Positions 1 to 64,000 of a stretch of DNA of 64,000 nucleotides are shown here, one piece after another. A program made the translations under genes and the position numbers. The DNA comes from Sphingomonas koreensis. Its GTDB lineage: Bacteria; Pseudomonadota; Alphaproteobacteria; Sphingomonadales; Sphingomonadaceae. The notes under the pieces are model-generated. The model ran no database searches. It worked only from the letters and a program-made list of their open reading frames with translations, and was not told the DNA's origin. The first letter of the stretch is position 1, and each line of letters starts with the position of its first letter. Location: the NCBI RefSeq assembly GCF_002797435.1, contig NZ_PGEN01000001.1:3408501-3472500 (forward strand), read 5' to 3'.

Positions 1-1410
1 GGCGTTGGCGGCCTCGGCAGCCTGCCAGATCTGCTCCTCGGTCGCGTCCCAGCGGCCGTAGCGGAGATTGTCGCGCGCGGTGGCGGCGAAGATCACCGTT
101 TCCTGCGGCACCATCGCCATGCGCGCGCGAACCTCGCCCGGATCGGCGGAACGGACGGGGATGCCGTCGACGCGGATTTCGCCGCCTTCGGGATCGTAGA
201 AGCGCTGGACGAGCTGGAAGAGGGTGGACTTGCCGGCGCCCGAGGGGCCGACGACCGCGACGGTCTCGCCCGGCGCGACCGACAGCGTGAACTGGTGGAG
301 CGCCGAGACTTCCGGGCGCGTCGGGTAGCGGAAGGTGACATTCTTGAAATCGATCGCGCCCAGCGGCGGGACGGGCAGCGGGACGGGATTGGCGGGCGCG
401 GCGATGTCCGGCTCCTGCGCGAGCAGTTCGGCCAGGCGGCTGGCGGCGCCCGAGGCGCGCAGCAGATCGCCATAGACTTCGGTCAGCGCGCCGAACGCGC
501 CGGTGACGAGACCCGCGGTGATGACGAAGGCGGTGATCGAGCCGCCGGAGATGCGTCCCTCGGCAACGCCATAGACCGCGTCCCACATGATGAGGGTGAT
601 CGCGGTGAAGAGGGCGAAGATGACGAGCGCGGTCATCAGCGCGCGGGTGGCGAATCGTTTCCGGGCGGTCGCGAAGCCGGCATCGACCGCGGTCTGGAAG
701 CGCTCGCCCTCGCGGCGTTCCTGTCCGAAGGCCTGGACGATCCGCATCGCGCCGAGCGTTTCGGAGGCGATCGCGCCGATATCCGCGACCCGATCCTGGC
801 TGGTGCGCGAGAAACGGCGCACGCGGCCGCCAAGCCACATGATCGGCAGCACGATCACCGGGATGCCGATGATGAGATAGGCGGCGATCTTGGGCGCGAG
901 GACGAAGAGATAGACGGTGCCGCCGATCGCGATCAGCAGGTTGCGCAGTGCGACTGAGACGGTCGTGCCGACGATCTGCTCGACGACCGCGGTATCGGCG
1001 GTGAGCCGGCTGGCGATTTCCGACGGGCGGTTCTCCTCGAACCATTTTGGGGGCAGGCGGAGGAGATTGCGGTGCACGGCGGCGCGCAGGTCAGCGACGG
1101 TGCGCTCGCCCAGCCAGGAGACGAAGTAGAAGCGCATCGCGGTCGCGAAGGCGAGCACGACGACCACCAGCAGCAGCCCCTGGAAATAGGCGCCGATCCG
1201 GCTGGGGTCGGCATCGGCACCAAAGCCCTTGTCGACCACTTCCTTGAAGGTGCGCGGGATCCACAGCGTCGCGCCCGCCGCAAGAATCAGCGCGACGATC
1301 GCGAGTCCGAGCTGGAGCGGGTAGCGGCTGGTGTGTCGCCAGACGATACGCAGGCTGGACAGCTTGCGGGGCGTCGGGGAAGTCTCGGGCTTCGAAGCGG
1401 GCTCGGCCAT
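1..1410 (-). CDS. ABC exporter half-transporter, fused permease-ATPase (C-terminus outside window)
   Basis: The window holds about 470 N-terminal residues; the gene runs off base 1. I start it at the ATG on 1408-1410 (protein begins MAEPASKPETSP). About six hydrophobic segments lie between residues 25 and 320 and form an ABC exporter membrane domain. A nucleotide-binding domain follows from about residue 350, with Walker A GPSGAGKST and Q-loop VPQET. The LSGGQ signature and Walker B lie beyond the edge. Family knowledge: such half-transporters work as inner-membrane homodimers exporting lipids or drugs (MsbA-like); the substrate cannot be told here. It is divergent from phaZ. Confidence 0.88.
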   Translation of the reverse strand, partial: MAEPASKPETSPTPRKLSSLRIVWRHTSRYPLQLGLAIVALILAAGATLWIPRTFKEVVDKGFGADADPSRIGAYFQGLLLVVVVLAFATAMRFYFVSWLGERTVADLRAAVHRNLLRLPPKWFEENRPSEIASRLTADTAVVEQIVGTTVSVALRNLLIAIGGTVYLFVLAPKIAAYLIIGIPVIVLPIMWLGGRVRRFSRTSQDRVADIGAIASETLGAMRIVQAFGQERREGERFQTAVDAGFATARKRFATRALMTALVIFALFTAITLIMWDAVYGVAEGRISGGSITAFVITAGLVTGAFGALTEVYGDLLRASGAASRLAELLAQEPDIAAPANPVPLPVPPLGAIDFKNVTFRYPTRPEVSALHQFTLSVAPGETVAVVGPSGAGKSTLFQLVQRFYDPEGGEIRVDGIPVRSADPGEVRARMAMVPQETVIFAATARDNLRYGRWDATEEQIWQAAEAANA

Positions 1411-1562
1411 GCGCGGCGCCTAGCCCGAAGCGCGCGCCAAGGGAACATCATTCCCACCTCGAACATTGGGTATGGATGGACATTGCACCGCAGCACCCGG
1501 CCGCTATAACCCCCTGCCACCGTTGTCAGACGGTCTGCGTGGGGCGGGGACAGTAACGACCG

Positions 1563-2795
1563 ATGTTGTATGATGCTTACGAGATGCAGCGCTCCATGCT
1601 GGCGGGTGCCAGCGCGCTGGCCAATTTCAGTGCCGGGCTGCTGAACAATCCTGCAAATCCCTTTGCTTATTTCGGCGGCGGGCCGATCCTGGCGTCCGCG
1701 CTTGAAGTGTTCGCGCACGCCGCCGCGCCGCGCGGCAAGCCCGATTTCGGGCTGGACTTCACGACCATCGACGGCAAGCGAATCGATGTCCGCGAGGAGA
1801 TCGTGCTGCGCAAGCCGTTCGGCCAGCTCAAGCGATTCGTGCGGGAAGGCGTCGAGGGCGGGCCCAAGCTGCTGATCGTCGCACCGATGAGCGGCCATTT
1901 CGCGACGCTGCTGCGCGGCACGGTCGAGCGGATGCTGCCGACGGCCGACGTCTACATCACCGACTGGCGCGATGCGCGGCAGGTGCCGCTCAGCGACGGC
2001 CGTTTCGATCTCGACGATTATGTCGATTACGTGATCGAGTTCATGGCGGCGATCGGGGCGGAGGGTGATCAGCGCGCCCATGTGCTCGCCGTCTGCCAGC
2101 CTTCGGTGCCGGTCTATGCCGCAGTCGCGCTGATGAACGCGGACAAGCATCCCAACCGCCCGCGAACGCTGACGATGATGGGCGGACCGATCGACACGCG
2201 CGAGGCGCCGACCGCGGTCAACACGCTGGCGACCGAGCGCCCGCATGCCTGGTTCGCGCAGAACGTGATCGCGACTGTGCCGGCGACCTATCCGGGCGCG
2301 GGCCGACGGGTCTATCCGGGCTTCCTGCAGCTTGCCGGGTTCATGACGATGAATCTGGGCAGCCACATGATTTCGCACTGGGAGATGTTCAAACATCTGG
2401 TGAAGGGCGATGGCGAGAGCGCGGATTCGACGATGCGCTTCTATGACGAATATCGCGCCGTGTGCGACATGACCGCCGAATTCTACCTCCAGACGATCGA
2501 CGTTGTGTTCCAGGCGCATTCGCTGCCCAAGGGCGAGATGATGCATCGCGGCCGCCGCGTCGATCCAGGTACGATCACCGACACCGCGCTGCTGGCGGTC
2601 GAGGGCGAGCGCGACGATATCTCGGGCCTGGGCCAGACCAAGGCGGCACTGACGATCGCCACCGGCCTGCCCGCCAGGATGAAGAAGTACCACATGGCGC
2701 CGGCCGTGGGCCATTACGGCATCTTCAACGGCAGCAAGTGGCGGACGAAGATCGCGCCGGTGCTGGAAGAATGGATCGCCAAGCACAGCGCATGA
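1563..2795 (+). CDS. phaZ: Intracellular polyhydroxyalkanoate depolymerase
   Basis: A 410-residue enzyme of the intracellular PHA depolymerase family, which degrades stored polyhydroxybutyrate granules in the cytoplasm. The N-terminus (MLYDAYEMQRSM) and total length are typical. The nucleophile is a cysteine in the lipase-box-like LAVCQPS (Cys178). The likely acid is Asp351 in EGERDD and the likely base is His384 in VGHYGIF, matching the Cys-Asp-His triad known for the Ralstonia PhaZ1 type. It stands alone behind a 150-base divergent spacer; no pha synthase or phasin gene is nearby. The ribosome site is weak (GGGGACAG about 10 bases upstream). Confidence 0.92.
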   Translation: MLYDAYEMQRSMLAGASALANFSAGLLNNPANPFAYFGGGPILASALEVFAHAAAPRGKPDFGLDFTTIDGKRIDVREEIVLRKPFGQLKRFVREGVEGGPKLLIVAPMSGHFATLLRGTVERMLPTADVYITDWRDARQVPLSDGRFDLDDYVDYVIEFMAAIGAEGDQRAHVLAVCQPSVPVYAAVALMNADKHPNRPRTLTMMGGPIDTREAPTAVNTLATERPHAWFAQNVIATVPATYPGAGRRVYPGFLQLAGFMTMNLGSHMISHWEMFKHLVKGDGESADSTMRFYDEYRAVCDMTAEFYLQTIDVVFQAHSLPKGEMMHRGRRVDPGTITDTALLAVEGERDDISGLGQTKAALTIATGLPARMKKYHMAPAVGHYGIFNGSKWRTKIAPVLEEWIAKHSA

Positions 2796-2805
2796 AAGAG
2801 CGGGG

Positions 2806-3207
2806 ATGAGCGCAATCGCGCATCCCGGATCCTGTCATTGCGGGGCGATCCGTTTCACCCTGCTGAGCGATCCGGCCGAGCTGACGACCTGCGACTGCTC
2901 GCTCTGCGTCAAGCGCAACGCGGTGATGACCAAGGTGCCCGAAGCCGACCTGCGGATCGACGCGGGCACTGAGCATCTGACGCTCTATGAGTGGAATACC
3001 CGCCGGGCGAAGCATTATTTCTGCGACCGCTGCGGCATCTATGTCTTCCACCGCAAGCGCGCCGCGCCCGACCATTTCGGCGTGAACATCTTCTGCCTCG
3101 ACCGTTTCGACCCGTCGCGTCTCCCGGTCCGTGCGACGGAAGGGGCGAATATGACAGTTGAGTCTGCCGATCCGCGACCCGAATGGCCGGGGCCGCGCCC
3201 GACCTAG
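2806..3207 (+). CDS. GFA/CENP-V family zinc-binding protein
   Basis: A 133-residue protein of the family named after glutathione-dependent formaldehyde-activating enzyme. Zinc-ligand cysteines are clear: CHC at residues 10-12, CDCSLC at 29-34 and CDRC at 73-76. Members bind two zincs; most have no assigned reaction, so I claim none. The start ATG lies 10 bases after the phaZ stop, within GGGGATG, so co-transcription with phaZ is plausible. Its stop overlaps by a few bases the stop of the convergent Coq7-type gene. Confidence 0.85.
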   Translation: MSAIAHPGSCHCGAIRFTLLSDPAELTTCDCSLCVKRNAVMTKVPEADLRIDAGTEHLTLYEWNTRRAKHYFCDRCGIYVFHRKRAAPDHFGVNIFCLDRFDPSRLPVRATEGANMTVESADPRPEWPGPRPT

Positions 3208-3761
3208 AGCCGCATGCCGAGCCAGATGATCGCGCCGGTCGAGAAGGCGATGGCGCGGTCGATCAGGCGTTCCAGCATCGTCGCCTCGCCGAGCCGTGAA
3301 ACGGACCGGTCGTGATGCTCCTGCTCGTCGTCGATGATCGCGCGGATCGTGGCGGCGGCGCGGGGGTCCTCACCCTCGAGTGCGGCGAGCTGCAGCGTCA
3401 GATGATGGAGCACGACGCGTTCGATCGCGATTGTGGTTGCGGCGATCGCACGGCGGCCGATCAGCCCGGTGATCAGGCCGGCCATGATCCCGCTGGCGGT
3501 GCACAGGTGAAAGCTGCGGCACCGCGGACGGCCGCGCGCTTTCAGTTCAGCGGCGAACAGGGCACGATGCCGCCGCTCATGGGCAAGAAACTCGGTGAGC
3601 TCCGCGACCATTTCCGGTGCACGCCACCGCGCGATCCATCGCTGGGTCAGATAGACGGCGATCGCCCCCTGCTCGCCGGCATGGTTGACCTTCATTATGC
3701 GGTCGCCCAGCGTTTCCGATCCATGCAAACTTGCGGTCAGGCGGGCGCCGGGTTCAGTCAT
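3204..3761 (-). CDS. coq7: Demethoxyubiquinone hydroxylase family (Coq7-type di-iron protein)
   Basis: A 185-residue ferritin-like di-iron protein. The six expected metal ligands can be placed: Glu30 (NHAGEQG), Glu62 and His65 (AHERRH), Glu114 (AIERVV), Glu146 and His149 (DDEQEH), giving the two ExxH motifs of the Coq7 family. Family knowledge: Coq7 hydroxylates 5-demethoxyubiquinone late in ubiquinone synthesis, associated with the inner membrane. No other ubiquinone gene is close by. It overlaps by a few bases the YkvA-like gene upstream on the same strand, suggesting a two-gene operon. Confidence 0.87.
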   Translation of the reverse strand: MTEPGARLTASLHGSETLGDRIMKVNHAGEQGAIAVYLTQRWIARWRAPEMVAELTEFLAHERRHRALFAAELKARGRPRCRSFHLCTASGIMAGLITGLIGRRAIAATTIAIERVVLHHLTLQLAALEGEDPRAAATIRAIIDDEQEHHDRSVSRLGEATMLERLIDRAIAFSTGAIIWLGMRL

Positions 3762-4122
3762 AGCCGAGCATCACGAATTCATAGGTGACGAACGCGACCA
3801 GCGCCCAGATCGCGATGACGATGGCGACGCCCCATTTGCTCACCGGGCGCGCGGCGGCGGCCTCTGCGGTGGCGCGATGCTCCGCCATCAGTTCGGGCGG
3901 GACGAGACGGGCGAACAGCCACACCCCTGCCGGGATCAGCACCGCGTCGTCGAGCAGGCCCAGGACGGGGATGAAGTCCGGGATCAGGTCGATCGGCGAG
4001 AGCGCATAGGCGGCGACGAGCAATCCGATCAGCTTGGCAATGAGCGGCGTGCGCGGATCGCGCGCGGCGAGCCAGACGGCGTGCGATTCGATCCGGATGC
4101 GGTGGACGAGCGATTTCCCCAT
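3754..4122 (-). CDS. YkvA-like DUF1232 membrane protein
   Basis: A 122-residue protein from the ATG at 4120-4122 (MGKSLVHR). It carries the DUF1232 signature with the invariant SPIDLIPDFIP stretch at residues 42-52, then a C-terminal transmembrane helix at about 98-116. The open frame continues upstream without a stop, so a longer start is possible, but homologues begin near this ATG. Function is unknown. Its end overlaps the start of the coq7-type gene. Confidence 0.8.
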   Translation of the reverse strand: MGKSLVHRIRIESHAVWLAARDPRTPLIAKLIGLLVAAYALSPIDLIPDFIPVLGLLDDAVLIPAGVWLFARLVPPELMAEHRATAEAAAARPVSKWGVAIVIAIWALVAFVTYEFVMLGYD

Positions 4123-4186
4123 CGGGAAGGGATCGTCCGGCGTATCGTCCGGGTCAAGCGTCGCCGCTGCGGACAGCGCCCCGGCA

Positions 4187-4546
4187 TCAGACCGGGGCGT
4201 GGCAGACGAACTCGACCAGCCGCCCGTCAGGGTCGCGCAGATAGCCGGCATAGTAATCGGGGTGGATATGCGGCGCGAGCGCCGGTGCGCGGTCCAGCTC
4301 GAAGCCGGCGTCGCGTCCGATCGCGTAGATCGCATCGACCGCTGGCCGATCGGGCGCGGTGAAGGCGAAATGGACATTTTCCGAGGCGTCACCCTCGACC
4401 AGGAAGAAGTCGAGGCGGTTGCCGTCGCCAAACCCCTTGGCGGCGGAGTCTACGATCAGGCGGTAGCCGATCGGGGCGAGCAGGGTGCCGTAGAAGTGCA
4501 ACGTGCGGGCGAGGTCCGGGGTCTTGATTTCGAGATGGTCGAGCAA
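4187..4546 (-). CDS. VOC (glyoxalase/dioxygenase superfamily) protein
   Basis: A single-domain VOC protein of 119 residues if translated from the TTG at 4544-4546, which has AAGGAG seven bases upstream. An ATG at 4585 in the same frame would add 13 residues but lacks a good ribosome site, so I prefer TTG. Family features: opening LDHLEIKTPDL, central HFAFTAPDR and closing DPDGRLVEFV with the C-terminal metal-ligand glutamate. Substrate unknown; members include glyoxalases, fosfomycin-type transferases and extradiol dioxygenases. It is divergent from an Lrp-type regulator gene across a perfect palindrome, suggesting local regulation. Confidence 0.82.
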   Translation of the reverse strand: MLDHLEIKTPDLARTLHFYGTLLAPIGYRLIVDSAAKGFGDGNRLDFFLVEGDASENVHFAFTAPDRPAVDAIYAIGRDAGFELDRAPALAPHIHPDYYAGYLRDPDGRLVEFVCHAPV

Positions 4547-4620
4547 TGCTTGTCTCCTTGGTCGGAGGCATGCAGATAAGGGCACGAAAGCGCGGAGTAC
4601 GTGCGGCGCGGGCGATAGTT

Positions 4621-4636
4621 TGATCGATATCGATCA
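4621..4636. promoter_or_regulatory. Perfect 16-bp palindrome, candidate operator of the Lrp-type regulator
   Basis: TGATCGATATCGATCA reads identically on both strands. It lies in an AT-rich stretch between the divergent VOC and Lrp/AsnC genes, 30 bases before the regulator ATG at 4667. Inference: binding site for the regulator, autoregulating and controlling the VOC gene. Confidence 0.45.
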
Positions 4637-4666
4637 TATTTTGAAACATATTGATTGGAACCAGTC

Positions 4667-5134
4667 ATGCCTGTCGATCTCGATCCCGCCGACCGCCAGT
4701 TGCTGGCACTGATGCACGAAGACAGCGTTACACAGATCAACACGCTGGCGGCCGAGACCGGCCTGTCGCCGGCATCGGTTCAGCGGCGGCTGCGGCGTCT
4801 GCGCGATCGCGGGGCGATCGCCCGCGAGGTCGCGGTGATCGATCCTGGCGCGGCCGGTATCGGCATGAGCTTCGTCGTGATGGTCGAGCTGGAGCGCGAG
4901 CGGATCGACCAGCTCGATGCGTTCCGCCGCAAGGTGATGCGCGAACCGCACGTTCAGCAATGCTATTATGTGACGGGCGAGGCCGATTTCGTGCTGGTCT
5001 GCGTCGCGCGCGACATGGCTGAATTCGAGGAGCTGACGCGGCGGCTGTTCTTTGGCGACGAGAATGTTCGGCGGTTCCGCACCTCGGTGGTGATGGGGCG
5101 GACCAAGGTAGGGCTGACGCTGCCGATCGCGTGA
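4667..5134 (+). CDS. Lrp/AsnC family transcriptional regulator
   Basis: A 155-residue regulator with an N-terminal winged helix-turn-helix (about residues 5-55, including TQINTLAAETGLSPASVQRR) and a C-terminal RAM/AsnC effector domain (about 65-140, ending HVQQCYYVTGEADFVLV). I start at ATG 4667 (MPVDLDPADRQ); an in-frame TTG at 4655 would add four residues. Family knowledge: such proteins form octamer-like assemblies and sense amino acids or related metabolites. It is divergent from the VOC gene and shares a palindromic spacer with it. Confidence 0.9.
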   Translation: MPVDLDPADRQLLALMHEDSVTQINTLAAETGLSPASVQRRLRRLRDRGAIAREVAVIDPGAAGIGMSFVVMVELERERIDQLDAFRRKVMREPHVQQCYYVTGEADFVLVCVARDMAEFEELTRRLFFGDENVRRFRTSVVMGRTKVGLTLPIA

Positions 5135-5191
5135 TTGCCGGAGGCGTCAGGTTATGTATCATCCCGGCCTCAACGACGATGGAGAGGCTGT

Positions 5192-5662
5192 ATGAAGGCG
5201 TTGCTTGGAACTCTTTTGCTTGCCGCGGCGGTACCGGCTGCGGCCGGGCCCGCGCCTGCCTCTCCGCTGCTCGGCAGCTGGTCGGTCGATCTCACGCGCC
5301 TGCCGATCCCGCCCGAAGCCCGGCCCAAGAGCGTCACCATCACCTATAGCGATGCCGGTGCCGGCAAATGGCGCGCCGACGTGGTCGTGATGCGGCCTGA
5401 CGGATCGAAGGACCATGCCGAGAGCGTCTATCCGCTCGACGGTACCTCAGTGCCGGTTACAGGCAATTTCGAGGCGGACACGACTGCGGCGCGGCTACCC
5501 GAGGCGAATGTCATGATCATGGCGCTGGCCAAGGGCGGGATCCCGGCATCGACCCGCATCTATGCGGTCGCGCCCGACGGCAAGACGATGACCGAGACCG
5601 CGGTCTATTTCCGCGACGGCAAGCCGGTGATGCGGACCAATTATTTCACGCGGGTGAAGTAG
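5192..5662 (+). CDS. Secreted hypothetical protein
   Basis: A 156-residue protein starting MKALLGTLLLAAAVPAAAG, a clear Sec signal peptide, with GGAGAGG seven bases before the ATG. The mature part opens LLGSWSVDLTRLPIPP and has a beta-rich pattern (SVTITYSD, DVVVMRPDGS, MTETAVYF) reminiscent of lipocalin-like or DUF1579-type domains, though I cannot assign one. It is probably periplasmic. It follows the Lrp-type gene and ends before a strong bidirectional terminator. Confidence 0.7.
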   Translation: MKALLGTLLLAAAVPAAAGPAPASPLLGSWSVDLTRLPIPPEARPKSVTITYSDAGAGKWRADVVVMRPDGSKDHAESVYPLDGTSVPVTGNFEADTTAARLPEANVMIMALAKGGIPASTRIYAVAPDGKTMTETAVYFRDGKPVMRTNYFTRVK

Positions 5663-5691
5663 GGCGTCGATCGCATCGCAGCCTGAACTGG

Positions 5692-5723
5692 AAAGGGCCG
5701 GCGGATCGCTCCGCCGGCCCTTT
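5692..5723. terminator. Bidirectional intrinsic terminator
   Basis: A perfect 14-bp stem, AAAGGGCCGGCGGA with its complement, closes a TCGC loop and is flanked by A and T runs on both sides. It lies between the convergent 5192-5662 gene and the thiolase gene, so it can end transcription from both. Confidence 0.85.
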
Positions 5724-5745
5724 GTTCATTCAGGCTCCGGAGGGC

Positions 5746-6921
5746 TCAGAGGACTTCGAACAGCCCCGCCGCGCCCATGCCGCCGCCGACGCACATCGTG
5801 ACGACGACGTACTTGGCGCCGCGGCGCTTGCCCTCGATCAGCGCATGGCCGGTGCAGCGCGCGCCGGTCATGCCATAAGGGTGGCCGATCGAGATCGAGC
5901 CGCCATTGACGTTGAGCAGCTCGTTGGGGATGCCGAGCTTGTCGCGGCAGTAGAGGACCTGCACCGCGAACGCTTCATTGAGCTCCCAAAGGCCGATATC
6001 GTCCATCTTGAGGTTGAAGCGCTCGAGCAGCGCAGGGATCGCGAAGACGGGGCCGATTCCCATCTCGTCGGGCTTGGTGCCCGCGACCGCCATGCCGACA
6101 TAGCGGCCGAGCGGGGTTAGGCCGCGCTTCTCGGCGAGCTTCTCTTCCATCAGCACCGAGGAGGAGGACCCATCCGAGAGCTGGCTGGCGTTGCCTGCGG
6201 TGATCACGCCGTTGGGAACGACCGGCTGGAGCGCCTGAAGGCCCTCGAGCGTGGTTTCGGGGCGGTTGCCCTCGTCCTTGGTGAGGGTGACCTCCTTCTG
6301 CGTGACTTCCTTGGTCTCCTTGTTGACGATGTTCATCGTCGCGGTGACCGGCACGATCTCGTCGTCGAACTTGCCCGCGGCCTGTGCGGCGGCGGTGCGC
6401 TGCTGCGACTGGAGGCTGTACTCGTCCTGGACCTCGCGGCTGATATTGTAGCGCGCGGCGACGACCTCGGCGGTCTGCAGCATCGGCATGTACACGTCAT
6501 TGTGCATCGCCAGCAGTTCGGGATCGGCGGCGATCCGCATCTGCGGGGTCTGGACGAGGCTGATGCTCTCGACGCCGCCGCCGATGGCGATGTCCATATT
6601 GTCGACGATGATCTGCTTGGCAGCGGTGGCGATCGCCATCAAGCCGCTGGCGCACTGGCGGTCGACCGACATGCCCGAGACGCTGACCGGCAGGCCCGCG
6701 CGCAGCGCCGCCTGGCGGGCGATGTTGCCGGCCTGGTGACCCTGCTGGAGCGCGGCGCCGAAGACGACGTCCTGCACTTCGCCACCCTCGATCCCGGCGC
6801 GCTGGACGGCGGCCTCGATCGAGCGGGCGGCAAGCGTCTGGGCCGGCAGCGCGTTGAACGCGCCGCGATAGGCGCGGCCGATCGGGGTGCGGGCGGTGGA
6901 GACGATGACGGCGGAACGCAT
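5746..6921 (-). CDS. Acetyl-CoA acyltransferase (thiolase)
   Basis: A 391-residue type II thiolase. The acylated nucleophile is Cys90 in DRQCASGL, the NEAFA motif is present, and the second catalytic pair is His347 (GHPYG) and Cys377 (MCVGGGMG). It either cleaves 3-ketoacyl-CoA in beta-oxidation or condenses acetyl-CoA; sequence alone does not decide direction. The gene follows a MaoC-type hydratase gene by 27 bases on the same strand. That partner makes a fatty-acyl or PHA-monomer pathway likely. Confidence 0.92.
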
Positions 6922-6948
6922 GGGGTGGCTATCCTTTTGCTATGATCG

Positions 6949-7413
6949 TTAGACGAAAATCTGGCTGATCCATTCGGCGATCATCGCGGGCTTGCTCTCG
7001 CCCTCGATCTCGACGGTGAACTCGACGGTCTGCTGCCACTGGCCGGGGCGCTTCTCGGCCAGCTCCAGCGTCTTGAAGCGGCCGCGCACGCGCTTGCCCG
7101 AGCGGACCGGGGTCAGGAAGCGGACTTTGTTGCCGCCGTAATTGACGCCCATCTTCACCCCTTCGATCCGGGGTTGCGGCGTGAGCGAGTTGAGCAGTGG
7201 CATCAGCGACAGCGTGAGGAAACCATGGGCGATGGTACCGCCGAACGGGGTCATCGCGGCCTTGGCGGGATCGACATGGATGAACTGGTGATCGCCGGTC
7301 GCCTCGGCGAACGTGTCGATCATGGCCTGGGTCACCTCGACCCAATCGGACACGCGCTCCTCGCCCGTGCGGGCGGCGAGCTGCTGGATCGTGACGGTCT
7401 CGGCGTCGGCCAT
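6949..7413 (-). CDS. MaoC family (R)-specific enoyl-CoA hydratase/dehydratase
   Basis: A 154-residue hot-dog-fold protein. I start at the ATG at 7411-7413 (MADAETVTI), which has AGGAG six to seven bases upstream; an ATG 18 bases earlier lacks this. The hydratase-2 catalytic motif is visible as ATGDHQFIHVD, giving Asp41 and His46, followed by GGTIAHGF. Such enzymes hydrate enoyl-CoA to (R)-3-hydroxyacyl-CoA or the reverse. It is the first gene of a pair with the thiolase, and phaZ 5 kb away belongs to the same chemistry. Confidence 0.88.
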   Translation of the reverse strand: MADAETVTIQQLAARTGEERVSDWVEVTQAMIDTFAEATGDHQFIHVDPAKAAMTPFGGTIAHGFLTLSLMPLLNSLTPQPRIEGVKMGVNYGGNKVRFLTPVRSGKRVRGRFKTLELAEKRPGQWQQTVEFTVEIEGESKPAMIAEWISQIFV

Positions 7414-7504
7414 GAAGGCTCCTGTTGGCATCCTCGCGGCGCATGTAGGCGCAACTTGACGCGCACGGCAAGGGGGTGCCTACTGCAAACGCGAAAACAG
7501 GGTC

Positions 7505-7517
7505 TTACGTAGCGTAA
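7505..7517. promoter_or_regulatory. Short inverted repeat upstream of maoC-thiolase pair
   Basis: TTACG-TAG-CGTAA lies about 90 bases upstream of the maoC-type start, in a 150-base spacer that otherwise shows no gene. It may be an operator for the fatty-acyl pair; the arms are only five bases, so chance is possible. Confidence 0.25.
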
Positions 7518-7569
7518 ATCTGCGCAATTGAGTCCAAACCCAACATTCTAAGAAATCCGGTGCGAATCG

Positions 7570-8751
7570 TCACGCGGGAGATTCAGAGCGAGTCTGGCGC
7601 GGCTCGCGTTCGGCATAAGGCAAGATCAGCGTACCGTCGGGCGCTGCGGTATAAGTGGTCTGGGTGGGGTAGGGGATGCTCACGCCTTCCTGCGCGAACT
7701 TGCGGACGATGCCGACGATCACCTTGTCGCGGATCGCATGGGCTCGCGGCCAGTCGTCGCCGGGTATGTCGAACTGCAGCTTGAGGTCGATCGAACTCGG
7801 GCCGAATGCCTCGTAGCTGGAGCGCGCGACGGTCGCCCCCTGTGCCTCGACCACGTCATGTATCATCTGGGGGATTTGCTCGAGCAGGTCGGGCGCGGTT
7901 TCATAGGCGACGCCGATCGTCATTTCGATCCGCGTATGGTCGCGGCCGGAGATGTTCTGAATCTCCTTGTCCAGAAGCTGCTTGTTGGCGATTACCCGCT
8001 GCTCTCCGGTAAAGGTGCGGATGCGCGTGGATTTGAGGCCGATCGCTTCGACGAAGCCGAGCGTCTGGTCGTACTGGATCTTATCTCCGCGGCGGAACGG
8101 GCGATCGAAGATGATCGCGAGCGCGGCGAACAGGTCCGCGAAGATGCCCTGCGCTGCCAGACCGATCGCGATGCCGCCGACGCCAAGACCCGCGACAAGA
8201 CCCGTGACGTTGACCCCGAGATTGTCGAGCACCACCACCAGCGCGATCGCGAACAGCGCGAAGGTGACCAGCAGGCGGATCAGGCCGAGCGCCGAGAGCA
8301 GCGCTTCGCCATGGTAGTTCTCGCTCTCGGTCCGTTTTTCGATGGCACCCAGGATGATCTCCCGCGCCCAGATCGCCGCCTGGAACACCGCGGCGACGGT
8401 GAAGAGGAAGCCGATCGTCTTGTCGAGCGTGGAGGGCGTGTTGGCGTAGCCCGACACGAGCCGTGCGGCGACCATGACGATGAAGAAATTGCCGGTGCGC
8501 GCGACCGCGCGGCCGATGATCGTACCCCAGCCTGCCGGGCCTTCCGACGTTTCGCACAATCTCATGCCCCAGCGGCGAGCCATGTGCAGGCCGAAGAAAA
8601 TGACGGTCGCGATGCCCGCGGCGATCAGGATCTGGAGCCAGTGGCCCTGCAACCACGCGACACTGTCGGTGAAGAAGGCGCGGGTCTGCGCCTCGATCGC
8701 TACCGAATCGATTCCAGCGGCCTTTTCGGCGGCGGCGGTCTTGTTGGTCAT
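7570..8751 (-). CDS. MscS family mechanosensitive ion channel
   Basis: A 393-residue small-conductance mechanosensitive channel protein, started at ATG 8749-8751 (MTNKTAAAEK) with AAGGA upstream. Several transmembrane segments occupy about residues 35-190. The pore helix and start of the beta domain show the MscS signature (VAGLGVGGIAIGLAAQ followed by DRPFRRGD). A soluble C-terminal vestibule follows. It opens on membrane tension during hypo-osmotic shock. It starts 10 bases after the topoisomerase IB stop, so the two are probably co-transcribed. Confidence 0.9.
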   Translation of the reverse strand: MTNKTAAAEKAAGIDSVAIEAQTRAFFTDSVAWLQGHWLQILIAAGIATVIFFGLHMARRWGMRLCETSEGPAGWGTIIGRAVARTGNFFIVMVAARLVSGYANTPSTLDKTIGFLFTVAAVFQAAIWAREIILGAIEKRTESENYHGEALLSALGLIRLLVTFALFAIALVVVLDNLGVNVTGLVAGLGVGGIAIGLAAQGIFADLFAALAIIFDRPFRRGDKIQYDQTLGFVEAIGLKSTRIRTFTGEQRVIANKQLLDKEIQNISGRDHTRIEMTIGVAYETAPDLLEQIPQMIHDVVEAQGATVARSSYEAFGPSSIDLKLQFDIPGDDWPRAHAIRDKVIVGIVRKFAQEGVSIPYPTQTTYTAAPDGTLILPYAEREPRQTRSESPA

Positions 8752-8761
8752 TCGGGGTCCT

Positions 8762-9781
8762 TCAGGCGGCGTTGCGGGCGCTTGGCGCAGCCATAGCATT
8801 GTGCTCGAGAAAGGCGATCAGCCCACGTTCGGCGCGGCTGAGATGGCGGGTGGCCCGGGGCAGGGTGAGGGCATCGCGAAACGCCCGCTGCGCATCGCGA
8901 TCCTTGGCGAGTTCGATCAGTTGGGGATGGACATAGGATTTGCGGGCGATGGCGGGGGTGTTGCCGAGTGCCTCGGTCACCGGCTCGAGCATCGTGTTGA
9001 GGCCGATGGGCGCCTCCGCATCCACCAGCGCCTCGAACGCGATCACGCTCGCCCCCCAGGTGCGGAAATGCTTGGCGGTGAAATCGTCTCCCATCGCGTC
9101 GCGGATATAGTCGTTGACGTCGGTCGAGGTCACCGGATGCGCTTCGCCGGCACCATCGAGCCAGCCGAACAGATGCTGGCCGGGCAGGTCCTGACAGCGT
9201 TTGACGAAACTGCGCAGGCTGGTGTCGGTCAGGGTCAGCGTGCGCAGCTTGCCCGACTTGGCGCGATACTGGAGCTTGAGGCTGGTGCCATTGAGCTTCG
9301 CGTGGCGCTTGCGCAGCGTGGTCGCGCCGAAGCTCTTATTGGCTTTGGCGTATCCCTCGTTGCCGACGCGGACATGGCCACGGTCGAGCAGGCGGACCAC
9401 GGCAGCGACGGCGCGTTCCTTCGACAGCGAGCGTTTGCGCAGATCCGCTTCGATCCGCGCGCGAAGCCCTGGAAGCAGATGGCCGAAGGCGGCGCAGCGG
9501 TCGTACTTGGCCGCCTCCTGCGCGGCGCGGAATTCGGGGTGGTAGCGATACTGCTTGCGGCCGCGAGCGTCGATGCCGGTGGCCTGGAGGTGGCCGTTGG
9601 GATGGGGGCAATACCAGGCGTCGGTATAGGCCGGGGGCAGGCCCACGGCGTTCAGCCGGTCGATCTCGTCACGGTTGGTGATACGGTGCCCGTCGGTGTC
9701 CCAATAGCCCCAGCCCTGGCTCAGCTTGCGCCGCGTGATGCCTGGCCGGCTGTCGTCGCAATATCGCAGGCCGTGCTTCAT
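8762..9781 (-). CDS. DNA topoisomerase IB (poxvirus/bacterial type)
   Basis: A 339-residue enzyme that relaxes supercoils through a 3'-phosphotyrosyl intermediate. I choose ATG 9779-9781 (MKHGLRYCDD), although the frame stays open for 55 more codons upstream. The N-terminal part (RRKLSQGWGYWD, YTDAWYCPHPNGHLQATG) and catalytic part (GNEGYAKANKSFG, KHFRTWGAS, KSYVHPQL with nucleophile Tyr283) match bacterial TopIB. It is divergent from the beta-helix gene and followed by mscS. Confidence 0.9.
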   Translation of the reverse strand: MKHGLRYCDDSRPGITRRKLSQGWGYWDTDGHRITNRDEIDRLNAVGLPPAYTDAWYCPHPNGHLQATGIDARGRKQYRYHPEFRAAQEAAKYDRCAAFGHLLPGLRARIEADLRKRSLSKERAVAAVVRLLDRGHVRVGNEGYAKANKSFGATTLRKRHAKLNGTSLKLQYRAKSGKLRTLTLTDTSLRSFVKRCQDLPGQHLFGWLDGAGEAHPVTSTDVNDYIRDAMGDDFTAKHFRTWGASVIAFEALVDAEAPIGLNTMLEPVTEALGNTPAIARKSYVHPQLIELAKDRDAQRAFRDALTLPRATRHLSRAERGLIAFLEHNAMAAPSARNAA

Positions 9782-9900
9782 GTGCTTGAGAATGCGCGTC
9801 TTCGCGCATCGTTCCGAAGCGGGACAGGAACCGTGCCCGCAAGATAGAGCGCCGCTGCGCCGGTTGGGGCATAGTCGCGCGAAACCATCGGAGTCTCTCC

Positions 9901-10833
9901 ATGCGCCTCGTCCTTGCTGTTGCCGCCCTGCTCGCTTCCACCGCACCTGCGCTGCCCCAGGCGCACAGCGGGCCGTTCACCGTGCAGGAGAGTGGACGTT
10001 CCTATGCTTCGCTCCAGGAAGCCGTGTCGGCGATCGGCGACGGCCGCGGGACGATCCGTATCGCGCCGGGCCGCTATGGCGAGTGCGCGGTGCAGGAAGC
10101 AGGCGAGGTCAGCTTCGTATCCGAAGTGCCGGGCAAGGCGATCTTCGATCGCGCGATCTGCGAGGGCAAGGCGACGCTGGTGCTGCGCGGGCGCGGCGCG
10201 AAGGTAGATGGCATCGTGTTCATGCGCACGCTGGTCGAGGACGGCAATGGTGCGGGCATCAGGCTCGAGACCGGCGACCTCCACGTCACCAACGCGATGT
10301 TCATCGACGGCCAGTGCGGCATCCTGACCGCGAGCTTCCCGCAGGGGAAGATCACGATCGAGCGATCGACCTTTGCCGGCCTGGGCAAGGATCCGACCGG
10401 CAATGGCGCGCACGCACTGTACATCGGCGATTATGGCAGCCTGCGCATCGTCCAGTCGCGGTTCGAGCGCGGCACGGGCGGCCATTATGTGAAGGTGCGC
10501 GCGCCGCGGATCGAGATCCTCGATTCCAGCTTCGACGACAGCCAGGGCCGCAACACCAACTATTCGATCGACATCTCGAACGGCGCGACTGGGCGGATCG
10601 CAGGCAATTCGTTCGAGCAGGGGCCGAACAAGGACAATTACGCGACGATGATCGCGGTGGCCCCCGAAGGGGCCAAGCACAGCTCGGCCGGCCTTGTGAT
10701 CGAGGGCAACAAGGCCTGGCTTTCCCCTGCGTTCAAGGAGCGCACGACGTTCGTCGGCAACTGGTCGCGCGATGCGGTGGTGGTGCGGGGCAACGAACTG
10801 GCCGACCGGATCGCGCCCGTCGCGCAGCGTTAG
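9901..10833 (+). CDS. Secreted right-handed beta-helix repeat protein
   Basis: A 310-residue protein with a signal peptide (MRLVLAVAALLASTAPALPQ). The mature chain has repeated short beta rungs rich in Gly, Ile and Val (GTIRIAPGRYGE, GAGIRLETGDLHVTNAMF, GSLRIVQSRFERG, PRIEILDSSF) typical of pectate-lyase-like parallel beta helices. No catalytic residues of a known polysaccharide lyase are recognisable, so the substrate is unknown. It is probably periplasmic or secreted. It is divergent from topoisomerase IB and followed by a hairpin. Confidence 0.8.
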   Translation: MRLVLAVAALLASTAPALPQAHSGPFTVQESGRSYASLQEAVSAIGDGRGTIRIAPGRYGECAVQEAGEVSFVSEVPGKAIFDRAICEGKATLVLRGRGAKVDGIVFMRTLVEDGNGAGIRLETGDLHVTNAMFIDGQCGILTASFPQGKITIERSTFAGLGKDPTGNGAHALYIGDYGSLRIVQSRFERGTGGHYVKVRAPRIEILDSSFDDSQGRNTNYSIDISNGATGRIAGNSFEQGPNKDNYATMIAVAPEGAKHSSAGLVIEGNKAWLSPAFKERTTFVGNWSRDAVVVRGNELADRIAPVAQR

Positions 10834-10846
10834 AAGCCGTCAGCTG

Positions 10847-10875
10847 ATCGCAGGTGCGGTAGCCGCACCTGCGAT
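10847..10875. terminator. Hairpin between convergent genes
   Basis: A perfect 13-bp stem (ATCGCAGGTGCGG and complement) closes a three-base loop. There is no T run. It sits between the beta-helix gene and the GlsB-type gene and probably terminates both. Confidence 0.65.
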
Positions 10876-10888
10876 GCATCGACTGAGA

Positions 10889-11146
10889 TTATCGTACCTT
10901 GCCGCGGCGAACGAGGTTGACGATCGCAAGCAAGACGATCGCTCCAAGCAGCGACACGAGGAACGAGGAAATCGTCAGCGGCGCAGAGTTGATCGAGCCG
11001 CCGCTTAGCAGCAGGCCTCCGATGAATGCCCCGACGATGCCGACGACGATATTGAGAAGGATGCCCTGTTGCGCATCGGTGCGCATGATGATGCTGGCCA
11101 GCCAGCCAATGACGCCGCCGACGATGAGCCACACGATCAAACCCAT
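10889..11146 (-). CDS. GlsB/YeaQ/YmgE family stress-type membrane protein
   Basis: An 85-residue integral membrane protein starting MGLIVWLIVGGVIGWLAS with AGGAG eight bases upstream. It has three hydrophobic glycine-rich helices and ends in a basic tail RRGKVR, the family pattern formerly called transglycosylase-associated protein. The molecular role is unknown; homologues are induced in stationary phase or general stress. It lies downstream of the csbD-like gene with a small hairpin between them. Confidence 0.85.
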   Translation of the reverse strand: MGLIVWLIVGGVIGWLASIIMRTDAQQGILLNIVVGIVGAFIGGLLLSGGSINSAPLTISSFLVSLLGAIVLLAIVNLVRRGKVR

Positions 11147-11178
11147 CTTGTTCTCCTGTATCCGATTTGCAGACGACT

Positions 11179-11196
11179 GCCTTGCCGGTGCAAGGC
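11179..11196 (-). other. Small hairpin between csbD-like and glsB-like genes
   Basis: GCCTTGC pairs with GCAAGGC around a four-base loop in the 58-base spacer. It could tune read-through or mRNA stability between the two stress genes. Confidence 0.35.
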
Positions 11197-11204
11197 TGCT
11201 CATA

Positions 11205-11492
11205 TCAGCGCTTGCCGCGCAACGTGTTGAGAATGGCGAGTCCGACAACGCCTGCGAGCGCCGCCGACGCGAACGGGCGCTCGCGCGCAAACTGGCGGGC
11301 CTTGTCGAGAAGTGGAGCACCGTTGGTCGCGAGTGCGTCACGCGCCGCGCCAACCACTTTCTGCGTCTTGCCATTCAACTGATCGATCAGCCCTTCACCC
11401 TGAAGAGCCCGGTCGCCCGTCACGTTACCGGCGGTTTCCTTGATCTTGCCAACAATGTCGCGGCCTTCGCCCTGAAGAGTGTCCTGATTCAT
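11205..11492 (-). CDS. CsbD family stress protein with C-terminal hydrophobic tail
   Basis: A 95-residue protein. The N-terminal half has the CsbD pattern (DIVGKIKETAGNVTGDRALQ, then GKTQKVVGAARDAL). The C-terminal part FASAALAGVVGLAIL is a predicted membrane helix of the kind found in YqjD/ElaB-like proteins, so this may be a membrane-anchored version. CsbD-like proteins are general-stress markers of unknown biochemical role. It is the upstream partner of the GlsB-type gene. Confidence 0.83.
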   Translation of the reverse strand: MNQDTLQGEGRDIVGKIKETAGNVTGDRALQGEGLIDQLNGKTQKVVGAARDALATNGAPLLDKARQFARERPFASAALAGVVGLAILNTLRGKR

Positions 11493-11673
11493 TTGCCTAG
11501 CTCCAAATTGCCTGGCGACAACGAGCCAATCCGGAAAAGGATCATTGCCGTATCTGCCTGGCGGTAAATCATGCCCGCTCGGTGAAGAATGCCGCGTGGC
11601 AGGCGGTTGCGACTGAGCGCTTCCGGGCGTTCAGCCTTTGAAGGCACCGCGGCTGCCGGACCGCGCCCCTTCC

Positions 11674-11698
11674 GGAACCCCTATCGCGCCCGCATGTT
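11674..11698 (+). promoter_or_regulatory. Candidate EcfG-type stress promoter for the PRC-barrel gene
   Basis: GGAAC is followed after 16 bases by TGTT, close to the alphaproteobacterial general-stress sigma factor EcfG pattern GGAAC-N16/17-CGTT. It lies 25 bases before the PRC-barrel ATG. Only the -35 half is a full match. The rest of the 230-base spacer from 11493 shows no gene. Confidence 0.4.
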
Positions 11699-11722
11699 TT
11701 GATAGGTCGAAAGGGAGGGCCC

Positions 11723-12121
11723 ATGGCCGAACTCGATGAACCTACCCAGCTGCTGATCCAGTCGAACAAGGCTGATGTCATGACCGTCAAGACCCGTGAC
11801 GGTGACAAGCTCGGATCGGTCTATGCCTTCATGATCAACAAGCGCACGGGCGGGACGGCGTATGCGATCCTCTCGATCGGCGGTTTCCTGGGTTTGGGCA
11901 AGGCCTATTACCCGATCCCGTTCCAGCTGCTGCAGTTCGAGCCGACTTCGGACGCCTATGTCGTGACAATCGACCGACGCGTTCTTGAGGGCGGTCCGAG
12001 CTGGGCCGCCAATCCCCCGATCTTCGACCAGGCATATGCCGATCGGGTGGCGAGCTACTATCAGGTTTCCAAGCAGGATCTGTCGCTCGGCGGCGCGGTT
12101 GCCGGGGCGTCCGACGCCTAG
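11723..12121 (+). CDS. PRC-barrel domain protein
   Basis: A 132-residue cytoplasmic protein starting MAELDEPTQLL, with AGGGAGGG just upstream. Its core (VKTRDGDKLGSVYAFMINKRTG, then YPIPFQLLQFE and YVVTIDRRVLEGGP) is a PRC-barrel, a small beta barrel found in the photosynthetic reaction-centre H subunit and RimM. In this family it is often a stress-associated stand-alone protein. It is divergent from the CsbD-like gene. Confidence 0.85.
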   Translation: MAELDEPTQLLIQSNKADVMTVKTRDGDKLGSVYAFMINKRTGGTAYAILSIGGFLGLGKAYYPIPFQLLQFEPTSDAYVVTIDRRVLEGGPSWAANPPIFDQAYADRVASYYQVSKQDLSLGGAVAGASDA

Positions 12122-12194
12122 CGCCGCTGCGACCCGGCCAGATCGCGCATCCGGATTGTTCGGCGCCGATCGACCCGTACCGAAAGCGGGTCCG

Positions 12195-12515
12195 CTAGTC
12201 GCCGTTGGCGTCGACCATGAAGACCATGGCCTTGCCCCGCGAGGCCGGATCCCACCCCGCCGACAGCGCCGCGCGCACCCCCCTTGCGGCAATCGTGTCG
12301 TTGATGTGGGAGCGCCCCTTGGGCAATCCTTTGAGGAGCCGCTTGGGTGTCGGAAATTCCAGCACCGCCTCGCGCGGCATATCGTGTTGTCGCAGCGAGA
12401 CCGTCATGCCCTTCCAGCCATCGCCATCGGACAGCTGGGGTTCGCTCAGGAATTCCCAATCATAGTTGAATCCGTCGATTTCGACGGTTCCGCCAAGGGC
12501 GCGCGGGTGATGCAT
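12195..12515 (-). CDS. Conserved-looking hypothetical protein
   Basis: A 106-residue protein, not recognised. It opens MHHPRALGGTVEIDGFNYDWEFLSEPQ and contains GWKGMTVSLRQHDMPREAVLEFP and KGRSHINDTIAARGVRAALSAGWDP. Tryptophans, glycines and the coding character favour a real cytoplasmic protein without signal or membrane segment. It lies 40 bases downstream of another hypothetical gene on the same strand. Confidence 0.6.
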   Translation of the reverse strand: MHHPRALGGTVEIDGFNYDWEFLSEPQLSDGDGWKGMTVSLRQHDMPREAVLEFPTPKRLLKGLPKGRSHINDTIAARGVRAALSAGWDPASRGKAMVFMVDANGD

Positions 12516-12555
12516 GGCGTGTCCCTAGCATGGCGATGGTCGCACTTCACCCGTC

Positions 12556-12915
12556 TCACTGATGGCGGAGCATCTTTTCAAACCCCTCATTCGCCTTGGT
12601 CATCCTGGCGAGCTTGCGGAGATAGGTGCGGACATGCCGTTCGAACCGGTCATCGTCATAAATGCCCGTCGCCGGATAGTCGTCCTGGCCGATGAGTTCC
12701 TTCAGCCGGCTCGCGAATGCCGCCTGATCGTTCGAGCACTCCGCCCCCTTCAGCGCGCGGCAGGCCCATTCCTCGGCGGCGGCCTTGTCATAGTCGTCGC
12801 GCGCCTCATAGCCGCGCCTGTCCGCGGCGGCCTGATCCAGCCGGGATACCTCGAACCGGCGCTCAAGCCATTTGCGGACCTGCTCGCCATCCCATGGTTT
12901 CGGCGGTGTCGTCAT
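12556..12915 (-). CDS. Hypothetical acidic/helical protein
   Basis: A 119-residue soluble protein, not recognised. It is charged and mostly helical in appearance (EQVRKWLERRFEVSRLDQAAADRR trimmed here to its opening EQVRKWLERRF; later AEEWACRALKGAECSNDQ and RTYLRKLARMTKANEGFEK). Two cysteines near the middle could pair or be incidental. It is divergent from the HNH-like gene. Confidence 0.6.
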   Translation of the reverse strand: MTTPPKPWDGEQVRKWLERRFEVSRLDQAAADRRGYEARDDYDKAAAEEWACRALKGAECSNDQAAFASRLKELIGQDDYPATGIYDDDRFERHVRTYLRKLARMTKANEGFEKMLRHQ

Positions 12916-13008
12916 CGCTCACCCAATCTCCCGAAGTGACAATTGCCGATGTGTCGGGCCGTTCACATCGCTATAGGCCGGCGATCATCCAGACAGCCGG
13001 ATCGACCC

Positions 13009-13347
13009 ATGGCCCGCAAGAATTCGAAATACGACCCCTATGACCATTTGCCGCGCGAAGACGAGGCGCCGGCTGCGCCCGTGCTCTGCTGGCTGTGCGG
13101 TCGCCCGACCGGCACGACCATCGTCTGGCACCATCCCGTGCCGAAGAGCCGCGGCGGCCGCGATGTCGTGCCGATGCACTCGATCTGCCAGCAGACGCTG
13201 GTCGCCAATTTCACCAATTCCGAGCTGCAGCGTCACGGAATGGACGTGACGGGGCTGCTCGACAATCCGAATGTGCGCAAATTCGTGGATTGGGTGGCGA
13301 ACAAGGATCCGGACTTCACCGCGACCATCACCAAGAAGCAGCGCTGA
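13009..13347 (+). CDS. HNH-like zinc protein with incomplete catalytic motif
   Basis: A 112-residue protein started at ATG 13009 (MARKNSKYDPYDHLP); an earlier in-frame ATG at 12943 lacks support. CWLC begins a zinc knuckle and IVWHHPVPKSRGG is the beta-beta half of an HNH motif. In the alpha helix, where nucleases have CxxCH, this protein reads HSICQQTLVANFTN, so the last metal-ligand histidine appears to be Gln. Either another residue substitutes or nuclease activity is lost. Confidence 0.7.
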   Translation: MARKNSKYDPYDHLPREDEAPAAPVLCWLCGRPTGTTIVWHHPVPKSRGGRDVVPMHSICQQTLVANFTNSELQRHGMDVTGLLDNPNVRKFVDWVANKDPDFTATITKKQR

Positions 13348-13366
13348 TCGAGCGGCTTCGTCCGTT

Positions 13367-13744
13367 CTACAGCCCCATTCCACCCGCGACGTTGAGTTCG
13401 ACCTGGCTGTCGAAGCCGGCGATCAGCGGGCGGCCTTTGGCGATCGCGGCCTGCACGGCTGGGAGCTGGAGCGAGGCCTTGTGGCTCTCGGCCTTGTCCC
13501 ACACTTCGGTGATCCAGATCGCGTCGGGCTCCTTCACGTCCTCGGCGACGATATAGGCCTTGCAGCCCGGCATCGCATCGGTGCCTTCGAGCAGGATCGC
13601 GATGAGTTCGGCGCGCTTGCCGGGTTGCGCACGCATCTTGCCGAGCAGTCCGTACATGCCGTTCCTCTCCGTTGCCTGCGAATGGGGCGCAAGCAACGCG
13701 ATGGCCAGTCCCCCGGCGATCGCGTGCCTGCGCCCGATGTTCAC
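13367..13744 (-). CDS. Antibiotic-biosynthesis-monooxygenase (quinol monooxygenase-like) protein with signal peptide
   Basis: The ABM domain spans MYGLLGKMRAQPGKRAELIA to the C-terminus (about 96 residues). Upstream in frame are 29 codons beginning at GTG 13742-13744: MNIGRRHAIAGGLAIALLAP, a signal peptide with a twin arginine. That GTG lies 11 bases after the acnA stop, with AAGGA in between, so coupled translation is likely. The alternative is the internal ATG 13655-13657, which also has GAGAGG upstream and would give a cytoplasmic protein. Family members oxidise quinols or remain uncharacterised. Confidence 0.72.
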   Translation of the reverse strand: MNIGRRHAIAGGLAIALLAPHSQATERNGMYGLLGKMRAQPGKRAELIAILLEGTDAMPGCKAYIVAEDVKEPDAIWITEVWDKAESHKASLQLPAVQAAIAKGRPLIAGFDSQVELNVAGGMGL

Positions 13745-13755
13745 GTCACCATTCC

Positions 13756-16428
<2,673 letters not shown>

Positions 16429-16686
16429 TGGTGCGGGTCCCTTTCCCTATCTATGTGCCACCGGAGCGGCGTGGGGGAGGCGGCTGGAGAGCCGCACGGG
16501 CGCGCCGGTGCGAAGCGAATGCGAAGATTCGCGAGGGCCGATAGCAGGGGAGGGGGGCGGGGGGAAGGGGAGCGGTGGTTGGTTGCGCGGAAGGCAAGGT
16601 TGCGGGGGCTAGGAGGGGTGGCTGAAGAACGAATGTCGGAACTTCAGCGGCCCGCTTCCTCCCCCTCCGTCACGTTTCGCGTGCCA

Positions 16687-16706
16687 CCTCCCCCTAAGGG
16701 GGGAGG
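16687..16706. repeat. REP-like intergenic palindrome
   Basis: CCTCCCCC pairs with GGGGGAGG around TAAG in the 289-base spacer between acnA and the MOSC gene, which shows no gene. A related C-rich/G-rich palindrome recurs near 26.1 kb. It may also terminate the MOSC transcript. Confidence 0.5.
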
Positions 16707-16717
16707 ATCAATCCGCC

Positions 16718-17407
16718 CTAGCTGCCCTTCAGCCGGGGGCTCCAGTCCTCGACGGCGCCCGACGCCAGCCGCTTCTGCGCGAGCAGGCGCCAGCGTTCGG
16801 GCAGCAGGGTGAGCGCGGCGATGGCGCGGAGCGCCTCGCGGTCGAGCATGTCGACGTAGAAGACGCGGCGGATACGCTCGACGGTCCAGTCGGGGGCGAG
16901 GCGGTCGGTCAGCCGGACGGTGTCGCCGGGGGCGACCACGCCCTCCTCCAGCACGCGATAATACCAGCCGGTGCGGCCGCTCTCCTGCATGCGCAGCGCG
17001 ACGCCGGGCGCCTCGAAACGCAGGTTGAGGCGGAAACAGGGCTGGCGGCCCTGCGACACCTCGACCAGCGCCGTGCCGATGCGGAAGCGGTCGCCGATCG
17101 CGACATCGGCTTCGGTGAGGCCGAGGGTGGCGATATTCTCCCCGAACGCGCCTTGGCCGTCGAGCAGCGGATGGTCGCCGAGATCGGCGCGCCACGCGGC
17201 GTAATGGTCGCGGGGATAGTGATGCACCGCCTTGTCGACACCGCCATGGACGCGGGTGTCCCCCTGTTCGTCACCGGCGAGGCCGAGCGCCGTGAGGCGG
17301 AGCGGGCGATCGGCCGGCTGCTTGGCGATCGCGCTGGGGATCGACTTCGGCCCGAGCGGGCGGACCGGGGCGGTGTTCAGCGAGAGGATGGTGGGGTGGG
17401 GGAAGAT
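16718..17407 (-). CDS. MOSC domain protein, YiiM-like, with non-canonical start
   Basis: The readable frame covers about 229 residues, close to the 224 of E. coli YiiM. The conserved N-terminal barrel (ILSLNTAPVRPLGPKSIP, LAGDEQGDTRVHGGVDKAVH) lies upstream of the first GTG at 17225-17227, which would cut the hallmark HGGVDKAVHHYP. Between the upstream stop and that GTG there is no ATG, GTG or TTG codon. The best start is ATC at 17405-17407, five bases after GAGGAG. Later features: QGRQPCFRLN with the conserved cysteine and RTGWYYRVLEEG. Role: molybdenum-cofactor sulfur carrier or N-hydroxylated-base reduction in YiiM. Confidence 0.75.
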   Translation of the reverse strand: MFPHPTILSLNTAPVRPLGPKSIPSAIAKQPADRPLRLTALGLAGDEQGDTRVHGGVDKAVHHYPRDHYAAWRADLGDHPLLDGQGAFGENIATLGLTEADVAIGDRFRIGTALVEVSQGRQPCFRLNLRFEAPGVALRMQESGRTGWYYRVLEEGVVAPGDTVRLTDRLAPDWTVERIRRVFYVDMLDREALRAIAALTLLPERWRLLAQKRLASGAVEDWSPRLKGS

Positions 17408-17487
17408 CGATTCTCCTCGATGCCGCGTCCCTGCGGCGAAGCCGAAGCTTCGCCCGGCCCGTTAGCAGCGAAGGAGAATAGGCGGAA

Positions 17488-17530
17488 GGGCCGGCGAGGC
17501 CGTCAGGAGAGAAGAGTGCCTCGCCGGCCC
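17488..17530. terminator. GC-rich hairpin
   Basis: A 13-bp stem GGGCCGGCGAGGC with its complement and a 17-base loop. Together with the next hairpin it fills the spacer between the MOSC start region and the barrel gene stop. Confidence 0.5.
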
Positions 17531-17568
17531 CGCCGCGGGGCCGTCCGGGAGGAGCCGGCCCCGCGGCG
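17531..17568 (-). terminator. Terminator hairpin of the outer-membrane barrel gene
   Basis: A perfect 13-bp stem (CGCCGCGGGGCCG and complement) with a 12-base loop lies immediately after the barrel gene stop codon. No T run is present. Confidence 0.6.
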
Positions 17569-18387
17569 TTAGAAACGGAATGCGAGCGTTGCGCGCATCG
17601 AGTGGAAGTCGAACCGGTTGGTATCGCGGCGGAAATCCGTACCGCCGGCCAGTACGAACGGGTTGGTCGCCCCGGCCGTGCCCTGAGTCACGCGGATGCG
17701 GGCGTCGTCGTCATTGTAACGGCTGTAGAGATATTCGACGCCGACCGAGACATGGCGGCCCAGCTTCTGCTCGATCCCGCCGCCGGCCTGCCAGCCCCAC
17801 GCGTCGTCGCTGCCGACGACCGCAAAGGAATTGGCGGTGTTGCCGGTGGTGAAGCTGTGGTCGAGTTTGGCATAAGTGCCGCCGAAGGTGGCATAGGCCA
17901 GGGTCTTGGGTCCCAATGTGTAGCCGGCGCGGGCGCGGAGCGCGGCGTTCCACTCAATCTCCCGCGTCATCGTGTAGAAGGCGGGCGTGGTGCTGAACGC
18001 CGACACGCTGTCGCGTATGTCGGACTTTCCGCCTTCGACGACGAACCCGACGACGAACTTGCCATATTGCCGGTCGCCGCCGAGGCGCAGGTGATAGTCG
18101 ATGCCGTCCTTGTCGTTGGTGCAGGCGGTGTTGAGATTCGACGTCGCGGCGCCGTTGCAGAAACCGGGCGAGAAGGCGTTGGCCCCGCCCGCCGTGGTGA
18201 TCGTCTCGCCAAAGCTGCCGTTCGAGCCGCGATCGAACAGGATCCGCTCCCCGACATCGTTGTTCTGGACGGAATAGCCGACCGAACCCCCGATATAGAA
18301 ACCGTCGAACTCGGCCTCGCCATCCTGCGCGAGCGCGGGCGTGGCGAAGGCGATCGCGGCGATACTGGCTGTGAGAAATCTGCGCAT
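17569..18387 (-). CDS. Outer-membrane beta-barrel protein (OmpA/porin-like surface antigen)
   Basis: A 272-residue protein starting MRRFLTASIAAIAFATPALA, a signal peptide, with GGGAGG upstream. The mature protein begins with the family pattern FDGFYIGGSVGYS, alternates hydrophobic strands (YLYSRYNDDDARIRV, ALRARAGYTLGP) and ends MRATLAFRF, with the C-terminal aromatic that directs barrel insertion. It contains no peptidoglycan-binding OmpA domain. The cargo is unknown; it is likely a structural or small-solute barrel. Confidence 0.85.
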   Translation of the reverse strand: MRRFLTASIAAIAFATPALAQDGEAEFDGFYIGGSVGYSVQNNDVGERILFDRGSNGSFGETITTAGGANAFSPGFCNGAATSNLNTACTNDKDGIDYHLRLGGDRQYGKFVVGFVVEGGKSDIRDSVSAFSTTPAFYTMTREIEWNAALRARAGYTLGPKTLAYATFGGTYAKLDHSFTTGNTANSFAVVGSDDAWGWQAGGGIEQKLGRHVSVGVEYLYSRYNDDDARIRVTQGTAGATNPFVLAGGTDFRRDTNRFDFHSMRATLAFRF

Positions 18388-18458
18388 GTGAACCTCCCCT
18401 TGTGGGGCTTCCCGAAGCGGCCCGCGCGAAAGGGTGCGCGGGCCGCCCCCGGGGAAGC

Positions 18459-19016
18459 TCAAGGCATGAGGACGGTGTCGATGACGTGGATCACGCCGTT
18501 CGACTGCATGACATTGGCAATGGTGATGTCGGCGTGGCCGCCCTTTGCGTCCCACACCTGCCAGCCCTTGCCCTTCTTCGAGAAGGTCAGCGTGCCGCCG
18601 GCGACGGTCTTGTACATCGCCTTGCCGCCATTCTTCATCGCCTTGGCCGCGATATCCTGGGCGGTGATCCGGCCGGGGACGACATGATAGGTGAGGATGC
18701 CGGTGAGGGTTGCCTTGTTCTCGGGCTTCACCAGCGTGTCGACGGTGCCGGCGGGCAGCTTGGCGAACGCCGCGTCGGTCGGCGCGAAGACGGTGAAGGG
18801 ACCGGGACCGGACAGAGTGTCGACCAGCCCGGCGGCCTTGACCGCGGCGACCAGCGTCGTGTGATCCTTCGAGTTGACGGCGTTCTGGACGATGTTCCTC
18901 GTCGGGTACATCGCGGCGCCGCCGACCATCGGGTTCTTCTGCGCGGCGAGCGCGCCGGTGGCGACCAGCGCCATGCCGGCGAACCCGAAGGCGATTCTGG
19001 ATAGAGTACGAGTCAT
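18459..19016 (-). CDS. Fasciclin (FAS1) domain periplasmic protein
   Basis: A 185-residue secreted protein with signal peptide MTRTLSRIAFGFAGMALVATG and GGAG before the ATG. The FAS1 core is intact: HTTLVAAVKAAGLVDTLSGPGPFTVFAPTDAAF, seen as the H1 box VFAPTDAAFAKLP, then YHVVPG and the H2 end NGVIHVIDTVLMP. FAS1 domains mediate adhesion or act as secreted surface proteins in bacteria. It stands 71 bases upstream of the barrel gene on the same strand. Confidence 0.9.
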   Translation of the reverse strand: MTRTLSRIAFGFAGMALVATGALAAQKNPMVGGAAMYPTRNIVQNAVNSKDHTTLVAAVKAAGLVDTLSGPGPFTVFAPTDAAFAKLPAGTVDTLVKPENKATLTGILTYHVVPGRITAQDIAAKAMKNGGKAMYKTVAGGTLTFSKKGKGWQVWDAKGGHADITIANVMQSNGVIHVIDTVLMP

Positions 19017-19305
19017 CGATCTGCTCCTCTTGGATGGCACCCCCGGGGAGGTGCTGGCCAAGCTACGGAGCGGATCGCGCCGCGGATGCAGACGCGGTCC
19101 GGATTTTCGAGATTTTTTCCGGCGCCGTGCGATCATGGACTTCGCGAAGTGCTGCGCGCGCCATGGCGGGGAATCGCGCACGTCCTTCGAGTCGCAGGCC
19201 AGCCGTTTGAATATGGCGGAGCCATATGTTCTCAAAATGTTCTTTCCTACACGCGCCGTTTTGTATAACTGGATTCCCTTCGACGCAGATGCGGGGCGAG
19301 GGGAG

Positions 19306-20103
19306 ATGCACAAACCGAACAGTCGCTGGAGCCGAGACACCGAGATCGCGTTCCTGCTGGCACTCAGGCAGACGGGGAATGTCCAGCTTGCCGCCCGGAC
19401 GATCGGCCGGTCCTATGGTGCCGCTTATGCGCGGCGCAAACGCTATCCGGAATTCGCGCTGCGGTGGATCGAGGTGGTCGATGCGCAACAGGCCGAATGG
19501 GCCGCGCGGCACGGGGTTCCGGCTGATCGCGAGGAATCGCATGCGCGGCTGGACGGGTTCACCCCGCTGCGCCGCCGCGCCTTCCTGCGCGCCCTGTCGG
19601 AGACCGGGCAGTACAAGCTGGCATCCGAACGGGTGGGCATTTCGGAGACCGCGGCGCGCAACCTGCGCGGGCGCGATCCCGATTTTGCGCGCCAATGCGA
19701 GGCCGCGCTGCAGCGCTCGCCGCCACTCATCGAGCAGATTGCGTGGGAGCGCGCGGTCGAGGGCTGGGAAGAGCCGGTGGTGGTGCGCGGCGAGGTGGTC
19801 GGCACGCGGCGGCGCTTTTCGGAATCGCTGCTGCGGATGCTGTTGGGACAGGTGCAGGCGGCGCGGCGGGTCGAGGCGGCGGCGGAGGCCAAGGCCGGGA
19901 AGCGCGGGCCGCGCATTGCGACGCGCGAAGAGACCAACGCCCGGCTGATGAAGCTGCTCGCCGGGACGGGCCGCAGGATGCGGGCCGAAGCGCGGGCGAA
20001 GCAGCTGGCCCAGGCCGAGGCGTGGGAGGCGATGCAGCGCGACGCGGGCGGCGGCGATGGCGACGGCTGGGTGCGGGGGGGAACGCGAGGCCCGGGCAGG
20101 TGA
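19306..20103 (+). CDS. Duplicated helix-turn-helix protein, terminase-small-subunit-like
   Basis: A 265-residue basic protein from ATG 19306 (MHKPNSRWSRDTEIAF); the frame is open upstream. Two similar 45-residue units are visible: AFLLALRQTGNVQLAARTIG then YAARRK-type basic turn, and AFLRALSETGQYKLASERVG then AARNLRGRDPDF. Each looks like the DNA-binding helix-turn-helix of phage terminase small subunits. The C-terminal third is Ala/Arg/Lys-rich helix. No phage genes flank it, so it may be domesticated or a stand-alone regulator. The 289-base spacer before it shows no gene. Confidence 0.65.
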   Translation: MHKPNSRWSRDTEIAFLLALRQTGNVQLAARTIGRSYGAAYARRKRYPEFALRWIEVVDAQQAEWAARHGVPADREESHARLDGFTPLRRRAFLRALSETGQYKLASERVGISETAARNLRGRDPDFARQCEAALQRSPPLIEQIAWERAVEGWEEPVVVRGEVVGTRRRFSESLLRMLLGQVQAARRVEAAAEAKAGKRGPRIATREETNARLMKLLAGTGRRMRAEARAKQLAQAEAWEAMQRDAGGGDGDGWVRGGTRGPGR

Positions 20104-20106
20104 GGC

Positions 20107-21294
20107 TCAGGCGGCGGTGGGTTGTGCGCTTCCCCGCCCGGCATATTCGGACGCGATCACCGCTGCCAGGATGGCGATGACCAGCGCACCGGCGGCGGCG
20201 CCGAGGCCTTGCCAGCCCGAGAGGCTGACGATGATGCCGCCGGCGGGCGGGCCGATCAGCGCGCCGCCTGCGCCGAATTGCGTGACGAGGCCGTTGGCGG
20301 TGGCGATGCGGGGATCCTCCGGGCTCGACGCGCCCGCGAGGAGCGGGAGGCGGGCGAAGACCAGTGGCGGGACGAGGCCGCTGACCGCCACCGCAAGCAC
20401 CGCGATCGTGCCGATCCGCAGCAGATCGGCGCTGGCATCGCCATAGAGCAGAAGGACCAGCGGCACGGTGGGGACGAGGGCGACGGCGGAGAAGGCGAGC
20501 GTGCGGCGCATGCCGATATCGCCGTCGCGCATCAGCCACATCGCGGCGGCTGCGCCGGGGAGGACGGCGAGCGAGGCGATGCCGGCGACAATGGCGGCCT
20601 GCCCCATCGAGGCGCCGCAGCGCTCGATCAGGAAGCTGGGCAGCAGCATCGTCACGGCGCTGATGAACACGGTGTAGAGGCCGAAGCCGAAGGTCGAGAT
20701 CCAGGCGGCGGTGGCGGGGAAACGGATCCGCGCCGGAGGCATGGCGGCGAGGGGCAGGCGCAGCGCGAGCGGGATCGCGGCGGCGATCATCGCGGCCCAG
20801 AGCAGCATCACCCCGCGCATCCCGAGCATGCCCGCGGCAAGCCCGGTGATCGCGCCGCCGGCCGCGATGCCGACGGGCACGAAGGTGCTCCACAACGCCA
20901 GCGCGCGGGGGCGCAGCTGGTTGTCGGCGGTCGCCGCGATCGCAGTCGGCGCGGCGATGACGACGAGGACATAGCCGATGCCCTCGATCGCGCGGGCGAG
21001 GAACAGCAGCGGCGCCGTGGGCGCGAACGCCTGCATCAGGCTGGCGGCGGAGAGGATTGCGAGACCGGAGAGCAGAAAGCCGCGCATCCCGAAGCGGGCG
21101 AGGGCAAGGCCCGAGACGAGCCCGAACACCGCGCCGCCGACCTCCATCAGCGAGATCAGCCAGCCGAGCTGGGGCAGCGACAGGCCGAAGCCGGTGCGCA
21201 GGATCGGGGCGATCACCGACATCTTGGCGAACTGGGCGGCCGCTAGGATGCCGAGCAGCCAGAGCGCGAGGATGGGAGGCCAGGAACGATGCAT
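20107..21294 (-). CDS. MFS transporter, CynX/NarK-like
   Basis: A 395-residue protein with about 12 hydrophobic segments, starting MHRSWPPILALWLLGILAAAQF. The major-facilitator pattern is visible in the first half (SLMEVGGAVFGLVSGLALARFGMRG, seen as the loop LARFGMR). The substrate cannot be predicted; drug efflux, cyanate-type or purine exporters are possible. It lies downstream of an XRE-type regulator gene by 53 bases on the same strand, which may control it. Confidence 0.82.
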   Translation of the reverse strand: MHRSWPPILALWLLGILAAAQFAKMSVIAPILRTGFGLSLPQLGWLISLMEVGGAVFGLVSGLALARFGMRGFLLSGLAILSAASLMQAFAPTAPLLFLARAIEGIGYVLVVIAAPTAIAATADNQLRPRALALWSTFVPVGIAAGGAITGLAAGMLGMRGVMLLWAAMIAAAIPLALRLPLAAMPPARIRFPATAAWISTFGFGLYTVFISAVTMLLPSFLIERCGASMGQAAIVAGIASLAVLPGAAAAMWLMRDGDIGMRRTLAFSAVALVPTVPLVLLLYGDASADLLRIGTIAVLAVAVSGLVPPLVFARLPLLAGASSPEDPRIATANGLVTQFGAGGALIGPPAGGIIVSLSGWQGLGAAAGALVIAILAAVIASEYAGRGSAQPTAA

Positions 21295-21347
21295 GCCCCG
21301 CCGCTAGCCGGGTGCGCGAGGCGCGGCCACGTAAAAGATATACGCGG

Positions 21348-21893
21348 TCAGGCGAGAGTCGTGGAGATGCGTCCGGTGCGGCCGTCGGCGAGGGGAATGG
21401 TTTCCCAGAGCAAGGTGCCGGGGAGCACGGTGACGAGGTCGCTGTCGTTGGCGCCGGTTTCGAACTGCATCCGCTGGCAGGGCCGCTCGAACCAGCCGCG
21501 GTTCTGGAGGCCCTCTTGCGCCGCGACGATCTCCGGACTGGCGAAGCGCCACAGCGACTTGCCGATGAACGCGTCCGCCCCAGCGCCCCACGACCGGGTC
21601 CGCTCGGGCGAAGCGGCAAGCAGATTGTGGGTGGCGTCGCAGACGAGGTGCACGGGCAGGATCGAGCTTTCGATCAACCGTTTGAGCGTGGCATCGGCGT
21701 CGTTGCTGGCATTGGCGGCGATCAGATCGAGGATGCGCTCACGCTGATGTGCCTCGGGCTCGTGGATGCCGCTTTCCCAGCGCGAGACCGCGGCCTGCGA
21801 CACGGCGAGAAGCTCGGCGACATGCCCCTGCTTGATGCCGTTCAACCGGCGAAAGCGGCGGAGCGCTCTTCCGAGAGGCAGGTCGTGGAGCAT
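21348..21893 (-). CDS. XRE-family transcriptional regulator with C-terminal sensor-like region
   Basis: A 181-residue regulator from ATG 21891-21893 (MLHDLPLGRALRRF). Residues 8-60 form a Cro/C1-type helix-turn-helix (IKQGHVAELLAVSQAAVSRW). The C-terminal 100 residues (VHLVCDATHNLLAASPERTR, trimmed) resemble a small PAS-like or effector-binding domain but I cannot assign it. Neighbours on the strand are an alpha/beta hydrolase upstream and an MFS transporter downstream. Confidence 0.83.
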   Translation of the reverse strand: MLHDLPLGRALRRFRRLNGIKQGHVAELLAVSQAAVSRWESGIHEPEAHQRERILDLIAANASNDADATLKRLIESSILPVHLVCDATHNLLAASPERTRSWGAGADAFIGKSLWRFASPEIVAAQEGLQNRGWFERPCQRMQFETGANDSDLVTVLPGTLLWETIPLADGRTGRISTTLA

Positions 21894-21940
21894 GCGGCTG
21901 CCATAGCTCCATCCCCGCCGCCGCGGAAGCCGTTGCGCGC

Positions 21941-22885
21941 TCAGACGGCGGCGCGGGCCTCGGCGACGAAGGCGGCGACGCGGGCGGGAATGGTCACCGG
22001 GAGCATATGGCCGGCATCGGGCAGGATGGTGCATTGCGCGCCGCGGACCTCGCCCGCGGTGCGGGTGCCGTGGACGGCGGCGGGGAGCACCTGATCGCCC
22101 TCGCCGAACAGGATGCGGACGGGCAGCGCGATCTCGCCATAGCGCGCGACGAGCGGGGCGAGCGCGCCGTTGACCGCGACCAGCTCCGACGAGGAGGCGA
22201 AGAAGGCGCGCGGGCGGGCGAGCATCGCGCCGCCATAGTCGATGTCGAAGCCGGGATGCACCGGCTCGGGCGCGAACAGGGTGATGCGGGACTTGTCCGA
22301 GTTGAGGCGCATCATCGGGATGGCGAGCGTGTTGGCGATGATCGCGCGCACTGCGGGCTTTTCGATCACCAGGCCGCGAAAGGCGGCGGGCACCTCTTCC
22401 TGGACCTGGGTCAGCGGAGCGATCAGGGCGAGGCCGGCGATCTTGCCGGGATGGTCGAGCGCGAGCGCCATCGACACCGCGCCGCCGAGCGAATGGCCGA
22501 CGATCAGCGGGCGATCGAGCCCGAGCCGGTCGATCAGCTCGGCGACGATGGCGGCCTGATCGGTGAGACTGTCGTCGCCGCGGCCGGGGCTGTGGCCGCT
22601 GCCGGGGCGGTCGATCAGGACGAGGCGATGGCCGGCTGCAAGCAGCGGTACCACCGCCGCGAAGTTGCGCATCTGGCCCGCAAGGCCATGGATCATCACG
22701 ATCGCCGGGCCCTGGCCGATATCGCGGACGTGGAGGCGCCGTCCGCGGATCGTGTGGAAGCTGCCGTCGGGCGGGATGTTGCGTTCGACCTGGCGGGCGA
22801 TGCGCCGGGAATAGGCGGCGGCGATCGCCGCGCCGCCGCCTACGAGCCCCGCCGCGCCGGCGACCAAGGGAATGAAGATCGTCAT
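21941..22885 (-). CDS. Alpha/beta hydrolase, membrane-anchored
   Basis: A 314-residue serine hydrolase. Residues 5-25 form an N-terminal hydrophobic helix that probably anchors it in the inner membrane. The oxyanion region is VMIHGLAG, the nucleophile Ser132 is in GHSLGG, the acid is in LFGEGDQVLP and the base in DAGHML. Substrate unknown; epoxide hydrolase, lipase and haloalkane dehalogenase-like enzymes share this layout. It is divergent from the ArsR-type gene across a spacer with three inverted repeats. Confidence 0.85.
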   Translation of the reverse strand: MTIFIPLVAGAAGLVGGGAAIAAAYSRRIARQVERNIPPDGSFHTIRGRRLHVRDIGQGPAIVMIHGLAGQMRNFAAVVPLLAAGHRLVLIDRPGSGHSPGRGDDSLTDQAAIVAELIDRLGLDRPLIVGHSLGGAVSMALALDHPGKIAGLALIAPLTQVQEEVPAAFRGLVIEKPAVRAIIANTLAIPMMRLNSDKSRITLFAPEPVHPGFDIDYGGAMLARPRAFFASSSELVAVNGALAPLVARYGEIALPVRILFGEGDQVLPAAVHGTRTAGEVRGAQCTILPDAGHMLPVTIPARVAAFVAEARAAV

Positions 22886-22925
22886 CGCCGCGGGCTCCCC
22901 CTATCGAAGCCACGATCAAGGCCGA

Positions 22926-22945
22926 TATTGACATCTGTGTCAATA
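22926..22945. promoter_or_regulatory. Inverted repeat 1 in hydrolase/ArsR spacer
   Basis: TATTGACA-TCTG-TGTCAATA has perfect eight-base arms. Its right arm contains a reverse-strand TTGACA that could be the -35 box of the hydrolase promoter, so a bound repressor could block that gene. Confidence 0.5.
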
Positions 22946-22954
22946 GTAGATGGC

Positions 22955-22999
22955 TTGACATACCCATAACCCGCTGGTTATCGGACCTGACCGATAGCC
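22955..22999 (+). promoter_or_regulatory. ArsR-operon promoter with two overlapping inverted repeats
   Basis: TTGACA at 22955-22960 and TTATCG at 22978-22983 are 17 bases apart, a plausible sigma-70 promoter. ATAACC-CGCT-GGTTAT (22966-22981) straddles the -10, and GGTTATCGG-N6-CCGATAGCC (22976-22999, one mismatch) covers the likely start site. This is the expected geometry for autorepression by the ArsR-type protein encoded directly downstream. Confidence 0.5.
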
Positions 23000-23000
23000 T

Positions 23001-23342
23001 GTGAGTTATGAATTGGTGATGCCCCTGACCCCCGACCTGCTGTTCCGCACGCTCGCAGACCCGACGCGGCGCGGGCTGTTCGAGCGGCTGTGCCGCGAGG
23101 GCGAGCAGACGGTGGGCGTGCTCACCGCGGGCGCGGGAGTGTCGCAGCCGGCGGTGTCGAAGCATCTGGCGGTGCTCAAGCGCGCGGGACTGGTGCACGA
23201 CCGGCAGGCCGGGCGGCAGACGCATTACCGCGCCGAGCTGCGCGCGCTCGACCCGCTCGACGACTGGGCGCGCGAGATGAAGGGGTTCTGGGAACGCCGC
23301 ATGGACGGGCTCGAGGATCTGCTGAACAGGATGGACCAATGA
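23001..23342 (+). CDS. ArsR-family winged-helix regulator
   Basis: A 113-residue regulator of the type that precedes SRPBCC genes. The winged helix is clear: DLLFRTLADPTRRGLFERL, then VSQPAVSKHLAVLKRAGLV and the wing RQAGRQTHYRAE. No metal-ligand cysteine pair of ArsR/SmtB is present. The start is GTG 23001 (MSYELVMPLTP) or ATG 23019. Its stop overlaps the next ATG (ATGA), so translation is coupled to the SRPBCC gene. Confidence 0.88.
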   Translation: MSYELVMPLTPDLLFRTLADPTRRGLFERLCREGEQTVGVLTAGAGVSQPAVSKHLAVLKRAGLVHDRQAGRQTHYRAELRALDPLDDWAREMKGFWERRMDGLEDLLNRMDQ

Positions 23343-23746
23343 GCGCACCAGTCGAGACGCGGACGGTGACGGTCGAGCGCGAGTTCGCGCATCCGGCCGA
23401 GCGCATCTGGCGCGCGCTGACCCAGCCGCACCTGATCGCCGAATGGCTGATGGCGAATGATTTCGTACCCGAGGTCGGGCATCGCTTCGGCTTCAAGGCC
23501 GAATGGGGCGACCTTGATTGCGAGGTGCTGGAGATCGAGCCGGAACGGTCCCTGGCCTATCGCTGGGCCGGGCTGGGGCTGGACAGCGTGGTCACCTGGA
23601 CGCTGACGCCGATGGACGGCGGCACGCGGCTGACGATGGTGCAGGCCGGATTCCTGCCCGAGCAGAAGCTGGCCTATCATGGCGCGCGCGCCGGGTGGCC
23701 GCGCTTCCTCGACCGGCTGGAGACGGTGCTGGCGAGGCTGGACTGA
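23339..23746 (+). CDS. SRPBCC (AHSA1/START-like) domain protein
   Basis: A 135-residue helix-grip protein (VEREFAHPAERIWRALTQP, then WLMANDFVPEVGHRFGFKAE and a C-terminal helix PRFLDRLETVLARLD). This subfamily almost always follows an ArsR-type repressor, as here, and probably binds a small hydrophobic ligand. Ligand and pathway are unknown. It is second in a run of five short genes. Confidence 0.87.
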   Translation: MSAPVETRTVTVEREFAHPAERIWRALTQPHLIAEWLMANDFVPEVGHRFGFKAEWGDLDCEVLEIEPERSLAYRWAGLGLDSVVTWTLTPMDGGTRLTMVQAGFLPEQKLAYHGARAGWPRFLDRLETVLARLD

Positions 23747-23765
23747 GATCATGGAGGAGGGGACA

Positions 23766-23972
23766 ATGGGGTTGAGCAAGTCGATCCGTGTAGTGCACCG
23801 CTGGGTGTCGCTGCTGTTCGCGCTGATCGTCGTGGCGATCTTCGCGATGCTTGGGCTGGGGCATGAGCCGGTCGAGTGGGTCTATTACCTGCCGCTGCCG
23901 CCGCTCGCCTTCCTGCTGGTGACGGGGCTCTACATGTTCTTCCGGCCCTATTTCCGACGGCGCGCCGCGTGA
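23766..23972 (+). CDS. Small two-helix membrane protein
   Basis: A 68-residue protein starting MGLSKSIRVVHRW, with GGAGGGGACA before the ATG. Two hydrophobic helices (about residues 13-32 and 40-58) and a basic end FRRRAA suggest an inner-membrane protein. Family not recognised. It sits between the SRPBCC gene and a DUF1801 gene whose GTG start overlaps its stop. Confidence 0.75.
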   Translation: MGLSKSIRVVHRWVSLLFALIVVAIFAMLGLGHEPVEWVYYLPLPPLAFLLVTGLYMFFRPYFRRRAA

Positions 23973-24376
23973 CCGAGCCGAAGCTCCTCTCCGGCGGCAA
24001 TCCGCAGATACCCAAGGGCGACGGCGATGCGCCGGTGCAGACCTATATCGCGGCCATGCCGGGGTGGAAGCGCGCGGCGGGGGAGCGGCTGGACCGGCTG
24101 ATCGAGGCGGCGGTGCCGGGCGTGGCCAAGGCGATGAAGTGGAACTCGCCGCTCTACGGCGCCGGGGACGGGACCTTCTTCCTCGGCGTCCATTGCTTCA
24201 ACAAGTACATCAAGGTCGCGTTCTTCAGGGGCGGCGGGATCGAGCCGAAGCCGCCGGTGGAGTCGAAGGACAAGGACACGCGCTATTTCCACATCCATGA
24301 GGATGACGACTGGGACGAGGCGCGGATCATGGATTGGGTCAGGCAGGCCGCGGCGCTGCCCGGCTGGAAGCCGTAG
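23969..24376 (+). CDS. DUF1801 domain protein
   Basis: A 135-residue protein whose GTG start overlaps the previous stop (GTGA). The DUF1801 core is visible (YIAAMPGWKRAAGERLDRLI, VAKAMKWNSPLYG, FFLGVHCFNKYIKVAFF). The fold is YdhG-like; function unknown, although relatives occur with SRPBCC/ArsR genes. A related but shorter DUF1801-type gene follows. Confidence 0.85.
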   Translation: MTEPKLLSGGNPQIPKGDGDAPVQTYIAAMPGWKRAAGERLDRLIEAAVPGVAKAMKWNSPLYGAGDGTFFLGVHCFNKYIKVAFFRGGGIEPKPPVESKDKDTRYFHIHEDDDWDEARIMDWVRQAAALPGWKP

Positions 24377-24385
24377 GAGAACGAC

Positions 24386-24778
24386 ATGGCGGACGAAGTG
24401 AGCGCGTCGGACGAGATCGACGCCAAGATCGCGGCGATGGGCGGATGGCGCGGACCGATGCTGGGCAGGTTGCGCGCGCTGGTCCGCGAAGCCGATCCGG
24501 AGATCGCCGAGGAGGTGAAATGGCGCAAGCCCAGCAATCTCTCTGGCGTGCCGACCTGGTCGAAGGGCGGAATCCTGATCACCGGCGAAACCTACAAGGA
24601 CAAGGTCAAGCTGACCTTCGCCAAGGGCGCACAGCTCGACGATCCCAAGGGGTTGTTCAACGCCAGCCTGGACGGGGGCACACGCCGCGCGATCGATTTC
24701 CGGGAGGACGATGCGATCGATGGCGAGGCGCTGAAGGCCCTGGTGCGGGCGGCGGTGAAGGCCAATGTGAAGGGGTAA
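24386..24778 (+). CDS. DUF1801 domain protein
   Basis: A 130-residue protein (MADEVSASDEIDAKIAAM). The family marks EEVKWRKPSNLSGVPTWSKGG and TYKDKVKLTFAKGAQ are seen as KWRKPS and VKLTFAKG. It is the second DUF1801-type protein of this operon, with modest similarity to its neighbour. Function unknown. It ends the ArsR-led run. Confidence 0.83.
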   Translation: MADEVSASDEIDAKIAAMGGWRGPMLGRLRALVREADPEIAEEVKWRKPSNLSGVPTWSKGGILITGETYKDKVKLTFAKGAQLDDPKGLFNASLDGGTRRAIDFREDDAIDGEALKALVRAAVKANVKG

Positions 24779-24870
24779 GGGGCGTCGAATAGCGGATGAG
24801 GCGGGGTGACAAGCCGCCCGGTTCCGGCCAGTGGCATGAACCGACCGCTGGCGAGAAGGAACCGAGGACC

Positions 24871-26037
24871 ATGACATTCACCGCGAAGATCCTGTTGCTC
24901 GGATCGGGCGAGCTGGGGCGTGAGTTCGTGATCTCCGCCAAGCGGCTGGGGGCGCAGGTGATCGCATGCGATTCCTATGCGAACGCGCCGGCGATGCAGG
25001 TCGCGGACGGGCATGAAGTCTTCTCGATGCTCGATGGCGAGGCGCTGCGCGCCGCGATCGCGAAGCACGCGCCCGATTATGTCGTGCCCGAGGTCGAGGC
25101 GATCCGCACCGAGGTGCTTGCCGACGTCGAGGCGGAGGGGGTGACGGTGGTCCCCTCGGCACGCGCGGCGCAGATGACGATGAACCGCGACGGCATCCGC
25201 GAGGTCGCGGCGGTCGAGCTGGGGCTGCGCACCTCGCGCTACCGCTATGCCGAGAGCCTCGAAGAGGTGCTGGCGGGCGCGGAGCACACCGGGCTTCCCT
25301 GCGTGATCAAGCCGGTCATGTCCTCGTCCGGCAAGGGACAGAGCACGGTGCGCGAGGCGAGCGCGCTTGAGGCGGCATGGGACTATGCGGTGGCGAACAT
25401 GCGCGGCGACCGGGCGCGGGTGATCGTCGAGGAGTTCGTCGATTTCGATTACGAGATCACGCTGCTGACCGTACGATCGCGCGCGGGTGTGAGCTTCTGC
25501 CCGCCGATCGGGCACCGGCAGGAGCGTGGCGACTATCAGGAAAGCTGGCAGCCTGCGGCGATGTCGGCGCAGGCGATCGCCGATGCGCAGGACATGGCGC
25601 GCAAGGTGGTCGACGATCTGGGCGGCTATGGCATCTTCGGGGTCGAGTTCTTCGTGAAGGGCGAGGAGGTGATCTTCTCCGAGCTGTCGCCGCGGCCGCA
25701 CGACACTGGGATGGTGACGCTGATCTCGCAGAATCTGAGCGAATTCGACCTGCACGCGCGCGCCGTGCTGGGGCTGCCGGTGCCCGAGGTGCGGCTGTAC
25801 GGGCCGTCGGCGTCGGCGGTGATCCTGGCGGATCGCGACGGCGAGGCGCCGGGCTATGAGGGCGTCGCCGAGGCGCTGGCGGTGCCGGGCGGCGAGATCG
25901 ACCTGCGCATCTTCGCCAAGCCGACGACGCGGCCGTACCGGCGGATGGGCGTGGCGCTGGCGCTGGCGGGCGACACCGGTGCCGCGCGTACGCTGGCGGC
26001 GGAAGCGGCGGGCAAGGTGCGGATCAACTACGGCTAG
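24871..26037 (+). CDS. purT: Formate-dependent phosphoribosylglycinamide formyltransferase
   Basis: A 388-residue ATP-grasp enzyme that makes formyl-GAR from GAR, formate and ATP in purine synthesis. I start at ATG 24871 ([19 protein letters not shown]) with AAGGAACCGAGG upstream. Diagnostic motifs: [10 protein letters not shown] for ATP binding, [15 protein letters not shown], and [18 protein letters not shown] near the metal site. Length matches E. coli PurT. It is monocistronic and followed by a repeat-like palindrome. Confidence 0.95.
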
Positions 26038-26058
26038 AGTCTGTTTCTCTTCCCTCCA

Positions 26059-26110
26059 CGGGGCGGCCCCTCCACCGCCTGCGGCGGTCCCCCTCCCCGT
26101 GCCGGGGAGG
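26059..26110. repeat. Composite REP-like palindromes
   Basis: Two nested hairpins: ACCGCC-TGC-GGCGGT (26074-26088) and CCTCCCC-GTGCC-GGGGAGG (26092-26110), preceded by GGGG-CGG-CCCC. They fill the spacer between purT and the convergent porin gene and resemble the element at 16687. They may serve as a bidirectional terminator. Confidence 0.55.
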
Positions 26111-26124
26111 AATAGACTGCCACC

Positions 26125-27324
26125 CTAGAGCCCGAACAGATCGACGCCGATCTCGGTACGGATGCCGAGGACGAGGGCGTCGGCGACCGTCGGATCGGCC
26201 GAGGGACGGCGGATATATTGGGCATGGGGCTGGACCGCGAGCCAGGGAGATAGCTGGGTGCGCCAGGTCGCCTCGATCGCGATTTCCGCGGCGGAAGCAC
26301 CGGTGGCGGTGCGCCAGGGTTCGGCGGTGAAGCCGGCGGCGAGCGCGATGCCGAACTCGTCCTCGTCGCGGCCGGGGATCCAGCCGGTGAATTTGAGCCC
26401 GGTGCTGATGAAGAAATCGAACATGTTGAAGCGGCCGCTGGCGGTGCCGAAGCGGGCGAAGCCGTCGAGCCTGCGGCCGGGTGCAGCGGACAGGGGCAGC
26501 TCGGCGCGGAGATAGGTGCCGCTATTTCCGGTCGCCGTGCCGCTGCCGTCGGTGAGGTCGAAGCGCGCGGTGTAGCGCCAGTGGCCGAGCAGCAGCTTGC
26601 CGCCTTCGCCGAGCGGCGCCTGCACCTCGCCAACGAGCAGTGCGCCCTCGTCCTTGCTGAGGCGCACGACAGTACGGCCGGGGCGGGCGGGATCGCCGGG
26701 AACGCCGTCGAGCACGGCGGCGCGCGCCGCCCAGCCCTTTGCCGGCTCGACCTGGATCCGCGCGGCGAGCGAGGTCGAGGGGAAGATCGACGGGCCGTTC
26801 TGCCCGCTCTGGCTGAAATCGGTGCCGATGCCGTGCGCGCTGCCGACGAACAGGCCCGAAGCGTCGAGCGCGTCGAATTCGGAATTGAGGTCGTAGAGGC
26901 CGGCGCGCAGCGAGACGCGCTCGCCGAACTTCTGATCGATCCATGCCTCATAGAGGCGGAAGGCGCGAACGCCGGTCTCGATATTGCTGACCGCATGGCT
27001 GTCGCCGACCCAGTCGCTGATCGAACTTCCGTTGTTGTAGAGGCCGTAAAGGTGGAGCTGCGCGCCCGTCCAGCCCGCGACCTTCTCCAGATCGGCCTCG
27101 AACACGATATCGAGATTGTCGAGATAGCGCGCGCCGCGCCGGAGGCCGCCTGCGGCGTTGCCGATCAGCTCCGCCGTGTAGGTGACCTGGAACAGCAGCG
27201 GGCCGTGCGCCTCTTCGATCTCGGCGGGTGCGTGGGTGTGGCTGTGCGGGCGGGTGCCGTCCTGCGGCGGAGCGGCGGGCGGCGCATCGGCAATGGCGGC
27301 GAGGGCGAGGGCGGGGAGGAGCAT
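26125..27324 (-). CDS. OprB-type carbohydrate porin
   Basis: A 399-residue outer-membrane porin with a short signal peptide (MLLPALALAAIADAPPA), then a His-rich segment TRPHSHTHAP. OprB features: YLDNLDIVFEADLEKVAGW, AQLHLYGLYNNG, GLYDLNSEFD and the aromatic-rich closing strands. It lets sugars or related polar solutes through the outer membrane. Its ATG overlaps the stop of the putative-porin gene (TGATG), so it is translationally coupled as the third gene after the PepSY protein. Confidence 0.85.
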   Translation of the reverse strand: MLLPALALAAIADAPPAAPPQDGTRPHSHTHAPAEIEEAHGPLLFQVTYTAELIGNAAGGLRRGARYLDNLDIVFEADLEKVAGWTGAQLHLYGLYNNGSSISDWVGDSHAVSNIETGVRAFRLYEAWIDQKFGERVSLRAGLYDLNSEFDALDASGLFVGSAHGIGTDFSQSGQNGPSIFPSTSLAARIQVEPAKGWAARAAVLDGVPGDPARPGRTVVRLSKDEGALLVGEVQAPLGEGGKLLLGHWRYTARFDLTDGSGTATGNSGTYLRAELPLSAAPGRRLDGFARFGTASGRFNMFDFFISTGLKFTGWIPGRDEDEFGIALAAGFTAEPWRTATGASAAEIAIEATWRTQLSPWLAVQPHAQYIRRPSADPTVADALVLGIRTEIGVDLFGL

Positions 27325-28568
27325 CAGAAACTCACCATGAAATTGAGGCGGACGCGATCGAGCCAGCCGAGCGGCGCGGCGGTGTAGCGCGCGTCGAGCG
27401 GGCGGTAGTGATACCAGGCGAGGTCGACCAGCAGGCTGGGCGCGGGGACATAGCCGAGACCGACGCCGTGGAGGCGGTAGTTGGTCGAGAGATCGAGATT
27501 GTCGTGGCTGAAGGCGGCGAAGACCGCGTCCACTTGAACCTCCGAATAGGTGTAGGCGATGCGCCAGTCGCCGCGCTGCGCGATGCGGCCCGCGGCGAAT
27601 TCGAGGGCGAAGCCGGTATCGCCCGGCACCGCCGCGCCAAGGTTGCGGATATAGTCGGCGGTGAAGGCGAGCGGCCAGCGCGGCGACAGGCCGGCATAAG
27701 TGAGGCTGCCGAGCCCCTCGATCAGATGGAAGTCGGAGCGATAGCGGCCGCCGGAGATGAGGTTGCCGCGGAAATCGCCCGCATCCGCGCCAGCGACCGA
27801 GCCGAGGCGATAGTGGTAATAGCTGCCCGCGAGCGCGAGCTTGAGATCGGAACCGAGCGGCGCGGCGGCGTTGAGCTGGCCGCCGAGCAGGTCGCTGTCG
27901 CGCGCGACCGAGGCTTCGTCGATCACGAACCAGAGCGCACGCGCGTCGAGCTTGGCGCCATTGCCGGGATCGAGCGCATAGATCGCGCCCACGCCCTGGG
28001 GCGAGACGTCGCCGTCCCACACCATGTCGGTGCGCTGGAAGATCTGGGGGAATTTGCCCGCCTGAACGGTGAGGCCGCCATGGGCGTAGCGGATCCAGGC
28101 CTGATCGAGCGAGGCGGCGAGATCGTCGGCGAAATTGCCGAGCGTGACGTCGGTCGAATTGGGATCGTCGGGGTCGCCGGTGGCGAGCTGGGCGCCGATG
28201 GAGATACGGTCGTTGACCGCATAGCTGGCGCGGACGCGAGCGCGCAGCACCGAGCGCGAGCGATCGCGCGCGGTGCCGTAATTCCACTCCTGCCGCACGC
28301 GAAGATCGCCGCCGACGTCGAGGCCGGGGATCCGGAAGGCGGCGGCGCGCGCGGGGGCTGCGGTGGCGAGCCGGGGCGCGGGGCTGGCCTCGGGGGCAGG
28401 CTGGTCGAGCTGCGCGGACTGGCGGGCGACCAGCGCCTCGAGCTGTTCGATGCGCGCCTGCTGTTCGGCGAGGCGGCGCTCGAGCGCGTCGAGGCGGCTG
28501 TGCTGCGCATGCGCGGGAAGCGCGGCGGCGAGTGCCGTCGCGGCGAGAAGGACGGAACGGATACGCAT
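27324..28568 (-). CDS. Putative porin with N-terminal coiled coil
   Basis: A 414-residue outer-membrane protein: signal peptide MRIRSVLLAATALAAALPAHA, then a coiled coil (LDALERRLAEQQARIEQLEALV trimmed to LERRLAEQQARIEQLEAL) like trimeric porins use for peptidoglycan anchoring, and a beta barrel ending LNFMVSF. It belongs to the putative-porin family seen near TonB receptors in sphingomonads; substrate unknown. It starts 4 bases after the PepSY gene and overlaps the OprB gene. Confidence 0.85.
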   Translation of the reverse strand: MRIRSVLLAATALAAALPAHAQHSRLDALERRLAEQQARIEQLEALVARQSAQLDQPAPEASPAPRLATAAPARAAAFRIPGLDVGGDLRVRQEWNYGTARDRSRSVLRARVRASYAVNDRISIGAQLATGDPDDPNSTDVTLGNFADDLAASLDQAWIRYAHGGLTVQAGKFPQIFQRTDMVWDGDVSPQGVGAIYALDPGNGAKLDARALWFVIDEASVARDSDLLGGQLNAAAPLGSDLKLALAGSYYHYRLGSVAGADAGDFRGNLISGGRYRSDFHLIEGLGSLTYAGLSPRWPLAFTADYIRNLGAAVPGDTGFALEFAAGRIAQRGDWRIAYTYSEVQVDAVFAAFSHDNLDLSTNYRLHGVGLGYVPAPSLLVDLAWYHYRPLDARYTAAPLGWLDRVRLNFMVSF

Positions 28569-28572
28569 CGGC

Positions 28573-29661
28573 CTACCCCCTTGCGCGCGGCTTTCGGCGC
28601 CTGAACCAGAGCAGCGTGCCGGCGACGATCATCGTCACCAGCCACAGGCCGATCGCGATCGAGAGGATGCGGCCGACAATGCCGCCGGCCTCGCCGGTGT
28701 GGATCGGGAAGAGCGCGCTCATGAAGGCGTTGGCGGGCGCCGCCTCGCCGGCCGGAAAGGTGCCCCGGACCTTGCCGGTGTTGGCATCGACCAGCACGAA
28801 GCTGCCGCCATAGGCGCGGCGGATCTCGCCGGGCGCGCGGACGCGGACGCGCCAGGTGGCGTCGTCGGGCTTGGGCCAGGCGACCTGAGTCAGCGTGCTG
28901 CCGGGTATCGCGGCAAGGCCCGCGCGCGCGGCGGCGGCGAAGCCGATCGGTTCGCCCGCGGGCGGATTGGCGGGGAGCGAGACCGACTCGGCCCCGATCA
29001 GGTCGCCGATCCCGTCCTCGAACTTGAGCATCGTGCCGGTGGCAGCGATGACCAAAGCGGGGATCGCTGCCCACAGACCGACCGCTCGGTGCCAGGTGTA
29101 GAGGCGCGCGGCGGCGGGGCCGCGCGTCGCGGGCTTGAGCGCGATCCGCCAGGTGCCGCGTTTGGGCCAGGCGGCGACCAGGCCGAGAACGAGGTTGGAG
29201 CAGAGCAGCACGCCGCTGATCGCGACGATCCAGCTGCCCCACGACCCTAGCAGATCGTGGTGGAAGCCGACGAGGAAGCCCATCACGCTTTCCTCGTCCG
29301 GACGTGGCATATGGAGGATCGTGCCGTCCCCGGCGATACGGACCGAGCGATCCTTGCCCTCGGCATCCTCGTAATAGACATTGTAGCGATCGGCCGCGCC
29401 CGCGGCGGTCCAGATCGACGCGGCCCTGGCTGCGCTCCCCGGCGGGGCGAGCGTATCGATGCGGCGTTCGATCGCGGCGAGATCGGTCGGGCGGTGCGCG
29501 CCCGCGATTCCCGCGTCGGTGATCTCCCAGTGGAAGACGATCAGGATGCCGGTGAGCGCCTGAAGCAGCCAGAAGACGGCGGCACCGAGGCTGAGCCAGC
29601 GATGGAGCTTGAGCAGGGTGCGGCGCAGCGATGGCCGCGCGGAGGGAGCGGGGGCGGTCAT
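28573..29661 (-). CDS. PepSY-associated transmembrane protein (periplasmic reductase-like)
   Basis: A 362-residue inner-membrane protein with about four transmembrane helices and a periplasmic PepSY region. Helix-associated histidines are visible (LHRWLSLGAAVFWLLQ, GFHHDLLGSW, YTWHRAVGLW, FPIHTGEAGG); in the family they are thought to bind haem and support reduction of ferric siderophores. It leads an operon with two porin genes. A MocR-type motif lies upstream at 29684-29728, tying it to the receptor and amidohydrolase genes. Confidence 0.87.
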   Translation of the reverse strand: MTAPAPSARPSLRRTLLKLHRWLSLGAAVFWLLQALTGILIVFHWEITDAGIAGAHRPTDLAAIERRIDTLAPPGSAARAASIWTAAGAADRYNVYYEDAEGKDRSVRIAGDGTILHMPRPDEESVMGFLVGFHHDLLGSWGSWIVAISGVLLCSNLVLGLVAAWPKRGTWRIALKPATRGPAAARLYTWHRAVGLWAAIPALVIAATGTMLKFEDGIGDLIGAESVSLPANPPAGEPIGFAAAARAGLAAIPGSTLTQVAWPKPDDATWRVRVRAPGEIRRAYGGSFVLVDANTGKVRGTFPAGEAAPANAFMSALFPIHTGEAGGIVGRILSIAIGLWLVTMIVAGTLLWFRRRKPRARG

Positions 29662-29683
29662 CCCCGCGGTGTGACGCGTGGAT

Positions 29684-29728
29684 CAGGACCGCAACACATC
29701 CACTTTCTGGAAAGGATTGGGGACCAAG
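29684..29728 (-). promoter_or_regulatory. MocR-type composite motif, site a
   Basis: On the minus strand TTGGTCCC is followed after 17 bases by TGGATGT and four bases later by CGGTCC. The same order and spacing occur upstream of the receptor gene at 33235 and the gene at 35563. Position: 23 bases upstream of the PepSY start. The rest of the 187-base spacer to 29848 holds nothing recognisable. Confidence 0.55.
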
Positions 29729-29848
29729 CCGCTGCCGGCTTCGCGGTTGGTTCCCGGCATTGCCGAGGTGTTGAGATCTACTCGCGATAGCAGGCGCGGA
29801 TGGGGTGGACCCTTAAACCTGTCCGTTCGGGCTGCTGGACCGGGCCGA

Positions 29849-30904
29849 TCAGGGTAGGGCGGTGGTGTCGAGCGGCAGCGCGAGCTCGATCACCTCTGCC
29901 GACCGGTCGCGAACCTTTTGCGGCACCGCGATCAGCCCGCGCTTGGTGAGCGCACCGCCGGGCTCCCACATCGCCGAATAGAGGTGCAGGAATTCCTTGA
30001 GGTCGGGCATCGCATTGAGATGCTTCTTCTTCACGTAGAGATAGAGGCTGCGCACGCCGGGATATTTGCCGCTTTCGATATCGGCATAGGTCGGCGCCAC
30101 GCCCTCGATCGGCACGCCGTGGAGACGGGTGCGGTTGGCGTCGAGATAGGAATAGCCGACCAGCCCGATCGCATTGGGGTTTTCGGCCAGGCCCTGGACG
30201 ATCAGCGTGTCGTCCTCGCCCTTTTCGGCATAGGCGCCGTCGCTGCGCAGCTTGCGGCAGGTGGTTTCGAACAGCGCGGGATCGGGGGATTTCTTGAGGT
30301 CCGCAGCGGCGGGCATCGCGGCGAGGCAGCCCGCTTCGAGGATCAGCTCGACGAACGCGTCGCGCGTGCCGCTGGTCGAGGGCGGGCCGAGAACGAGGAT
30401 CGGGATCGCGGGGAGCGCCGGGTTGACGTCCTTCCACGTCTTCGCGGTGTTGGGCTTGCCCAGCGGGTTGGCGGCGAGAGCGAGGTAGAGATCCTTGCGG
30501 GTCAGCGCGAGCTTGGGCCCCGCATTGGACTCGGCCAGCGCGATGCCGTCGAGCCCGATCGGCACTTCGATGATGTCGCCGACCCCGTTGGCCTTGCACG
30601 TATCGAATTCGACTCGGCGCATCCGGCGCGAGGCGTTGACGATATCGGCGTGCGAGGAGCCAGCGCCTTCGCAGAAGCGGGCGATGCCGGCGCCGGTGCC
30701 GGTCGATTCGATCACGGGGGTACGACGGCCCTTCTTCGCTTCGACAAAGGCGTCGGCGACCGTCCTGGTGAAGGGATAGACGGTCGAGGAGCCGACGACG
30801 CGGATCTCCCGCGGAGTGAGCGCCGAGAGCGCGTCGCACGCGGCGAGGGTGAACGAGGCGAGCGTGATCAGGCCGAGTCTGGCAAGCATGGGCCGGGCAA
30901 GCAT
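29849..30904 (-). CDS. PstS-type phosphate-binding lipoprotein (orphan)
   Basis: A 351-residue periplasmic binding protein. The signal ends LASFTLAACDAL, a lipobox giving an acylated cysteine. Phosphate-site motifs of the PstS/SphX family are present: GSSTVYPFT, ESTGTGAGIARFCEG and PPSTSGTRDAFVE. GGAGG lies 8 bases before the ATG. No pstCAB permease genes are adjacent, so it may feed a distant transporter or act in sensing. A candidate Pho box lies about 75 bases upstream. Confidence 0.88.
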   Translation of the reverse strand: MLARPMLARLGLITLASFTLAACDALSALTPREIRVVGSSTVYPFTRTVADAFVEAKKGRRTPVIESTGTGAGIARFCEGAGSSHADIVNASRRMRRVEFDTCKANGVGDIIEVPIGLDGIALAESNAGPKLALTRKDLYLALAANPLGKPNTAKTWKDVNPALPAIPILVLGPPSTSGTRDAFVELILEAGCLAAMPAAADLKKSPDPALFETTCRKLRSDGAYAEKGEDDTLIVQGLAENPNAIGLVGYSYLDANRTRLHGVPIEGVAPTYADIESGKYPGVRSLYLYVKKKHLNAMPDLKEFLHLYSAMWEPGGALTKRGLIAVPQKVRDRSAEVIELALPLDTTALP

Positions 30905-30979
30905 TGGACTTCCTCCCCATCGGTACGCCGGGGGCGCAGAAACACATGCGACCGTCAGGTGACGCTGTGCGCCCGAGCG

Positions 30980-30997
30980 GTTACCGGCGTGTGACAG
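30980..30997 (-). promoter_or_regulatory. Candidate Pho box for the PstS-type gene
   Basis: On the minus strand CTGTCAC-N4-CGGTAAC forms two direct repeats of 7 bases with 11-base period, each one base off the PhoB half-site consensus (CTGTCAT/CTGTAAC). Confidence 0.5.
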
Positions 30998-31017
30998 GGA
31001 GCGAAGCCGGGCGGCGC

Positions 31018-31046
31018 AAAAAGGCCCGGCTGTCGCCAGCCGGGCC
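31018..31046 (-). terminator. Intrinsic terminator of the TonB-receptor gene
   Basis: On the minus strand a 10-bp GGCCCGGCTG stem with a four-base loop is followed by TTTTT. It lies just after the receptor stop at 31073, a canonical rho-independent terminator. Confidence 0.88.
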
Positions 31047-31072
31047 CCAGGGTGCGACGCGCGATCGCGGGA

Positions 31073-33235
31073 TCAGAAGTCGATCGTCGCCGATGCCTTG
31101 AAGGTGCGCGGCATGCCCTGGACGAGATAGCCGCCGAGCGAGGAGGCCCAGTAGCGCTTGTTCGCCACGTTATCGACGTTGAAGCGGAAGGTGACCGGCG
31201 CATCGCCAATGGCGACGACGTAGCGTGCGCCGAGGTCGAAGCGGGTCCATTCCGGCAGCTCGAGGGTGTTGGTGAGGTTCACCGCCTGCTTGCCGGTCTG
31301 CATCACGCGGCCGGTGAGCGTCAGGCCGCCATAGACGTCCCATTCGACATTGGCGTTGGCGGTATATTCCGGCACGCCGATCGCGTCGCGGCCGTCGGTC
31401 AGCCCGCCGGCGGTGCGGCGCTGCTTGGCGTCGGTGACCGAAACGCCGGCGATGATACGCAGGCCCTTGAGCGGCTCGCCATCGACGCTGACCTCGACGC
31501 CCCTGTTGCGCTGAAGGCCGTTGAGGGTGAACACGGTGCCGCCCGGCGTCACCTCGTTCAGCGTCTGAGGGCGATCGGTCGTGAACGCCGCGATCGAGGC
31601 ATTGAAGCGGCCGAGCGCCACCTTGCCGCCGATCTCATACTGGACCGCCTGATAGGGCGGGAACACCTGGCCGACGTTGATCGTGCCCGCACCGGCGACC
31701 GGTCCCTGGATCAGCGCTGCGATGCGGTTGGCGTAGAGCGAGATCTTTTCGCTGGGACGGATCACGATGCCGACAACCGGGGTGGTCGTGCTCTCGCTAT
31801 ACTCGGTGTTCTGCGCCTTCGTGGTGATGTTGTAGGTGCGGAAGTGGATATTCTGGTGCCGCAGGCCCAGCGTCACCTGCACCACATCGTCGGCGAAGCC
31901 GAGCGTGTCGGAGACGAAGATGCTGTCGAGACGCGTCCGGTTGGCGGGATTGGGGTCGGCGAGGTTGCCCGCACGCAGCGCCGTGAACGCGGGGATCGCC
32001 ACAGCACGGGGCGTATAGAGGTTGTTGAGATTGGTGCCGTTGACGGCATCGTCGTCGAACCGGCCGAACTCATAGGCATTCCGGTTGACGTAGCGGCTGT
32101 GCGAATAGCCCATGTTGAGCTGATGGGTGATGCCCCAGCCTTCGCCCTTGAAGCGCAGCCCGGCCTGGGCCGCTTCGTTATTGTCGTTGCGCGGGATGTT
32201 CGAGCCGGTGACGAACGCTGCGCCGGTGGTCGAATTGAGCAGCTGGAAGCCCTGATAGATTCCGCGCTCGGCGGTATCGCGCGCGCCCGCCGAGGCATAG
32301 AACATCAGAGACTCGGTCACGTCATATTCGAGCTTGAAGATGCCGAAGACGTCGCGGATCGTCTGGTTGTACCAGGGCTGGCCATAGTTGAGGTCGGCGC
32401 GCGGGGGACGCGGTACCGCGGTGACCGTGCCGTACTTGTTGTTGAGCTGGACCATCGGGCGCATGTGCTGCGCCTTGACGCTCTGATAGGCGAGATCGAG
32501 GCTGACGCGCAGATTGTCGGTGCGCCAGTCGAAGCTGCCGCCGACCACGGCCGAGCGGCGATATTCGCCGTCGATCGCGATATCGCCCGAACGGTATGCG
32601 CCGTTGAGGCGGAAGCCGAACGCCTTGCCTTCACCAAAGCGGCGGCCGAAATCGAATGCGCCGCCGAAATGCTTGTCGGACAGCCAGTTGGCGGTGAGGC
32701 GGTTGGTGTCCCGGTCCTTCGCGCGCTTGGGCGTGAGGTTGACCGTGCCGCCCAGCGCGGAGCCGCCAGGCGCGGCGCCGAACAGGAAGGCGCTGGCGCC
32801 GTTGAGGATCTGGATCTGGTCGTAGAGTTCGGGCGAGACGAGCTGGCGCGGGGTGACGCCGAACAGGCCGTCGATCGCGATGTCTTCGCCGAACAGGTTG
32901 AAGCCGCGGACGACGAACTGCTCTGACATGTTGCCGAAGCCGAGCGTGGTGCGGACCGAGGGGTCGTTCTCGAGCACCGCGCCGAGCGTCAGCGGCTGCT
33001 GGTTGAGGATCAGCGCTTCGTTGTAGCTCTTGACCGCAAAGGGCGTATCCATCGCATCCTTGTCGCCCAGCGCGCCGAGCGAGCCGTTGCGGCTGACCTG
33101 GGTCTGGTTGTCGCGCTGAGCGGTGATGACGACGTCTTCGCCCGCTGCCGTTTCCTGCGCAAAGGCGGGTGCGGCGAGCGCGGCGGCGAGAGCGGCGACG
33201 GCGGCTCCCCTGACTGCGATACGGTGGGCAACCAT
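31073..33235 (-). CDS. TonB-dependent receptor, siderophore-receptor type
   Basis: A 720-residue outer-membrane receptor: signal peptide MVAHRIAVRGAAVAALAAAL, a TonB-box-like EDVVITAQ, a plug domain (SVRTTLGFGNMSEQFVVRGF, trimmed to MSEQFVVRGF, and QILNGASAFLFGAAPGGSALGG) and a 22-strand barrel ending TFKASATIDF. It imports a large ligand using TonB energy. Annotated siderophore type by similarity, but its shared upstream motif with amidohydrolase genes suggests an organic nutrient instead. Start chosen at ATG 33233-33235; the frame is open upstream. Confidence 0.9.
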   Translation of the reverse strand: MVAHRIAVRGAAVAALAAALAAPAFAQETAAGEDVVITAQRDNQTQVSRNGSLGALGDKDAMDTPFAVKSYNEALILNQQPLTLGAVLENDPSVRTTLGFGNMSEQFVVRGFNLFGEDIAIDGLFGVTPRQLVSPELYDQIQILNGASAFLFGAAPGGSALGGTVNLTPKRAKDRDTNRLTANWLSDKHFGGAFDFGRRFGEGKAFGFRLNGAYRSGDIAIDGEYRRSAVVGGSFDWRTDNLRVSLDLAYQSVKAQHMRPMVQLNNKYGTVTAVPRPPRADLNYGQPWYNQTIRDVFGIFKLEYDVTESLMFYASAGARDTAERGIYQGFQLLNSTTGAAFVTGSNIPRNDNNEAAQAGLRFKGEGWGITHQLNMGYSHSRYVNRNAYEFGRFDDDAVNGTNLNNLYTPRAVAIPAFTALRAGNLADPNPANRTRLDSIFVSDTLGFADDVVQVTLGLRHQNIHFRTYNITTKAQNTEYSESTTTPVVGIVIRPSEKISLYANRIAALIQGPVAGAGTINVGQVFPPYQAVQYEIGGKVALGRFNASIAAFTTDRPQTLNEVTPGGTVFTLNGLQRNRGVEVSVDGEPLKGLRIIAGVSVTDAKQRRTAGGLTDGRDAIGVPEYTANANVEWDVYGGLTLTGRVMQTGKQAVNLTNTLELPEWTRFDLGARYVVAIGDAPVTFRFNVDNVANKRYWASSLGGYLVQGMPRTFKASATIDF

Positions 33236-33331
33236 GTTCAAATACTCCCCCGAGCTGGTGTTGCGTGTCCCTCCCGATACGGGTCTGATCTGAGCCAGGC
33301 TCTGTATCGTGAGGGTAACATGCGAGTCGGG

Positions 33332-33376
33332 GTTGGTCCGCGAAACATCCAGTTTGGGGATGTGCAAGGGTCCAGT
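33332..33376 (-). promoter_or_regulatory. MocR-type composite motif, site b
   Basis: On the minus strand CTGGACCC is followed after 16 bases by TGGATGT and four bases later by CGGACCAA. It lies about 100 bases upstream of the TonB-receptor start, in the spacer 33236-33410. Confidence 0.55.
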
Positions 33377-33410
33377 CGGGCAATCTGGCGACCGCGACGG
33401 CCAAGCAGGT

Positions 33411-35075
33411 TCAGCCGAAGCGCTGTACGCCCCCCACGATCGTGCGCAGCACGCTGGCCTTGGTCAGCAGATGGGAGTCGATCGCGAAGAAATCCCGGTC
33501 CCACACGACGAAGTCGGCGAGGAGCCCGGCGGCGATCAGGCCCATCTTCCTGTCGTTGAAACCGGCATAGGCGGCCTCGCGGGTGTAGCAGCGCATCGCC
33601 TGAGCCAGCGTGATGCGCTGTTCGGGGAACCAGCCATCGGGGTTCTTGCCGTCGAGCGTCTCGCGATCGATCGCGGCTTCGAGCCCGGTGAGCGGATCGA
33701 TCGGCGCGACCGGCCAGTCCGATCCCATGCAGACATGCGCGCCCGAGCGGACGAGCGAACCGAAGGCGAAGCTGGTCTTGAGCCGTTCCTCGCCGATCCG
33801 GCGCACCGCCCAGCGGCCGTCGTCGATCGCGTGATAGGGCTGGACCGAGGCGATCACGTCCTGGGCCTTGAAGCGCGGGATCGCCGCAGGCTTCATGTGC
33901 TGGACATGCTCGACGCGAAAGCGGCGGTCGCGCGGGCCGTTGGTTCTGGCGACCGCGGCGAAGGTATCGAGGACGATGTCGTTCGCCTCGTCGCCGATGG
34001 CATGCGCGGTGACCTGAAGCCCGGCCTTGTCCGCGCCGGCGATCCAGTTCAGCAGATCCTTTGGATCGGTGACGACGATGCCGCGCGTGCCGGGCTCGTC
34101 GAGATAGGGTTCGTAGAAGCGTGCGGTGCGCGAGCCCAGCGACCCGTCGAACACCACCTTGCACCCGCCCCACTGAACCCAGTCGTCGCCGCGCCCCTGC
34201 TCCTTGATCAGCGCAACCTGCGCTTCCCAGTCCTTGAGGGGGAGATAGTGGCGGAAGCGAAGCCCCGTTTCGCCCTTCGCGCGCAGGCGGCGGGTCGAAT
34301 CGAAGCTGATCGTCTCGAGCTCGGTCGGGTGGACCTGAGTGACGCCCTTGCTCAGCGCGAGGGCGATGCCCTTGCGCGTGACAGCATCGATGCGTTCGGG
34401 CGTCTGCTCGCCGATCGCGCGCAGGACCAGGTCCTTGGCGGCGTCCTTGACGATGCCGGTGGGCTCGCCGTTCGCGTCCTTCTCGATCAACCCGCCCGGC
34501 GGCGAAACCGTGTTGCGGTCGATCCCAGCCAGCCGGAGCGCGAGCGAGTTGAGGAACAGCATGTGGAGATCGTAGCGGATCACCGCGACGGGCGTGTCGG
34601 GGGTGACCGCATCGATCCAGCTGCGGTGCGGCATCTCGCCGCCCCAGCGATCCTGATCCCAGTTGCCGCCCTCGAGCCAGGCGCCCTTGGGCAGCGCCTT
34701 CGCTGCGGCGGCGATGCGCGCGACGAGCTCCCTGGGATCGGCGGCGTCGCGCAGCGAGGGTTGCGACAGCATCGTCGCGGCCTTCACGAAATGGACGTGC
34801 GGATCGATGAAGCCGGGCGTGACGAACGCGCCCTGAAGGTTGATCACGCGGGTGCGCTTGCCGGTGCGGGCGCGCACCGCATCGGCGCCGATCGCGGCGA
34901 TGCGCTCGCCCTTCACCCCGATCGCGTCGGAGCGGCTATCGGGCCCGGCGCCGGTCCAGATCCTTGCGTTGATATATGCCGTGTCGAGATCGCCCCCGGC
35001 AGCGAAGGCATTGTGCGTGACCGCGGCCGCCGCGGCGCCGGCGCCAAGCGCGAGAAGTCCGCGGCGGCCGAGCAT
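33411..35075 (-). CDS. YtcJ-like metal-dependent amidohydrolase, exported
   Basis: A 554-residue amidohydrolase. I start at ATG 35073-35075 because it overlaps the previous stop (TGATG) and gives a signal peptide with twin arginine (MLGRRGLLALGAGAAAAAV). Metal site His93 and His95 are in DPHVHF. Further histidines are in VTAHAIGDEAN and VEHVQHM, and the final aspartate is in CMGSDWPVAP. The N-terminal FVTPGFIDPH fits the family. Relatives hydrolyse cyclic amides or N-acyl bonds; this substrate is unknown. It is coupled to the 35075-35563 gene. Confidence 0.9.
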   Translation of the reverse strand: MLGRRGLLALGAGAAAAAVTHNAFAAGGDLDTAYINARIWTGAGPDSRSDAIGVKGERIAAIGADAVRARTGKRTRVINLQGAFVTPGFIDPHVHFVKAATMLSQPSLRDAADPRELVARIAAAAKALPKGAWLEGGNWDQDRWGGEMPHRSWIDAVTPDTPVAVIRYDLHMLFLNSLALRLAGIDRNTVSPPGGLIEKDANGEPTGIVKDAAKDLVLRAIGEQTPERIDAVTRKGIALALSKGVTQVHPTELETISFDSTRRLRAKGETGLRFRHYLPLKDWEAQVALIKEQGRGDDWVQWGGCKVVFDGSLGSRTARFYEPYLDEPGTRGIVVTDPKDLLNWIAGADKAGLQVTAHAIGDEANDIVLDTFAAVARTNGPRDRRFRVEHVQHMKPAAIPRFKAQDVIASVQPYHAIDDGRWAVRRIGEERLKTSFAFGSLVRSGAHVCMGSDWPVAPIDPLTGLEAAIDRETLDGKNPDGWFPEQRITLAQAMRCYTREAAYAGFNDRKMGLIAAGLLADFVVWDRDFFAIDSHLLTKASVLRTIVGGVQRFG

Positions 35076-35563
35076 CACTTGCCCATCGCCGATTTGCGGG
35101 GCGGGTTTTCCGCGCGCCATTTGTCGAGCCGGGCGAGCCAGGTCGCCGCGGAGAGCGGGCCGTAGGTCTTGGAGTCGGTGTGCTCGGCGATCAGTTCGCG
35201 GATGTTGACGAAATAGGCGGGGCCGCTCGGCAGGCCGAGTTCCTTGCGCTTGGCGGTCATCGCGGCTTCCTGCGCCGGGGTCGGCTTGAAGCCGGTCACC
35301 GGCTTGAAGATGATGACGTCGAAGTCCGCGCCATTCTCATGGAAGAAGAGCTGGATCGGCGGCTGGCCGCCGGCCGCCGCGACCTGATCCGCCTGGTCGA
35401 TGCGGCGGATGAACTCCTCCTGCTTGCCCGGCGCGAGCTTGAAGATCTCGAACCAGGCTTCGGGCCAGGCCTCCTGCGCAGCGGCGGGCTTGGGTGCGTC
35501 CTGCGCCGCAGCGGGAACCGCCGGCAGGGCCAAGGCGGCAATGGCGAGCGTGAGATACTTCAT
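35075..35563 (-). CDS. Small periplasmic protein coupled to YtcJ-like amidohydrolase
   Basis: A 162-residue protein with signal peptide MKYLTLAIAALALPAVPAAA and GGAGG eight bases before the ATG. The mature part (WFEIFKLAPGKQEEFIRRID, then FFHENGADFDVIIFKPV) resembles a dimeric alpha-beta barrel of the NIPSNAP/ABM type, but this is only a pattern impression. It is first in a two-gene unit with the exported amidohydrolase and sits behind motif site c. Confidence 0.75.
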   Translation of the reverse strand: MKYLTLAIAALALPAVPAAAQDAPKPAAAQEAWPEAWFEIFKLAPGKQEEFIRRIDQADQVAAAGGQPPIQLFFHENGADFDVIIFKPVTGFKPTPAQEAAMTAKRKELGLPSGPAYFVNIRELIAEHTDSKTYGPLSAATWLARLDKWRAENPPRKSAMGK

Positions 35564-35599
35564 CTGTTGTCCTCCCTTTCGGCCAACGCTCCACCTTTG

Positions 35600-35646
35600 C
35601 GATGGATCGGAGAACATCCAACTCCCTGGTTTTTGAAGGGACCAGT
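35600..35646 (-). promoter_or_regulatory. MocR-type composite motif, site c
   Basis: On the minus strand CTGGTCCC is followed after 17 bases by TGGATGT and four bases later by CGATCCA. It lies about 40 bases before the 35563 start and overlaps the regulator stop codon. Confidence 0.55.
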
Positions 35647-37106
35647 CATCCCGCCGCTTCGCGCAGTGCCGCGACCGCGGTCTTCGCCTCATGCTCGTTG
35701 AGGCTGGCGAAGCCGATGCGCAGGCCGCGCGGGGCGTCGTCGCGGGTCATGAACGAGCGCGAGGCGGCGAAGCGCAGCCCCATCGCCGCGGCGCGTGCCT
35801 CCATCGCATCGAGATCGGTGTGGAAGCGCAGCCAAAAGGCGAGGCCGCCGTCGGGCATCTTGTAGTCGACGATGTCGCCGAGCGTGCGGTCGATCTCCGC
35901 GGCGAAATTCTCGCGCCGTTTGGCATAGACCTGCCGCACTTTCCGCGCATGGCGGCGGAGTTCCCCATTCTCGATGAGCTCCGCCGCTGCGTCCTCGGTC
36001 AGCGCATTGCCCATGCCGTCGGTGAGCGAGACCATGTGGGCGATCGCGTCGATCACCGGCGGCGGCGCGGCGACATAGCCGATGCGCAGCGCGGGCAGCA
36101 GCAGCTTCGACATCGATCCGACATAGATGACATGGCCCGGGCCGTAGCCGGCCATGGGCAGCAACGGCTGCGATTCGAAATGGAATTCGTGATCGTAATC
36201 GTCCTCGATGATCGCGAAGCCGAACTGGTGGGAGAGTTCGAGCAGGCGCAGGCGGCGCTCGGGGCGGAGCGAGACGGTGGTGGGGAATTGATGGTGCGGC
36301 GTCACGAACACCGCGCGGACCGCGTTGCGGCGGCAGGCATGCTCGACCGCGTCGATGTCGATCCCGTCCTCGTCCAGCCCGACCGCGACGATATTGGCGC
36401 CAAGCGCGCGGAAGGCGGCGACGGCGGGTTCGTAGGTCAGGGCTTCGACGATCACCGTATCGCCGGGACGGACCAGCACCTGCGCGGCGAGGAAGATGCC
36501 GTTCTGGCTGCCGCGGGTGATGCAGATATTCTCCGCGGTGACGGGCAGGCCGCGCTGGCTCTTGAGCATCGTCGCGATGCTCTCGCGCAGTGCCGGGGTG
36601 CCGCGCGGATTGCCGTATTGGAAACGATTCTCCCGCGACGCCCGGTGCGCCGCCGAGCGATAGGCGCGGGCGAGCAGATCGGCCGGGAACAGGCGGCCGT
36701 CGGGCGCGCCCTCGTCGAGCTTGAGGCCCGGGCCCGAGGGCAAGGCGAGCGGGCGTTGAGGCGGGGCGGCGAAGCGATAGTCGACCGGCACGTTGCTCAT
36801 CGTCGCCTCGGCCTCGGCCCGCTGCTTCTTGGCGGGTTCGGGCAACGACGCGGAGACCATCGTTCCGCGCGTGCCCGCCGAATCGAGCCAGCCCTGCGCG
36901 ATCAGATCCTCATAGGCGAGGACGACCGTCTTGCGATTGACGCCCAGCACCTGCGCCAGTTCGCGGCTGGAGGGGAGGTAGGTGCCCGAGGTGAGGCGCC
37001 CGCGCTCGATGTCGCGAATCAGCGCCTGGATGATCTGCATGTAGATCGGAACGTCGCGCGCGGGATCGATTCGCTCTCCCAGGCTGACCTGCCACGGACG
37101 CAGCAT
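35646..37106 (-). CDS. MocR/PdxR-type regulator (GntR winged helix fused to aminotransferase domain)
   Basis: A 486-residue fusion. The N-terminal GntR winged helix (about 15-85; LTSGTYLPSSRELAQVLGVNRKTV trimmed to SSRELAQVLGVNRKTV) is followed by a fold-type I aminotransferase-like domain with GNPRGTPALR, IIEDDYDHEF and the PLP lysine in GSMSKLLLPALRIG. Family knowledge: such regulators sense PLP-bound amines or amino acids and bind direct repeats. I start at ATG 37104-37106 with AAGGA upstream; ATG 37124 is possible. It is divergent from the PaiB-like operon. Confidence 0.92.
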   Translation of the reverse strand: MLRPWQVSLGERIDPARDVPIYMQIIQALIRDIERGRLTSGTYLPSSRELAQVLGVNRKTVVLAYEDLIAQGWLDSAGTRGTMVSASLPEPAKKQRAEAEATMSNVPVDYRFAAPPQRPLALPSGPGLKLDEGAPDGRLFPADLLARAYRSAAHRASRENRFQYGNPRGTPALRESIATMLKSQRGLPVTAENICITRGSQNGIFLAAQVLVRPGDTVIVEALTYEPAVAAFRALGANIVAVGLDEDGIDIDAVEHACRRNAVRAVFVTPHHQFPTTVSLRPERRLRLLELSHQFGFAIIEDDYDHEFHFESQPLLPMAGYGPGHVIYVGSMSKLLLPALRIGYVAAPPPVIDAIAHMVSLTDGMGNALTEDAAAELIENGELRRHARKVRQVYAKRRENFAAEIDRTLGDIVDYKMPDGGLAFWLRFHTDLDAMEARAAAMGLRFAASRSFMTRDDAPRGLRIGFASLNEHEAKTAVAALREAAG

Positions 37107-37150
37107 TGGACCGGTTCCTTCCATCAATGAAAACGATGATGGGGACCAAG
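37104..37150. promoter_or_regulatory. MocR-type half motif, site d, in the regulator/PaiB spacer
   Basis: The minus strand has TTGGTCCC (37142-37149), the same half-site as sites a-c, and 30 bases on, GGTCCAAT at the regulator start. The TGGATGT half is not conserved (TTGATGGA at about the right place). It may allow autoregulation and control of the divergent operon. Confidence 0.4.
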
Positions 37151-37272
37151 AGTAACGCGGCAACTGCCCGCTGGCAACGCCCGGCTGGACCCCGATGCTT
37201 TTCGGTCTTGGCGCTTGTCGGGTTCCGAACGCTGGGGAAGAAGGGGGCCATCAATCACAGGCATCGGGGCAG

Positions 37273-37917
37273 ATGGACGGGGCTGAAGCGAGCGCAGGCG
37301 TGACGAAAGCGCAGGAAAACCGGCCGCTGTTCGAGCGGTTCGGCGACGCCGATGTGCGCGCGCTGATCGAGGGGTTTCCGCTCGCCTGGGTGTGCGGCGG
37401 CGGCGCGGGTGCGGTGGAAGCGAGCCTGTTGCCGCTGATCGGCGTCTATGACGGCGAGGGCCGGCTGATCGAGCTGATCGGGCATCTGATGCGGTCCAAC
37501 CCCCTCCATGCCGCGCTGACCGCCGATCCGCGCGCGACGATCCTGTTCAGCGGCCCCGATGCCTATGTCAGCCCCGAACATGCCGGCCGCCGGGACTGGG
37601 CGCCGACCTGGAACTATGCGCAGGTGAAGGTCGGCGCGGAGATCGCGTTCGACGAGGCGCTGACCGAAACTTCGCTGAAGGTGCTGATCGACGCGATGGA
37701 GGCCGGCCGCGCCGAGCCATGGAGCGTCGAGGAGCTGGGGCCGCGCTATCAGGGCATGCTGACGCGGATCATCGGCTTCCGGGCGCGCGTCACTGCGCTT
37801 TCGGGCAAGTTCAAGCTGGGGCAGGACGAGGACGATGCGACGCTGCATGCGATCCTGGGGGCGCTGCCGGACGCGCAGAGCGTGGCGTGGATGAAACGGT
37901 TCAACGGGGGGCGTTGA
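37273..37917 (+). CDS. PaiB-like FMN-binding protein (negative regulator family)
   Basis: A 214-residue split-barrel protein (family FMN-binding negative transcriptional regulator). Marks: FPLAWVCGGG, LIELIGHLMRSNP, ILFSGPDAYVSP and APTWNYAQVKVGAE, a usual site in this family, and the closing LSGKFKLGQDE. It often lies next to PdxR-type genes, as here. Enzyme or regulatory role is unproven. It starts with ATG 37273 and ends two bases before the first amidohydrolase. Confidence 0.87.
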   Translation: MDGAEASAGVTKAQENRPLFERFGDADVRALIEGFPLAWVCGGGAGAVEASLLPLIGVYDGEGRLIELIGHLMRSNPLHAALTADPRATILFSGPDAYVSPEHAGRRDWAPTWNYAQVKVGAEIAFDEALTETSLKVLIDAMEAGRAEPWSVEELGPRYQGMLTRIIGFRARVTALSGKFKLGQDEDDATLHAILGALPDAQSVAWMKRFNGGR

Positions 37918-37919
37918 AG

Positions 37920-39281
37920 ATGCGGACGGGGGCACGGTTCGGCTCGGTGATTGCGGCGGCGGCCTTGCTGGCCGCGCCAGGGGCGGCGCAGGTCCGCTCC
38001 GCGGAGTGGAAGGACGATCCGTTCCCGAGCCGCTACACGCCCGCGCCATCTGGCGACATGCTGCTGCGCGGGGCGACGATCCTCGACGGCGCGGGCGGGC
38101 GCATCGACGGCGGCGACGTGCTGGTGCGCGGCGGCAAGATCGTCGCAGTCGGCAAGGCGCTGACCAATCCCGGCGTGCGCGAGGTGGATGCGAAGGGGCG
38201 CTGGATCACGCCGGGGGTGATCGATGTGCACACGCACAACGGCACCTTCGTCGTTCCGCTGACCGACATCGACCGCGAGGCGAGCGACGTGTCCGAGGTC
38301 AGCAGCCCCAATGGCGCCGACACCTGGATCGAGACCGCCGTCAACCCGCAGGACATGGGCTTCGACCGCGGCCTGATGAACGGCGTGACGACGATGCAGA
38401 TCCTGCCCGGATCGACCCCGATCTTCGCCGGGCGTTCGGTGGTGGTGAAGCCGGTGCGCGGCGCGACGGTGTGGGACATGAAGGCCGCGGGCAGCGCGCA
38501 GGGCTTCAAGATGGCGTGCGGCGAGAACCCCAAGAGCTGGGGCGCCGACGACGACAATGACGGGCCGACCAGCCGGCAGGGCGTGATCGCCTATATGCGC
38601 CAGGCGTTCCTCGACGCGCAGGCCTATGGCCGCGAGCGCGCGGCGGGCAAGGTCGGACGCGACCTCAAGAAGGAAGCGCTGCTGGGCATCATGGCGGGCG
38701 ACATCCGCGTCAATCTGCATTGCTATCGCGCCAACGACATCGCGTCGGTGCTGGCGGTGGCCAAGGAATTCGGCTTCCGTATCGGCGCGATCCACCACGC
38801 GACCGAGGCATACAAGATCCCCGGCCTGCTTCGTGAGAGCGGGACGTGCGCGGCGGTCTGGGCCGACTGGTGGGGCTTCAAGATGGAAGCGCAGGATGCG
38901 GTGCGCGCCGAGGCGCCGATGCTCGAGCGCGCAGGCGTGTGCGTGATGATGCATTCGGATTCGGCCGCCGACGGCCAGCGGCTCAACATCGCCGCGGCCA
39001 AGGCGGCGGCGGCGGGGCGCCGCATCGGCATCGAGACGCCACCCGAGACGATGATCAAATGGACCACGAGCAACCCGGCGAAGCTGCTGGGGCTGGAGGG
39101 CAAGGTGGGCACGCTGAAGCCCGGCTTGTCGGCCGATCTGGTGCTGTGGTCGGGCGATCCGTTCAGCATCTACACAAGGGCCGATCTGGTGCTGATCGAC
39201 GGCGCGGTGGCGTGGGACCGGTCGAAGCCGCCGGGCGCGCCGGTGTCGGACTTCGAGCTCGGCCGGGGAGGCGTGCGATGA
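37920..39281 (+). CDS. Metal-dependent amidohydrolase (imidazolonepropionase-like), exported
   Basis: A 453-residue amidohydrolase with signal peptide MRTGARFGSVIAAAALLAAP. The metal site His104 and His106 are in GVIDVHTHN; later ligands are NLHCYRAND, GAIHHATEA and MMHSDSAAD. The pattern of a periplasmic hydrolase acting on cyclic amide or peptide-like bonds fits, but the substrate is unknown. It is coupled by overlap (ATGA) to a paralogue at 39278 whose metal site is lost, so the two may form a heteromer. Confidence 0.9.
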   Translation: MRTGARFGSVIAAAALLAAPGAAQVRSAEWKDDPFPSRYTPAPSGDMLLRGATILDGAGGRIDGGDVLVRGGKIVAVGKALTNPGVREVDAKGRWITPGVIDVHTHNGTFVVPLTDIDREASDVSEVSSPNGADTWIETAVNPQDMGFDRGLMNGVTTMQILPGSTPIFAGRSVVVKPVRGATVWDMKAAGSAQGFKMACGENPKSWGADDDNDGPTSRQGVIAYMRQAFLDAQAYGRERAAGKVGRDLKKEALLGIMAGDIRVNLHCYRANDIASVLAVAKEFGFRIGAIHHATEAYKIPGLLRESGTCAAVWADWWGFKMEAQDAVRAEAPMLERAGVCVMMHSDSAADGQRLNIAAAKAAAAGRRIGIETPPETMIKWTTSNPAKLLGLEGKVGTLKPGLSADLVLWSGDPFSIYTRADLVLIDGAVAWDRSKPPGAPVSDFELGRGGVR

Positions 39282-40537
39282 TGCGGACGATCGCAATGCT
39301 GCTGGCATTCGCCGCGACGCCCGCCGCCGCGCAGACCATCGCCGTCACTCATGCCGAGGCCTGGACGATGGAGACGGGCGAGCCGGTGAAGGATGCCACG
39401 ATCCTGATCGAGAATGGCAGGATCGTCTCGGTCACGCCGGGCGGCGGCGTGCCGCAGGGCGCGAGCGTGATCGACGCGCGCGGAAAGCCGGTGACGCCGG
39501 GGCTGATGAACGGCGCAACGCAGGTGGGGCTGATCGAGACCGCGTCGGGCGACACGCGCGATCAGGGATCGGCCGACGACCGCAATCCCGGCTTCGATCC
39601 CTCGCGCGCGCTCAACGGCAATTCGACGTTGGTCAGCCTGATCCGCGCCGACGGCATCACCCGCGCCCTGGTCTATCCTTCGCCCTCGCGCATCCCGGTG
39701 TTCGCGGGCGAGCCGGCGATCGCGCGGTTCCGTGAGGGTGTCGACATCCTGGGCGAGCGCGAGGTAGCGGTCTATGCCGTGATCGGCGGCGGGGCATGGG
39801 ACCGGGTCGGATCGCGCGCGCAGCAATGGGCGGTGCTGCGCAAGGCGCTGGGCGACGCGAAGCGCGCGATGACGGCGCCCGAGACAGGCAAGGACAAGAA
39901 GCGCGATCGCCACGATCCACCACCGCGGCGCGGCCGCCGCGCGGGCGAGGAAGCGATCCGTGGCGTGATCTCGGGCGAGGCGCCGCTGGCGATCCACACC
40001 AACCGCGAGTCGGACATTCGCGAGGCGATCACGCTCGCCGCGGAGTTTGGCATCCGCGTCATCATCGTCGAGGGCGCGCAGGCCTGGCGCGTGGCCGATC
40101 AGCTTGCGGAGGCGAAGATCCCGGTGGTGCTCGATCCGTCGACCAACCTGCCCGGCGGCTTCGACGAGCTGGGCGCGCGGCAGGACAATGCCGCGATCCT
40201 GACGCGGGCGGGGGTGAGGGTCGCTTTCGGCCTTGCGGGCGGCAAGATCCACACCAACTACAATGCCGGCATGGCGTTGCGCGAAGGCGCAGGGATCGCG
40301 GTGGCGAACGGCCTGCCCTATGCCGATGCGTTGCGCGCGGTGACGGTCAACCCGCTGAGCATCTGGAGCAAGGGCGGCGGCACGCTGAGCGCCGGTGCCG
40401 ACGCCGATCTGGTGGTGTGGGACGGTGATCCGCTGGAGCCGTCGACCAATGCGGCGGCTGTCATCGTCGAGGGACGTCGGGTATCGGCGCGCTCGCGGCA
40501 GGATCTGCTTGCCGAACGCTACAAGGATGCTCGCTGA
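39278..40537 (+). CDS. Amidohydrolase paralogue lacking the HxH metal motif
   Basis: A 419-residue secreted protein (signal MMRTIAMLLAFAATPAAA) with the amidohydrolase fold: ATILIENGRIVSV, then TPGLMNGATQVG where functional enzymes have PGLIDxHxH. The two ligand histidines are Ala80 and Gln82. The late stretch LAIHTNRESDI retains one histidine and the closing LSAGADADLVVWDGDPL is typical. It is probably catalytically inactive, or uses other ligands, and may stabilise or regulate the intact paralogue translated just upstream. Its stop overlaps the proC ATG. Confidence 0.88.
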   Translation: MMRTIAMLLAFAATPAAAQTIAVTHAEAWTMETGEPVKDATILIENGRIVSVTPGGGVPQGASVIDARGKPVTPGLMNGATQVGLIETASGDTRDQGSADDRNPGFDPSRALNGNSTLVSLIRADGITRALVYPSPSRIPVFAGEPAIARFREGVDILGEREVAVYAVIGGGAWDRVGSRAQQWAVLRKALGDAKRAMTAPETGKDKKRDRHDPPPRRGRRAGEEAIRGVISGEAPLAIHTNRESDIREAITLAAEFGIRVIIVEGAQAWRVADQLAEAKIPVVLDPSTNLPGGFDELGARQDNAAILTRAGVRVAFGLAGGKIHTNYNAGMALREGAGIAVANGLPYADALRAVTVNPLSIWSKGGGTLSAGADADLVVWDGDPLEPSTNAAAVIVEGRRVSARSRQDLLAERYKDAR

Positions 40538-41313
40538 TGAACGTGTTGCTGGTCGGGTGCGGACGGATGGGCGGCGCGATGGCGCGTGGCTGGAATGGCG
40601 CGCATCGCGTGCTGGTGTTCGATCCGATGGCGGCCGAATTGCCCGAGGGCACGGAGCGGGTGGACTCGCTCGACGATGTCGAGGCGGGCGGCGAGATGGC
40701 CGTGGTGCTGGCGGTGAAGCCGCAGGTGTTTCCGTCGATCGGGGAGTCGCTGCGACCATTGGCGCGCCACGACGCGCTGTTCGTGTCGATCATGGCCGGG
40801 ATCACCTTGCAGGGGCTGAGCGATGCGCTGGGCAGCGGACGGACGGTGCGGACCATGCCCAACACCCCCGCCGCGATCGGACAGGGGATCACCGCCGCGG
40901 TCGCCGGGCGCGACGTGCGGATGGGCGATTTCGCCACGGTCAACGAACTGCTCGGTCCCACGGGACAGGTGGTGTGGATCGACGAGGAAGCGCAGATCGA
41001 CGCGGTGACGGCGGTGTCGGGCAGCGGCCCGGCCTATTTCTTCCGCTTCACCGAGGCGCTGGCCAGGGCGGGCGCGGAGGAGGGACTGCCGCCCGAGCTG
41101 GCGATGCAGCTGGCGCGCGCGACCTTTACCGGCGCGGCGGCGCTGGCAGGCGCTGACCCGGCCGAGCTGGCCGAGTTGCGGCGGCAGGTGACCAGCCCCG
41201 GCGGGACGACCGCGGCGGGGCTTGGGCAATTGGATCACGACGATGCGATCGACCGGCTCGTCCGGAAGGTCGTCGAAGCGGCGGCGGCACGTTCGCGCGA
41301 GCTGGCCGGATAG
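40537..41313 (+). CDS. proC: Pyrroline-5-carboxylate reductase
   Basis: A 258-residue NAD(P)H-dependent enzyme reducing pyrroline-5-carboxylate to proline in the cytoplasm. Rossmann motif GCGRMGG is at residues 7-13; family marks include MPNTPAAIGQG, AVSGSGPAYFF and RRQVTSPGGTTAAGL. It overlaps the upstream amidohydrolase gene (TGATG). Its place in an amidohydrolase operon suggests it serves catabolite processing here as well as, or instead of, proline synthesis. Confidence 0.93.
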   Translation: MNVLLVGCGRMGGAMARGWNGAHRVLVFDPMAAELPEGTERVDSLDDVEAGGEMAVVLAVKPQVFPSIGESLRPLARHDALFVSIMAGITLQGLSDALGSGRTVRTMPNTPAAIGQGITAAVAGRDVRMGDFATVNELLGPTGQVVWIDEEAQIDAVTAVSGSGPAYFFRFTEALARAGAEEGLPPELAMQLARATFTGAAALAGADPAELAELRRQVTSPGGTTAAGLGQLDHDDAIDRLVRKVVEAAAARSRELAG

Positions 41314-41317
41314 ACAC

Positions 41318-41339
41318 AGCGGGCGCGAGGCCGCCCGCT
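41318..41339 (+). terminator. Hairpin between proC and the MFS gene
   Basis: AGCGGGCG pairs with CGCCCGCT around a six-base loop. There is no T run, so partial attenuation is more likely than full termination. Confidence 0.45.
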
Positions 41340-41349
41340 CAGGAGAGGA

Positions 41350-42690
41350 ATGATGGCCCGGATTCCCGGAATGATCGGCGTGCCCGCAGACGGGGACGCC
41401 CCCCTCGACACGCGCCCGGCGCATGCCGTGCCGCTCGACCGCAGGACGCGGGCGCGCGCCGCGGTGGCGGGATCGGTCGGCAACCTGATCGAGTGGTACG
41501 ACTTCTACGCCTATGCCTACACGGCGCTCTATTTCGCCTCGGCCTTCTTCCCGGCGGGGGACCGGACCGCACAGTTGCTCAACGTCGCGGCGATCTATGC
41601 CGCGGGCTTCCTGATCCGGCCGCTCGGCGGCTGGTTCTTCGGGCGCTATGCCGACCGTCACGGGCGGCGCGCGGCGATGATCGCGTCGGTGGTGCTGATG
41701 GGCGCGGGATCGCTGCTCGTCGGGGTATTGCCGACCTATGCGACGATCGGTGCGGCCGCCCCGGCGCTGCTGCTGGTCGCGCGGCTGATGCAGGGCTTTT
41801 CCACCGGCGGGCAATATGGCGCGGCAGCGACGTATCTGAGCGAGATCGCCGAACCGGGCAAGCGCGGCTTCTATGCCTCGTTCCAGTTCGTGACGCTGAT
41901 CGGCGGGCAATTGTTCGCACTGCTGGTGGTCTTCGCGCTGCAGTCGACGATGAGCGAGACGGCGATCCGCGAATGGGGCTGGCGCCTGCCCTTCCTCCTC
42001 GGCGCGGTGCTCGCGGGGGTGTTCATCCTGTTCCGCGACGTGATGCACGAGACCGCCGAGCCCGCGAGCAAGGGCGAGGATGCGGGGTCGCTGAAGGCAC
42101 TGTTCCAGCATCCGCGCGCGATGTTCGTGGTGATGGCGCTGAGCGCGGCGGGGGCGGTGACGCTCTACACCTTCACCACCTACATGCAGAAATACCTCGT
42201 CAACACCGCCGGCATGGACGTGGCGAGCGCGAGCCGGACGATGCTGATCGTCACCTTCGCCTTCCTGCTGCTCCAGCCGGTGCTTGGCACGCTTTCGGAT
42301 CGCATCGGTCGGCGGACCAACCTGCTGATCTTCAGTGGCGGGATGACGCTGTTCGCGGTGCCGCTGCTCGGCGCGATCGGGCAGGCGCAGACGATGTGGA
42401 GCGCCGGGCTGCTGGTGTTCGCGGCACTGGCGATCATGAGCTTCTACACCTCGGTCTCCGGGCTGTTCAAAGCCGAGCTGTTCCCGGCGCGGGTGCGTGC
42501 GCTGGGGGTCGGCCTGGGCCATGCCATCGCCTCCGCGATTTTCGGCGGGACGGCCGAATGGGCCGCGCTGATGCTCAAGCAGATGGGGCATGAAGGGCTG
42601 TTCGCCTGGTATGTCTCGGCCGTTTGCGCGGTCGCCTTCGTCGTCGCGTGGCAGATGCGCGAGCCGCGGGCGCACGGGCATCTGCGCTGA
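41350..42690 (+). CDS. MHS-type MFS permease (alpha-ketoglutarate/osmolyte symporter family)
   Basis: A 446-residue, 12-helix proton symporter from ATG 41350 with AGGAGAGG upstream. The metabolite-H+-symporter signature is clear: GNLIEWYDFYAYAYTALYF, AGFLIRPLGGWFFGRYADR and LMQGFSTGGQYGAAATYL. Members take up alpha-ketoglutarate, proline/betaine, citrate or shikimate. With proC beside it, an amino- or keto-acid product is an attractive but unproven cargo. Confidence 0.88.
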   Translation: MMARIPGMIGVPADGDAPLDTRPAHAVPLDRRTRARAAVAGSVGNLIEWYDFYAYAYTALYFASAFFPAGDRTAQLLNVAAIYAAGFLIRPLGGWFFGRYADRHGRRAAMIASVVLMGAGSLLVGVLPTYATIGAAAPALLLVARLMQGFSTGGQYGAAATYLSEIAEPGKRGFYASFQFVTLIGGQLFALLVVFALQSTMSETAIREWGWRLPFLLGAVLAGVFILFRDVMHETAEPASKGEDAGSLKALFQHPRAMFVVMALSAAGAVTLYTFTTYMQKYLVNTAGMDVASASRTMLIVTFAFLLLQPVLGTLSDRIGRRTNLLIFSGGMTLFAVPLLGAIGQAQTMWSAGLLVFAALAIMSFYTSVSGLFKAELFPARVRALGVGLGHAIASAIFGGTAEWAALMLKQMGHEGLFAWYVSAVCAVAFVVAWQMREPRAHGHLR

Positions 42691-42753
42691 GTTGGCGGAG
42701 CGGGAATGTGCGTCTTGGCCCGTTCCTGACGGGAGTGGGGCAGGGTAGGCATT

Positions 42754-42766
42754 GCGAATCATTCGC
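42754..42766. promoter_or_regulatory. Fur/Mur-type palindrome before TolB-amidohydrolase gene
   Basis: GCGAA-TCA-TTCGC, extended as TGCGAATCATTCGCG, is one base off the symmetric TGCGAATNATTCGCA pattern reported for alphaproteobacterial Fur/Mur proteins. It lies 12 bases before the 42779 ATG. Confidence 0.4.
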
Positions 42767-42778
42767 GGGAGTTGGGGC

Positions 42779-45700
42779 ATGAAGCGGACATTGCTGGGGC
42801 TGGTCTCGATCGTCGCGCTGGCGGCGCCCGCGCTGGCGAAGGACGCGCTGCCGATGACCGAGCGGCGCACGCTGAGCTACGAGGTGTCGAGCGGCACCTT
42901 CATGTCGCTCGCGGTTTCGCCCGACGGCAAGACGATCCTGTTCGACATGCTGGGCGAGCTCTACGCGATGCCCGCGAGCGGCGGCCGCGCGGTGCCGGTC
43001 GCGCAGGGCATCGCGTTCGAGGTGCAGCCCACTTTCTCCCCCGACGGCAAATGGATCGCCTATGTCAGCGACCGGTCCGGCGGCGACAATGTCTGGATCG
43101 CGCGCGCGGACGGCAGCGAGGCGCGGCGGATCACCGACGAGGATGACGGTGCGGTGCGCACCTCGCCGGAATGGAGCGCGGACGGCAAGCATGTCTATGT
43201 CAGCCGTGTCCGCATCCGCTGGGACCGGTACGAGCTGTGGAAGCATCCGGTGGATGGCGGCCCGGGCGAGCTGGTCGCGCCGGCGAAATTGAAGCCCGAT
43301 GCCCCGCGTGCGGCATGGCAGAGCACGCTCGGCGCGGCGGCGTCGAAGGACGGCAAGTGGCTCTATTTCGCGCGGCGCACGGGCGACCTTTCCTTTGACG
43401 AGCCGGTGGCTTGGACGATCATGCGGCGGAACCTTGCGACCGGCGAGGAGGAAACGGTGATCGGCAGCTCGGGCGGGCGCGAGGCGGGGGGCGAGACCTT
43501 CTTCCGCCCGGCGATCTCCCCCGACGGCAAGCTGCTCGCCTATGCGACGCGGCGGATGGCGGAAACGCGGCTGCGGGTGCGCGAGCTGGCGACGGGGGTG
43601 GACCGCGACCTGGGGCCGGCGCCGCTCGACCTGATGAACGGTGCGGCGTGGATGGACCTGATCCCGCGCTACACCTTCACGCCCGACGGCAAGGCGATCC
43701 TGATCGCGGTGAACGGCAGGATCGAGCGGCGGCCGGTCGACGGATCGGCGGCAGCGCGGATTCCGTTCACCGCCAAGCTCGATCTCGAGGTCGGGCCGGG
43801 GACGCGCATCGGCTTTCGCGAGGAGACGGGCGCGGTGCGTGCGAAGCTGCCGCAGGGAACGACGCCATCGCCCGACGGCAAGCGTGTGGCGTTCGCGGCG
43901 TTGGGCAGCGTCTATGTGCAGCCGCTCGCCGGCGGCGCGGCGGCGCGATTGCCGATCGCGGGCGATCCTCCGTCGCTGCCGGCATGGAGTCCGGACGGCA
44001 AGCGCATTGTCTATGTCACCTGGAGCGAGGGCGCGGGCGGGGCGGTGTGGAGCATCGCCGCCGACGGATCCGGCGAACCGGTGAAGGTGAGCGACGTTTC
44101 GGCCTTCTATACGCATCCGGCCTTCACGCCGGACGGCGGGACGATCCTCGCCGTGCGATCCCCGGCGGCGGCGCGGCAGCAATCGAGCTTCGAGTTCGGG
44201 ACGGTCCGGCCGGGCGAGCTGGTGGCGATCCCGGCCATGGGCGGCGCGGCGCGCGTGGTGACGAGCGGGCGGCTGGGGCAGAAGCCGCATTTCGTGAACG
44301 GACAGCCGGGTATCGCTTACCTGATGAGCGATGACGGGTTGACTGCGGTCAATCTTGCTTCGGGCGCGAAGCGGCGCGTCGCGATGGTCAAGGCGCAGGG
44401 CTATTACTTCACCGATGTCCTCGCGACTGCCGACGACATGCGGATCAGCGCCGACGGCAAGTGGATCGCGGCGCAGACCAGCGAGCAGCTCTATGTCGTT
44501 CCTACGCCCGCCGATCCGAAGATCGAGATCGACCTGACCGCGCCCGGCAATCCGGGGCGGCGGGTGACCGGCATGGGCGCCGACTATTTCGACTGGCGCG
44601 CGGACGGGAGCCTGATCTGGTCGGTCGGCAATTTCGTGCAGCTGCTGCCCGACGCGAAAGCGCCGGTACCGAAAGCGCAGGTCGAGCTGGTCGCGGAACT
44701 GCCGCGCGCCAGGCCCGCGGGGAGCATTCTGCTACGCGGCGCACGCGCGCTGACGATGGCGGGCGGCGACAAGGCGATCGCCGATGCCGACATCCTGATC
44801 ACCGGCGATCGCATCGCGGCGATCGGGCCGCGCGGAAGCTTTGCGATACCCGCCGGGACGCCGGTGCGCGAGCTGGGCGGCAAGACCGTCGCGCCCGGGC
44901 TGATCGACGATCACGATCATATCGGCGGGGTCCGCCGCAACGTCATCGGGTATGAGGAATGGGGGCTGCGCGCGCGGTTGGCCTATGGCGTGACGACGTC
45001 GTTCGATCCTTCGACGCTGGGGATCGACCAGGTCGCCTATCAGGACCTGATCGATGCCGGGCTGATCGTCGGGCCAAGGTTGCGCTCGACCGGGCCGGCC
45101 TTGTTCTCGAAGGAGCGGATCACCTCGCTCGACGAGGCGCGGGCGATCCTGCGGCGCTATCGGGAGGCCTGGGGGCTGCGCAACATCAAACAGTATCGCG
45201 GCGAGAGCCGGACGGTGCGGCAATGGATCGCGATGGCCGCGCGCGAGCAGGGCATCCTCCCGACCACCGAGGGCAGCCATAATCCCAAGCTGATCCTCAC
45301 GCAGATGCTCGACGGCTATGCCGGGAACGAACATGCGCTGCCGATCGCGCCGCTGCAGGAGGATGTGCTCAAACTCTATGCGCTGACCCGGACCAGCTAT
45401 GTCTCGACGCTGCTGATCAACACCAGCGGGCCGGCCGGGCGGCACTATTATGTCGCGAAGTACGATCCGGCGCTGGACGCGAAGGTGAAGCGCTTCTGGC
45501 CGCCCTCCGCAGTCGCGCACAAGCTGGCGCGTCGCGGCTGGGGCTCGCTCGATGCGTCGCGCATGCCGGCCCTCGCGGCGGACGTGAAGCGGCTCGCGGA
45601 TGCGGGCGCGCTCGTCGGGATGGGATCGCATGGCGACGAGCCGGGGATCGGCATCCACTATGAGATGGAGGCCCACACGCTGGGCGGGATGACGCCGCTG

Positions 45701-45973
45701 GCGGTGCTGCGTGCGGCGACTGCGGGTGCGGCGGAGACGATCGGGCGGCTGGCCGACATGGGCACGCTGGAGGTGGGCAAATATGCCGACCTGGTGGTGT
45801 TCGACCGCGATCCGCTGGCGGATATCCGCAACACGCGATCGGTCAGCCTGGTGATGCGTGGCGGGCAGCTGTTCGACGCAGACACGCTCGACGAGCTGTG
45901 GCCAGTGGCGCGCAAGCTGCCCGCACCGTGGTTCGTGCAGGGCAAGGATGCGCAGTGGCTGCCGGTGAAATGA
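42779..45973 (+). CDS. TolB-propeller/amidohydrolase fusion, exported
   Basis: A 1064-residue secreted protein with signal peptide MKRTLLGLVSIVALAAPALA. The N-terminal 620 residues hold WD40-like/PD40 repeats (SLAVSPDGKTILFDM, PTFSPDGKWIAYVSD, PAISPDGKLLAYATR). The C-terminal domain is an amidohydrolase with HDH at residues 712-714 in DDHDHIGG and MGSHGDEPGIGIHYEM near the end. Such fusions are widespread in sphingomonads and xanthomonads but substrates are unproven. The 88-base leader carries a Fur/Mur-type palindrome. Confidence 0.9.
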   Translation: MKRTLLGLVSIVALAAPALAKDALPMTERRTLSYEVSSGTFMSLAVSPDGKTILFDMLGELYAMPASGGRAVPVAQGIAFEVQPTFSPDGKWIAYVSDRSGGDNVWIARADGSEARRITDEDDGAVRTSPEWSADGKHVYVSRVRIRWDRYELWKHPVDGGPGELVAPAKLKPDAPRAAWQSTLGAAASKDGKWLYFARRTGDLSFDEPVAWTIMRRNLATGEEETVIGSSGGREAGGETFFRPAISPDGKLLAYATRRMAETRLRVRELATGVDRDLGPAPLDLMNGAAWMDLIPRYTFTPDGKAILIAVNGRIERRPVDGSAAARIPFTAKLDLEVGPGTRIGFREETGAVRAKLPQGTTPSPDGKRVAFAALGSVYVQPLAGGAAARLPIAGDPPSLPAWSPDGKRIVYVTWSEGAGGAVWSIAADGSGEPVKVSDVSAFYTHPAFTPDGGTILAVRSPAAARQQSSFEFGTVRPGELVAIPAMGGAARVVTSGRLGQKPHFVNGQPGIAYLMSDDGLTAVNLASGAKRRVAMVKAQGYYFTDVLATADDMRISADGKWIAAQTSEQLYVVPTPADPKIEIDLTAPGNPGRRVTGMGADYFDWRADGSLIWSVGNFVQLLPDAKAPVPKAQVELVAELPRARPAGSILLRGARALTMAGGDKAIADADILITGDRIAAIGPRGSFAIPAGTPVRELGGKTVAPGLIDDHDHIGGVRRNVIGYEEWGLRARLAYGVTTSFDPSTLGIDQVAYQDLIDAGLIVGPRLRSTGPALFSKERITSLDEARAILRRYREAWGLRNIKQYRGESRTVRQWIAMAAREQGILPTTEGSHNPKLILTQMLDGYAGNEHALPIAPLQEDVLKLYALTRTSYVSTLLINTSGPAGRHYYVAKYDPALDAKVKRFWPPSAVAHKLARRGWGSLDASRMPALAADVKRLADAGALVGMGSHGDEPGIGIHYEMEAHTLGGMTPLAVLRAATAGAAETIGRLADMGTLEVGKYADLVVFDRDPLADIRNTRSVSLVMRGGQLFDADTLDELWPVARKLPAPWFVQGKDAQWLPVK

Positions 45974-46920
45974 CGCTCGATCCAGAGATCGCGGCGTTCC
46001 TGGCCGAAATGAAGGCGCGCTGGGCGCAGCATCCGTCGTTCGAGACGCTGGACTTTCCCGAACAGCGCACGGTGTGCGAGGCGGTGCGCGCGCGCTGGGC
46101 CGAGGGCGGGCCGCAGATGGCGCGGACGATCGAACGCGTGTTCGATCCGGGTGCTGGCAAGCTGCATGTGCGGGTGCATTTCCCCGAGGGGGCGAGCGAG
46201 CCTGCATCGGCTTTGGTCTATCTGCACGGCGGCGGGTTCACCCTGTTCTCGATCGACACGCATGACCGGCTGATGCGCGACTATGCCGCGGCGGGCGGGT
46301 TCGCGGTGATCGGGGTCGATTACCCGCTCTCGCCCGAGCATAAATATCCCGAGGCGCTGAACCGGATCGAGGCGCTGATGCTGTGGCTCAGCGATCATGG
46401 CGGCGAGCTGGGAGTCGATCCGTCACGCCTTGCGATGGGCGGGGATTCGGCGGGGGCGAACCTAAGCCTTGCCACCGCGCTGCGGCTGCGCGACCGGGGG
46501 GCGGGCGGGATCGTGCGCGCGGTCCTGTCCAACTACGGCTATTTCTCGACCGCGGTGTCCGATGCGGCGGAGGCGGCGTTCGGCGGGCCGGGGTCGATCA
46601 TGGATCGGGCCGAGGCGGTTGCCTATTATGCCAACTATCTGACCGACTTTGACCGCGAGCGCAGCGACCCGCTCGCCTGCCCGCTGCTCGCCGATCTGGC
46701 CGGGCTGCCGCCGGTGCTGCTGGTCATCCCCGAGTGCGATCTGCTGACCGAACAGTCGCTGGCGATGGACGCGCGGCTGCGCGTCGCGGGGGTCGAGACG
46801 CAGGCGATCGTCTATCCCGGCGCGACGCACAGCTTCCTGGAGGCGATGTCGGTGGCGGCGGTGGCGCGGCGCGGGATTGCCGATGGCGCGGCGTTCGTGA
46901 AGGCGCGGCTCAGCCGCTGA
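45970..46920 (+). CDS. HSL-family alpha/beta hydrolase (lipase/esterase)
   Basis: A 316-residue hydrolase overlapping the fusion gene (ATGA). The HSL oxyanion motif HGGG is at residues 86-89 and the nucleophile Ser160 in GDSAG; the acid and base are in IPECDLLTE and GATHSF. It hydrolyses short acyl esters or amides in the cytoplasm. Coupled expression with the exported hydrolase suggests it handles a downstream fragment. It overlaps by 11 bases the convergent CoA-transferase gene. Confidence 0.9.
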   Translation: MTLDPEIAAFLAEMKARWAQHPSFETLDFPEQRTVCEAVRARWAEGGPQMARTIERVFDPGAGKLHVRVHFPEGASEPASALVYLHGGGFTLFSIDTHDRLMRDYAAAGGFAVIGVDYPLSPEHKYPEALNRIEALMLWLSDHGGELGVDPSRLAMGGDSAGANLSLATALRLRDRGAGGIVRAVLSNYGYFSTAVSDAAEAAFGGPGSIMDRAEAVAYYANYLTDFDRERSDPLACPLLADLAGLPPVLLVIPECDLLTEQSLAMDARLRVAGVETQAIVYPGATHSFLEAMSVAAVARRGIADGAAFVKARLSR

Positions 46921-48097
46921 CCGCCCCGCTGGCGAACAGCGCGTCGATCTCGTCCGGGCTGAAGCCGCACTCTGCCAGCACCAAGCGGCTGTCCGCGCCG
47001 AGCTCGCGCGGGGCGGTGTCGGATGTGGTCTCCACGCCATCGTAGCGCACCGGCTGGGGCAGAGCGCGGAGGATACCGTCGGGATAGCCCGCGGGCACGT
47101 CGAAGAAGCCGATTTCGGTCAGATGCGGGTCGGTGAGCAGATCGCCGATGCCGCTGACCTTCGAACAGGGCACGTCGCGCACCTCGAGCGCCGCGATCCA
47201 GTCCGCAGTGGCGCGCGCGGGAAGCGCGGCGGCGACCAGCGCGTAGAGTTCGCCGATGCGGGACTGGCGCTGACGGGGATCGGCGAACCAGTCCTGCGCG
47301 ATCACGTCCTCGCGGCCGATCTCGGCGAGGAAGGCGCGCCACTGGCGGTCGGTATAGGGAAGAACCGCGATCCAGCCGTCGGCGGTGCGGAACGGGCGGC
47401 GGTCGGGGGAGAGCAGGCGGGGATAGCCGACCGCCCCGTCTGTGGCGAAGGTCGCGCCCGCCAGATGCTCGTTGAGCAGGAAGGCGGCGAGCGCCTCGAA
47501 CATCGGCACCTCGACCTGGATCGCGCCTTCCCGGCCGTTGGCGCGGGCAACCAGGGCGGCGAGGATGCCGTAGACCGCGTGGAGCGCGGCGACCTTGTCG
47601 GCAAGGATCGTCGGCACGAAGCGCGGATCGCCGCCGGTGGCGGTGGCGAGGCCCGCGATGCCGCTCGCGGCCTGGATGATGTCGTCGAACGCCGGGCGAT
47701 CGCGATAGGGGCCGCGCTGGCCGAAGCCGATCGCGGCGCAATGGACGATGCGCGGGTTGATCGCCGCGACCGCTTCGAAGCCGAGACCGAGCCGCTCGGC
47801 GGCGTCGACGCGCATATTGTGGAACAGCACGTCGGCGGTGCCGATCAGCCGGGCGAGCGCGGCGCGGCCCTCCGGCGCCTTTAGGTCGAGCGCCAGCATC
47901 CGCTTGTTGCGATTGTTGTTGACGAACAGCGCGCCGCCGCCGGTGCCCGAAGGGTGGGCGTTGCGGGCGATGTCGCCCTCCAGCGGCTCGACCTTGATCA
48001 CCTCGGCGCCCAGGTCGGCGAGGATCTGGCCCGCATAGGGGCCGAGCACCACCGCGCCCACCTCGACGACTCGAATCCCCTCCAGCAGCGGCAGCAT
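46910..48097 (-). CDS. CaiB/BaiF family CoA transferase
   Basis: A 395-residue type III CoA transferase. Marks: VVEVGAVVLGPYAGQILADLGAEVIKVEP (N-terminal signature, seen as LADLGAEVIKVEP), NNNRNKRMLALDLK, and RPAFDDIIQAASG, where one aspartate is the catalytic CoA-acyl carrier. It transfers CoA between acyl groups; substrate unknown (formyl-, carnitinyl- or alpha-methylacyl-type relatives exist). It is divergent from a TonB receptor and convergent with the hydrolase gene. Confidence 0.9.
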   Translation of the reverse strand: MLPLLEGIRVVEVGAVVLGPYAGQILADLGAEVIKVEPLEGDIARNAHPSGTGGGALFVNNNRNKRMLALDLKAPEGRAALARLIGTADVLFHNMRVDAAERLGLGFEAVAAINPRIVHCAAIGFGQRGPYRDRPAFDDIIQAASGIAGLATATGGDPRFVPTILADKVAALHAVYGILAALVARANGREGAIQVEVPMFEALAAFLLNEHLAGATFATDGAVGYPRLLSPDRRPFRTADGWIAVLPYTDRQWRAFLAEIGREDVIAQDWFADPRQRQSRIGELYALVAAALPARATADWIAALEVRDVPCSKVSGIGDLLTDPHLTEIGFFDVPAGYPDGILRALPQPVRYDGVETTSDTAPRELGADSRLVLAECGFSPDEIDALFASGAVSG

Positions 48098-48179
48098 CGT
48101 CCTTCTCCCTCCTGACCGCTCTAGGCCGATGGACTCGACGGTGCAGGGGCCAAGTCCGTGAAGAGGAAGGGGCCGGGGA

Positions 48180-48200
48180 GATAACTATTATCGCTATTGC
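48180..48200 (+). promoter_or_regulatory. Fur-box-like element before siderophore operon
   Basis: GATAACTATTATCGCTATT matches 13 of 19 positions of the classical Fur consensus GATAATGATAATCATTATC. It is the only AT-rich stretch in the spacer 48098-48260 and lies 60-80 bases before the receptor ATG. Confidence 0.5.
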
Positions 48201-48260
48201 TAGTGACTCGCAAAAGACAATGCGCTAAGCGCCCCCGCGAAGCGAAGGGGTGTACAAAAT

Positions 48261-50534
48261 ATGCGTAAATTCGAAGCGTTGCTGGCCGGAGTTGCGATGA
48301 TCGCGATGGCGCCCGCGGCATGGGCGAATCCGGATGGCGAGCCCGGTGCCGGCAACGACGACGATGTCGTGATCCTCGGCAAGAGCAGCGGGCAGGAAGT
48401 CGGCAAGACCGTCACCCCGCTGAAGGACGTTCCCAACACCATCACCGTGATCGACGCCGCCCAGATCGAGGCGCAGAATCTGTTCACGCTGGAAGATGCG
48501 GTCACCGCGACGCCAGGGATCACCGTGACGGGCATCGGCAGCGAGGACCCGTCGTTCATGTCGCGCGGCTTCACGATCAACAATTATCTGGTCGATGGCG
48601 TCGCGACGATGGCATTCGGCTATCCGTCGGTGGTGCCGGACCTGTTCTTCTACGACCGGCTGGAGGTGCTGCGCGGCCCGGCCGGGCTGTTCAGCGGGTC
48701 CGGCAACCCGGCGGGCAGCGTCAATCTGGTGCGCAAGCGGCCGGGCGATGCGTTCAAGGCGCGCGCTTCGATCGGCTATGGCAGCTGGCAGAATATCCGC
48801 GGCGAGATCGATCTGTCGGCGCCGGTCGCCAAGGGCGTGGCACTGCGGGCCGGCGCGATGGTTCAGGACCAGGACCAGTTCTTCGATGTCGGGCATCGCA
48901 ACCGCGTCGCCGCCTTCGCCACTGCAAAGGTCGAGATCGGCGACAACACGACGCTGACCTTCGGCGGCAGCTACGACCGGTTCAAGCCGGCGATCCAGTC
49001 GGGCCTGCCGGGCTATCTGGGCGGCAAGGATGGGAGCGAGGGGCGGCTGATGACCGTCGATCGCTCGACCTATCTGGGCGCCGACTGGAACCGCTTCAGG
49101 TCCGAGACCTGGACCGCATGGGCCGAACTGTCGCACAGGATCAGCGATCGCTGGACGCTGCGCGCGAGCGGCCTCTACACCGATGTCGAGCGTATCGACG
49201 TCTACAGCTATATCGGCAACCAGGCGGTGACGACCGCGGCCAACCCGCCGCTGACCGGCGCGCCGAACAACGGCGTGACCAACCACATCGCCTATCGCGG
49301 CGACAACTTCGCGACGACGAAGGCGTTCGATTTCAACGGGGTCGGCACCTTCCCGCTGTTCGGGCGCGATCAGACGCTGATCGTCGGCGCCGACTATCAG
49401 GCGCTGGATTACGACAGCTATTATACGCGCCTGTCGAACTATGCGAAGATCGACGTGTTCAACCCGCGCTCGCCGCTCGAGCCGCCGCTCAACCCCTATG
49501 GGCCGTCGTCGCTCTACCCGCTGCAGGGTTCGAATGCCGATTGCAGCGGCGTCACCGTTCCGACCGCGAATTGCCTGCGACAGACCTATGGCGCGACCAA
49601 CACCAGGACCGAGCAGTACGGCATCTATGGCCAGATGCGCCTCTCTCCCGTCGAGGGGCTGACGCTCGTCGGCGGCGGGCGCCTGACCTGGTGGGATACC
49701 AACAATCAGGTGCTGCTGCCTACGCTCGGCACCGTCACCGGATCGAGCGTCGAGGGGCGTTTCACCCCCTATGCCGGCATCGTCTGGGACGTGACCGGAA
49801 ACCTCAATGTCTATGCGAGCTATGCCGACAGCTTCACGCCGCAGACCGCGCCCAGCGGCCGCGTCCGTCCGGACGGCGAGCCGGTCCGCCCGATGACGGG
49901 CAAGCAGTTCGAGGCGGGGACCAAGCTGTCGCTGGCGGGGGACAGACTGCTGCTGTCGCTCGCCGGATATCAGATCGAGCAGGGCGGGCGCCTGTTCAAC
50001 CACCCCGATGACGACAAGATCGTGCTGCAGATCGGCAAGGTCCGCGCGCGCGGCGTCGAGGCCGAGGTGGCGGGCGAGGTGCTGCCCGGATGGCGGGTCA
50101 ATGGCGGCTACAGCTACACCAGGACCAAATATCTCGAGGACCAGAATGCGTCGCTGGAAGGGCTGCCGCTGGTGCCGATCATCCCCGAGCATATGGTCAA
50201 GTTGTTCACCAACTATGAGGCGCCCGAGGGCTTCCTCAAGGGCGCAAGCATCGGCGGCGGCGTGACCTGGTTCAGCGAGACGTACGGCGGCAACCCGGCG
50301 GTGCGCAACGCGGCCGGGACGGTGACGACGCTCTCGACGATCGTGCGCCAGGGCAGCTATGCGGTGGTCGATCTGCGCGCGGGGTACAAGGTCAACGACC
50401 GGTTCTCGCTGTCGGTCAACGTCAACAATCTGCTGGACCGGACCTATTATGCGCGCATCTCGTCCACCGGCCGCGGCAATTACTACGGCAGCCCGCGCAC
50501 CGTGTTCGCGACGCTGCGGGTGAGCTACCCGTGA
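48261..50534 (+). CDS. TonB-dependent siderophore receptor
   Basis: A 757-residue receptor: signal peptide MRKFEALLAGVAMIAMAPAA, plug with VPNTITVIDAAQIEAQNLF and RGFTINNYLVDGV, LEVLRGPAGLFSGSGNPAGSVN, and barrel ending VFATLRVSYP. Relatives (FhuE/FpvA/FoxA type) import ferric siderophores. It lacks an N-terminal signalling domain. It opens a five-gene overlapping operon with two small membrane proteins, a PepSY reductase-like protein and a periplasmic protein. Confidence 0.93.
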   Translation: MRKFEALLAGVAMIAMAPAAWANPDGEPGAGNDDDVVILGKSSGQEVGKTVTPLKDVPNTITVIDAAQIEAQNLFTLEDAVTATPGITVTGIGSEDPSFMSRGFTINNYLVDGVATMAFGYPSVVPDLFFYDRLEVLRGPAGLFSGSGNPAGSVNLVRKRPGDAFKARASIGYGSWQNIRGEIDLSAPVAKGVALRAGAMVQDQDQFFDVGHRNRVAAFATAKVEIGDNTTLTFGGSYDRFKPAIQSGLPGYLGGKDGSEGRLMTVDRSTYLGADWNRFRSETWTAWAELSHRISDRWTLRASGLYTDVERIDVYSYIGNQAVTTAANPPLTGAPNNGVTNHIAYRGDNFATTKAFDFNGVGTFPLFGRDQTLIVGADYQALDYDSYYTRLSNYAKIDVFNPRSPLEPPLNPYGPSSLYPLQGSNADCSGVTVPTANCLRQTYGATNTRTEQYGIYGQMRLSPVEGLTLVGGGRLTWWDTNNQVLLPTLGTVTGSSVEGRFTPYAGIVWDVTGNLNVYASYADSFTPQTAPSGRVRPDGEPVRPMTGKQFEAGTKLSLAGDRLLLSLAGYQIEQGGRLFNHPDDDKIVLQIGKVRARGVEAEVAGEVLPGWRVNGGYSYTRTKYLEDQNASLEGLPLVPIIPEHMVKLFTNYEAPEGFLKGASIGGGVTWFSETYGGNPAVRNAAGTVTTLSTIVRQGSYAVVDLRAGYKVNDRFSLSVNVNNLLDRTYYARISSTGRGNYYGSPRTVFATLRVSYP

Positions 50535-50848
50535 GCGGGCGCGGCAATGCGGCGGCGGCTTCGCCGTGGCGGAAGCGGGGGGATATGATCCTGCGCATCC
50601 TCGCCGCGTTGCCGCTCGGCTATGCGGTGGCGACGCTGTGGGCGATCGCGCTGTCGGTGACGCTGCCGATGCGCCCGGAACAGGCGACGACGGTGGGGAT
50701 GCTGGTCGCCCTCGCGATCTGTGCCGTCGCGGCGATGTGGGCGTTCGCGGCGAAGAGCGGCTGGAAGGCGATGTGGGTATTGGCGGTGGCGGGCGGCGTG
50801 GCCGCGGCGCTCACCTGGATAGTGACGCGCGGGGGAGGCGTGGCATGA
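50531..50848 (+). CDS. DUF3649 small membrane protein
   Basis: A 105-residue protein whose GTG start overlaps the receptor stop (GTGA). It has three hydrophobic helices (LRILAALPLGYAVATLWAIA, then two). DUF3649 proteins almost always sit between siderophore receptors and PepSY proteins, and probably assist the membrane step of iron release. The basic start SPWRKRGD favours the N-in orientation. An internal ATG at 50585 is an alternative start. Confidence 0.85.
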   Translation: MSGRGNAAAASPWRKRGDMILRILAALPLGYAVATLWAIALSVTLPMRPEQATTVGMLVALAICAVAAMWAFAAKSGWKAMWVLAVAGGVAAALTWIVTRGGGVA

Positions 50849-52458
50849 GCGACCTTGGGGACAAGGGTTTTCGTCAGTCGCAGGCGTTCCTGCACACCTG
50901 GTCCGGGCTGCTGCTCGGCTGGGTACTCTTCGCGGTCTTCGCCGCCGGCACGATCGCCTATTATCGCGAAGGGCTGAACCGCTGGATGCGGCCCGAACTG
51001 GCGCGGGTCGAGCAGCCCGAGAAGGTGCTGGCGGGGGCGCAGCGCTTCCTCGAGGGCAAGGCGCCGGACGCCAAGAGCTGGTTCATCACCATGCCGGGCG
51101 CGACGTCGCATGGCGCGACCGCCTTCTGGGTGCCGCAGCCCAAGGAAGGCGAGACGCGCCGCCGGCGCCGCAGCGACAATCAGGCGACGATCGGGGCCGA
51201 TGGCCAGCCCGTCACGGCGCGCGAGACGCGCGGCGGCGAGTTCTTCTACCGCTTCCATTTCGACCTCTATTACATGCCGGTGATCTATGCGCGCTGGCTG
51301 GTCAGCATCGCCGCGCTGTTCATGCTGGTCGCGATCCTCTCGGGCATCGTCACGCACAAGAAGATCTTCCGCGACTTCTTCACCTTGCGGCGGGCCAAGG
51401 GCCAGCGCTCGTGGCTCGACGGACATAACGCCACCGCGGTGCTGGCGCTGCCCTTCCACCTGATGATCACCTATACCGGCCTCGTCACGCTGGCGGTGAT
51501 GCTGCTGCCCTGGGCGACGGCCGTCACCTTTCCCAAAGAAGGGGCATTCTTCGAGGCGCTCTATCCCGAGGGCCCTCCCGTCGAGCGCACAGGCCGGCCG
51601 GCGCCCCTGATCGATCTGACCGCGATCGTTCGTGACGCCGAGACCCGGCTGGGCGGCAAGGCCGGCTATGTCGAGGTGGTGGAACCGGGCGACGCGGCGG
51701 CGCGGGTGACCGTGATCCGTTCGGGATCGACGATGCTGTCCTCACGCACCCCGCAGATCACCTATGACGGCGTGACCGGCAAGCCGCTGCGGCGCTCGCC
51801 CGAGACCGGTGCGGCGGTGGTGACCGCGGGCAGCATGATCGGTCTGCACGCCGGGCGCTTTTCGAGCGACTGGCTGCGCTTCCTCTATTTCCTGTGCGGG
51901 GTCGCGGGATCGGTGATGGTGGCGAGCGGGATGGTGCTTTGGACGGTGAAGCGGCGCGAGAAGCTGCCCGATCCCACCCGGCCGCACTTCGGGTTCAAAC
52001 TGGTCGAGCGAACGAATGTCGCGGCGATCGCTGGCTTTCCGCTGGGCGTCGCGGTGATGTTCTGGGCCAACCGGCTGCTGCCGGTCGAGATGGCCGGGCG
52101 CGCGGCATGGGAGGTGCACTGCCTGTTCCTCGCCTGGGGCGCGGCGTTGATCCTGTCGATCGTGCGCAAGCCGCAGCATAATTGGGTGGCGTTGCTGGGG
52201 TTGACCGGCGTGCTGCTCGCGGCGCTGCCCGTCTACAACCTGTTCGGAACGCAGCGCGGGCTGATCGCCAGCCTGTCGAGCGGCGACATGATGCTGGCCG
52301 GGATCGACATCGCGCTGCTGGTGTTCGGTGCGGCTTTCCTCGCGCTCGCGCGGCGGGTGGCGCGGCACAAGCCCGCCGCGCCGCGGGTGCGCCGCCGGGC
52401 TGCACCGGCCGTGCAATCCGCCGAACCTGCCGCCGCGCAGCTGGAGCCCGCCGAATGA
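50845..52458 (+). CDS. PepSY-associated TM protein, candidate ferric-siderophore reductase
   Basis: A 537-residue inner-membrane protein. Helices carry paired histidines: FLHTWSGLLLGWV, WLDGHNATAVLALPFHLMI and GLHAGRFSSDWL. This matches the FpvG type of Pseudomonas aeruginosa, which reduces iron released from pyoverdine in the periplasm. A C-terminal Arg/Ala-rich tail is cytoplasmic. Overlaps upstream (ATGA) and downstream (ATGA) show tight operon structure. Confidence 0.88.
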   Translation: MSDLGDKGFRQSQAFLHTWSGLLLGWVLFAVFAAGTIAYYREGLNRWMRPELARVEQPEKVLAGAQRFLEGKAPDAKSWFITMPGATSHGATAFWVPQPKEGETRRRRRSDNQATIGADGQPVTARETRGGEFFYRFHFDLYYMPVIYARWLVSIAALFMLVAILSGIVTHKKIFRDFFTLRRAKGQRSWLDGHNATAVLALPFHLMITYTGLVTLAVMLLPWATAVTFPKEGAFFEALYPEGPPVERTGRPAPLIDLTAIVRDAETRLGGKAGYVEVVEPGDAAARVTVIRSGSTMLSSRTPQITYDGVTGKPLRRSPETGAAVVTAGSMIGLHAGRFSSDWLRFLYFLCGVAGSVMVASGMVLWTVKRREKLPDPTRPHFGFKLVERTNVAAIAGFPLGVAVMFWANRLLPVEMAGRAAWEVHCLFLAWGAALILSIVRKPQHNWVALLGLTGVLLAALPVYNLFGTQRGLIASLSSGDMMLAGIDIALLVFGAAFLALARRVARHKPAAPRVRRRAAPAVQSAEPAAAQLEPAE

Positions 52459-52736
52459 CCGCGCTCGCCTTCATCCTCGCGACGCTGGCTTTCGCGCTGT
52501 TCGGGCTTTCGACCGACGAGCATCACCGCAAGCGGCTGGGCAGCCGGCCCGATGCAGTGACGGTGCTGCGGCTGCGGGGCGGCGCCTGGGCCGCCATCGG
52601 CGCCGCTTTCCCCTTCGCGATCGCCGCGCAGGGATGGGTGTTCGGGCCGATCCTGTGGGTCGCCCTGCTGATGCTGGGCGCGGGGCTGGTGTTCCTCGCG
52701 CTCAACCTGATCCCCGCGCCTGCGGGCCGCAAATAG
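52455..52736 (+). CDS. DUF3325 small membrane protein
   Basis: A 93-residue protein with three predicted helices (ALAFILATLAFALFGLS, GGAWAAIGAAFPFAIA, ILWVALLMLGAGLVFLALNL). DUF3325 proteins accompany PepSY reductases and DUF3649 in iron operons. It probably forms a complex with the reductase. Its start overlaps the PepSY stop. Confidence 0.85.
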   Translation: MTALAFILATLAFALFGLSTDEHHRKRLGSRPDAVTVLRLRGGAWAAIGAAFPFAIAAQGWVFGPILWVALLMLGAGLVFLALNLIPAPAGRK

Positions 52737-52753
52737 AACCGGGAGACAAGACG

Positions 52754-53380
52754 ATGAAGAAGCTGCTGATCGCCGCGCTGGCGCTGGGGACCGCGAGCCT
52801 TGCGCAGGCGCATGAGGTGTGGATCGAGCGTGGGGCCAACGGCGCGGCGCAGATCTGGCTGGGCGAGCCCGAGCTACCGCTTCCGGCCGGGGGCGATCCC
52901 GCCTTTCCCTCGCTCAAGGCGCCCAAGCTGATCGGCGCGACCGGCACGCAGACGCGCGGGCCTGGCTATATCGAGGTCGCGCTGCCCGCGGGCGACGTGC
53001 GCGCCTGGGACGACGACGTGTTCAAGCCGTGGGACGAGGACGGCAAGAAGGCTGGCGTGATCTATTATGCCCGTTCGGGCCGCAGCGAAGCGAAGGCGGT
53101 GATGCCGTTCGAGCTGGCGCCGGTGACCGCGAACGGCAACCGCTTCGTGCTGACGCGCGACGGCAAGCCGGTAGCGAAGGAAGACGTCTCGCTGGTGTCG
53201 CCGGGCCGCTGGCAGCTCGCGCTCAAGACTGACGACAAGGGAGAGGTCGTGCTGCCGGCGCTGACCGAGAAGGGTCGCTATATCCTCAAGGCGTCGGTCA
53301 AGGACGAGGGCGATTTCACGCTGCCGGCCGGCAAGGTCGCGGTGTTGAGCCGCGTGACCACCACCAGCTTCGTCAACTGA
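52754..53380 (+). CDS. DUF4198-like periplasmic protein, last gene of siderophore operon
   Basis: A 208-residue protein with signal peptide MKKLLIAALALGTASLAQA. Predicted cleavage leaves histidine as first mature residue (HEVWIERG), a trait of DUF4198/NikM-like metal-handling proteins. Beta-rich: IYYARSGRSEAKAVMPFEL, GRYILKASVKDEGDF. It probably binds a metal or siderophore moiety in the periplasm; function is unproven. It lies 17 bases after the DUF3325 gene and ends the operon. Confidence 0.8.
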   Translation: MKKLLIAALALGTASLAQAHEVWIERGANGAAQIWLGEPELPLPAGGDPAFPSLKAPKLIGATGTQTRGPGYIEVALPAGDVRAWDDDVFKPWDEDGKKAGVIYYARSGRSEAKAVMPFELAPVTANGNRFVLTRDGKPVAKEDVSLVSPGRWQLALKTDDKGEVVLPALTEKGRYILKASVKDEGDFTLPAGKVAVLSRVTTTSFVN

Positions 53381-53396
53381 CCCAAGCGCGCCGCCG

Positions 53397-54581
53397 TCAG
53401 CGCAATGCGGTGACGGCGGGGTCCTTCATACAGGCGTCGACGCGGGCGTCGCTCACGGGTGGCGGCGCGGCGGCGAGGGTGGGGATATCCCATGCGCGGC
53501 CGAGCGATTGCGGGGCGAAACGGCCCGAGGTTTCGCCCGCGCAGGCCTGAATCGCGCGCAGCATCCGCGGCGGGGTCCAATAGCCTTCCCAGGACAGCCG
53601 GAACGTGCCCCAGTGCATCGGCAAGGTGGTGGGGCGGCCCATGCGGTTCCACAATTTGATCGCCTCGCCCGGGCCGATATGGCTGCCGGTGCGCATCTCC
53701 CCCTCCTGGAAGCGGAACGCGCCGATCGGCAGGATCGCGAGGCGGATCGGGCCATAGGACGCGGCCTGATCGGCCCATTTGTAATCGCCCGCACCGGTGT
53801 CGCCGGCGAAGAACAGGTTTCCGCCGGGCAGGGTGACGACGAAGCTGGACCAGAGCGCGCGGTTGCGGTCGGTGAACCAGCGGCTGCCCCAGTGATGGTT
53901 GCGGTTGACGATCACCTCGACGCCGGGCCGCAGCGCAGCGCGCTCGCCCCAGTCCAGCCCGCGCGCCTCGATCCCGGCGGAGCGCAGGATCGTGTCGTTG
54001 CCGAGGCTGGTGATGATCGCGGGCTTGTCGCGTGCCCACAGCCGCTTGAGCGTGGGCAGGTCGAGATGATCGTAGTGATTGTGGCTGACGAGCACCAGGT
54101 CGATCTTCGGTAGCTTGTCGAAATCGATCGCGGGCGCGGTCGTGCGACGGGGGCCGGCAAGACCGAAGGGGCCGGCGACCTCACTCCATATCGGATCGGT
54201 CAGGATATTGAGGCCATTGGCCTGGATCAGCACCGTGGCATGGCCGACCCATGTGGCGCGCATCCCGCCGCCATCGACGCGGGCGGGGGGCATCTCCTTG
54301 TGCACCGCGACGCGATCGGGCCATTCGGGGCGACCGTCGGCGCCGGTCGCCTGGCGCCACAGGAAGCCCGCGCGCCCGCCGCGGCGGTTGCCGGGGACGC
54401 GCACCGTGTCCTCGCCATCGGGATTGAAGAACCGCTCGCCGTCATAATGGCCGCTGTCGGGACCATGATAATAGATGCGGTCGAGATAGCGCGGGACGAT
54501 CGTCACCGCGAGGCAGGCGGTAACCACGGACCAGAGCAGGAGGATCGAGGTCCAGCGCAGGACCGGGCGGACGAAGGACAT
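53397..54581 (-). CDS. Membrane-anchored metallo-beta-lactamase-fold hydrolase (UlaG/NAPE-PLD-like)
   Basis: A 394-residue protein with an N-terminal hydrophobic helix (about 10-30) and the zinc motif HNHYDH at residues 167-172 (His167, His169, Asp171, His172). Later ligands are in NRNHHWGSR and FFAGDTGAGD. This subgroup resembles N-acylphosphatidylethanolamine phospholipase D and UlaG. It is convergent with the siderophore operon with a 16-base spacer. Confidence 0.87.
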   Translation of the reverse strand: MSFVRPVLRWTSILLLWSVVTACLAVTIVPRYLDRIYYHGPDSGHYDGERFFNPDGEDTVRVPGNRRGGRAGFLWRQATGADGRPEWPDRVAVHKEMPPARVDGGGMRATWVGHATVLIQANGLNILTDPIWSEVAGPFGLAGPRRTTAPAIDFDKLPKIDLVLVSHNHYDHLDLPTLKRLWARDKPAIITSLGNDTILRSAGIEARGLDWGERAALRPGVEVIVNRNHHWGSRWFTDRNRALWSSFVVTLPGGNLFFAGDTGAGDYKWADQAASYGPIRLAILPIGAFRFQEGEMRTGSHIGPGEAIKLWNRMGRPTTLPMHWGTFRLSWEGYWTPPRMLRAIQACAGETSGRFAPQSLGRAWDIPTLAAAPPPVSDARVDACMKDPAVTALR

Positions 54582-54620
54582 CGCGATCCTAGATGCGGAT
54601 TGCGGCGGCTGAACTCAAGC

Positions 54621-55540
54621 TCAGAGATTGCCGGCGAGTGCGGCGACGACGCCCATGGTGACGAGGAAGAGGCCGGAGATTTCGCCGCGCGACACGCGCT
54701 CGCCGAGGTAGAAATGGCCGAATGCCATGGTGAAGGCGACCTCGATCTGGCCGACGACGCGGACCAGCGCGACCGGCGCGGTGGCGAAGCCGGTGAACCA
54801 GCAGGCCGAACCGAGCGCCGAGAGCAGCCCGACCTGCCCGGAGACGCGCCAGGTGCGGAAGACCGCGGCGACCTGATCGCGCTCGCGCCAAACCAGCAGC
54901 CCGCCCTGCATCAGCGTCTGGAGCGCGACGGTGACCGCGAGGACGATCAGCACGGCGCGGACATGGTCCTCGGTCTCGACCTGAACCGTCGCGCTGCGGA
55001 TCGCGATCGCGGTGAGCGCGAAGAAGAAGCCCGAGGCGATGCCGTAGCGCGCGCCGGGCTGGCCGAGCGCGCGGAACAGCTCGCCGGGGCTCATGCGCTT
55101 GTTGTCGGCCGAGAGGATCATCACCCCCGCGACGCCGAGCGCGATGCCGATCCAGCTCAACAGGTTGAGCCGCTCGCCGAGCAGCGCGATCGAGAGCAGC
55201 GCGCCCTGCACCGCCTCAGTCTTCGAATAGGCGGTGCCCACCACGAAGTTGCGATGGTCGAACGCCATCAGCAGCAGGTTCGTCGCGACGATCTGCGCCA
55301 GACCCCCGGCGAGGCAATAGACCAGGAACCACGGGCCGAGCGACGGGAAGGCGCCGGGGAACAGGACGAACTCATAGGCGGCCATCATCGCCAGCGCGAA
55401 GGGCAGGCCGTAGAGGTAGCGGACCAGCCCTGCGGCGTTGATCGACAGATCTTGCTTACCCGCCGCTGCACCGCGGTGCGCCACGGCTGGAACACCGCCG
55501 CGATCAGCGTCGCGGGAAGCCAGATGGCGGAGGTGATCAT
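54621..55540 (-). pseudogene. EamA/DMT-type transporter with a frameshift near the start
   Basis: The N-terminus MITSAIWLPATLIAAVFQ starts at ATG 55538-55540, overlapping the previous gene stop (ATGA). It continues to QRRV and then is out of frame; the rest (KQDLSINAAGLVRYLYG onward, about 280 residues, ten helices) is in another frame. At 55455-55460 the sequence reads CGG CGG GT AAG CAA, which one added base would restore. Sequencing error is possible. Family: drug/metabolite exporter, substrate unknown. Confidence 0.82.
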
Positions 55541-56013
55541 AGCGGCCAGATTCGTTTTGCGACGCTCTTGAATTGCGTGATCGCGAGCGCGTTTCGTTTC
55601 TGTTTCGCCGCGGAGACACCAGCCAGGCGGGCTGCGATGGCGGCTTCGCTTGCCTCCCAGATTTCCAGCGCATCGAGCGAGCCGCGGTCGAGCAGCACCA
55701 ACTGCACGACGTCGAACTGATCGCCGCATTTGATCGAGGGGCAGAGGCCGCGATAGCGATCTGCGGGATCAACAGCGCGCCCCTTGATCTGGATGCGGCA
55801 GAGCTTTCCGTCACGCACTTGCGTGGCATCGTAACCGGGCGTGCGTGGCGGGACGAGGTCGATACCCAGCTTCTCCGCCGCTTCCAGCTCGGCGACTTCG
55901 CCGGTCACGCCCAGCGGTTTTCCGGTCGCCATATAGTAGCGGGCGGCCAACTGCTTAGCTTCGCGCAAAAGTGCACGAATGTTGTGGGGAGACGCTTCAG
56001 CCGCCAACCTCAC
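55537..56013 (-). CDS. PD-(D/E)XK-like protein (DUF6998-type)
   Basis: A 158-residue protein starting at GTG 56011-56013, overlapping the fumarase stop (GTGA). A nuclease-like core is visible: GKPLGVTGEVAELEAAEKLG, then GYDATQ with Asp62 and RIQIKGR with Gln75 and Lys77, the spacing of PD-(D/E)XK enzymes. Whether it cuts DNA is unknown. Its position between a TCA-cycle gene and a transporter is unusual for a nuclease. Confidence 0.7.
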   Translation of the reverse strand: MRLAAEASPHNIRALLREAKQLAARYYMATGKPLGVTGEVAELEAAEKLGIDLVPPRTPGYDATQVRDGKLCRIQIKGRAVDPADRYRGLCPSIKCGDQFDVVQLVLLDRGSLDALEIWEASEAAIAARLAGVSAAKQKRNALAITQFKSVAKRIWPL

Positions 56014-57533
56014 GCCCCTTCGAGCAGCTTTTCCTTCGCGATCTTCTCTTTCCAGACGAGCGGGGCGAGCTGGTGGACGTTGTTGCCCTCGGCATCGACG
56101 GCGACGGTGACGGGGAAGTCCTGCACCTCGAACTCGTAGATCGCTTCCATGCCCAGATCCTCGAAGCCGACGACCTTGCTGCCCTTGATCGCGCGCGCCA
56201 CCAGATAGGCGGCGCCGCCGACGGCCATCAGGTACGCGCTCTTCGCATCGCGGATCGCATCGGTGGCCGCCGGGCCGCGCTCGGCCTTGCCGACGCAGGC
56301 GAGCAGGCCCTGGTCGAGCATCATCCGCATGAACTTGTCCATGCGCGTCGCGGTGGTGGGGCCGGCGGGGCCGACCACTTCCTCGCCGACCGGATCGACC
56401 GGGCCGACATAATAGATGACCCGGCCCTTGAACTCGACGGGCAGTTCCTCGCCCGCCGCCAGCATGTCGGCGATGCGCTTGTGCGCGGCGTCGCGGCCGG
56501 TGAGCATCTTGCCGTTGAGCAGCAGGCGGTCGCCCTGCTTCCAGCTCTGCACGACCTCAGGCGTCAGCGCGTCGAGGTCGACGCGGATCGCGGCCTTGTC
56601 CGGCGTCCAGTTGACGTCGGGCCATTCGTCCAGCTTGGGCGCCTCCAGATAGGCCGGACCCGAGCCGTCGAGGGTGAAGTGCGCATGGCGGGTGGCGGCG
56701 CAGTTGGGGATCATCGCCACCGGCTTGCCCGCGGCATGGCACGGTGCGTCCATGATCTTGACGTCGAGGATGGTGGCGAGGCCGCCCAGCCCCTGCGCAC
56801 CGATGCCGAGCGCGTTGACCTTGTCGAAGATTTCGATGCGCAGCTTCTCGATATCGTTCCGGGGGCCGCGTTCCTTGAGCGTCGCCATGTCGATCTGCTC
56901 CATCAGCGCCTTCTTGGCGAGGAGCACGCAATGCTCCGCAGTGCCACCGATGCCGATGCCGAGCATGCCCGGCGGGCACCAGCCGGCGCCCATCTGGGGC
57001 AGCATCTCGATCACCCAGTCGACGATCGAGTCGCTGGGGTTCATCATCTTGAACTTGGACTTGTTCTCGCTGCCGCCGCCCTTGGCCGCGACGTCGATAT
57101 GCACCTTGTCGCCCGCGACCATCTCGACATGGAGCACGCAGGGCGTGTTGTCGCGGGTGTTGCGGCGGGTGAAGGCGGGATCGGCGAGGACCGAGGCGCG
57201 CAGCTTGTTCTCCGGGTTGAGGTACGCGCGGCGCACGCCCTCATCGACGACTTCCTGCAGGCTGCGCGAGGTATCGTCGAGGCGGCAGTCCATGCCCCAT
57301 TTGACGAACACGTTGACGATGCCGGTGTCCTGGCAGATCGGGCGGTGCCCCTCGGCGCACATGCGGCTGTTGGTCAGGATCTGGGCGATCGCGTCCTTGG
57401 CGGCGGGCGATTGCTCGGCCGTGTACGCCTCACCCAGCGCGCGGATGTAATCCATCGGGTGATAGTAGCTGATGAACTGGAGCGCGTCGGCGACGCTGTC
57501 GATCAGATCGGCGGCCTTGATCGTGACGGTCAT
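56010..57533 (-). CDS. Fumarate hydratase class I, iron-sulfur, two-domain
   Basis: A 507-residue enzyme hydrating fumarate to malate. I start at ATG 57531-57533 (MTVTIKAADL) with GGGA seven bases upstream; ATG 57539 is possible. The iron-sulfur ligand region has ICQDTGI (Cys67), MLGIGIGGTAEHC and IPNCAATRH. The C-terminal domain has VGPAGPTTATRMD. FumA/FumB length. L-tartrate dehydratases look alike but the full-length class I form favours fumarase. It leads the operon with the DUF6998-type and EamA genes. Confidence 0.93.
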   Translation of the reverse strand: MTVTIKAADLIDSVADALQFISYYHPMDYIRALGEAYTAEQSPAAKDAIAQILTNSRMCAEGHRPICQDTGIVNVFVKWGMDCRLDDTSRSLQEVVDEGVRRAYLNPENKLRASVLADPAFTRRNTRDNTPCVLHVEMVAGDKVHIDVAAKGGGSENKSKFKMMNPSDSIVDWVIEMLPQMGAGWCPPGMLGIGIGGTAEHCVLLAKKALMEQIDMATLKERGPRNDIEKLRIEIFDKVNALGIGAQGLGGLATILDVKIMDAPCHAAGKPVAMIPNCAATRHAHFTLDGSGPAYLEAPKLDEWPDVNWTPDKAAIRVDLDALTPEVVQSWKQGDRLLLNGKMLTGRDAAHKRIADMLAAGEELPVEFKGRVIYYVGPVDPVGEEVVGPAGPTTATRMDKFMRMMLDQGLLACVGKAERGPAATDAIRDAKSAYLMAVGGAAYLVARAIKGSKVVGFEDLGMEAIYEFEVQDFPVTVAVDAEGNNVHQLAPLVWKEKIAKEKLLEGA

Positions 57534-57610
57534 GTGCATGTCCCTGCATGTCTGTTTTGCGGGACCCTTTAGCGGATGACAGGCCGGGCGCCACCCGCTA
57601 ACCGCGCGGC

Positions 57611-58000
57611 GTGTTCCGGCGTCTTGTCCTCCACCATCCCAGGCTGGCCGCCGCGCTGACCGCGCTGGCGCTGGCGATGAAGGTGGCCGTCCCCGCCGGG
57701 TTCATGCCCGTCGCGGCGCCGGGACAGATGATGGTGCTGGTGTGCACCGAATTCGGGCCGCAGCAGGTCGCGATCGACGTGCCGGGAATGCCAGCCAAGC
57801 CGGACGACGCCGCCAAGATGGACCCGCCCTGCGCCTTTGCCGGGCTGGGGCTGGCATGGCTGCCCGGCGCGGACGCGGTGCTGCTCGCCGCGGCGCTGGT
57901 CTTCATCCTTGCGCTGGGCTTCGTTGCGGTGGCCGCGCCGCGGCTTGTGCGCCCCCCCTATTTGCGGCCGCCGTTGCGCGGACCGCCGACGACCGCCTGA
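57611..58000 (+). CDS. DUF2946-like protein preceding copper-type receptor
   Basis: A 129-residue protein from GTG 57611 (MFRRLVLHHPRLAAALTALA). It has an N-terminal hydrophobic helix, a short region with VCTEFGPQQVAIDVP and PPCAFAGLG, and a second helix before a Pro/Arg-rich tail RPPYLRPPLRGPP. DUF2946 members often flank copper receptors and have two cysteines (here Cys in VCTE and PCAF). It is divergent from fumarase. Confidence 0.75.
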   Translation: MFRRLVLHHPRLAAALTALALAMKVAVPAGFMPVAAPGQMMVLVCTEFGPQQVAIDVPGMPAKPDDAAKMDPPCAFAGLGLAWLPGADAVLLAAALVFILALGFVAVAAPRLVRPPYLRPPLRGPPTTA

Positions 58001-58018
58001 TCCTTTCGCCCAATTGAC

Positions 58019-58050
58019 GAAACGCGCGTGCGGCAAGTGCCGTGCGCCGA
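58019..58050 (+). promoter_or_regulatory. Possible leader hairpin before copper-type receptor
   Basis: GCGTGCGGCA-AG-TGCCGTGCGC can fold with two G-U pairs in the 65-base spacer between the DUF2946-like and receptor genes. Regulatory role is a guess. Confidence 0.25.
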
Positions 58051-58065
58051 TCAGGACCATTCGAC

Positions 58066-60108
58066 ATGAAAACCTACACTGCGGCGGCGCTGCTCGCCGC
58101 CACTTGTCTTGCCGTTCCCGCATGGGCGGCCGAGGACTCACAGGCGCGCGAGCCCGAGATCATCGTGACCGGCAAGGCCAATCCCGACGACCCGCCGGTG
58201 GTTGCCGAAGCGCGTGAGCGCCTTTCGCGCACCCCCGGCGCGGTCGCGGTGGTCGCGGCCGAGACGTTCGAGGACCGGCTCGCGATCGGCATGCCCGATG
58301 TGCTGCGCGACGTGCCGGGCGTACTCGCCAACAAACGCTATGGCGAGGAATCGCGCCTGTCGATCCGCGGATCGGGGATCGGGCAGGGCTTTCACCAGCG
58401 CGGCGTGCTGATCGCCGAGAATGGCGTGTCCTTCGCCGATGCCGACGGCTTTTCGGACTTCCAGAAGGCCGACGTGCTCACCGCGCGGCTGGTCGAGGTG
58501 TACAAGGGCGGCAATGCGCTGCGCTTCGGCGGGGCGCAACTCGGCGGGGCGGTGAACCTCGTCACCACCAATGGCCGCACCACGCCGTCCACGCTGCTGC
58601 TGCGCGCCGAGGGCGGAAGCTATGACAGCTGGCGCGGCCAGGCCGCGGCCGGCGGGGTGATCGGCAAGTTCGACCTCTATGGTTCGATCAATGGCTACAA
58701 GGCCGATGGCTATCGCGAGCGTTCTGACAGCGAGCAGCTGCGCGGCACGATCAACCTCGGCTACCGGCTGGGCGAGGACAGCGAGGTTCGCCTGATCGCC
58801 ACCGCGGCGACGATCGAGCAAGGCGTGCCCGGCACGCTGACGCTGGCGCAGACGCGCGCCAATCCGCGTCAGGCGAGTGCGGCGGCGCTGGCCGGCCGCT
58901 GGTCGCGCGATCAGGATGTGCGCCGCATAACGCTGCAGACCCGGCTGCGTCTGTCCGAAGGGCTGGTGTTCGAGGGCGGGGTCTATGCCACCGGCACCGA
59001 TTTGCGCCACCCGATCCCGATCGTGATCGAGCAGGATATCCATACCGAGGGCGCGTTCGGCCGCTTCGACCTGTCGGGCGAGATCGGCGGGCATCGCGCC
59101 GATCTGTTCTTCGGGGCGAGCTTCCGCACCGGGGCGGTCGATCAGCAGATCTACGTCAATAATGCCGGTGCCAACGGGATGAGGATCGGCGACGCGCTGC
59201 AGAAGGCGAGCGGGCTGGACCTGTTCGCCGAAGGGCGGTTCTTCGTGACCGACGAGCTGGCGCTGGTGGCGGGTGCGAGCTGGGGCCATGCCAGCCGCGA
59301 CTTCACCAACCGGCTGGCCAATCGCGGGGACGAGACCGACTTCGAATGGCTCGCCCCGCGCTTCGGTGCGCTGTGGGAACGCGGCGGGACCCAGGTCTAT
59401 TTCAACATCACCAAATCGGTCGAGCCGCCGACCTTCGGCGCATTGGCGCAATCGGGTTATTCGGGCTTCGCCTTCGTGCCCGTCGAGCCGCAGCGCGCCT
59501 GGACGGTCGAGATCGGCACGCGCGGGCGCAGCGGTGCGTTCTCATGGGATGTCGCCGCCTATCGCGCCGCGGTGCGGGGCGAGATGCTCAACTTCAACGT
59601 TACGCCGAACATCCCGGCGGCGACCTTCAATGCGGAGCGAACCCGGCATACGGGCATGGAGGCGAGCGTCGACTGGCGGATCGTCGATGCGGGCGGAACG
59701 TTGCTGCGGTTGCGCCAGACCTGGGCCTGGTCGGACTTCACCTTCGTGAAGGACGCGACCTATGGCGATAACCGCCTGCCGGTGGTGCCCGAGCATCAGT
59801 TGCGCACCTCGCTGCGCTACGAGCATCCCGTGGGCGCATGGATCGAGCCGATGCTCGACTGGCGGCCCAAGGACGTGTGGGTGGACTATCGCAACACGCT
59901 GAAGGCGCCCGGCTACGTGTTGGTGCACCTCTCCGCCGGGATCGATCTGCCGGGCGGTGTGACGCTGTTCGCCGACGCGCGCAACCTCACCGACAAGATC
60001 CATGTCCCCGAGTTCGGGGCGGTGGTGAACGCCGATGGCGCCGATCAGGCGGTGTTCTATCCCGGCGAAGGACGCTCGCTGTTCGGCGGCGTGCGGGTGC
60101 GCTTCTGA
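58066..60108 (+). CDS. TonB-dependent receptor, probable copper uptake
   Basis: A 680-residue receptor from ATG 58066 (MKTYTAAALLAATCLAVPAW). Plug: EIIVTGKA (TonB box-like), VLRDVPGVLANKRYGEES, LVEVYKGGNALRFGGAQLGGAVN; barrel ends LFGGVRVRF. The plug resembles YncD/FecA-like receptors more than the classic OprC copper type, but the flanking DUF2946-like and small lipoprotein genes are copper-cassette partners. Its stop overlaps the next ATG (TGATG). Confidence 0.88.
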   Translation: MKTYTAAALLAATCLAVPAWAAEDSQAREPEIIVTGKANPDDPPVVAEARERLSRTPGAVAVVAAETFEDRLAIGMPDVLRDVPGVLANKRYGEESRLSIRGSGIGQGFHQRGVLIAENGVSFADADGFSDFQKADVLTARLVEVYKGGNALRFGGAQLGGAVNLVTTNGRTTPSTLLLRAEGGSYDSWRGQAAAGGVIGKFDLYGSINGYKADGYRERSDSEQLRGTINLGYRLGEDSEVRLIATAATIEQGVPGTLTLAQTRANPRQASAAALAGRWSRDQDVRRITLQTRLRLSEGLVFEGGVYATGTDLRHPIPIVIEQDIHTEGAFGRFDLSGEIGGHRADLFFGASFRTGAVDQQIYVNNAGANGMRIGDALQKASGLDLFAEGRFFVTDELALVAGASWGHASRDFTNRLANRGDETDFEWLAPRFGALWERGGTQVYFNITKSVEPPTFGALAQSGYSGFAFVPVEPQRAWTVEIGTRGRSGAFSWDVAAYRAAVRGEMLNFNVTPNIPAATFNAERTRHTGMEASVDWRIVDAGGTLLRLRQTWAWSDFTFVKDATYGDNRLPVVPEHQLRTSLRYEHPVGAWIEPMLDWRPKDVWVDYRNTLKAPGYVLVHLSAGIDLPGGVTLFADARNLTDKIHVPEFGAVVNADGADQAVFYPGEGRSLFGGVRVRF

Positions 60109-60512
60109 TGCGCGGGGCGATCCTTGCGCTCGCCCTGCTCCTTCCTGCGGCGGCGTGTTCGCCGTCGCAGGATCGGGAGGCCGCGGCGATCACCGCAGTG
60201 ATGCGGGGCCTGTTCGACAAGCCCGGATTGCCGCTCGATGCCGGGCCGGTCGCGGTGAGCGGCGCGCATGCCGTGGCCGACTGGACTCAGGGGGCGATGG
60301 GTGGACGTGCACTGTTGGAGCGGCGTGGCGGAAAATGGGTGATCCGTTTGTGCAGCGGCGATTCACTGCGCGATGCGACGGTGCTGCGGGCGGCGCGCGT
60401 TCCGGAGGCCGATGCCGCGGCGATCGCCGCCGGGCTGGCGGAGGCCGAGCGATCGGTTCCCGCCGAGCGGCTGACGCGCATGGCCAGCTTCAAGGGCACG
60501 GTCGAGATGTGA
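60108..60512 (+). CDS. Copper-uptake-associated small lipoprotein
   Basis: A 134-residue lipoprotein: signal MRGAILALALLLPAAACSP with the acylated Cys17. The core AVSGAHAVADWTQGAMGGRALLERR, then GGKWVIRLCSGDSLRD matches a small protein family found downstream of copper-type receptors (copper uptake system-associated). Probably periplasmic, metal-handling role inferred. Coupled to the receptor by TGATG. Confidence 0.8.
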   Translation: MRGAILALALLLPAAACSPSQDREAAAITAVMRGLFDKPGLPLDAGPVAVSGAHAVADWTQGAMGGRALLERRGGKWVIRLCSGDSLRDATVLRAARVPEADAAAIAAGLAEAERSVPAERLTRMASFKGTVEM

Positions 60513-60521
60513 CGACGCGGG

Positions 60522-61538
60522 TCAGGACGTGCAGCCGCCGTCCCTGACCCCGCTGACGCTGCCGGTGCCGAGAATGATCTTGGCGCGGCGCGAGAAGGTC
60601 AGCGCCTGCCACCGCCCCGAATTCCCGGTGGCGGTGCGGCTGCGCAGGAAGGTGAGGTGGAGCAGCTCGACCTGCTCGTCGTTGATCCGGCCGGTGTCGA
60701 TCAGGCAGGTCCATTGATCGACATTCCATTGATAGTCGCGGCCGACACCGTCCTGGTCGACCGCTTCGCTCAACCCCTTGTACCATGCGAGCATCGCCTT
60801 GAGCCGCGCCGGGCGCTCGGTGACGGGGAGCGCGGCGAGCTTGCGGCGCAGGCGGGCGGCGTCCTCGTCATTGGGCAGGGTCTTTTGCTGGACGCGGGTG
60901 TCGATCGCCCAGCGGACTTTGCGTGGCGTGATCGGACCGGTTGGCCAGAGGCGGAACAGCTCGGCACGGACTTCGAGCAGCAGCGCGACATAGGTGTCGG
61001 TCTGCACCTGGAGCATCGCGTCATGCTCGAAGAGGCGGGTCAGCTCGGCGAGGGCGACGGGGTTGAGCTTTCCGTCGGGGCCATGGGCAGCGAGGATCGC
61101 GGCGCGGCATGTGTCGCGGACGGGCGTGTCCAGGCAGTGTTTCGAGAAGAACAGCTTGCCATAGGTCGGGGCGAGATCGCGAAGGGTGCGCTTGAAGCGG
61201 CCGCGGCTGCGGAAGCCGTCGCGCCACGCCTTGAGGACGGGCTGGAGGCTGCCGGTGCCGTAATTCCATTGCGACATGCCGACCGAGACCAGCATCGAGT
61301 CGAAATTACCGACCGGCATCGCCCAGCAGCCCATCGTCTCGGGGATCGAGGTCTCGCGCATCCGGGCAAAGATTTCGGCGCGGTCGAGGCCGATCTGGGC
61401 GAGCTGGGGCGCGGCCTGCGGGTCGATGACGATATGGGGCAGGTCGCCCACCTCGCGGCAAGGCGGGCGATCCTGCGCGGCGGCGGTGCCCATCCAGCCG
61501 AGCGATAGCGCCGCGAGCGCGATGATCCCTCTGTGCAT
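60522..61538 (-). CDS. Secreted hypothetical protein, possible lysozyme-like domain
   Basis: A 338-residue protein with signal peptide MHRGIIALAALSLGWMGTAAA. The middle contains ETMGCWAMPVGNFDSMLVSVG and MSQWNYGTGSLQPVL, a pattern seen in phage-type muramidase/peptidoglycan-binding proteins, where the first glutamate may be catalytic. Cysteines flank this core (GCW, KHC, DTC). Assignment is tentative. It lies 42 bases downstream of hslU. Confidence 0.6.
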   Translation of the reverse strand: MHRGIIALAALSLGWMGTAAAQDRPPCREVGDLPHIVIDPQAAPQLAQIGLDRAEIFARMRETSIPETMGCWAMPVGNFDSMLVSVGMSQWNYGTGSLQPVLKAWRDGFRSRGRFKRTLRDLAPTYGKLFFSKHCLDTPVRDTCRAAILAAHGPDGKLNPVALAELTRLFEHDAMLQVQTDTYVALLLEVRAELFRLWPTGPITPRKVRWAIDTRVQQKTLPNDEDAARLRRKLAALPVTERPARLKAMLAWYKGLSEAVDQDGVGRDYQWNVDQWTCLIDTGRINDEQVELLHLTFLRSRTATGNSGRWQALTFSRRAKIILGTGSVSGVRDGGCTS

Positions 61539-61579
61539 GCCGCCACCCTGCCGTCCGGGCGGGGCGGCGGCAAGCAGGG

Positions 61580-62872
61580 TCAGAGCACGTAGCGGCTGAG
61601 GTCCGTGTTCCGCGCGATACTGGCGAGCTGGCCGTCGACATAGGCGGCGTCGACGGTGAGCGAGGCGCCGTTGCGGTCTTCGGCGTCGAAGCTGACTTCC
61701 TCGAGCAGCTTCTCCATCACGGTCTGGAGCCGGCGCGCGCCGATATTCTCGACCTCGGCATTCACCTCGGCGGCGATGCGCGCGATCGCGCGGATGCCGT
61801 CGTCGGTGAAGGCGATCGTTACCCCCTCGGTCCCGATCAGCGCCTTATACTGTTCGGGCAGCGATGCCTTGGTGTCCGAAAGGATCGACACGAAATCATC
61901 CTCGGTCAGGCCCTTCAGCTCGACGCGGATCGGCAGACGGCCCTGAAGCTCGGGCAGCAGGTCGCTCGGCTTGGCGACATGGAACGCGCCCGATGCGATG
62001 AACAGGATATGGTCGGTCTTCATCGGCCCGTATTTGGTCGAGACCGTCGTACCCTCGATCAGCGGCAGCAGGTCGCGCTGCACGCCCTCGCGGCTGACCG
62101 AACCGCCGCGCACGTCGCTCACCGCGATCTTGTCGATCTCGTCGAGGAAGACGATGCCATTGGCCTCGGCATCCGCCAGCGCCACGCGCGCGACATCGTC
62201 CTGGTCCAGCCTTTTGTCGGCTTCCTCCTCGACCAGCTTGGCCCAGGCGGCATGGACGTTCATCTTGCGGCGCTTCAATTGCGGGCCGCCAAAGCCCTTC
62301 ATCATCTCGCCCAGGTTGATCATCTGCGGGCCGGCGCCGGGGATCTCGAACGGCATCCCGCCGGTCGCCTCGACCTCGATCTCGATCTCGGTGTTGTCGA
62401 GATGGCCGGCATTGAGCCGCTCGCGGAACGCCTCGCGCGTCGCCTGGCTGCTGTCCTTGCCGGTCAGCGCGTCGAGCAGGCGGGTCATCGCCGCGGCTTC
62501 GGCCTTGTCCTTGACGGCGGTCCGGCGGCGTTCGCGCTCCAGCCGGATTGCTTCCTCGACCAGGTCGCGGGCGATCTGCTCGACGTCACGGCCGACATAG
62601 CCGACTTCGGTGAACTTGGTCGCCTCGACCTTGACGAACGGCGCGTCGGCCAGCTTGGCGAGGCGGCGGCTGATCTCGGTCTTGCCGCAGCCGGTCGGCC
62701 CGATCATGAGGATGTTCTTGGGGGTGACCTCGTCGCGCAGATCGGCCTTGAGCTGCTGGCGGCGCCAGCGGTTGCGCATCGCAACGGCGACTGCGCGCTT
62801 GGCTTCCTTCTGGCCGATAATGTGCGCGTCGAGCGCAGCGACGATGGTCTTGGGGGTCAGGTTGTCGTTCAT
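61580..62872 (-). CDS. hslU: HslU, ATPase subunit of HslVU protease
   Basis: A 430-residue AAA+ unfoldase. Walker A is GPTGCGKTE, Walker [11 protein letters not shown], with the I-domain between and the C-terminal RYVL that docks into HslV. Length is normal. It unfolds substrates for HslV, using ATP, in the cytoplasm. Its partner hslV ends at 63956, but an aldo/keto reductase gene lies between them. Gap to the upstream AKR stop: 17 bases. Confidence 0.97.
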
Positions 62873-62889
62873 TCCAGGGGGTTCGATTC

Positions 62890-63945
62890 TCAGGCTTTTG
62901 CAGGGGAATAGGGGGCGCCGGGCCGGGCGCCGAGCGCGTGCGCGATCGGCTGGTCGATGCGGTCGATGAAGAAGCCGGGATAGGCGCGGCGCTGGGCGCT
63001 GATCTCTTCCATCGCGGCGATCTCGTCGTCGCTAAGCTTCACATTCACCGCGGCGAGATTGTCGTCGAGCTGGTGCAGCTTGGTCGCGCCGAGCAGGATG
63101 CTCGACACCTGATCCTTGGAGAGCAGCCAGGCGAGCGCGATCTGCGCGATGCTGACGCCATGCCCGTCGGCGATGCCGCGCATCGTGTCGATCAGCTTGT
63201 AACCCATCTCCCTGTCGAGCGGGATGTCGTCATGGCTGGCGAGCCGGTCGTCGGCGCCGCCCGCATTGTCGCGCGTGTACTTGCCGGTCAGGAAGCCGCC
63301 GCCGAGCGGGCTCCATGGCGTGATGCCCAGGCCGTAGCGGCGCGCCATCGGCAGGAATTCCTGCTCGATATCGCGGTGCATCAGCGAATAGAGCATCTGG
63401 GCATGGGTGAAGGGTGCCCAGCCATTGGCGCGCTGCAGCTCGATTGCCGCCGCGACCTTCCATGCCGGCCAGTTGGACACGCCGAGATAGCGCGCCTTGC
63501 CCGCGCGGACGATCGCGTCGAGCGCCTGCAGCGTCTCCTCCAGCGGCGTGTTCCGGTCGTCGCGATGCGCGATATAGACGTCGACATGGTCGGTACCGAG
63601 CCGCTTGAGGCTGTGGTCGATCGACCAGTGGAGATGCGCGGCGGATAGGCCCGAGCGGTTGAGCGGCTGGCCGGTGCGCCAGCCGGCCTTGGTCGCGATG
63701 ACCAGCTCGTCGCGCCGCCCGGCGACGATCTTGCCCAGCATCTCCTCGGACTCGAAGTCCGAATAGACGTCGGCGGTGTCGATGAAGTTGATCCCGGCCG
63801 CGAGCGCGTGGTCGACCAGCGCGGCAGCGTCCTTGAGGTCGGTCTTGGCGATGGCCTTGAGGCCGCCGCCGCGAGTGAAGGTCATCGTGCCGAGCGACAG
63901 GCGCGACACGATCAGGCCGCTGTCGCCGAGGCGGGAATAGAGCAT
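62890..63945 (-). CDS. Aldo/keto reductase inserted between hslV and hslU
   Basis: A 351-residue AKR (family 12/13-like) with the catalytic tetrad Asp56, Tyr61, Lys86 and His127 ([25 protein letters not shown]) and NADPH-site SILLGATKL. It reduces aldehydes or ketones with NADPH; substrate unknown. It starts 10 bases after the hslV stop and ends 17 bases before hslU, so it is probably co-transcribed with both. Confidence 0.9.
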
Positions 63946-63955
63946 TGCGGTGTCC

Positions 63956-64000
63956 TTACGCGGCCGTGTCGAGCGCTTCGACGGTCAGCCGGTCGTTGGT
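63956..64000 (-). CDS. hslV: HslV protease subunit, C-terminal end only
   Basis: Fourteen residues and a stop are in the window: TNDRLTVEALDTAA. This matches the C-terminus of HslV proteins (YTNDxLTxExL pattern). The proteolytic threonine and the rest lie beyond base 64000. Context with hslU supports the call. Confidence 0.75.
   Translation of the reverse strand, partial: TNDRLTVEALDTAA

Follow-up and report, generated by a model that had tools for sequence, protein, structure and literature searches.

Three minus-strand sites in a 64,000-nucleotide stretch of Sphingomonas koreensis DNA (the window), together with a fourth site on the other strand, are very probably the operators of a MocR/GabR-type regulator encoded among them, as judged from sequence comparison. 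The regulon is new, and its operator structure is of an already known kind. The earlier note had proposed a MocR-type operator common to the PepSY and porin genes, a TonB-dependent receptor, an exported hydrolase and a divergent operon; comparative genomics supports this proposal.

Operators and promoter elements

Each of the four operators has two direct boxes 23-24 bp apart, YTGGWCC and NTGGATG (TTGGCGC at the fourth), and operators 1-3 carry a third, inverted box, GRWCC. Operator 1 (29686..29727, read 29727-29686 on the minus strand) has the form TTGGTCCC-N16-GTGGATG-TGTTGC-GGTCC, a proposed -10 at 29673-29668 (CACACC) and a predicted start point at 29661, the A of the PepSY ATG, which would give a leaderless transcript. 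Operator 2 (33335..33375, read 33375-33335, minus strand; CTGGACCC-N15-CTGGATG-TTTCGC-GGACC; proposed -10 at 33322-33317, CATGTT) can be aligned with receptor sites from 9 relatives, and operator 3 (35604..35645, read 35645-35604, minus strand; CTGGTCCC-N16-TTGGATG-TTCTCC-GATCC; proposed -35 at 35614-35609, TTCTCC, and -10 at 35591-35586, GAGCGT) belongs to an alignment of 12 sequences, the window among them. The sequences, order and spacings that the earlier note gave for these three sites were accurate, its ends being off by 1-4 bases; its YTGGW direct repeat at 23-24 bases also stands, the inverted third box having been overlooked. The box spacing corresponds to about 2.2 DNA turns, set against the whole-turn spacing of MocR boxes.

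The fourth operator (37185..37220, plus strand) lies before the divergent operon and reads CTGGACCC-N15-TTGGCGC followed by the proposed -35 TTGTCG; its -10 is weak (AAGAAG). Its variant second box (TTGGYGC) is conserved in relatives, where it aligns in the corresponding spacers, and is missing in L008, a close relative (84% identity) in which the surroundings of MocR lack both the motif and the cluster. The earlier note had placed the divergent operon in the regulon, and had said of the regulator spacer that it holds the first half-site and lacks the second: the half-site TTGGTCCC is indeed there at 37149-37142 (minus strand), and the lack of a second half applies to the minus strand only, the operon's own operator with its variant box having been missed on the plus strand.

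With the pattern TGGWCCN{14,22}TGGATGN{4,7}GRWCC, which was derived from the three minus-strand sites themselves, these sites were the sole matches in the 4,398,689-base genome, and the read-backwards control gave 0. The wider two-box pattern YTGGWCCCN{14,17}TGGMNSTT gave 3 genome matches, namely sites 2 and 3 and the fourth operator (control 0). These counts speak against random occurrence of the motif genome-wide. A strict pattern with TT before GGATGT matched site 3 alone and was loosened. No extra site in the genome came from the full pattern at 3 mismatches with a fixed N17 spacer, to which site 2 is invisible because its spacer is one base shorter. The position-weight scores of the three sites were 39.5, 35.3 and 40.0 bits; as the matrix was trained on these sites and their homologues, counting pattern matches across the genome is a fairer test. 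In reversed sequence (115 sequences, 3,515,948 bases, both strands) at least 8 bits was reached at 4 positions, at least 14 at 1 and at least 16 at 0. It is extremely improbable that the sites are a dispersed repeat or a chance likeness of GC-rich promoters: the boxes are short and a loose pattern has chance matches in other genomes, but conservation is seen at the boxes and promoter positions and not in the linkers, which is strong evidence against this explanation, and the patterns used found no more copies in the genome.

Among 90 operators thinned to less than 60% identity, position +30 after box 2 is an A in 80% (the mean for A being 24%) and position +34 is a T in 52% (the mean for T being 16%). 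The A at +30 is present in each of five gene classes (62-100%), and the T at +34 in three of the five, the exceptions being the PepSY and FMN_bind_2 classes, in which it is not prominent. We read the recurring A as part of a putative -10 element. This placement would set boxes 1 and 2 just upstream of the -35 and box 3 in the spacer, an activator-like arrangement. The TTTT/TTG conserved behind box 2 is more plausibly a -35 element than a piece of a regulator box; its assignment to box 2 was dropped once the fixed -10 position appeared. That MocR instead binds as a repressor released by an inducer, like EnuR, seems rather unlikely. A protein bound at box 3 would stand in the spacer of the proposed promoter and might obstruct polymerase, and some MocR proteins are repressors, EnuR among them, whose operators overlap the promoter core according to the text of PMC8739950. 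However, in the gene classes examined the most conserved boxes, 1 and 2, precede the proposed -35, conservation is lowest for box 3, and the -35 and -10 are weak, as at activated promoters.

The regulator and the genes of the cluster

The MocR-type regulator (35646..37106, minus strand, 486 aa, ATG at 37106) has a GntR winged helix (Pfam GntR, 3.7e-14) at its N-terminus, fused to an aminotransferase-like domain (Aminotran_1_2, 1.8e-28), the layout of the MocR/GabR subfamily. It aligns to GabR of Bacillus subtilis (PDB 4n0b) at 6e-38 with the Schiff-base (PLP) lysine kept, and shares with it the divergent promoter pair. At positions aligned with the PLP site of GabR, the lysine, Asp and Tyr are invariant across 81/81 MocR sequences; opposite GabR Arg430, 47 of the 81 have R. 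Differences from GabR are the Pro aligned with Arg207 (column E226, a neighbour of the Arg207-aligned column, was left out of the comparison) and the score with the NCBIfam GabR model, 198.5 bits against a cut-off of 600.

The NCBIfam PdxR model (NF052282), in contrast, is passed with 347.9 bits (cut-off 320). This score is one argument for a PdxR-type vitamin B6 regulator whose operons answer to PLP itself and not to a substrate, and another is the FMN_bind_2 protein of the divergent operon, since FMN_bind_2 has a fold common with pyridoxamine phosphate oxidases. Such oxidases occur in PdxR/PdxW/PdxQ regulons, as described in the text of PMC5320631. We nevertheless consider this explanation improbable: a pdxS-type gene (PF01680) was not found in the genome, the cluster proteins scanned included no recognised B6 gene, the target genes encode receptors, porins and amidohydrolases, and the patterns used found no operator elsewhere in the genome.

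On the minus strand, the first gene behind operator 3 encodes a small exported-looking protein (35075..35563, 162 aa) for which there was no match in Pfam (searched with the longer, enclosing ORF 35075-35692) or NCBIfam. It has 239 homologues, 120 of them among the matches listed, and its structure model (mean pLDDT 70.3) weakly suggests a NIPSNAP/ABM-like fold (Foldseek, NIPSNAP 5k9f, E 3.3e-4, TM 0.35 by query length). Next comes an Amidohydro_3 (YtcJ-type) hydrolase (33411..35120, minus strand; PF07969, 3.7e-95) with an N-terminal export signal judged by eye, some homologues of which carry the name predicted amidohydrolase YtcJ; COG1574 is presumably the same YtcJ family. The TonB-dependent receptor (31073..33235, minus strand, 720 aa) has Pfam Plug and beta-barrel domains (longer ORF scanned) and scores 323.9 bits with TIGR01783 TonB-siderophor (cut-off 223.5). 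Further along the minus strand are a PepSY_TM protein (28573..29661; PF03929, 1e-42), a Porin_5-type porin 4 bases downstream of it (27324..28568; PF16930, 2.5e-24) and a second porin-like exported protein (26125..27300, start approximate), named by eye from its translation, with homologues near PepSY in several relatives.

The divergent operon, on the plus strand, begins with the FMN_bind_2 (PaiB-like) protein (37273..37917; PF04299, 1.6e-29, scanned from 37195). Its likelier start is the ATG at 37273, because the alternative ATG at 37195, from which the ORF is open, falls inside the operator. There follow two exported-looking amidohydrolases in tandem (37914..40537; about 37914-39281 and 39278-40537, with starts of our choice; Pfam Amidohydro_1/3 on longer ORFs), a pyrroline-5-carboxylate reductase, ProC (40537..41313; Pfam P5CR_dimer; TIGR00112 224 bits, cut-off 196.75), an MFS metabolite transporter (41350..42690; Pfam Sugar_tr/MFS_1, under the cut-offs of the NCBIfam models listed), and a TolB-propeller/amidohydrolase fusion (42752-45973) with an alpha/beta hydrolase (45898-46920), together 42752..46920 (Pfam PD40, Amidohydro_1, Abhydrolase_3).

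Conservation and co-occurrence in other genomes

Around 80 MocR relatives the two-box core had 100 matches, compared with 5 in reversed sequence; among the 75 matches assigned to a gene, the linker was of length 15 in 45, 16 in 29 and 17 in 1, and the inverted box fades among distant relatives. The core was found in 54/61 loci with MocR identity of at least 60%, less than 350 bp upstream of a cluster-homologous gene in 47 of them, and in 8/19 loci below 60% identity (3/19 in that position), counts that are partly circular, the core having been derived from these loci. Most regulator homologues of at least 60% identity thus have the motif beside them. Across 149 family genomes, 6 have the MocR gene, and the core occurs in 5 of these 6, the window's own genome being one of the 5, and in 3 of the 143 without it (Fisher P 5.8e-7); the read-backwards control over the 149 genomes gave 4 matches vs 9 forward. 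The sixth MocR genome, G138, is apparently identical with the record of locus L065, so that the locus and genome sets overlap. The motif lies directly before an Amidohydro_3 homologue in G021 and before FMN_bind_2 and Amidohydro_3 homologues in G057, both adjoining MocR; in G011 it stands some 30 bases ahead of an Amidohydro_3 homologue, with MocR 350 kb away. In G140, where MocR is 5 kb away, it falls at the beginning of an ORF that resembles a TonB receptor by eye and is followed by an amidase-like ORF (by eye); a tblastn comparison of the window's receptor with this ORF gave no match.

The three genomes with the motif and without MocR (G051, G093, G115) have one near-identical sequence in common. 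A loose family search matched in 70/397 genomes, mostly in what look by eye like chance or coding matches; its tight forms occurred in five genomes besides the window's (G021, G201, G308, G310, G376). Thirty loci from this search were unusable as a control, having been fetched for matching a like pattern; a looser core had 6 matches in their 89,192 bases vs 131 in the 1,656,618 bases of the MocR loci, a similar rate.

At the mocR start itself, a putative autoregulatory element (37106..37149, minus strand) combines the half-site at 37149-37142 with an inverted GGTCC at 37112-37108, which a single base separates from the ATG. Both halves are present in 25 of the 77 mocR starts examined; a full minus-strand operator in this spacer was rejected, only half-sites being there. 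MocR binding is predicted from sequence, and an alternative is that the operators belong to another transcription factor, with the nearby mocR as a bystander. This is very unlikely: the motif tracks the MocR gene across the 149 genomes, MocR-type half-sites overlap the mocR start, and the cluster proteins scanned included no other recognised regulator.

Known systems, proposed regulation and significance

Two direct boxes plus an inverted one are the commonest MocR operator structure (103 regulogs, 245 regulons; Table 2 of Suvorova and Rodionov 2016, PMC5320631). The operators here resemble the MocR-subfamily regulons of that text in box number and orientation, in the TGG core of boxes 1 and 2 and in targets beside the regulator gene, but differ in gene content (TonB receptor, PepSY, porins, exported amidohydrolases); its main text does not mention Sphingomonadales, TonB or outer membrane. 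The order S1, S2, -35, S3 of a synthetic GabR-responsive promoter, as given in the text of PMC9452892, with the -35 between the second and third of three boxes, matches the order here; in GabR, unlike here, the inverted box stands between the two direct repeats (PMC9452892, PMC5320631). The TauR box is CTGGACYTAA, and COG1574 occurs in some TauR and TauR2 regulons (text of PMC5320631). Both systems use direct repeats and box 1 (YTGGWCC) resembles CTGGAC, but box 2 (NTGGATG) does not, and no taurine genes were recognised among the cluster proteins scanned. Literature searches on MocR in Sphingomonas or MocR with leaderless gave nothing relevant by title, those joining MocR with a TonB-dependent receptor and amidohydrolase, or amidohydrolase, TonB, PepSY and Sphingomonas, found no such paper, and MocR with operator terms returned PMC5320631 only.

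It is reasonably likely that a MocR dimer bearing PLP activates from boxes 1 and 2 and represses its own gene. The dimer would sit next to the -35, an amine or amino acid would form an external aldimine with PLP and transcription would be activated, and mocR would be repressed by its own product through TTGGTCCC and the inverted GGTCC over its start. More tentatively, the regulon may import an amide-linked compound (via the TonB receptor, porins and MFS transporter) and cut it outside the cytoplasm through amidohydrolase-superfamily enzymes, the amine or amino acid set free being the inducer. It is equally tentative that a sphingomonad-centred MocR regulon senses the product of an undescribed outer-membrane/periplasmic amide pathway and drives a TonB receptor, porins and several exported amidohydrolases, with start points that would coincide with start codons in a leaderless subset, where boxes, -35, -10 and ATG would form one rigid module.

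The regulator would be called PdxR by NCBI's model despite a genome without a pdxS-type gene, and the analysis offers a regulon for it that can be tested. Several unassigned exported amidohydrolases would be tied, along with a TonB receptor, to a common response. Searches with the operator can reach regulon members distant from the regulator gene, as in G011, and the rigid spacing of the boxes, the -35, the -10 and, for part of the operons, the start codon may provide a compact system for studies of MocR activation.

Proposed operators in the window and around relatives of the regulator

The three minus-strand sites claimed by the earlier note were present as described, each with two direct boxes (box 1, YTGGWCC; box 2, NTGGATG) and an inverted one (box 3, GRWCC): site 1 (29727-29686, -) ends about 25 bases upstream of the PepSY ATG (29661); site 2 (33375-33335, -) about 100 bases upstream of the TonB receptor ATG (33235); and site 3 (35645-35604, -) about 40 bases upstream of the ATG (35563) of a small exported-looking protein, whose gene precedes an amidohydrolase gene. 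The pattern written from these sites (TGGWCCN{14,22}TGGATGN{4,7}GRWCC) matched only them in the 4,398,689-base genome and nothing in the read-backwards control, so the motif was not seen to recur by chance. With a fixed spacer and up to three mismatches, the full pattern recovered sites 1 and 3 only, because the spacer of site 2 is one base shorter. A wider two-box pattern (YTGGWCCCN{14,17}TGGMNSTT) matched sites 2 and 3 and an additional operator (37185-37216, +) in front of the divergent operon, which lies back to back with mocR. The four operators fall within 7.6 kb of the window, and these patterns found none elsewhere in the genome. The TonB receptor and PepSY genes are separated by a gene for a PstS-like phosphate-binding protein (29852-30904, -), which lacks a matching operator and for which the tblastn maps of 80 MocR relatives list no match.

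These relatives were the best 80 loci (L-numbers) of at least 538 confirmed when the MocR protein was scanned against the genome_contigs collection. The consensus, built from 25 distinct sites (these loci plus the window, site 1 added by hand), was YTGGWCCC-N15/16-NTGGATGTTTTNCGRWCC. The two-box core gave 100 matches in the 80 loci versus 5 in the same sequences reversed, and a looser core 131 versus 18 (30 pattern-selected loci, with 6 looser-core matches in 89,192 bases, are an unfair control). Rather than being absent beside homologous regulator genes, the core occurred in 11/12 loci at MocR identities of at least 80%, 16/19 at 70-79%, 27/30 at 60-69% and 8/19 below 60%, and less than 350 bp upstream of a cluster-gene homologue in 11/12, 15/19, 21/30 and 3/19, counts that are partly circular because the consensus derives from those loci. 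L008 (MocR 84% identical) had neither motif nor cluster genes. In nine relatives (L005, L006, L007, L009, L010, L012, L042, L072, L080), as in the window, sites stood before genes for the small exported protein, the TonB receptor and PepSY; some were weaker in form, and the PepSY site of L042 was not found at the score used.

Several loci showed further arrangements. In L005 the small exported protein is encoded twice, with an operator for each copy (at 11467 and 12056), and no Amidohydro_3 match was listed for that locus. One Sphingopyxis contig holds two MocR relatives, L059 (63% identity) and L072 (85%), separated by about 20 kb. Near 13.2 kb in L040, L041, L043 and L045, a pair of adjoining operators face away from each other, an arrangement that would suit two divergently transcribed genes. 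In L006, L007, L010 and L012, but not in the window, the TonB receptor operator is preceded at a distance of about 10-20 bases by a recurring TTGTAACAT-like or TATAACAT stretch, possibly another control element.

Co-occurrence of regulator and motif in family genomes

Co-occurrence of MocR and the motif was examined in one draw of 149 family genomes (G-numbers). MocR was encoded (E <=1e-150) in 6/149, and YTGGWCCCN{14,17}TGGATGTT had 9 matches in 8/149, with 4 matches in the read-backwards control. The motif occurred in 5 of the 6 MocR genomes, the window's own included, versus 3 of the 143 lacking MocR, which held near-identical sequences (Fisher exact P 5.8e-7, window's genome included). The site lies about 14 bases past the matched MocR end in G057, before FMN_bind_2 and Amidohydro_3 homologues, and about 21 bases past it in G021, before an Amidohydro_3 homologue; the G140 site, 5 kb away from MocR, coincides with the beginning of an ORF that by eye resembles a TonB receptor, with an amidase-like ORF behind it; the G011 site, although 350 kb from MocR, has an Amidohydro_3 homologue about 30 bases downstream. 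In G138, the remaining MocR genome, a variant site precedes FMN_bind_2; G138 appears to be the same record as L065, where the locus and genome data sets overlap.

Proposed promoter geometry and the mocR spacer

Counting from the first T of the box-2 TGG (position 0), 111 sites were pooled, intragenic ones without a downstream cluster gene being dropped, and thinned to 90. An A stood at +30 in 80% of these (mean 24%) and a T at +34 in 52% (mean 16%), with binomial values of 7e-29 and 2e-15 that ignore shared ancestry. The A was frequent before receptor (81%, n=21), small-protein (100%, n=12), Amidohydro_3 (62%, n=13), PepSY (92%, n=12) and FMN_bind_2 genes (92%, n=24); the T was prominent only in the first three classes. 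From sequence, we read +29 to +34 as a putative -10 element and +6 to +11 (TTTTNC; TTGNNN at many FMN_bind_2 sites) as a putative -35 with a 17-base spacer, which would place box 2 against the -35 and box 1 near -60. The box itself aside, ATG was most frequent at +41 (18/111 sites, the window PepSY ATG at 29661 included), the position expected for the start point, so some operons are predicted to be transcribed without a leader.

When the regions upstream of mocR in the window and 21 relatives (22 in all) were aligned, the divergent strand read YTGGWCCC, then a linker in which TTTT is common, then TTGGYGCTTG, the second box missing in L008. In the window the box spacing is 23 bases, and the ATG of the longest FMN_bind_2 ORF (37195) falls inside the operator, which makes 37273 the likelier start. 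The TTGGTCCC reported by the earlier note in this spacer was found (37149-37142), but the second half it deemed absent exists on the plus strand, as the second box of the operator before the divergent operon. The mocR strand carries cTTGGYCCC some 43 bases ahead of the ATG; in the window and many relatives GGTCC stands one base ahead of that codon. GGNCC occurred at 32/77 mocR start codons in a search blind to GGATCC forms, YTGGNYC within 80 bases of 36/77 starts, and both at 25/77; such half-sites would fit autorepression.

Sign of control and novelty of the regulon

The PLP lysine (K334) and aligned Asp and Tyr are kept in 81/81 MocR sequences; Arg is found opposite GabR Arg430 in 47/81, and in the window the counterpart of Arg207 is Pro. 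The NCBIfam PdxR model accepts the window regulator (35646-37106, -), yet a pdxS-type gene is missing from the genome, and a name assigned automatically may therefore be misleading; the PdxR regulon also differs in content from this cluster. A synthetic GabR-responsive promoter described in PMC9452892 has its elements in the same order, with boxes 1 and 2 ahead of the -35 and the spacer holding box 3, which by analogy makes activation the more likely sign of control; EnuR, of the same subfamily, is described as a repressor (PMC8739950).

In PMC5320631, MocR operators most commonly belong to the class with two direct boxes and an inverted one, the structure of sites 1-3. Sphingomonadales are absent from the main text of that paper, and its supplements may hold an unnamed matching regulog; the paper searches returned no description of this regulon. 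That the regulon is new, of a known kind, is well supported. The small exported protein (35075-35563, -) has 239 homologues, no Pfam domain in the 120 listed, and a predicted structure weakly NIPSNAP/ABM-like. We infer the physiology from gene content: for uptake the cluster encodes its TonB receptor, an MFS transporter and two porin-like proteins, and its enzymes include four amidohydrolase-superfamily proteins together with an alpha/beta hydrolase and a ProC-like reductase (export signals judged by eye).
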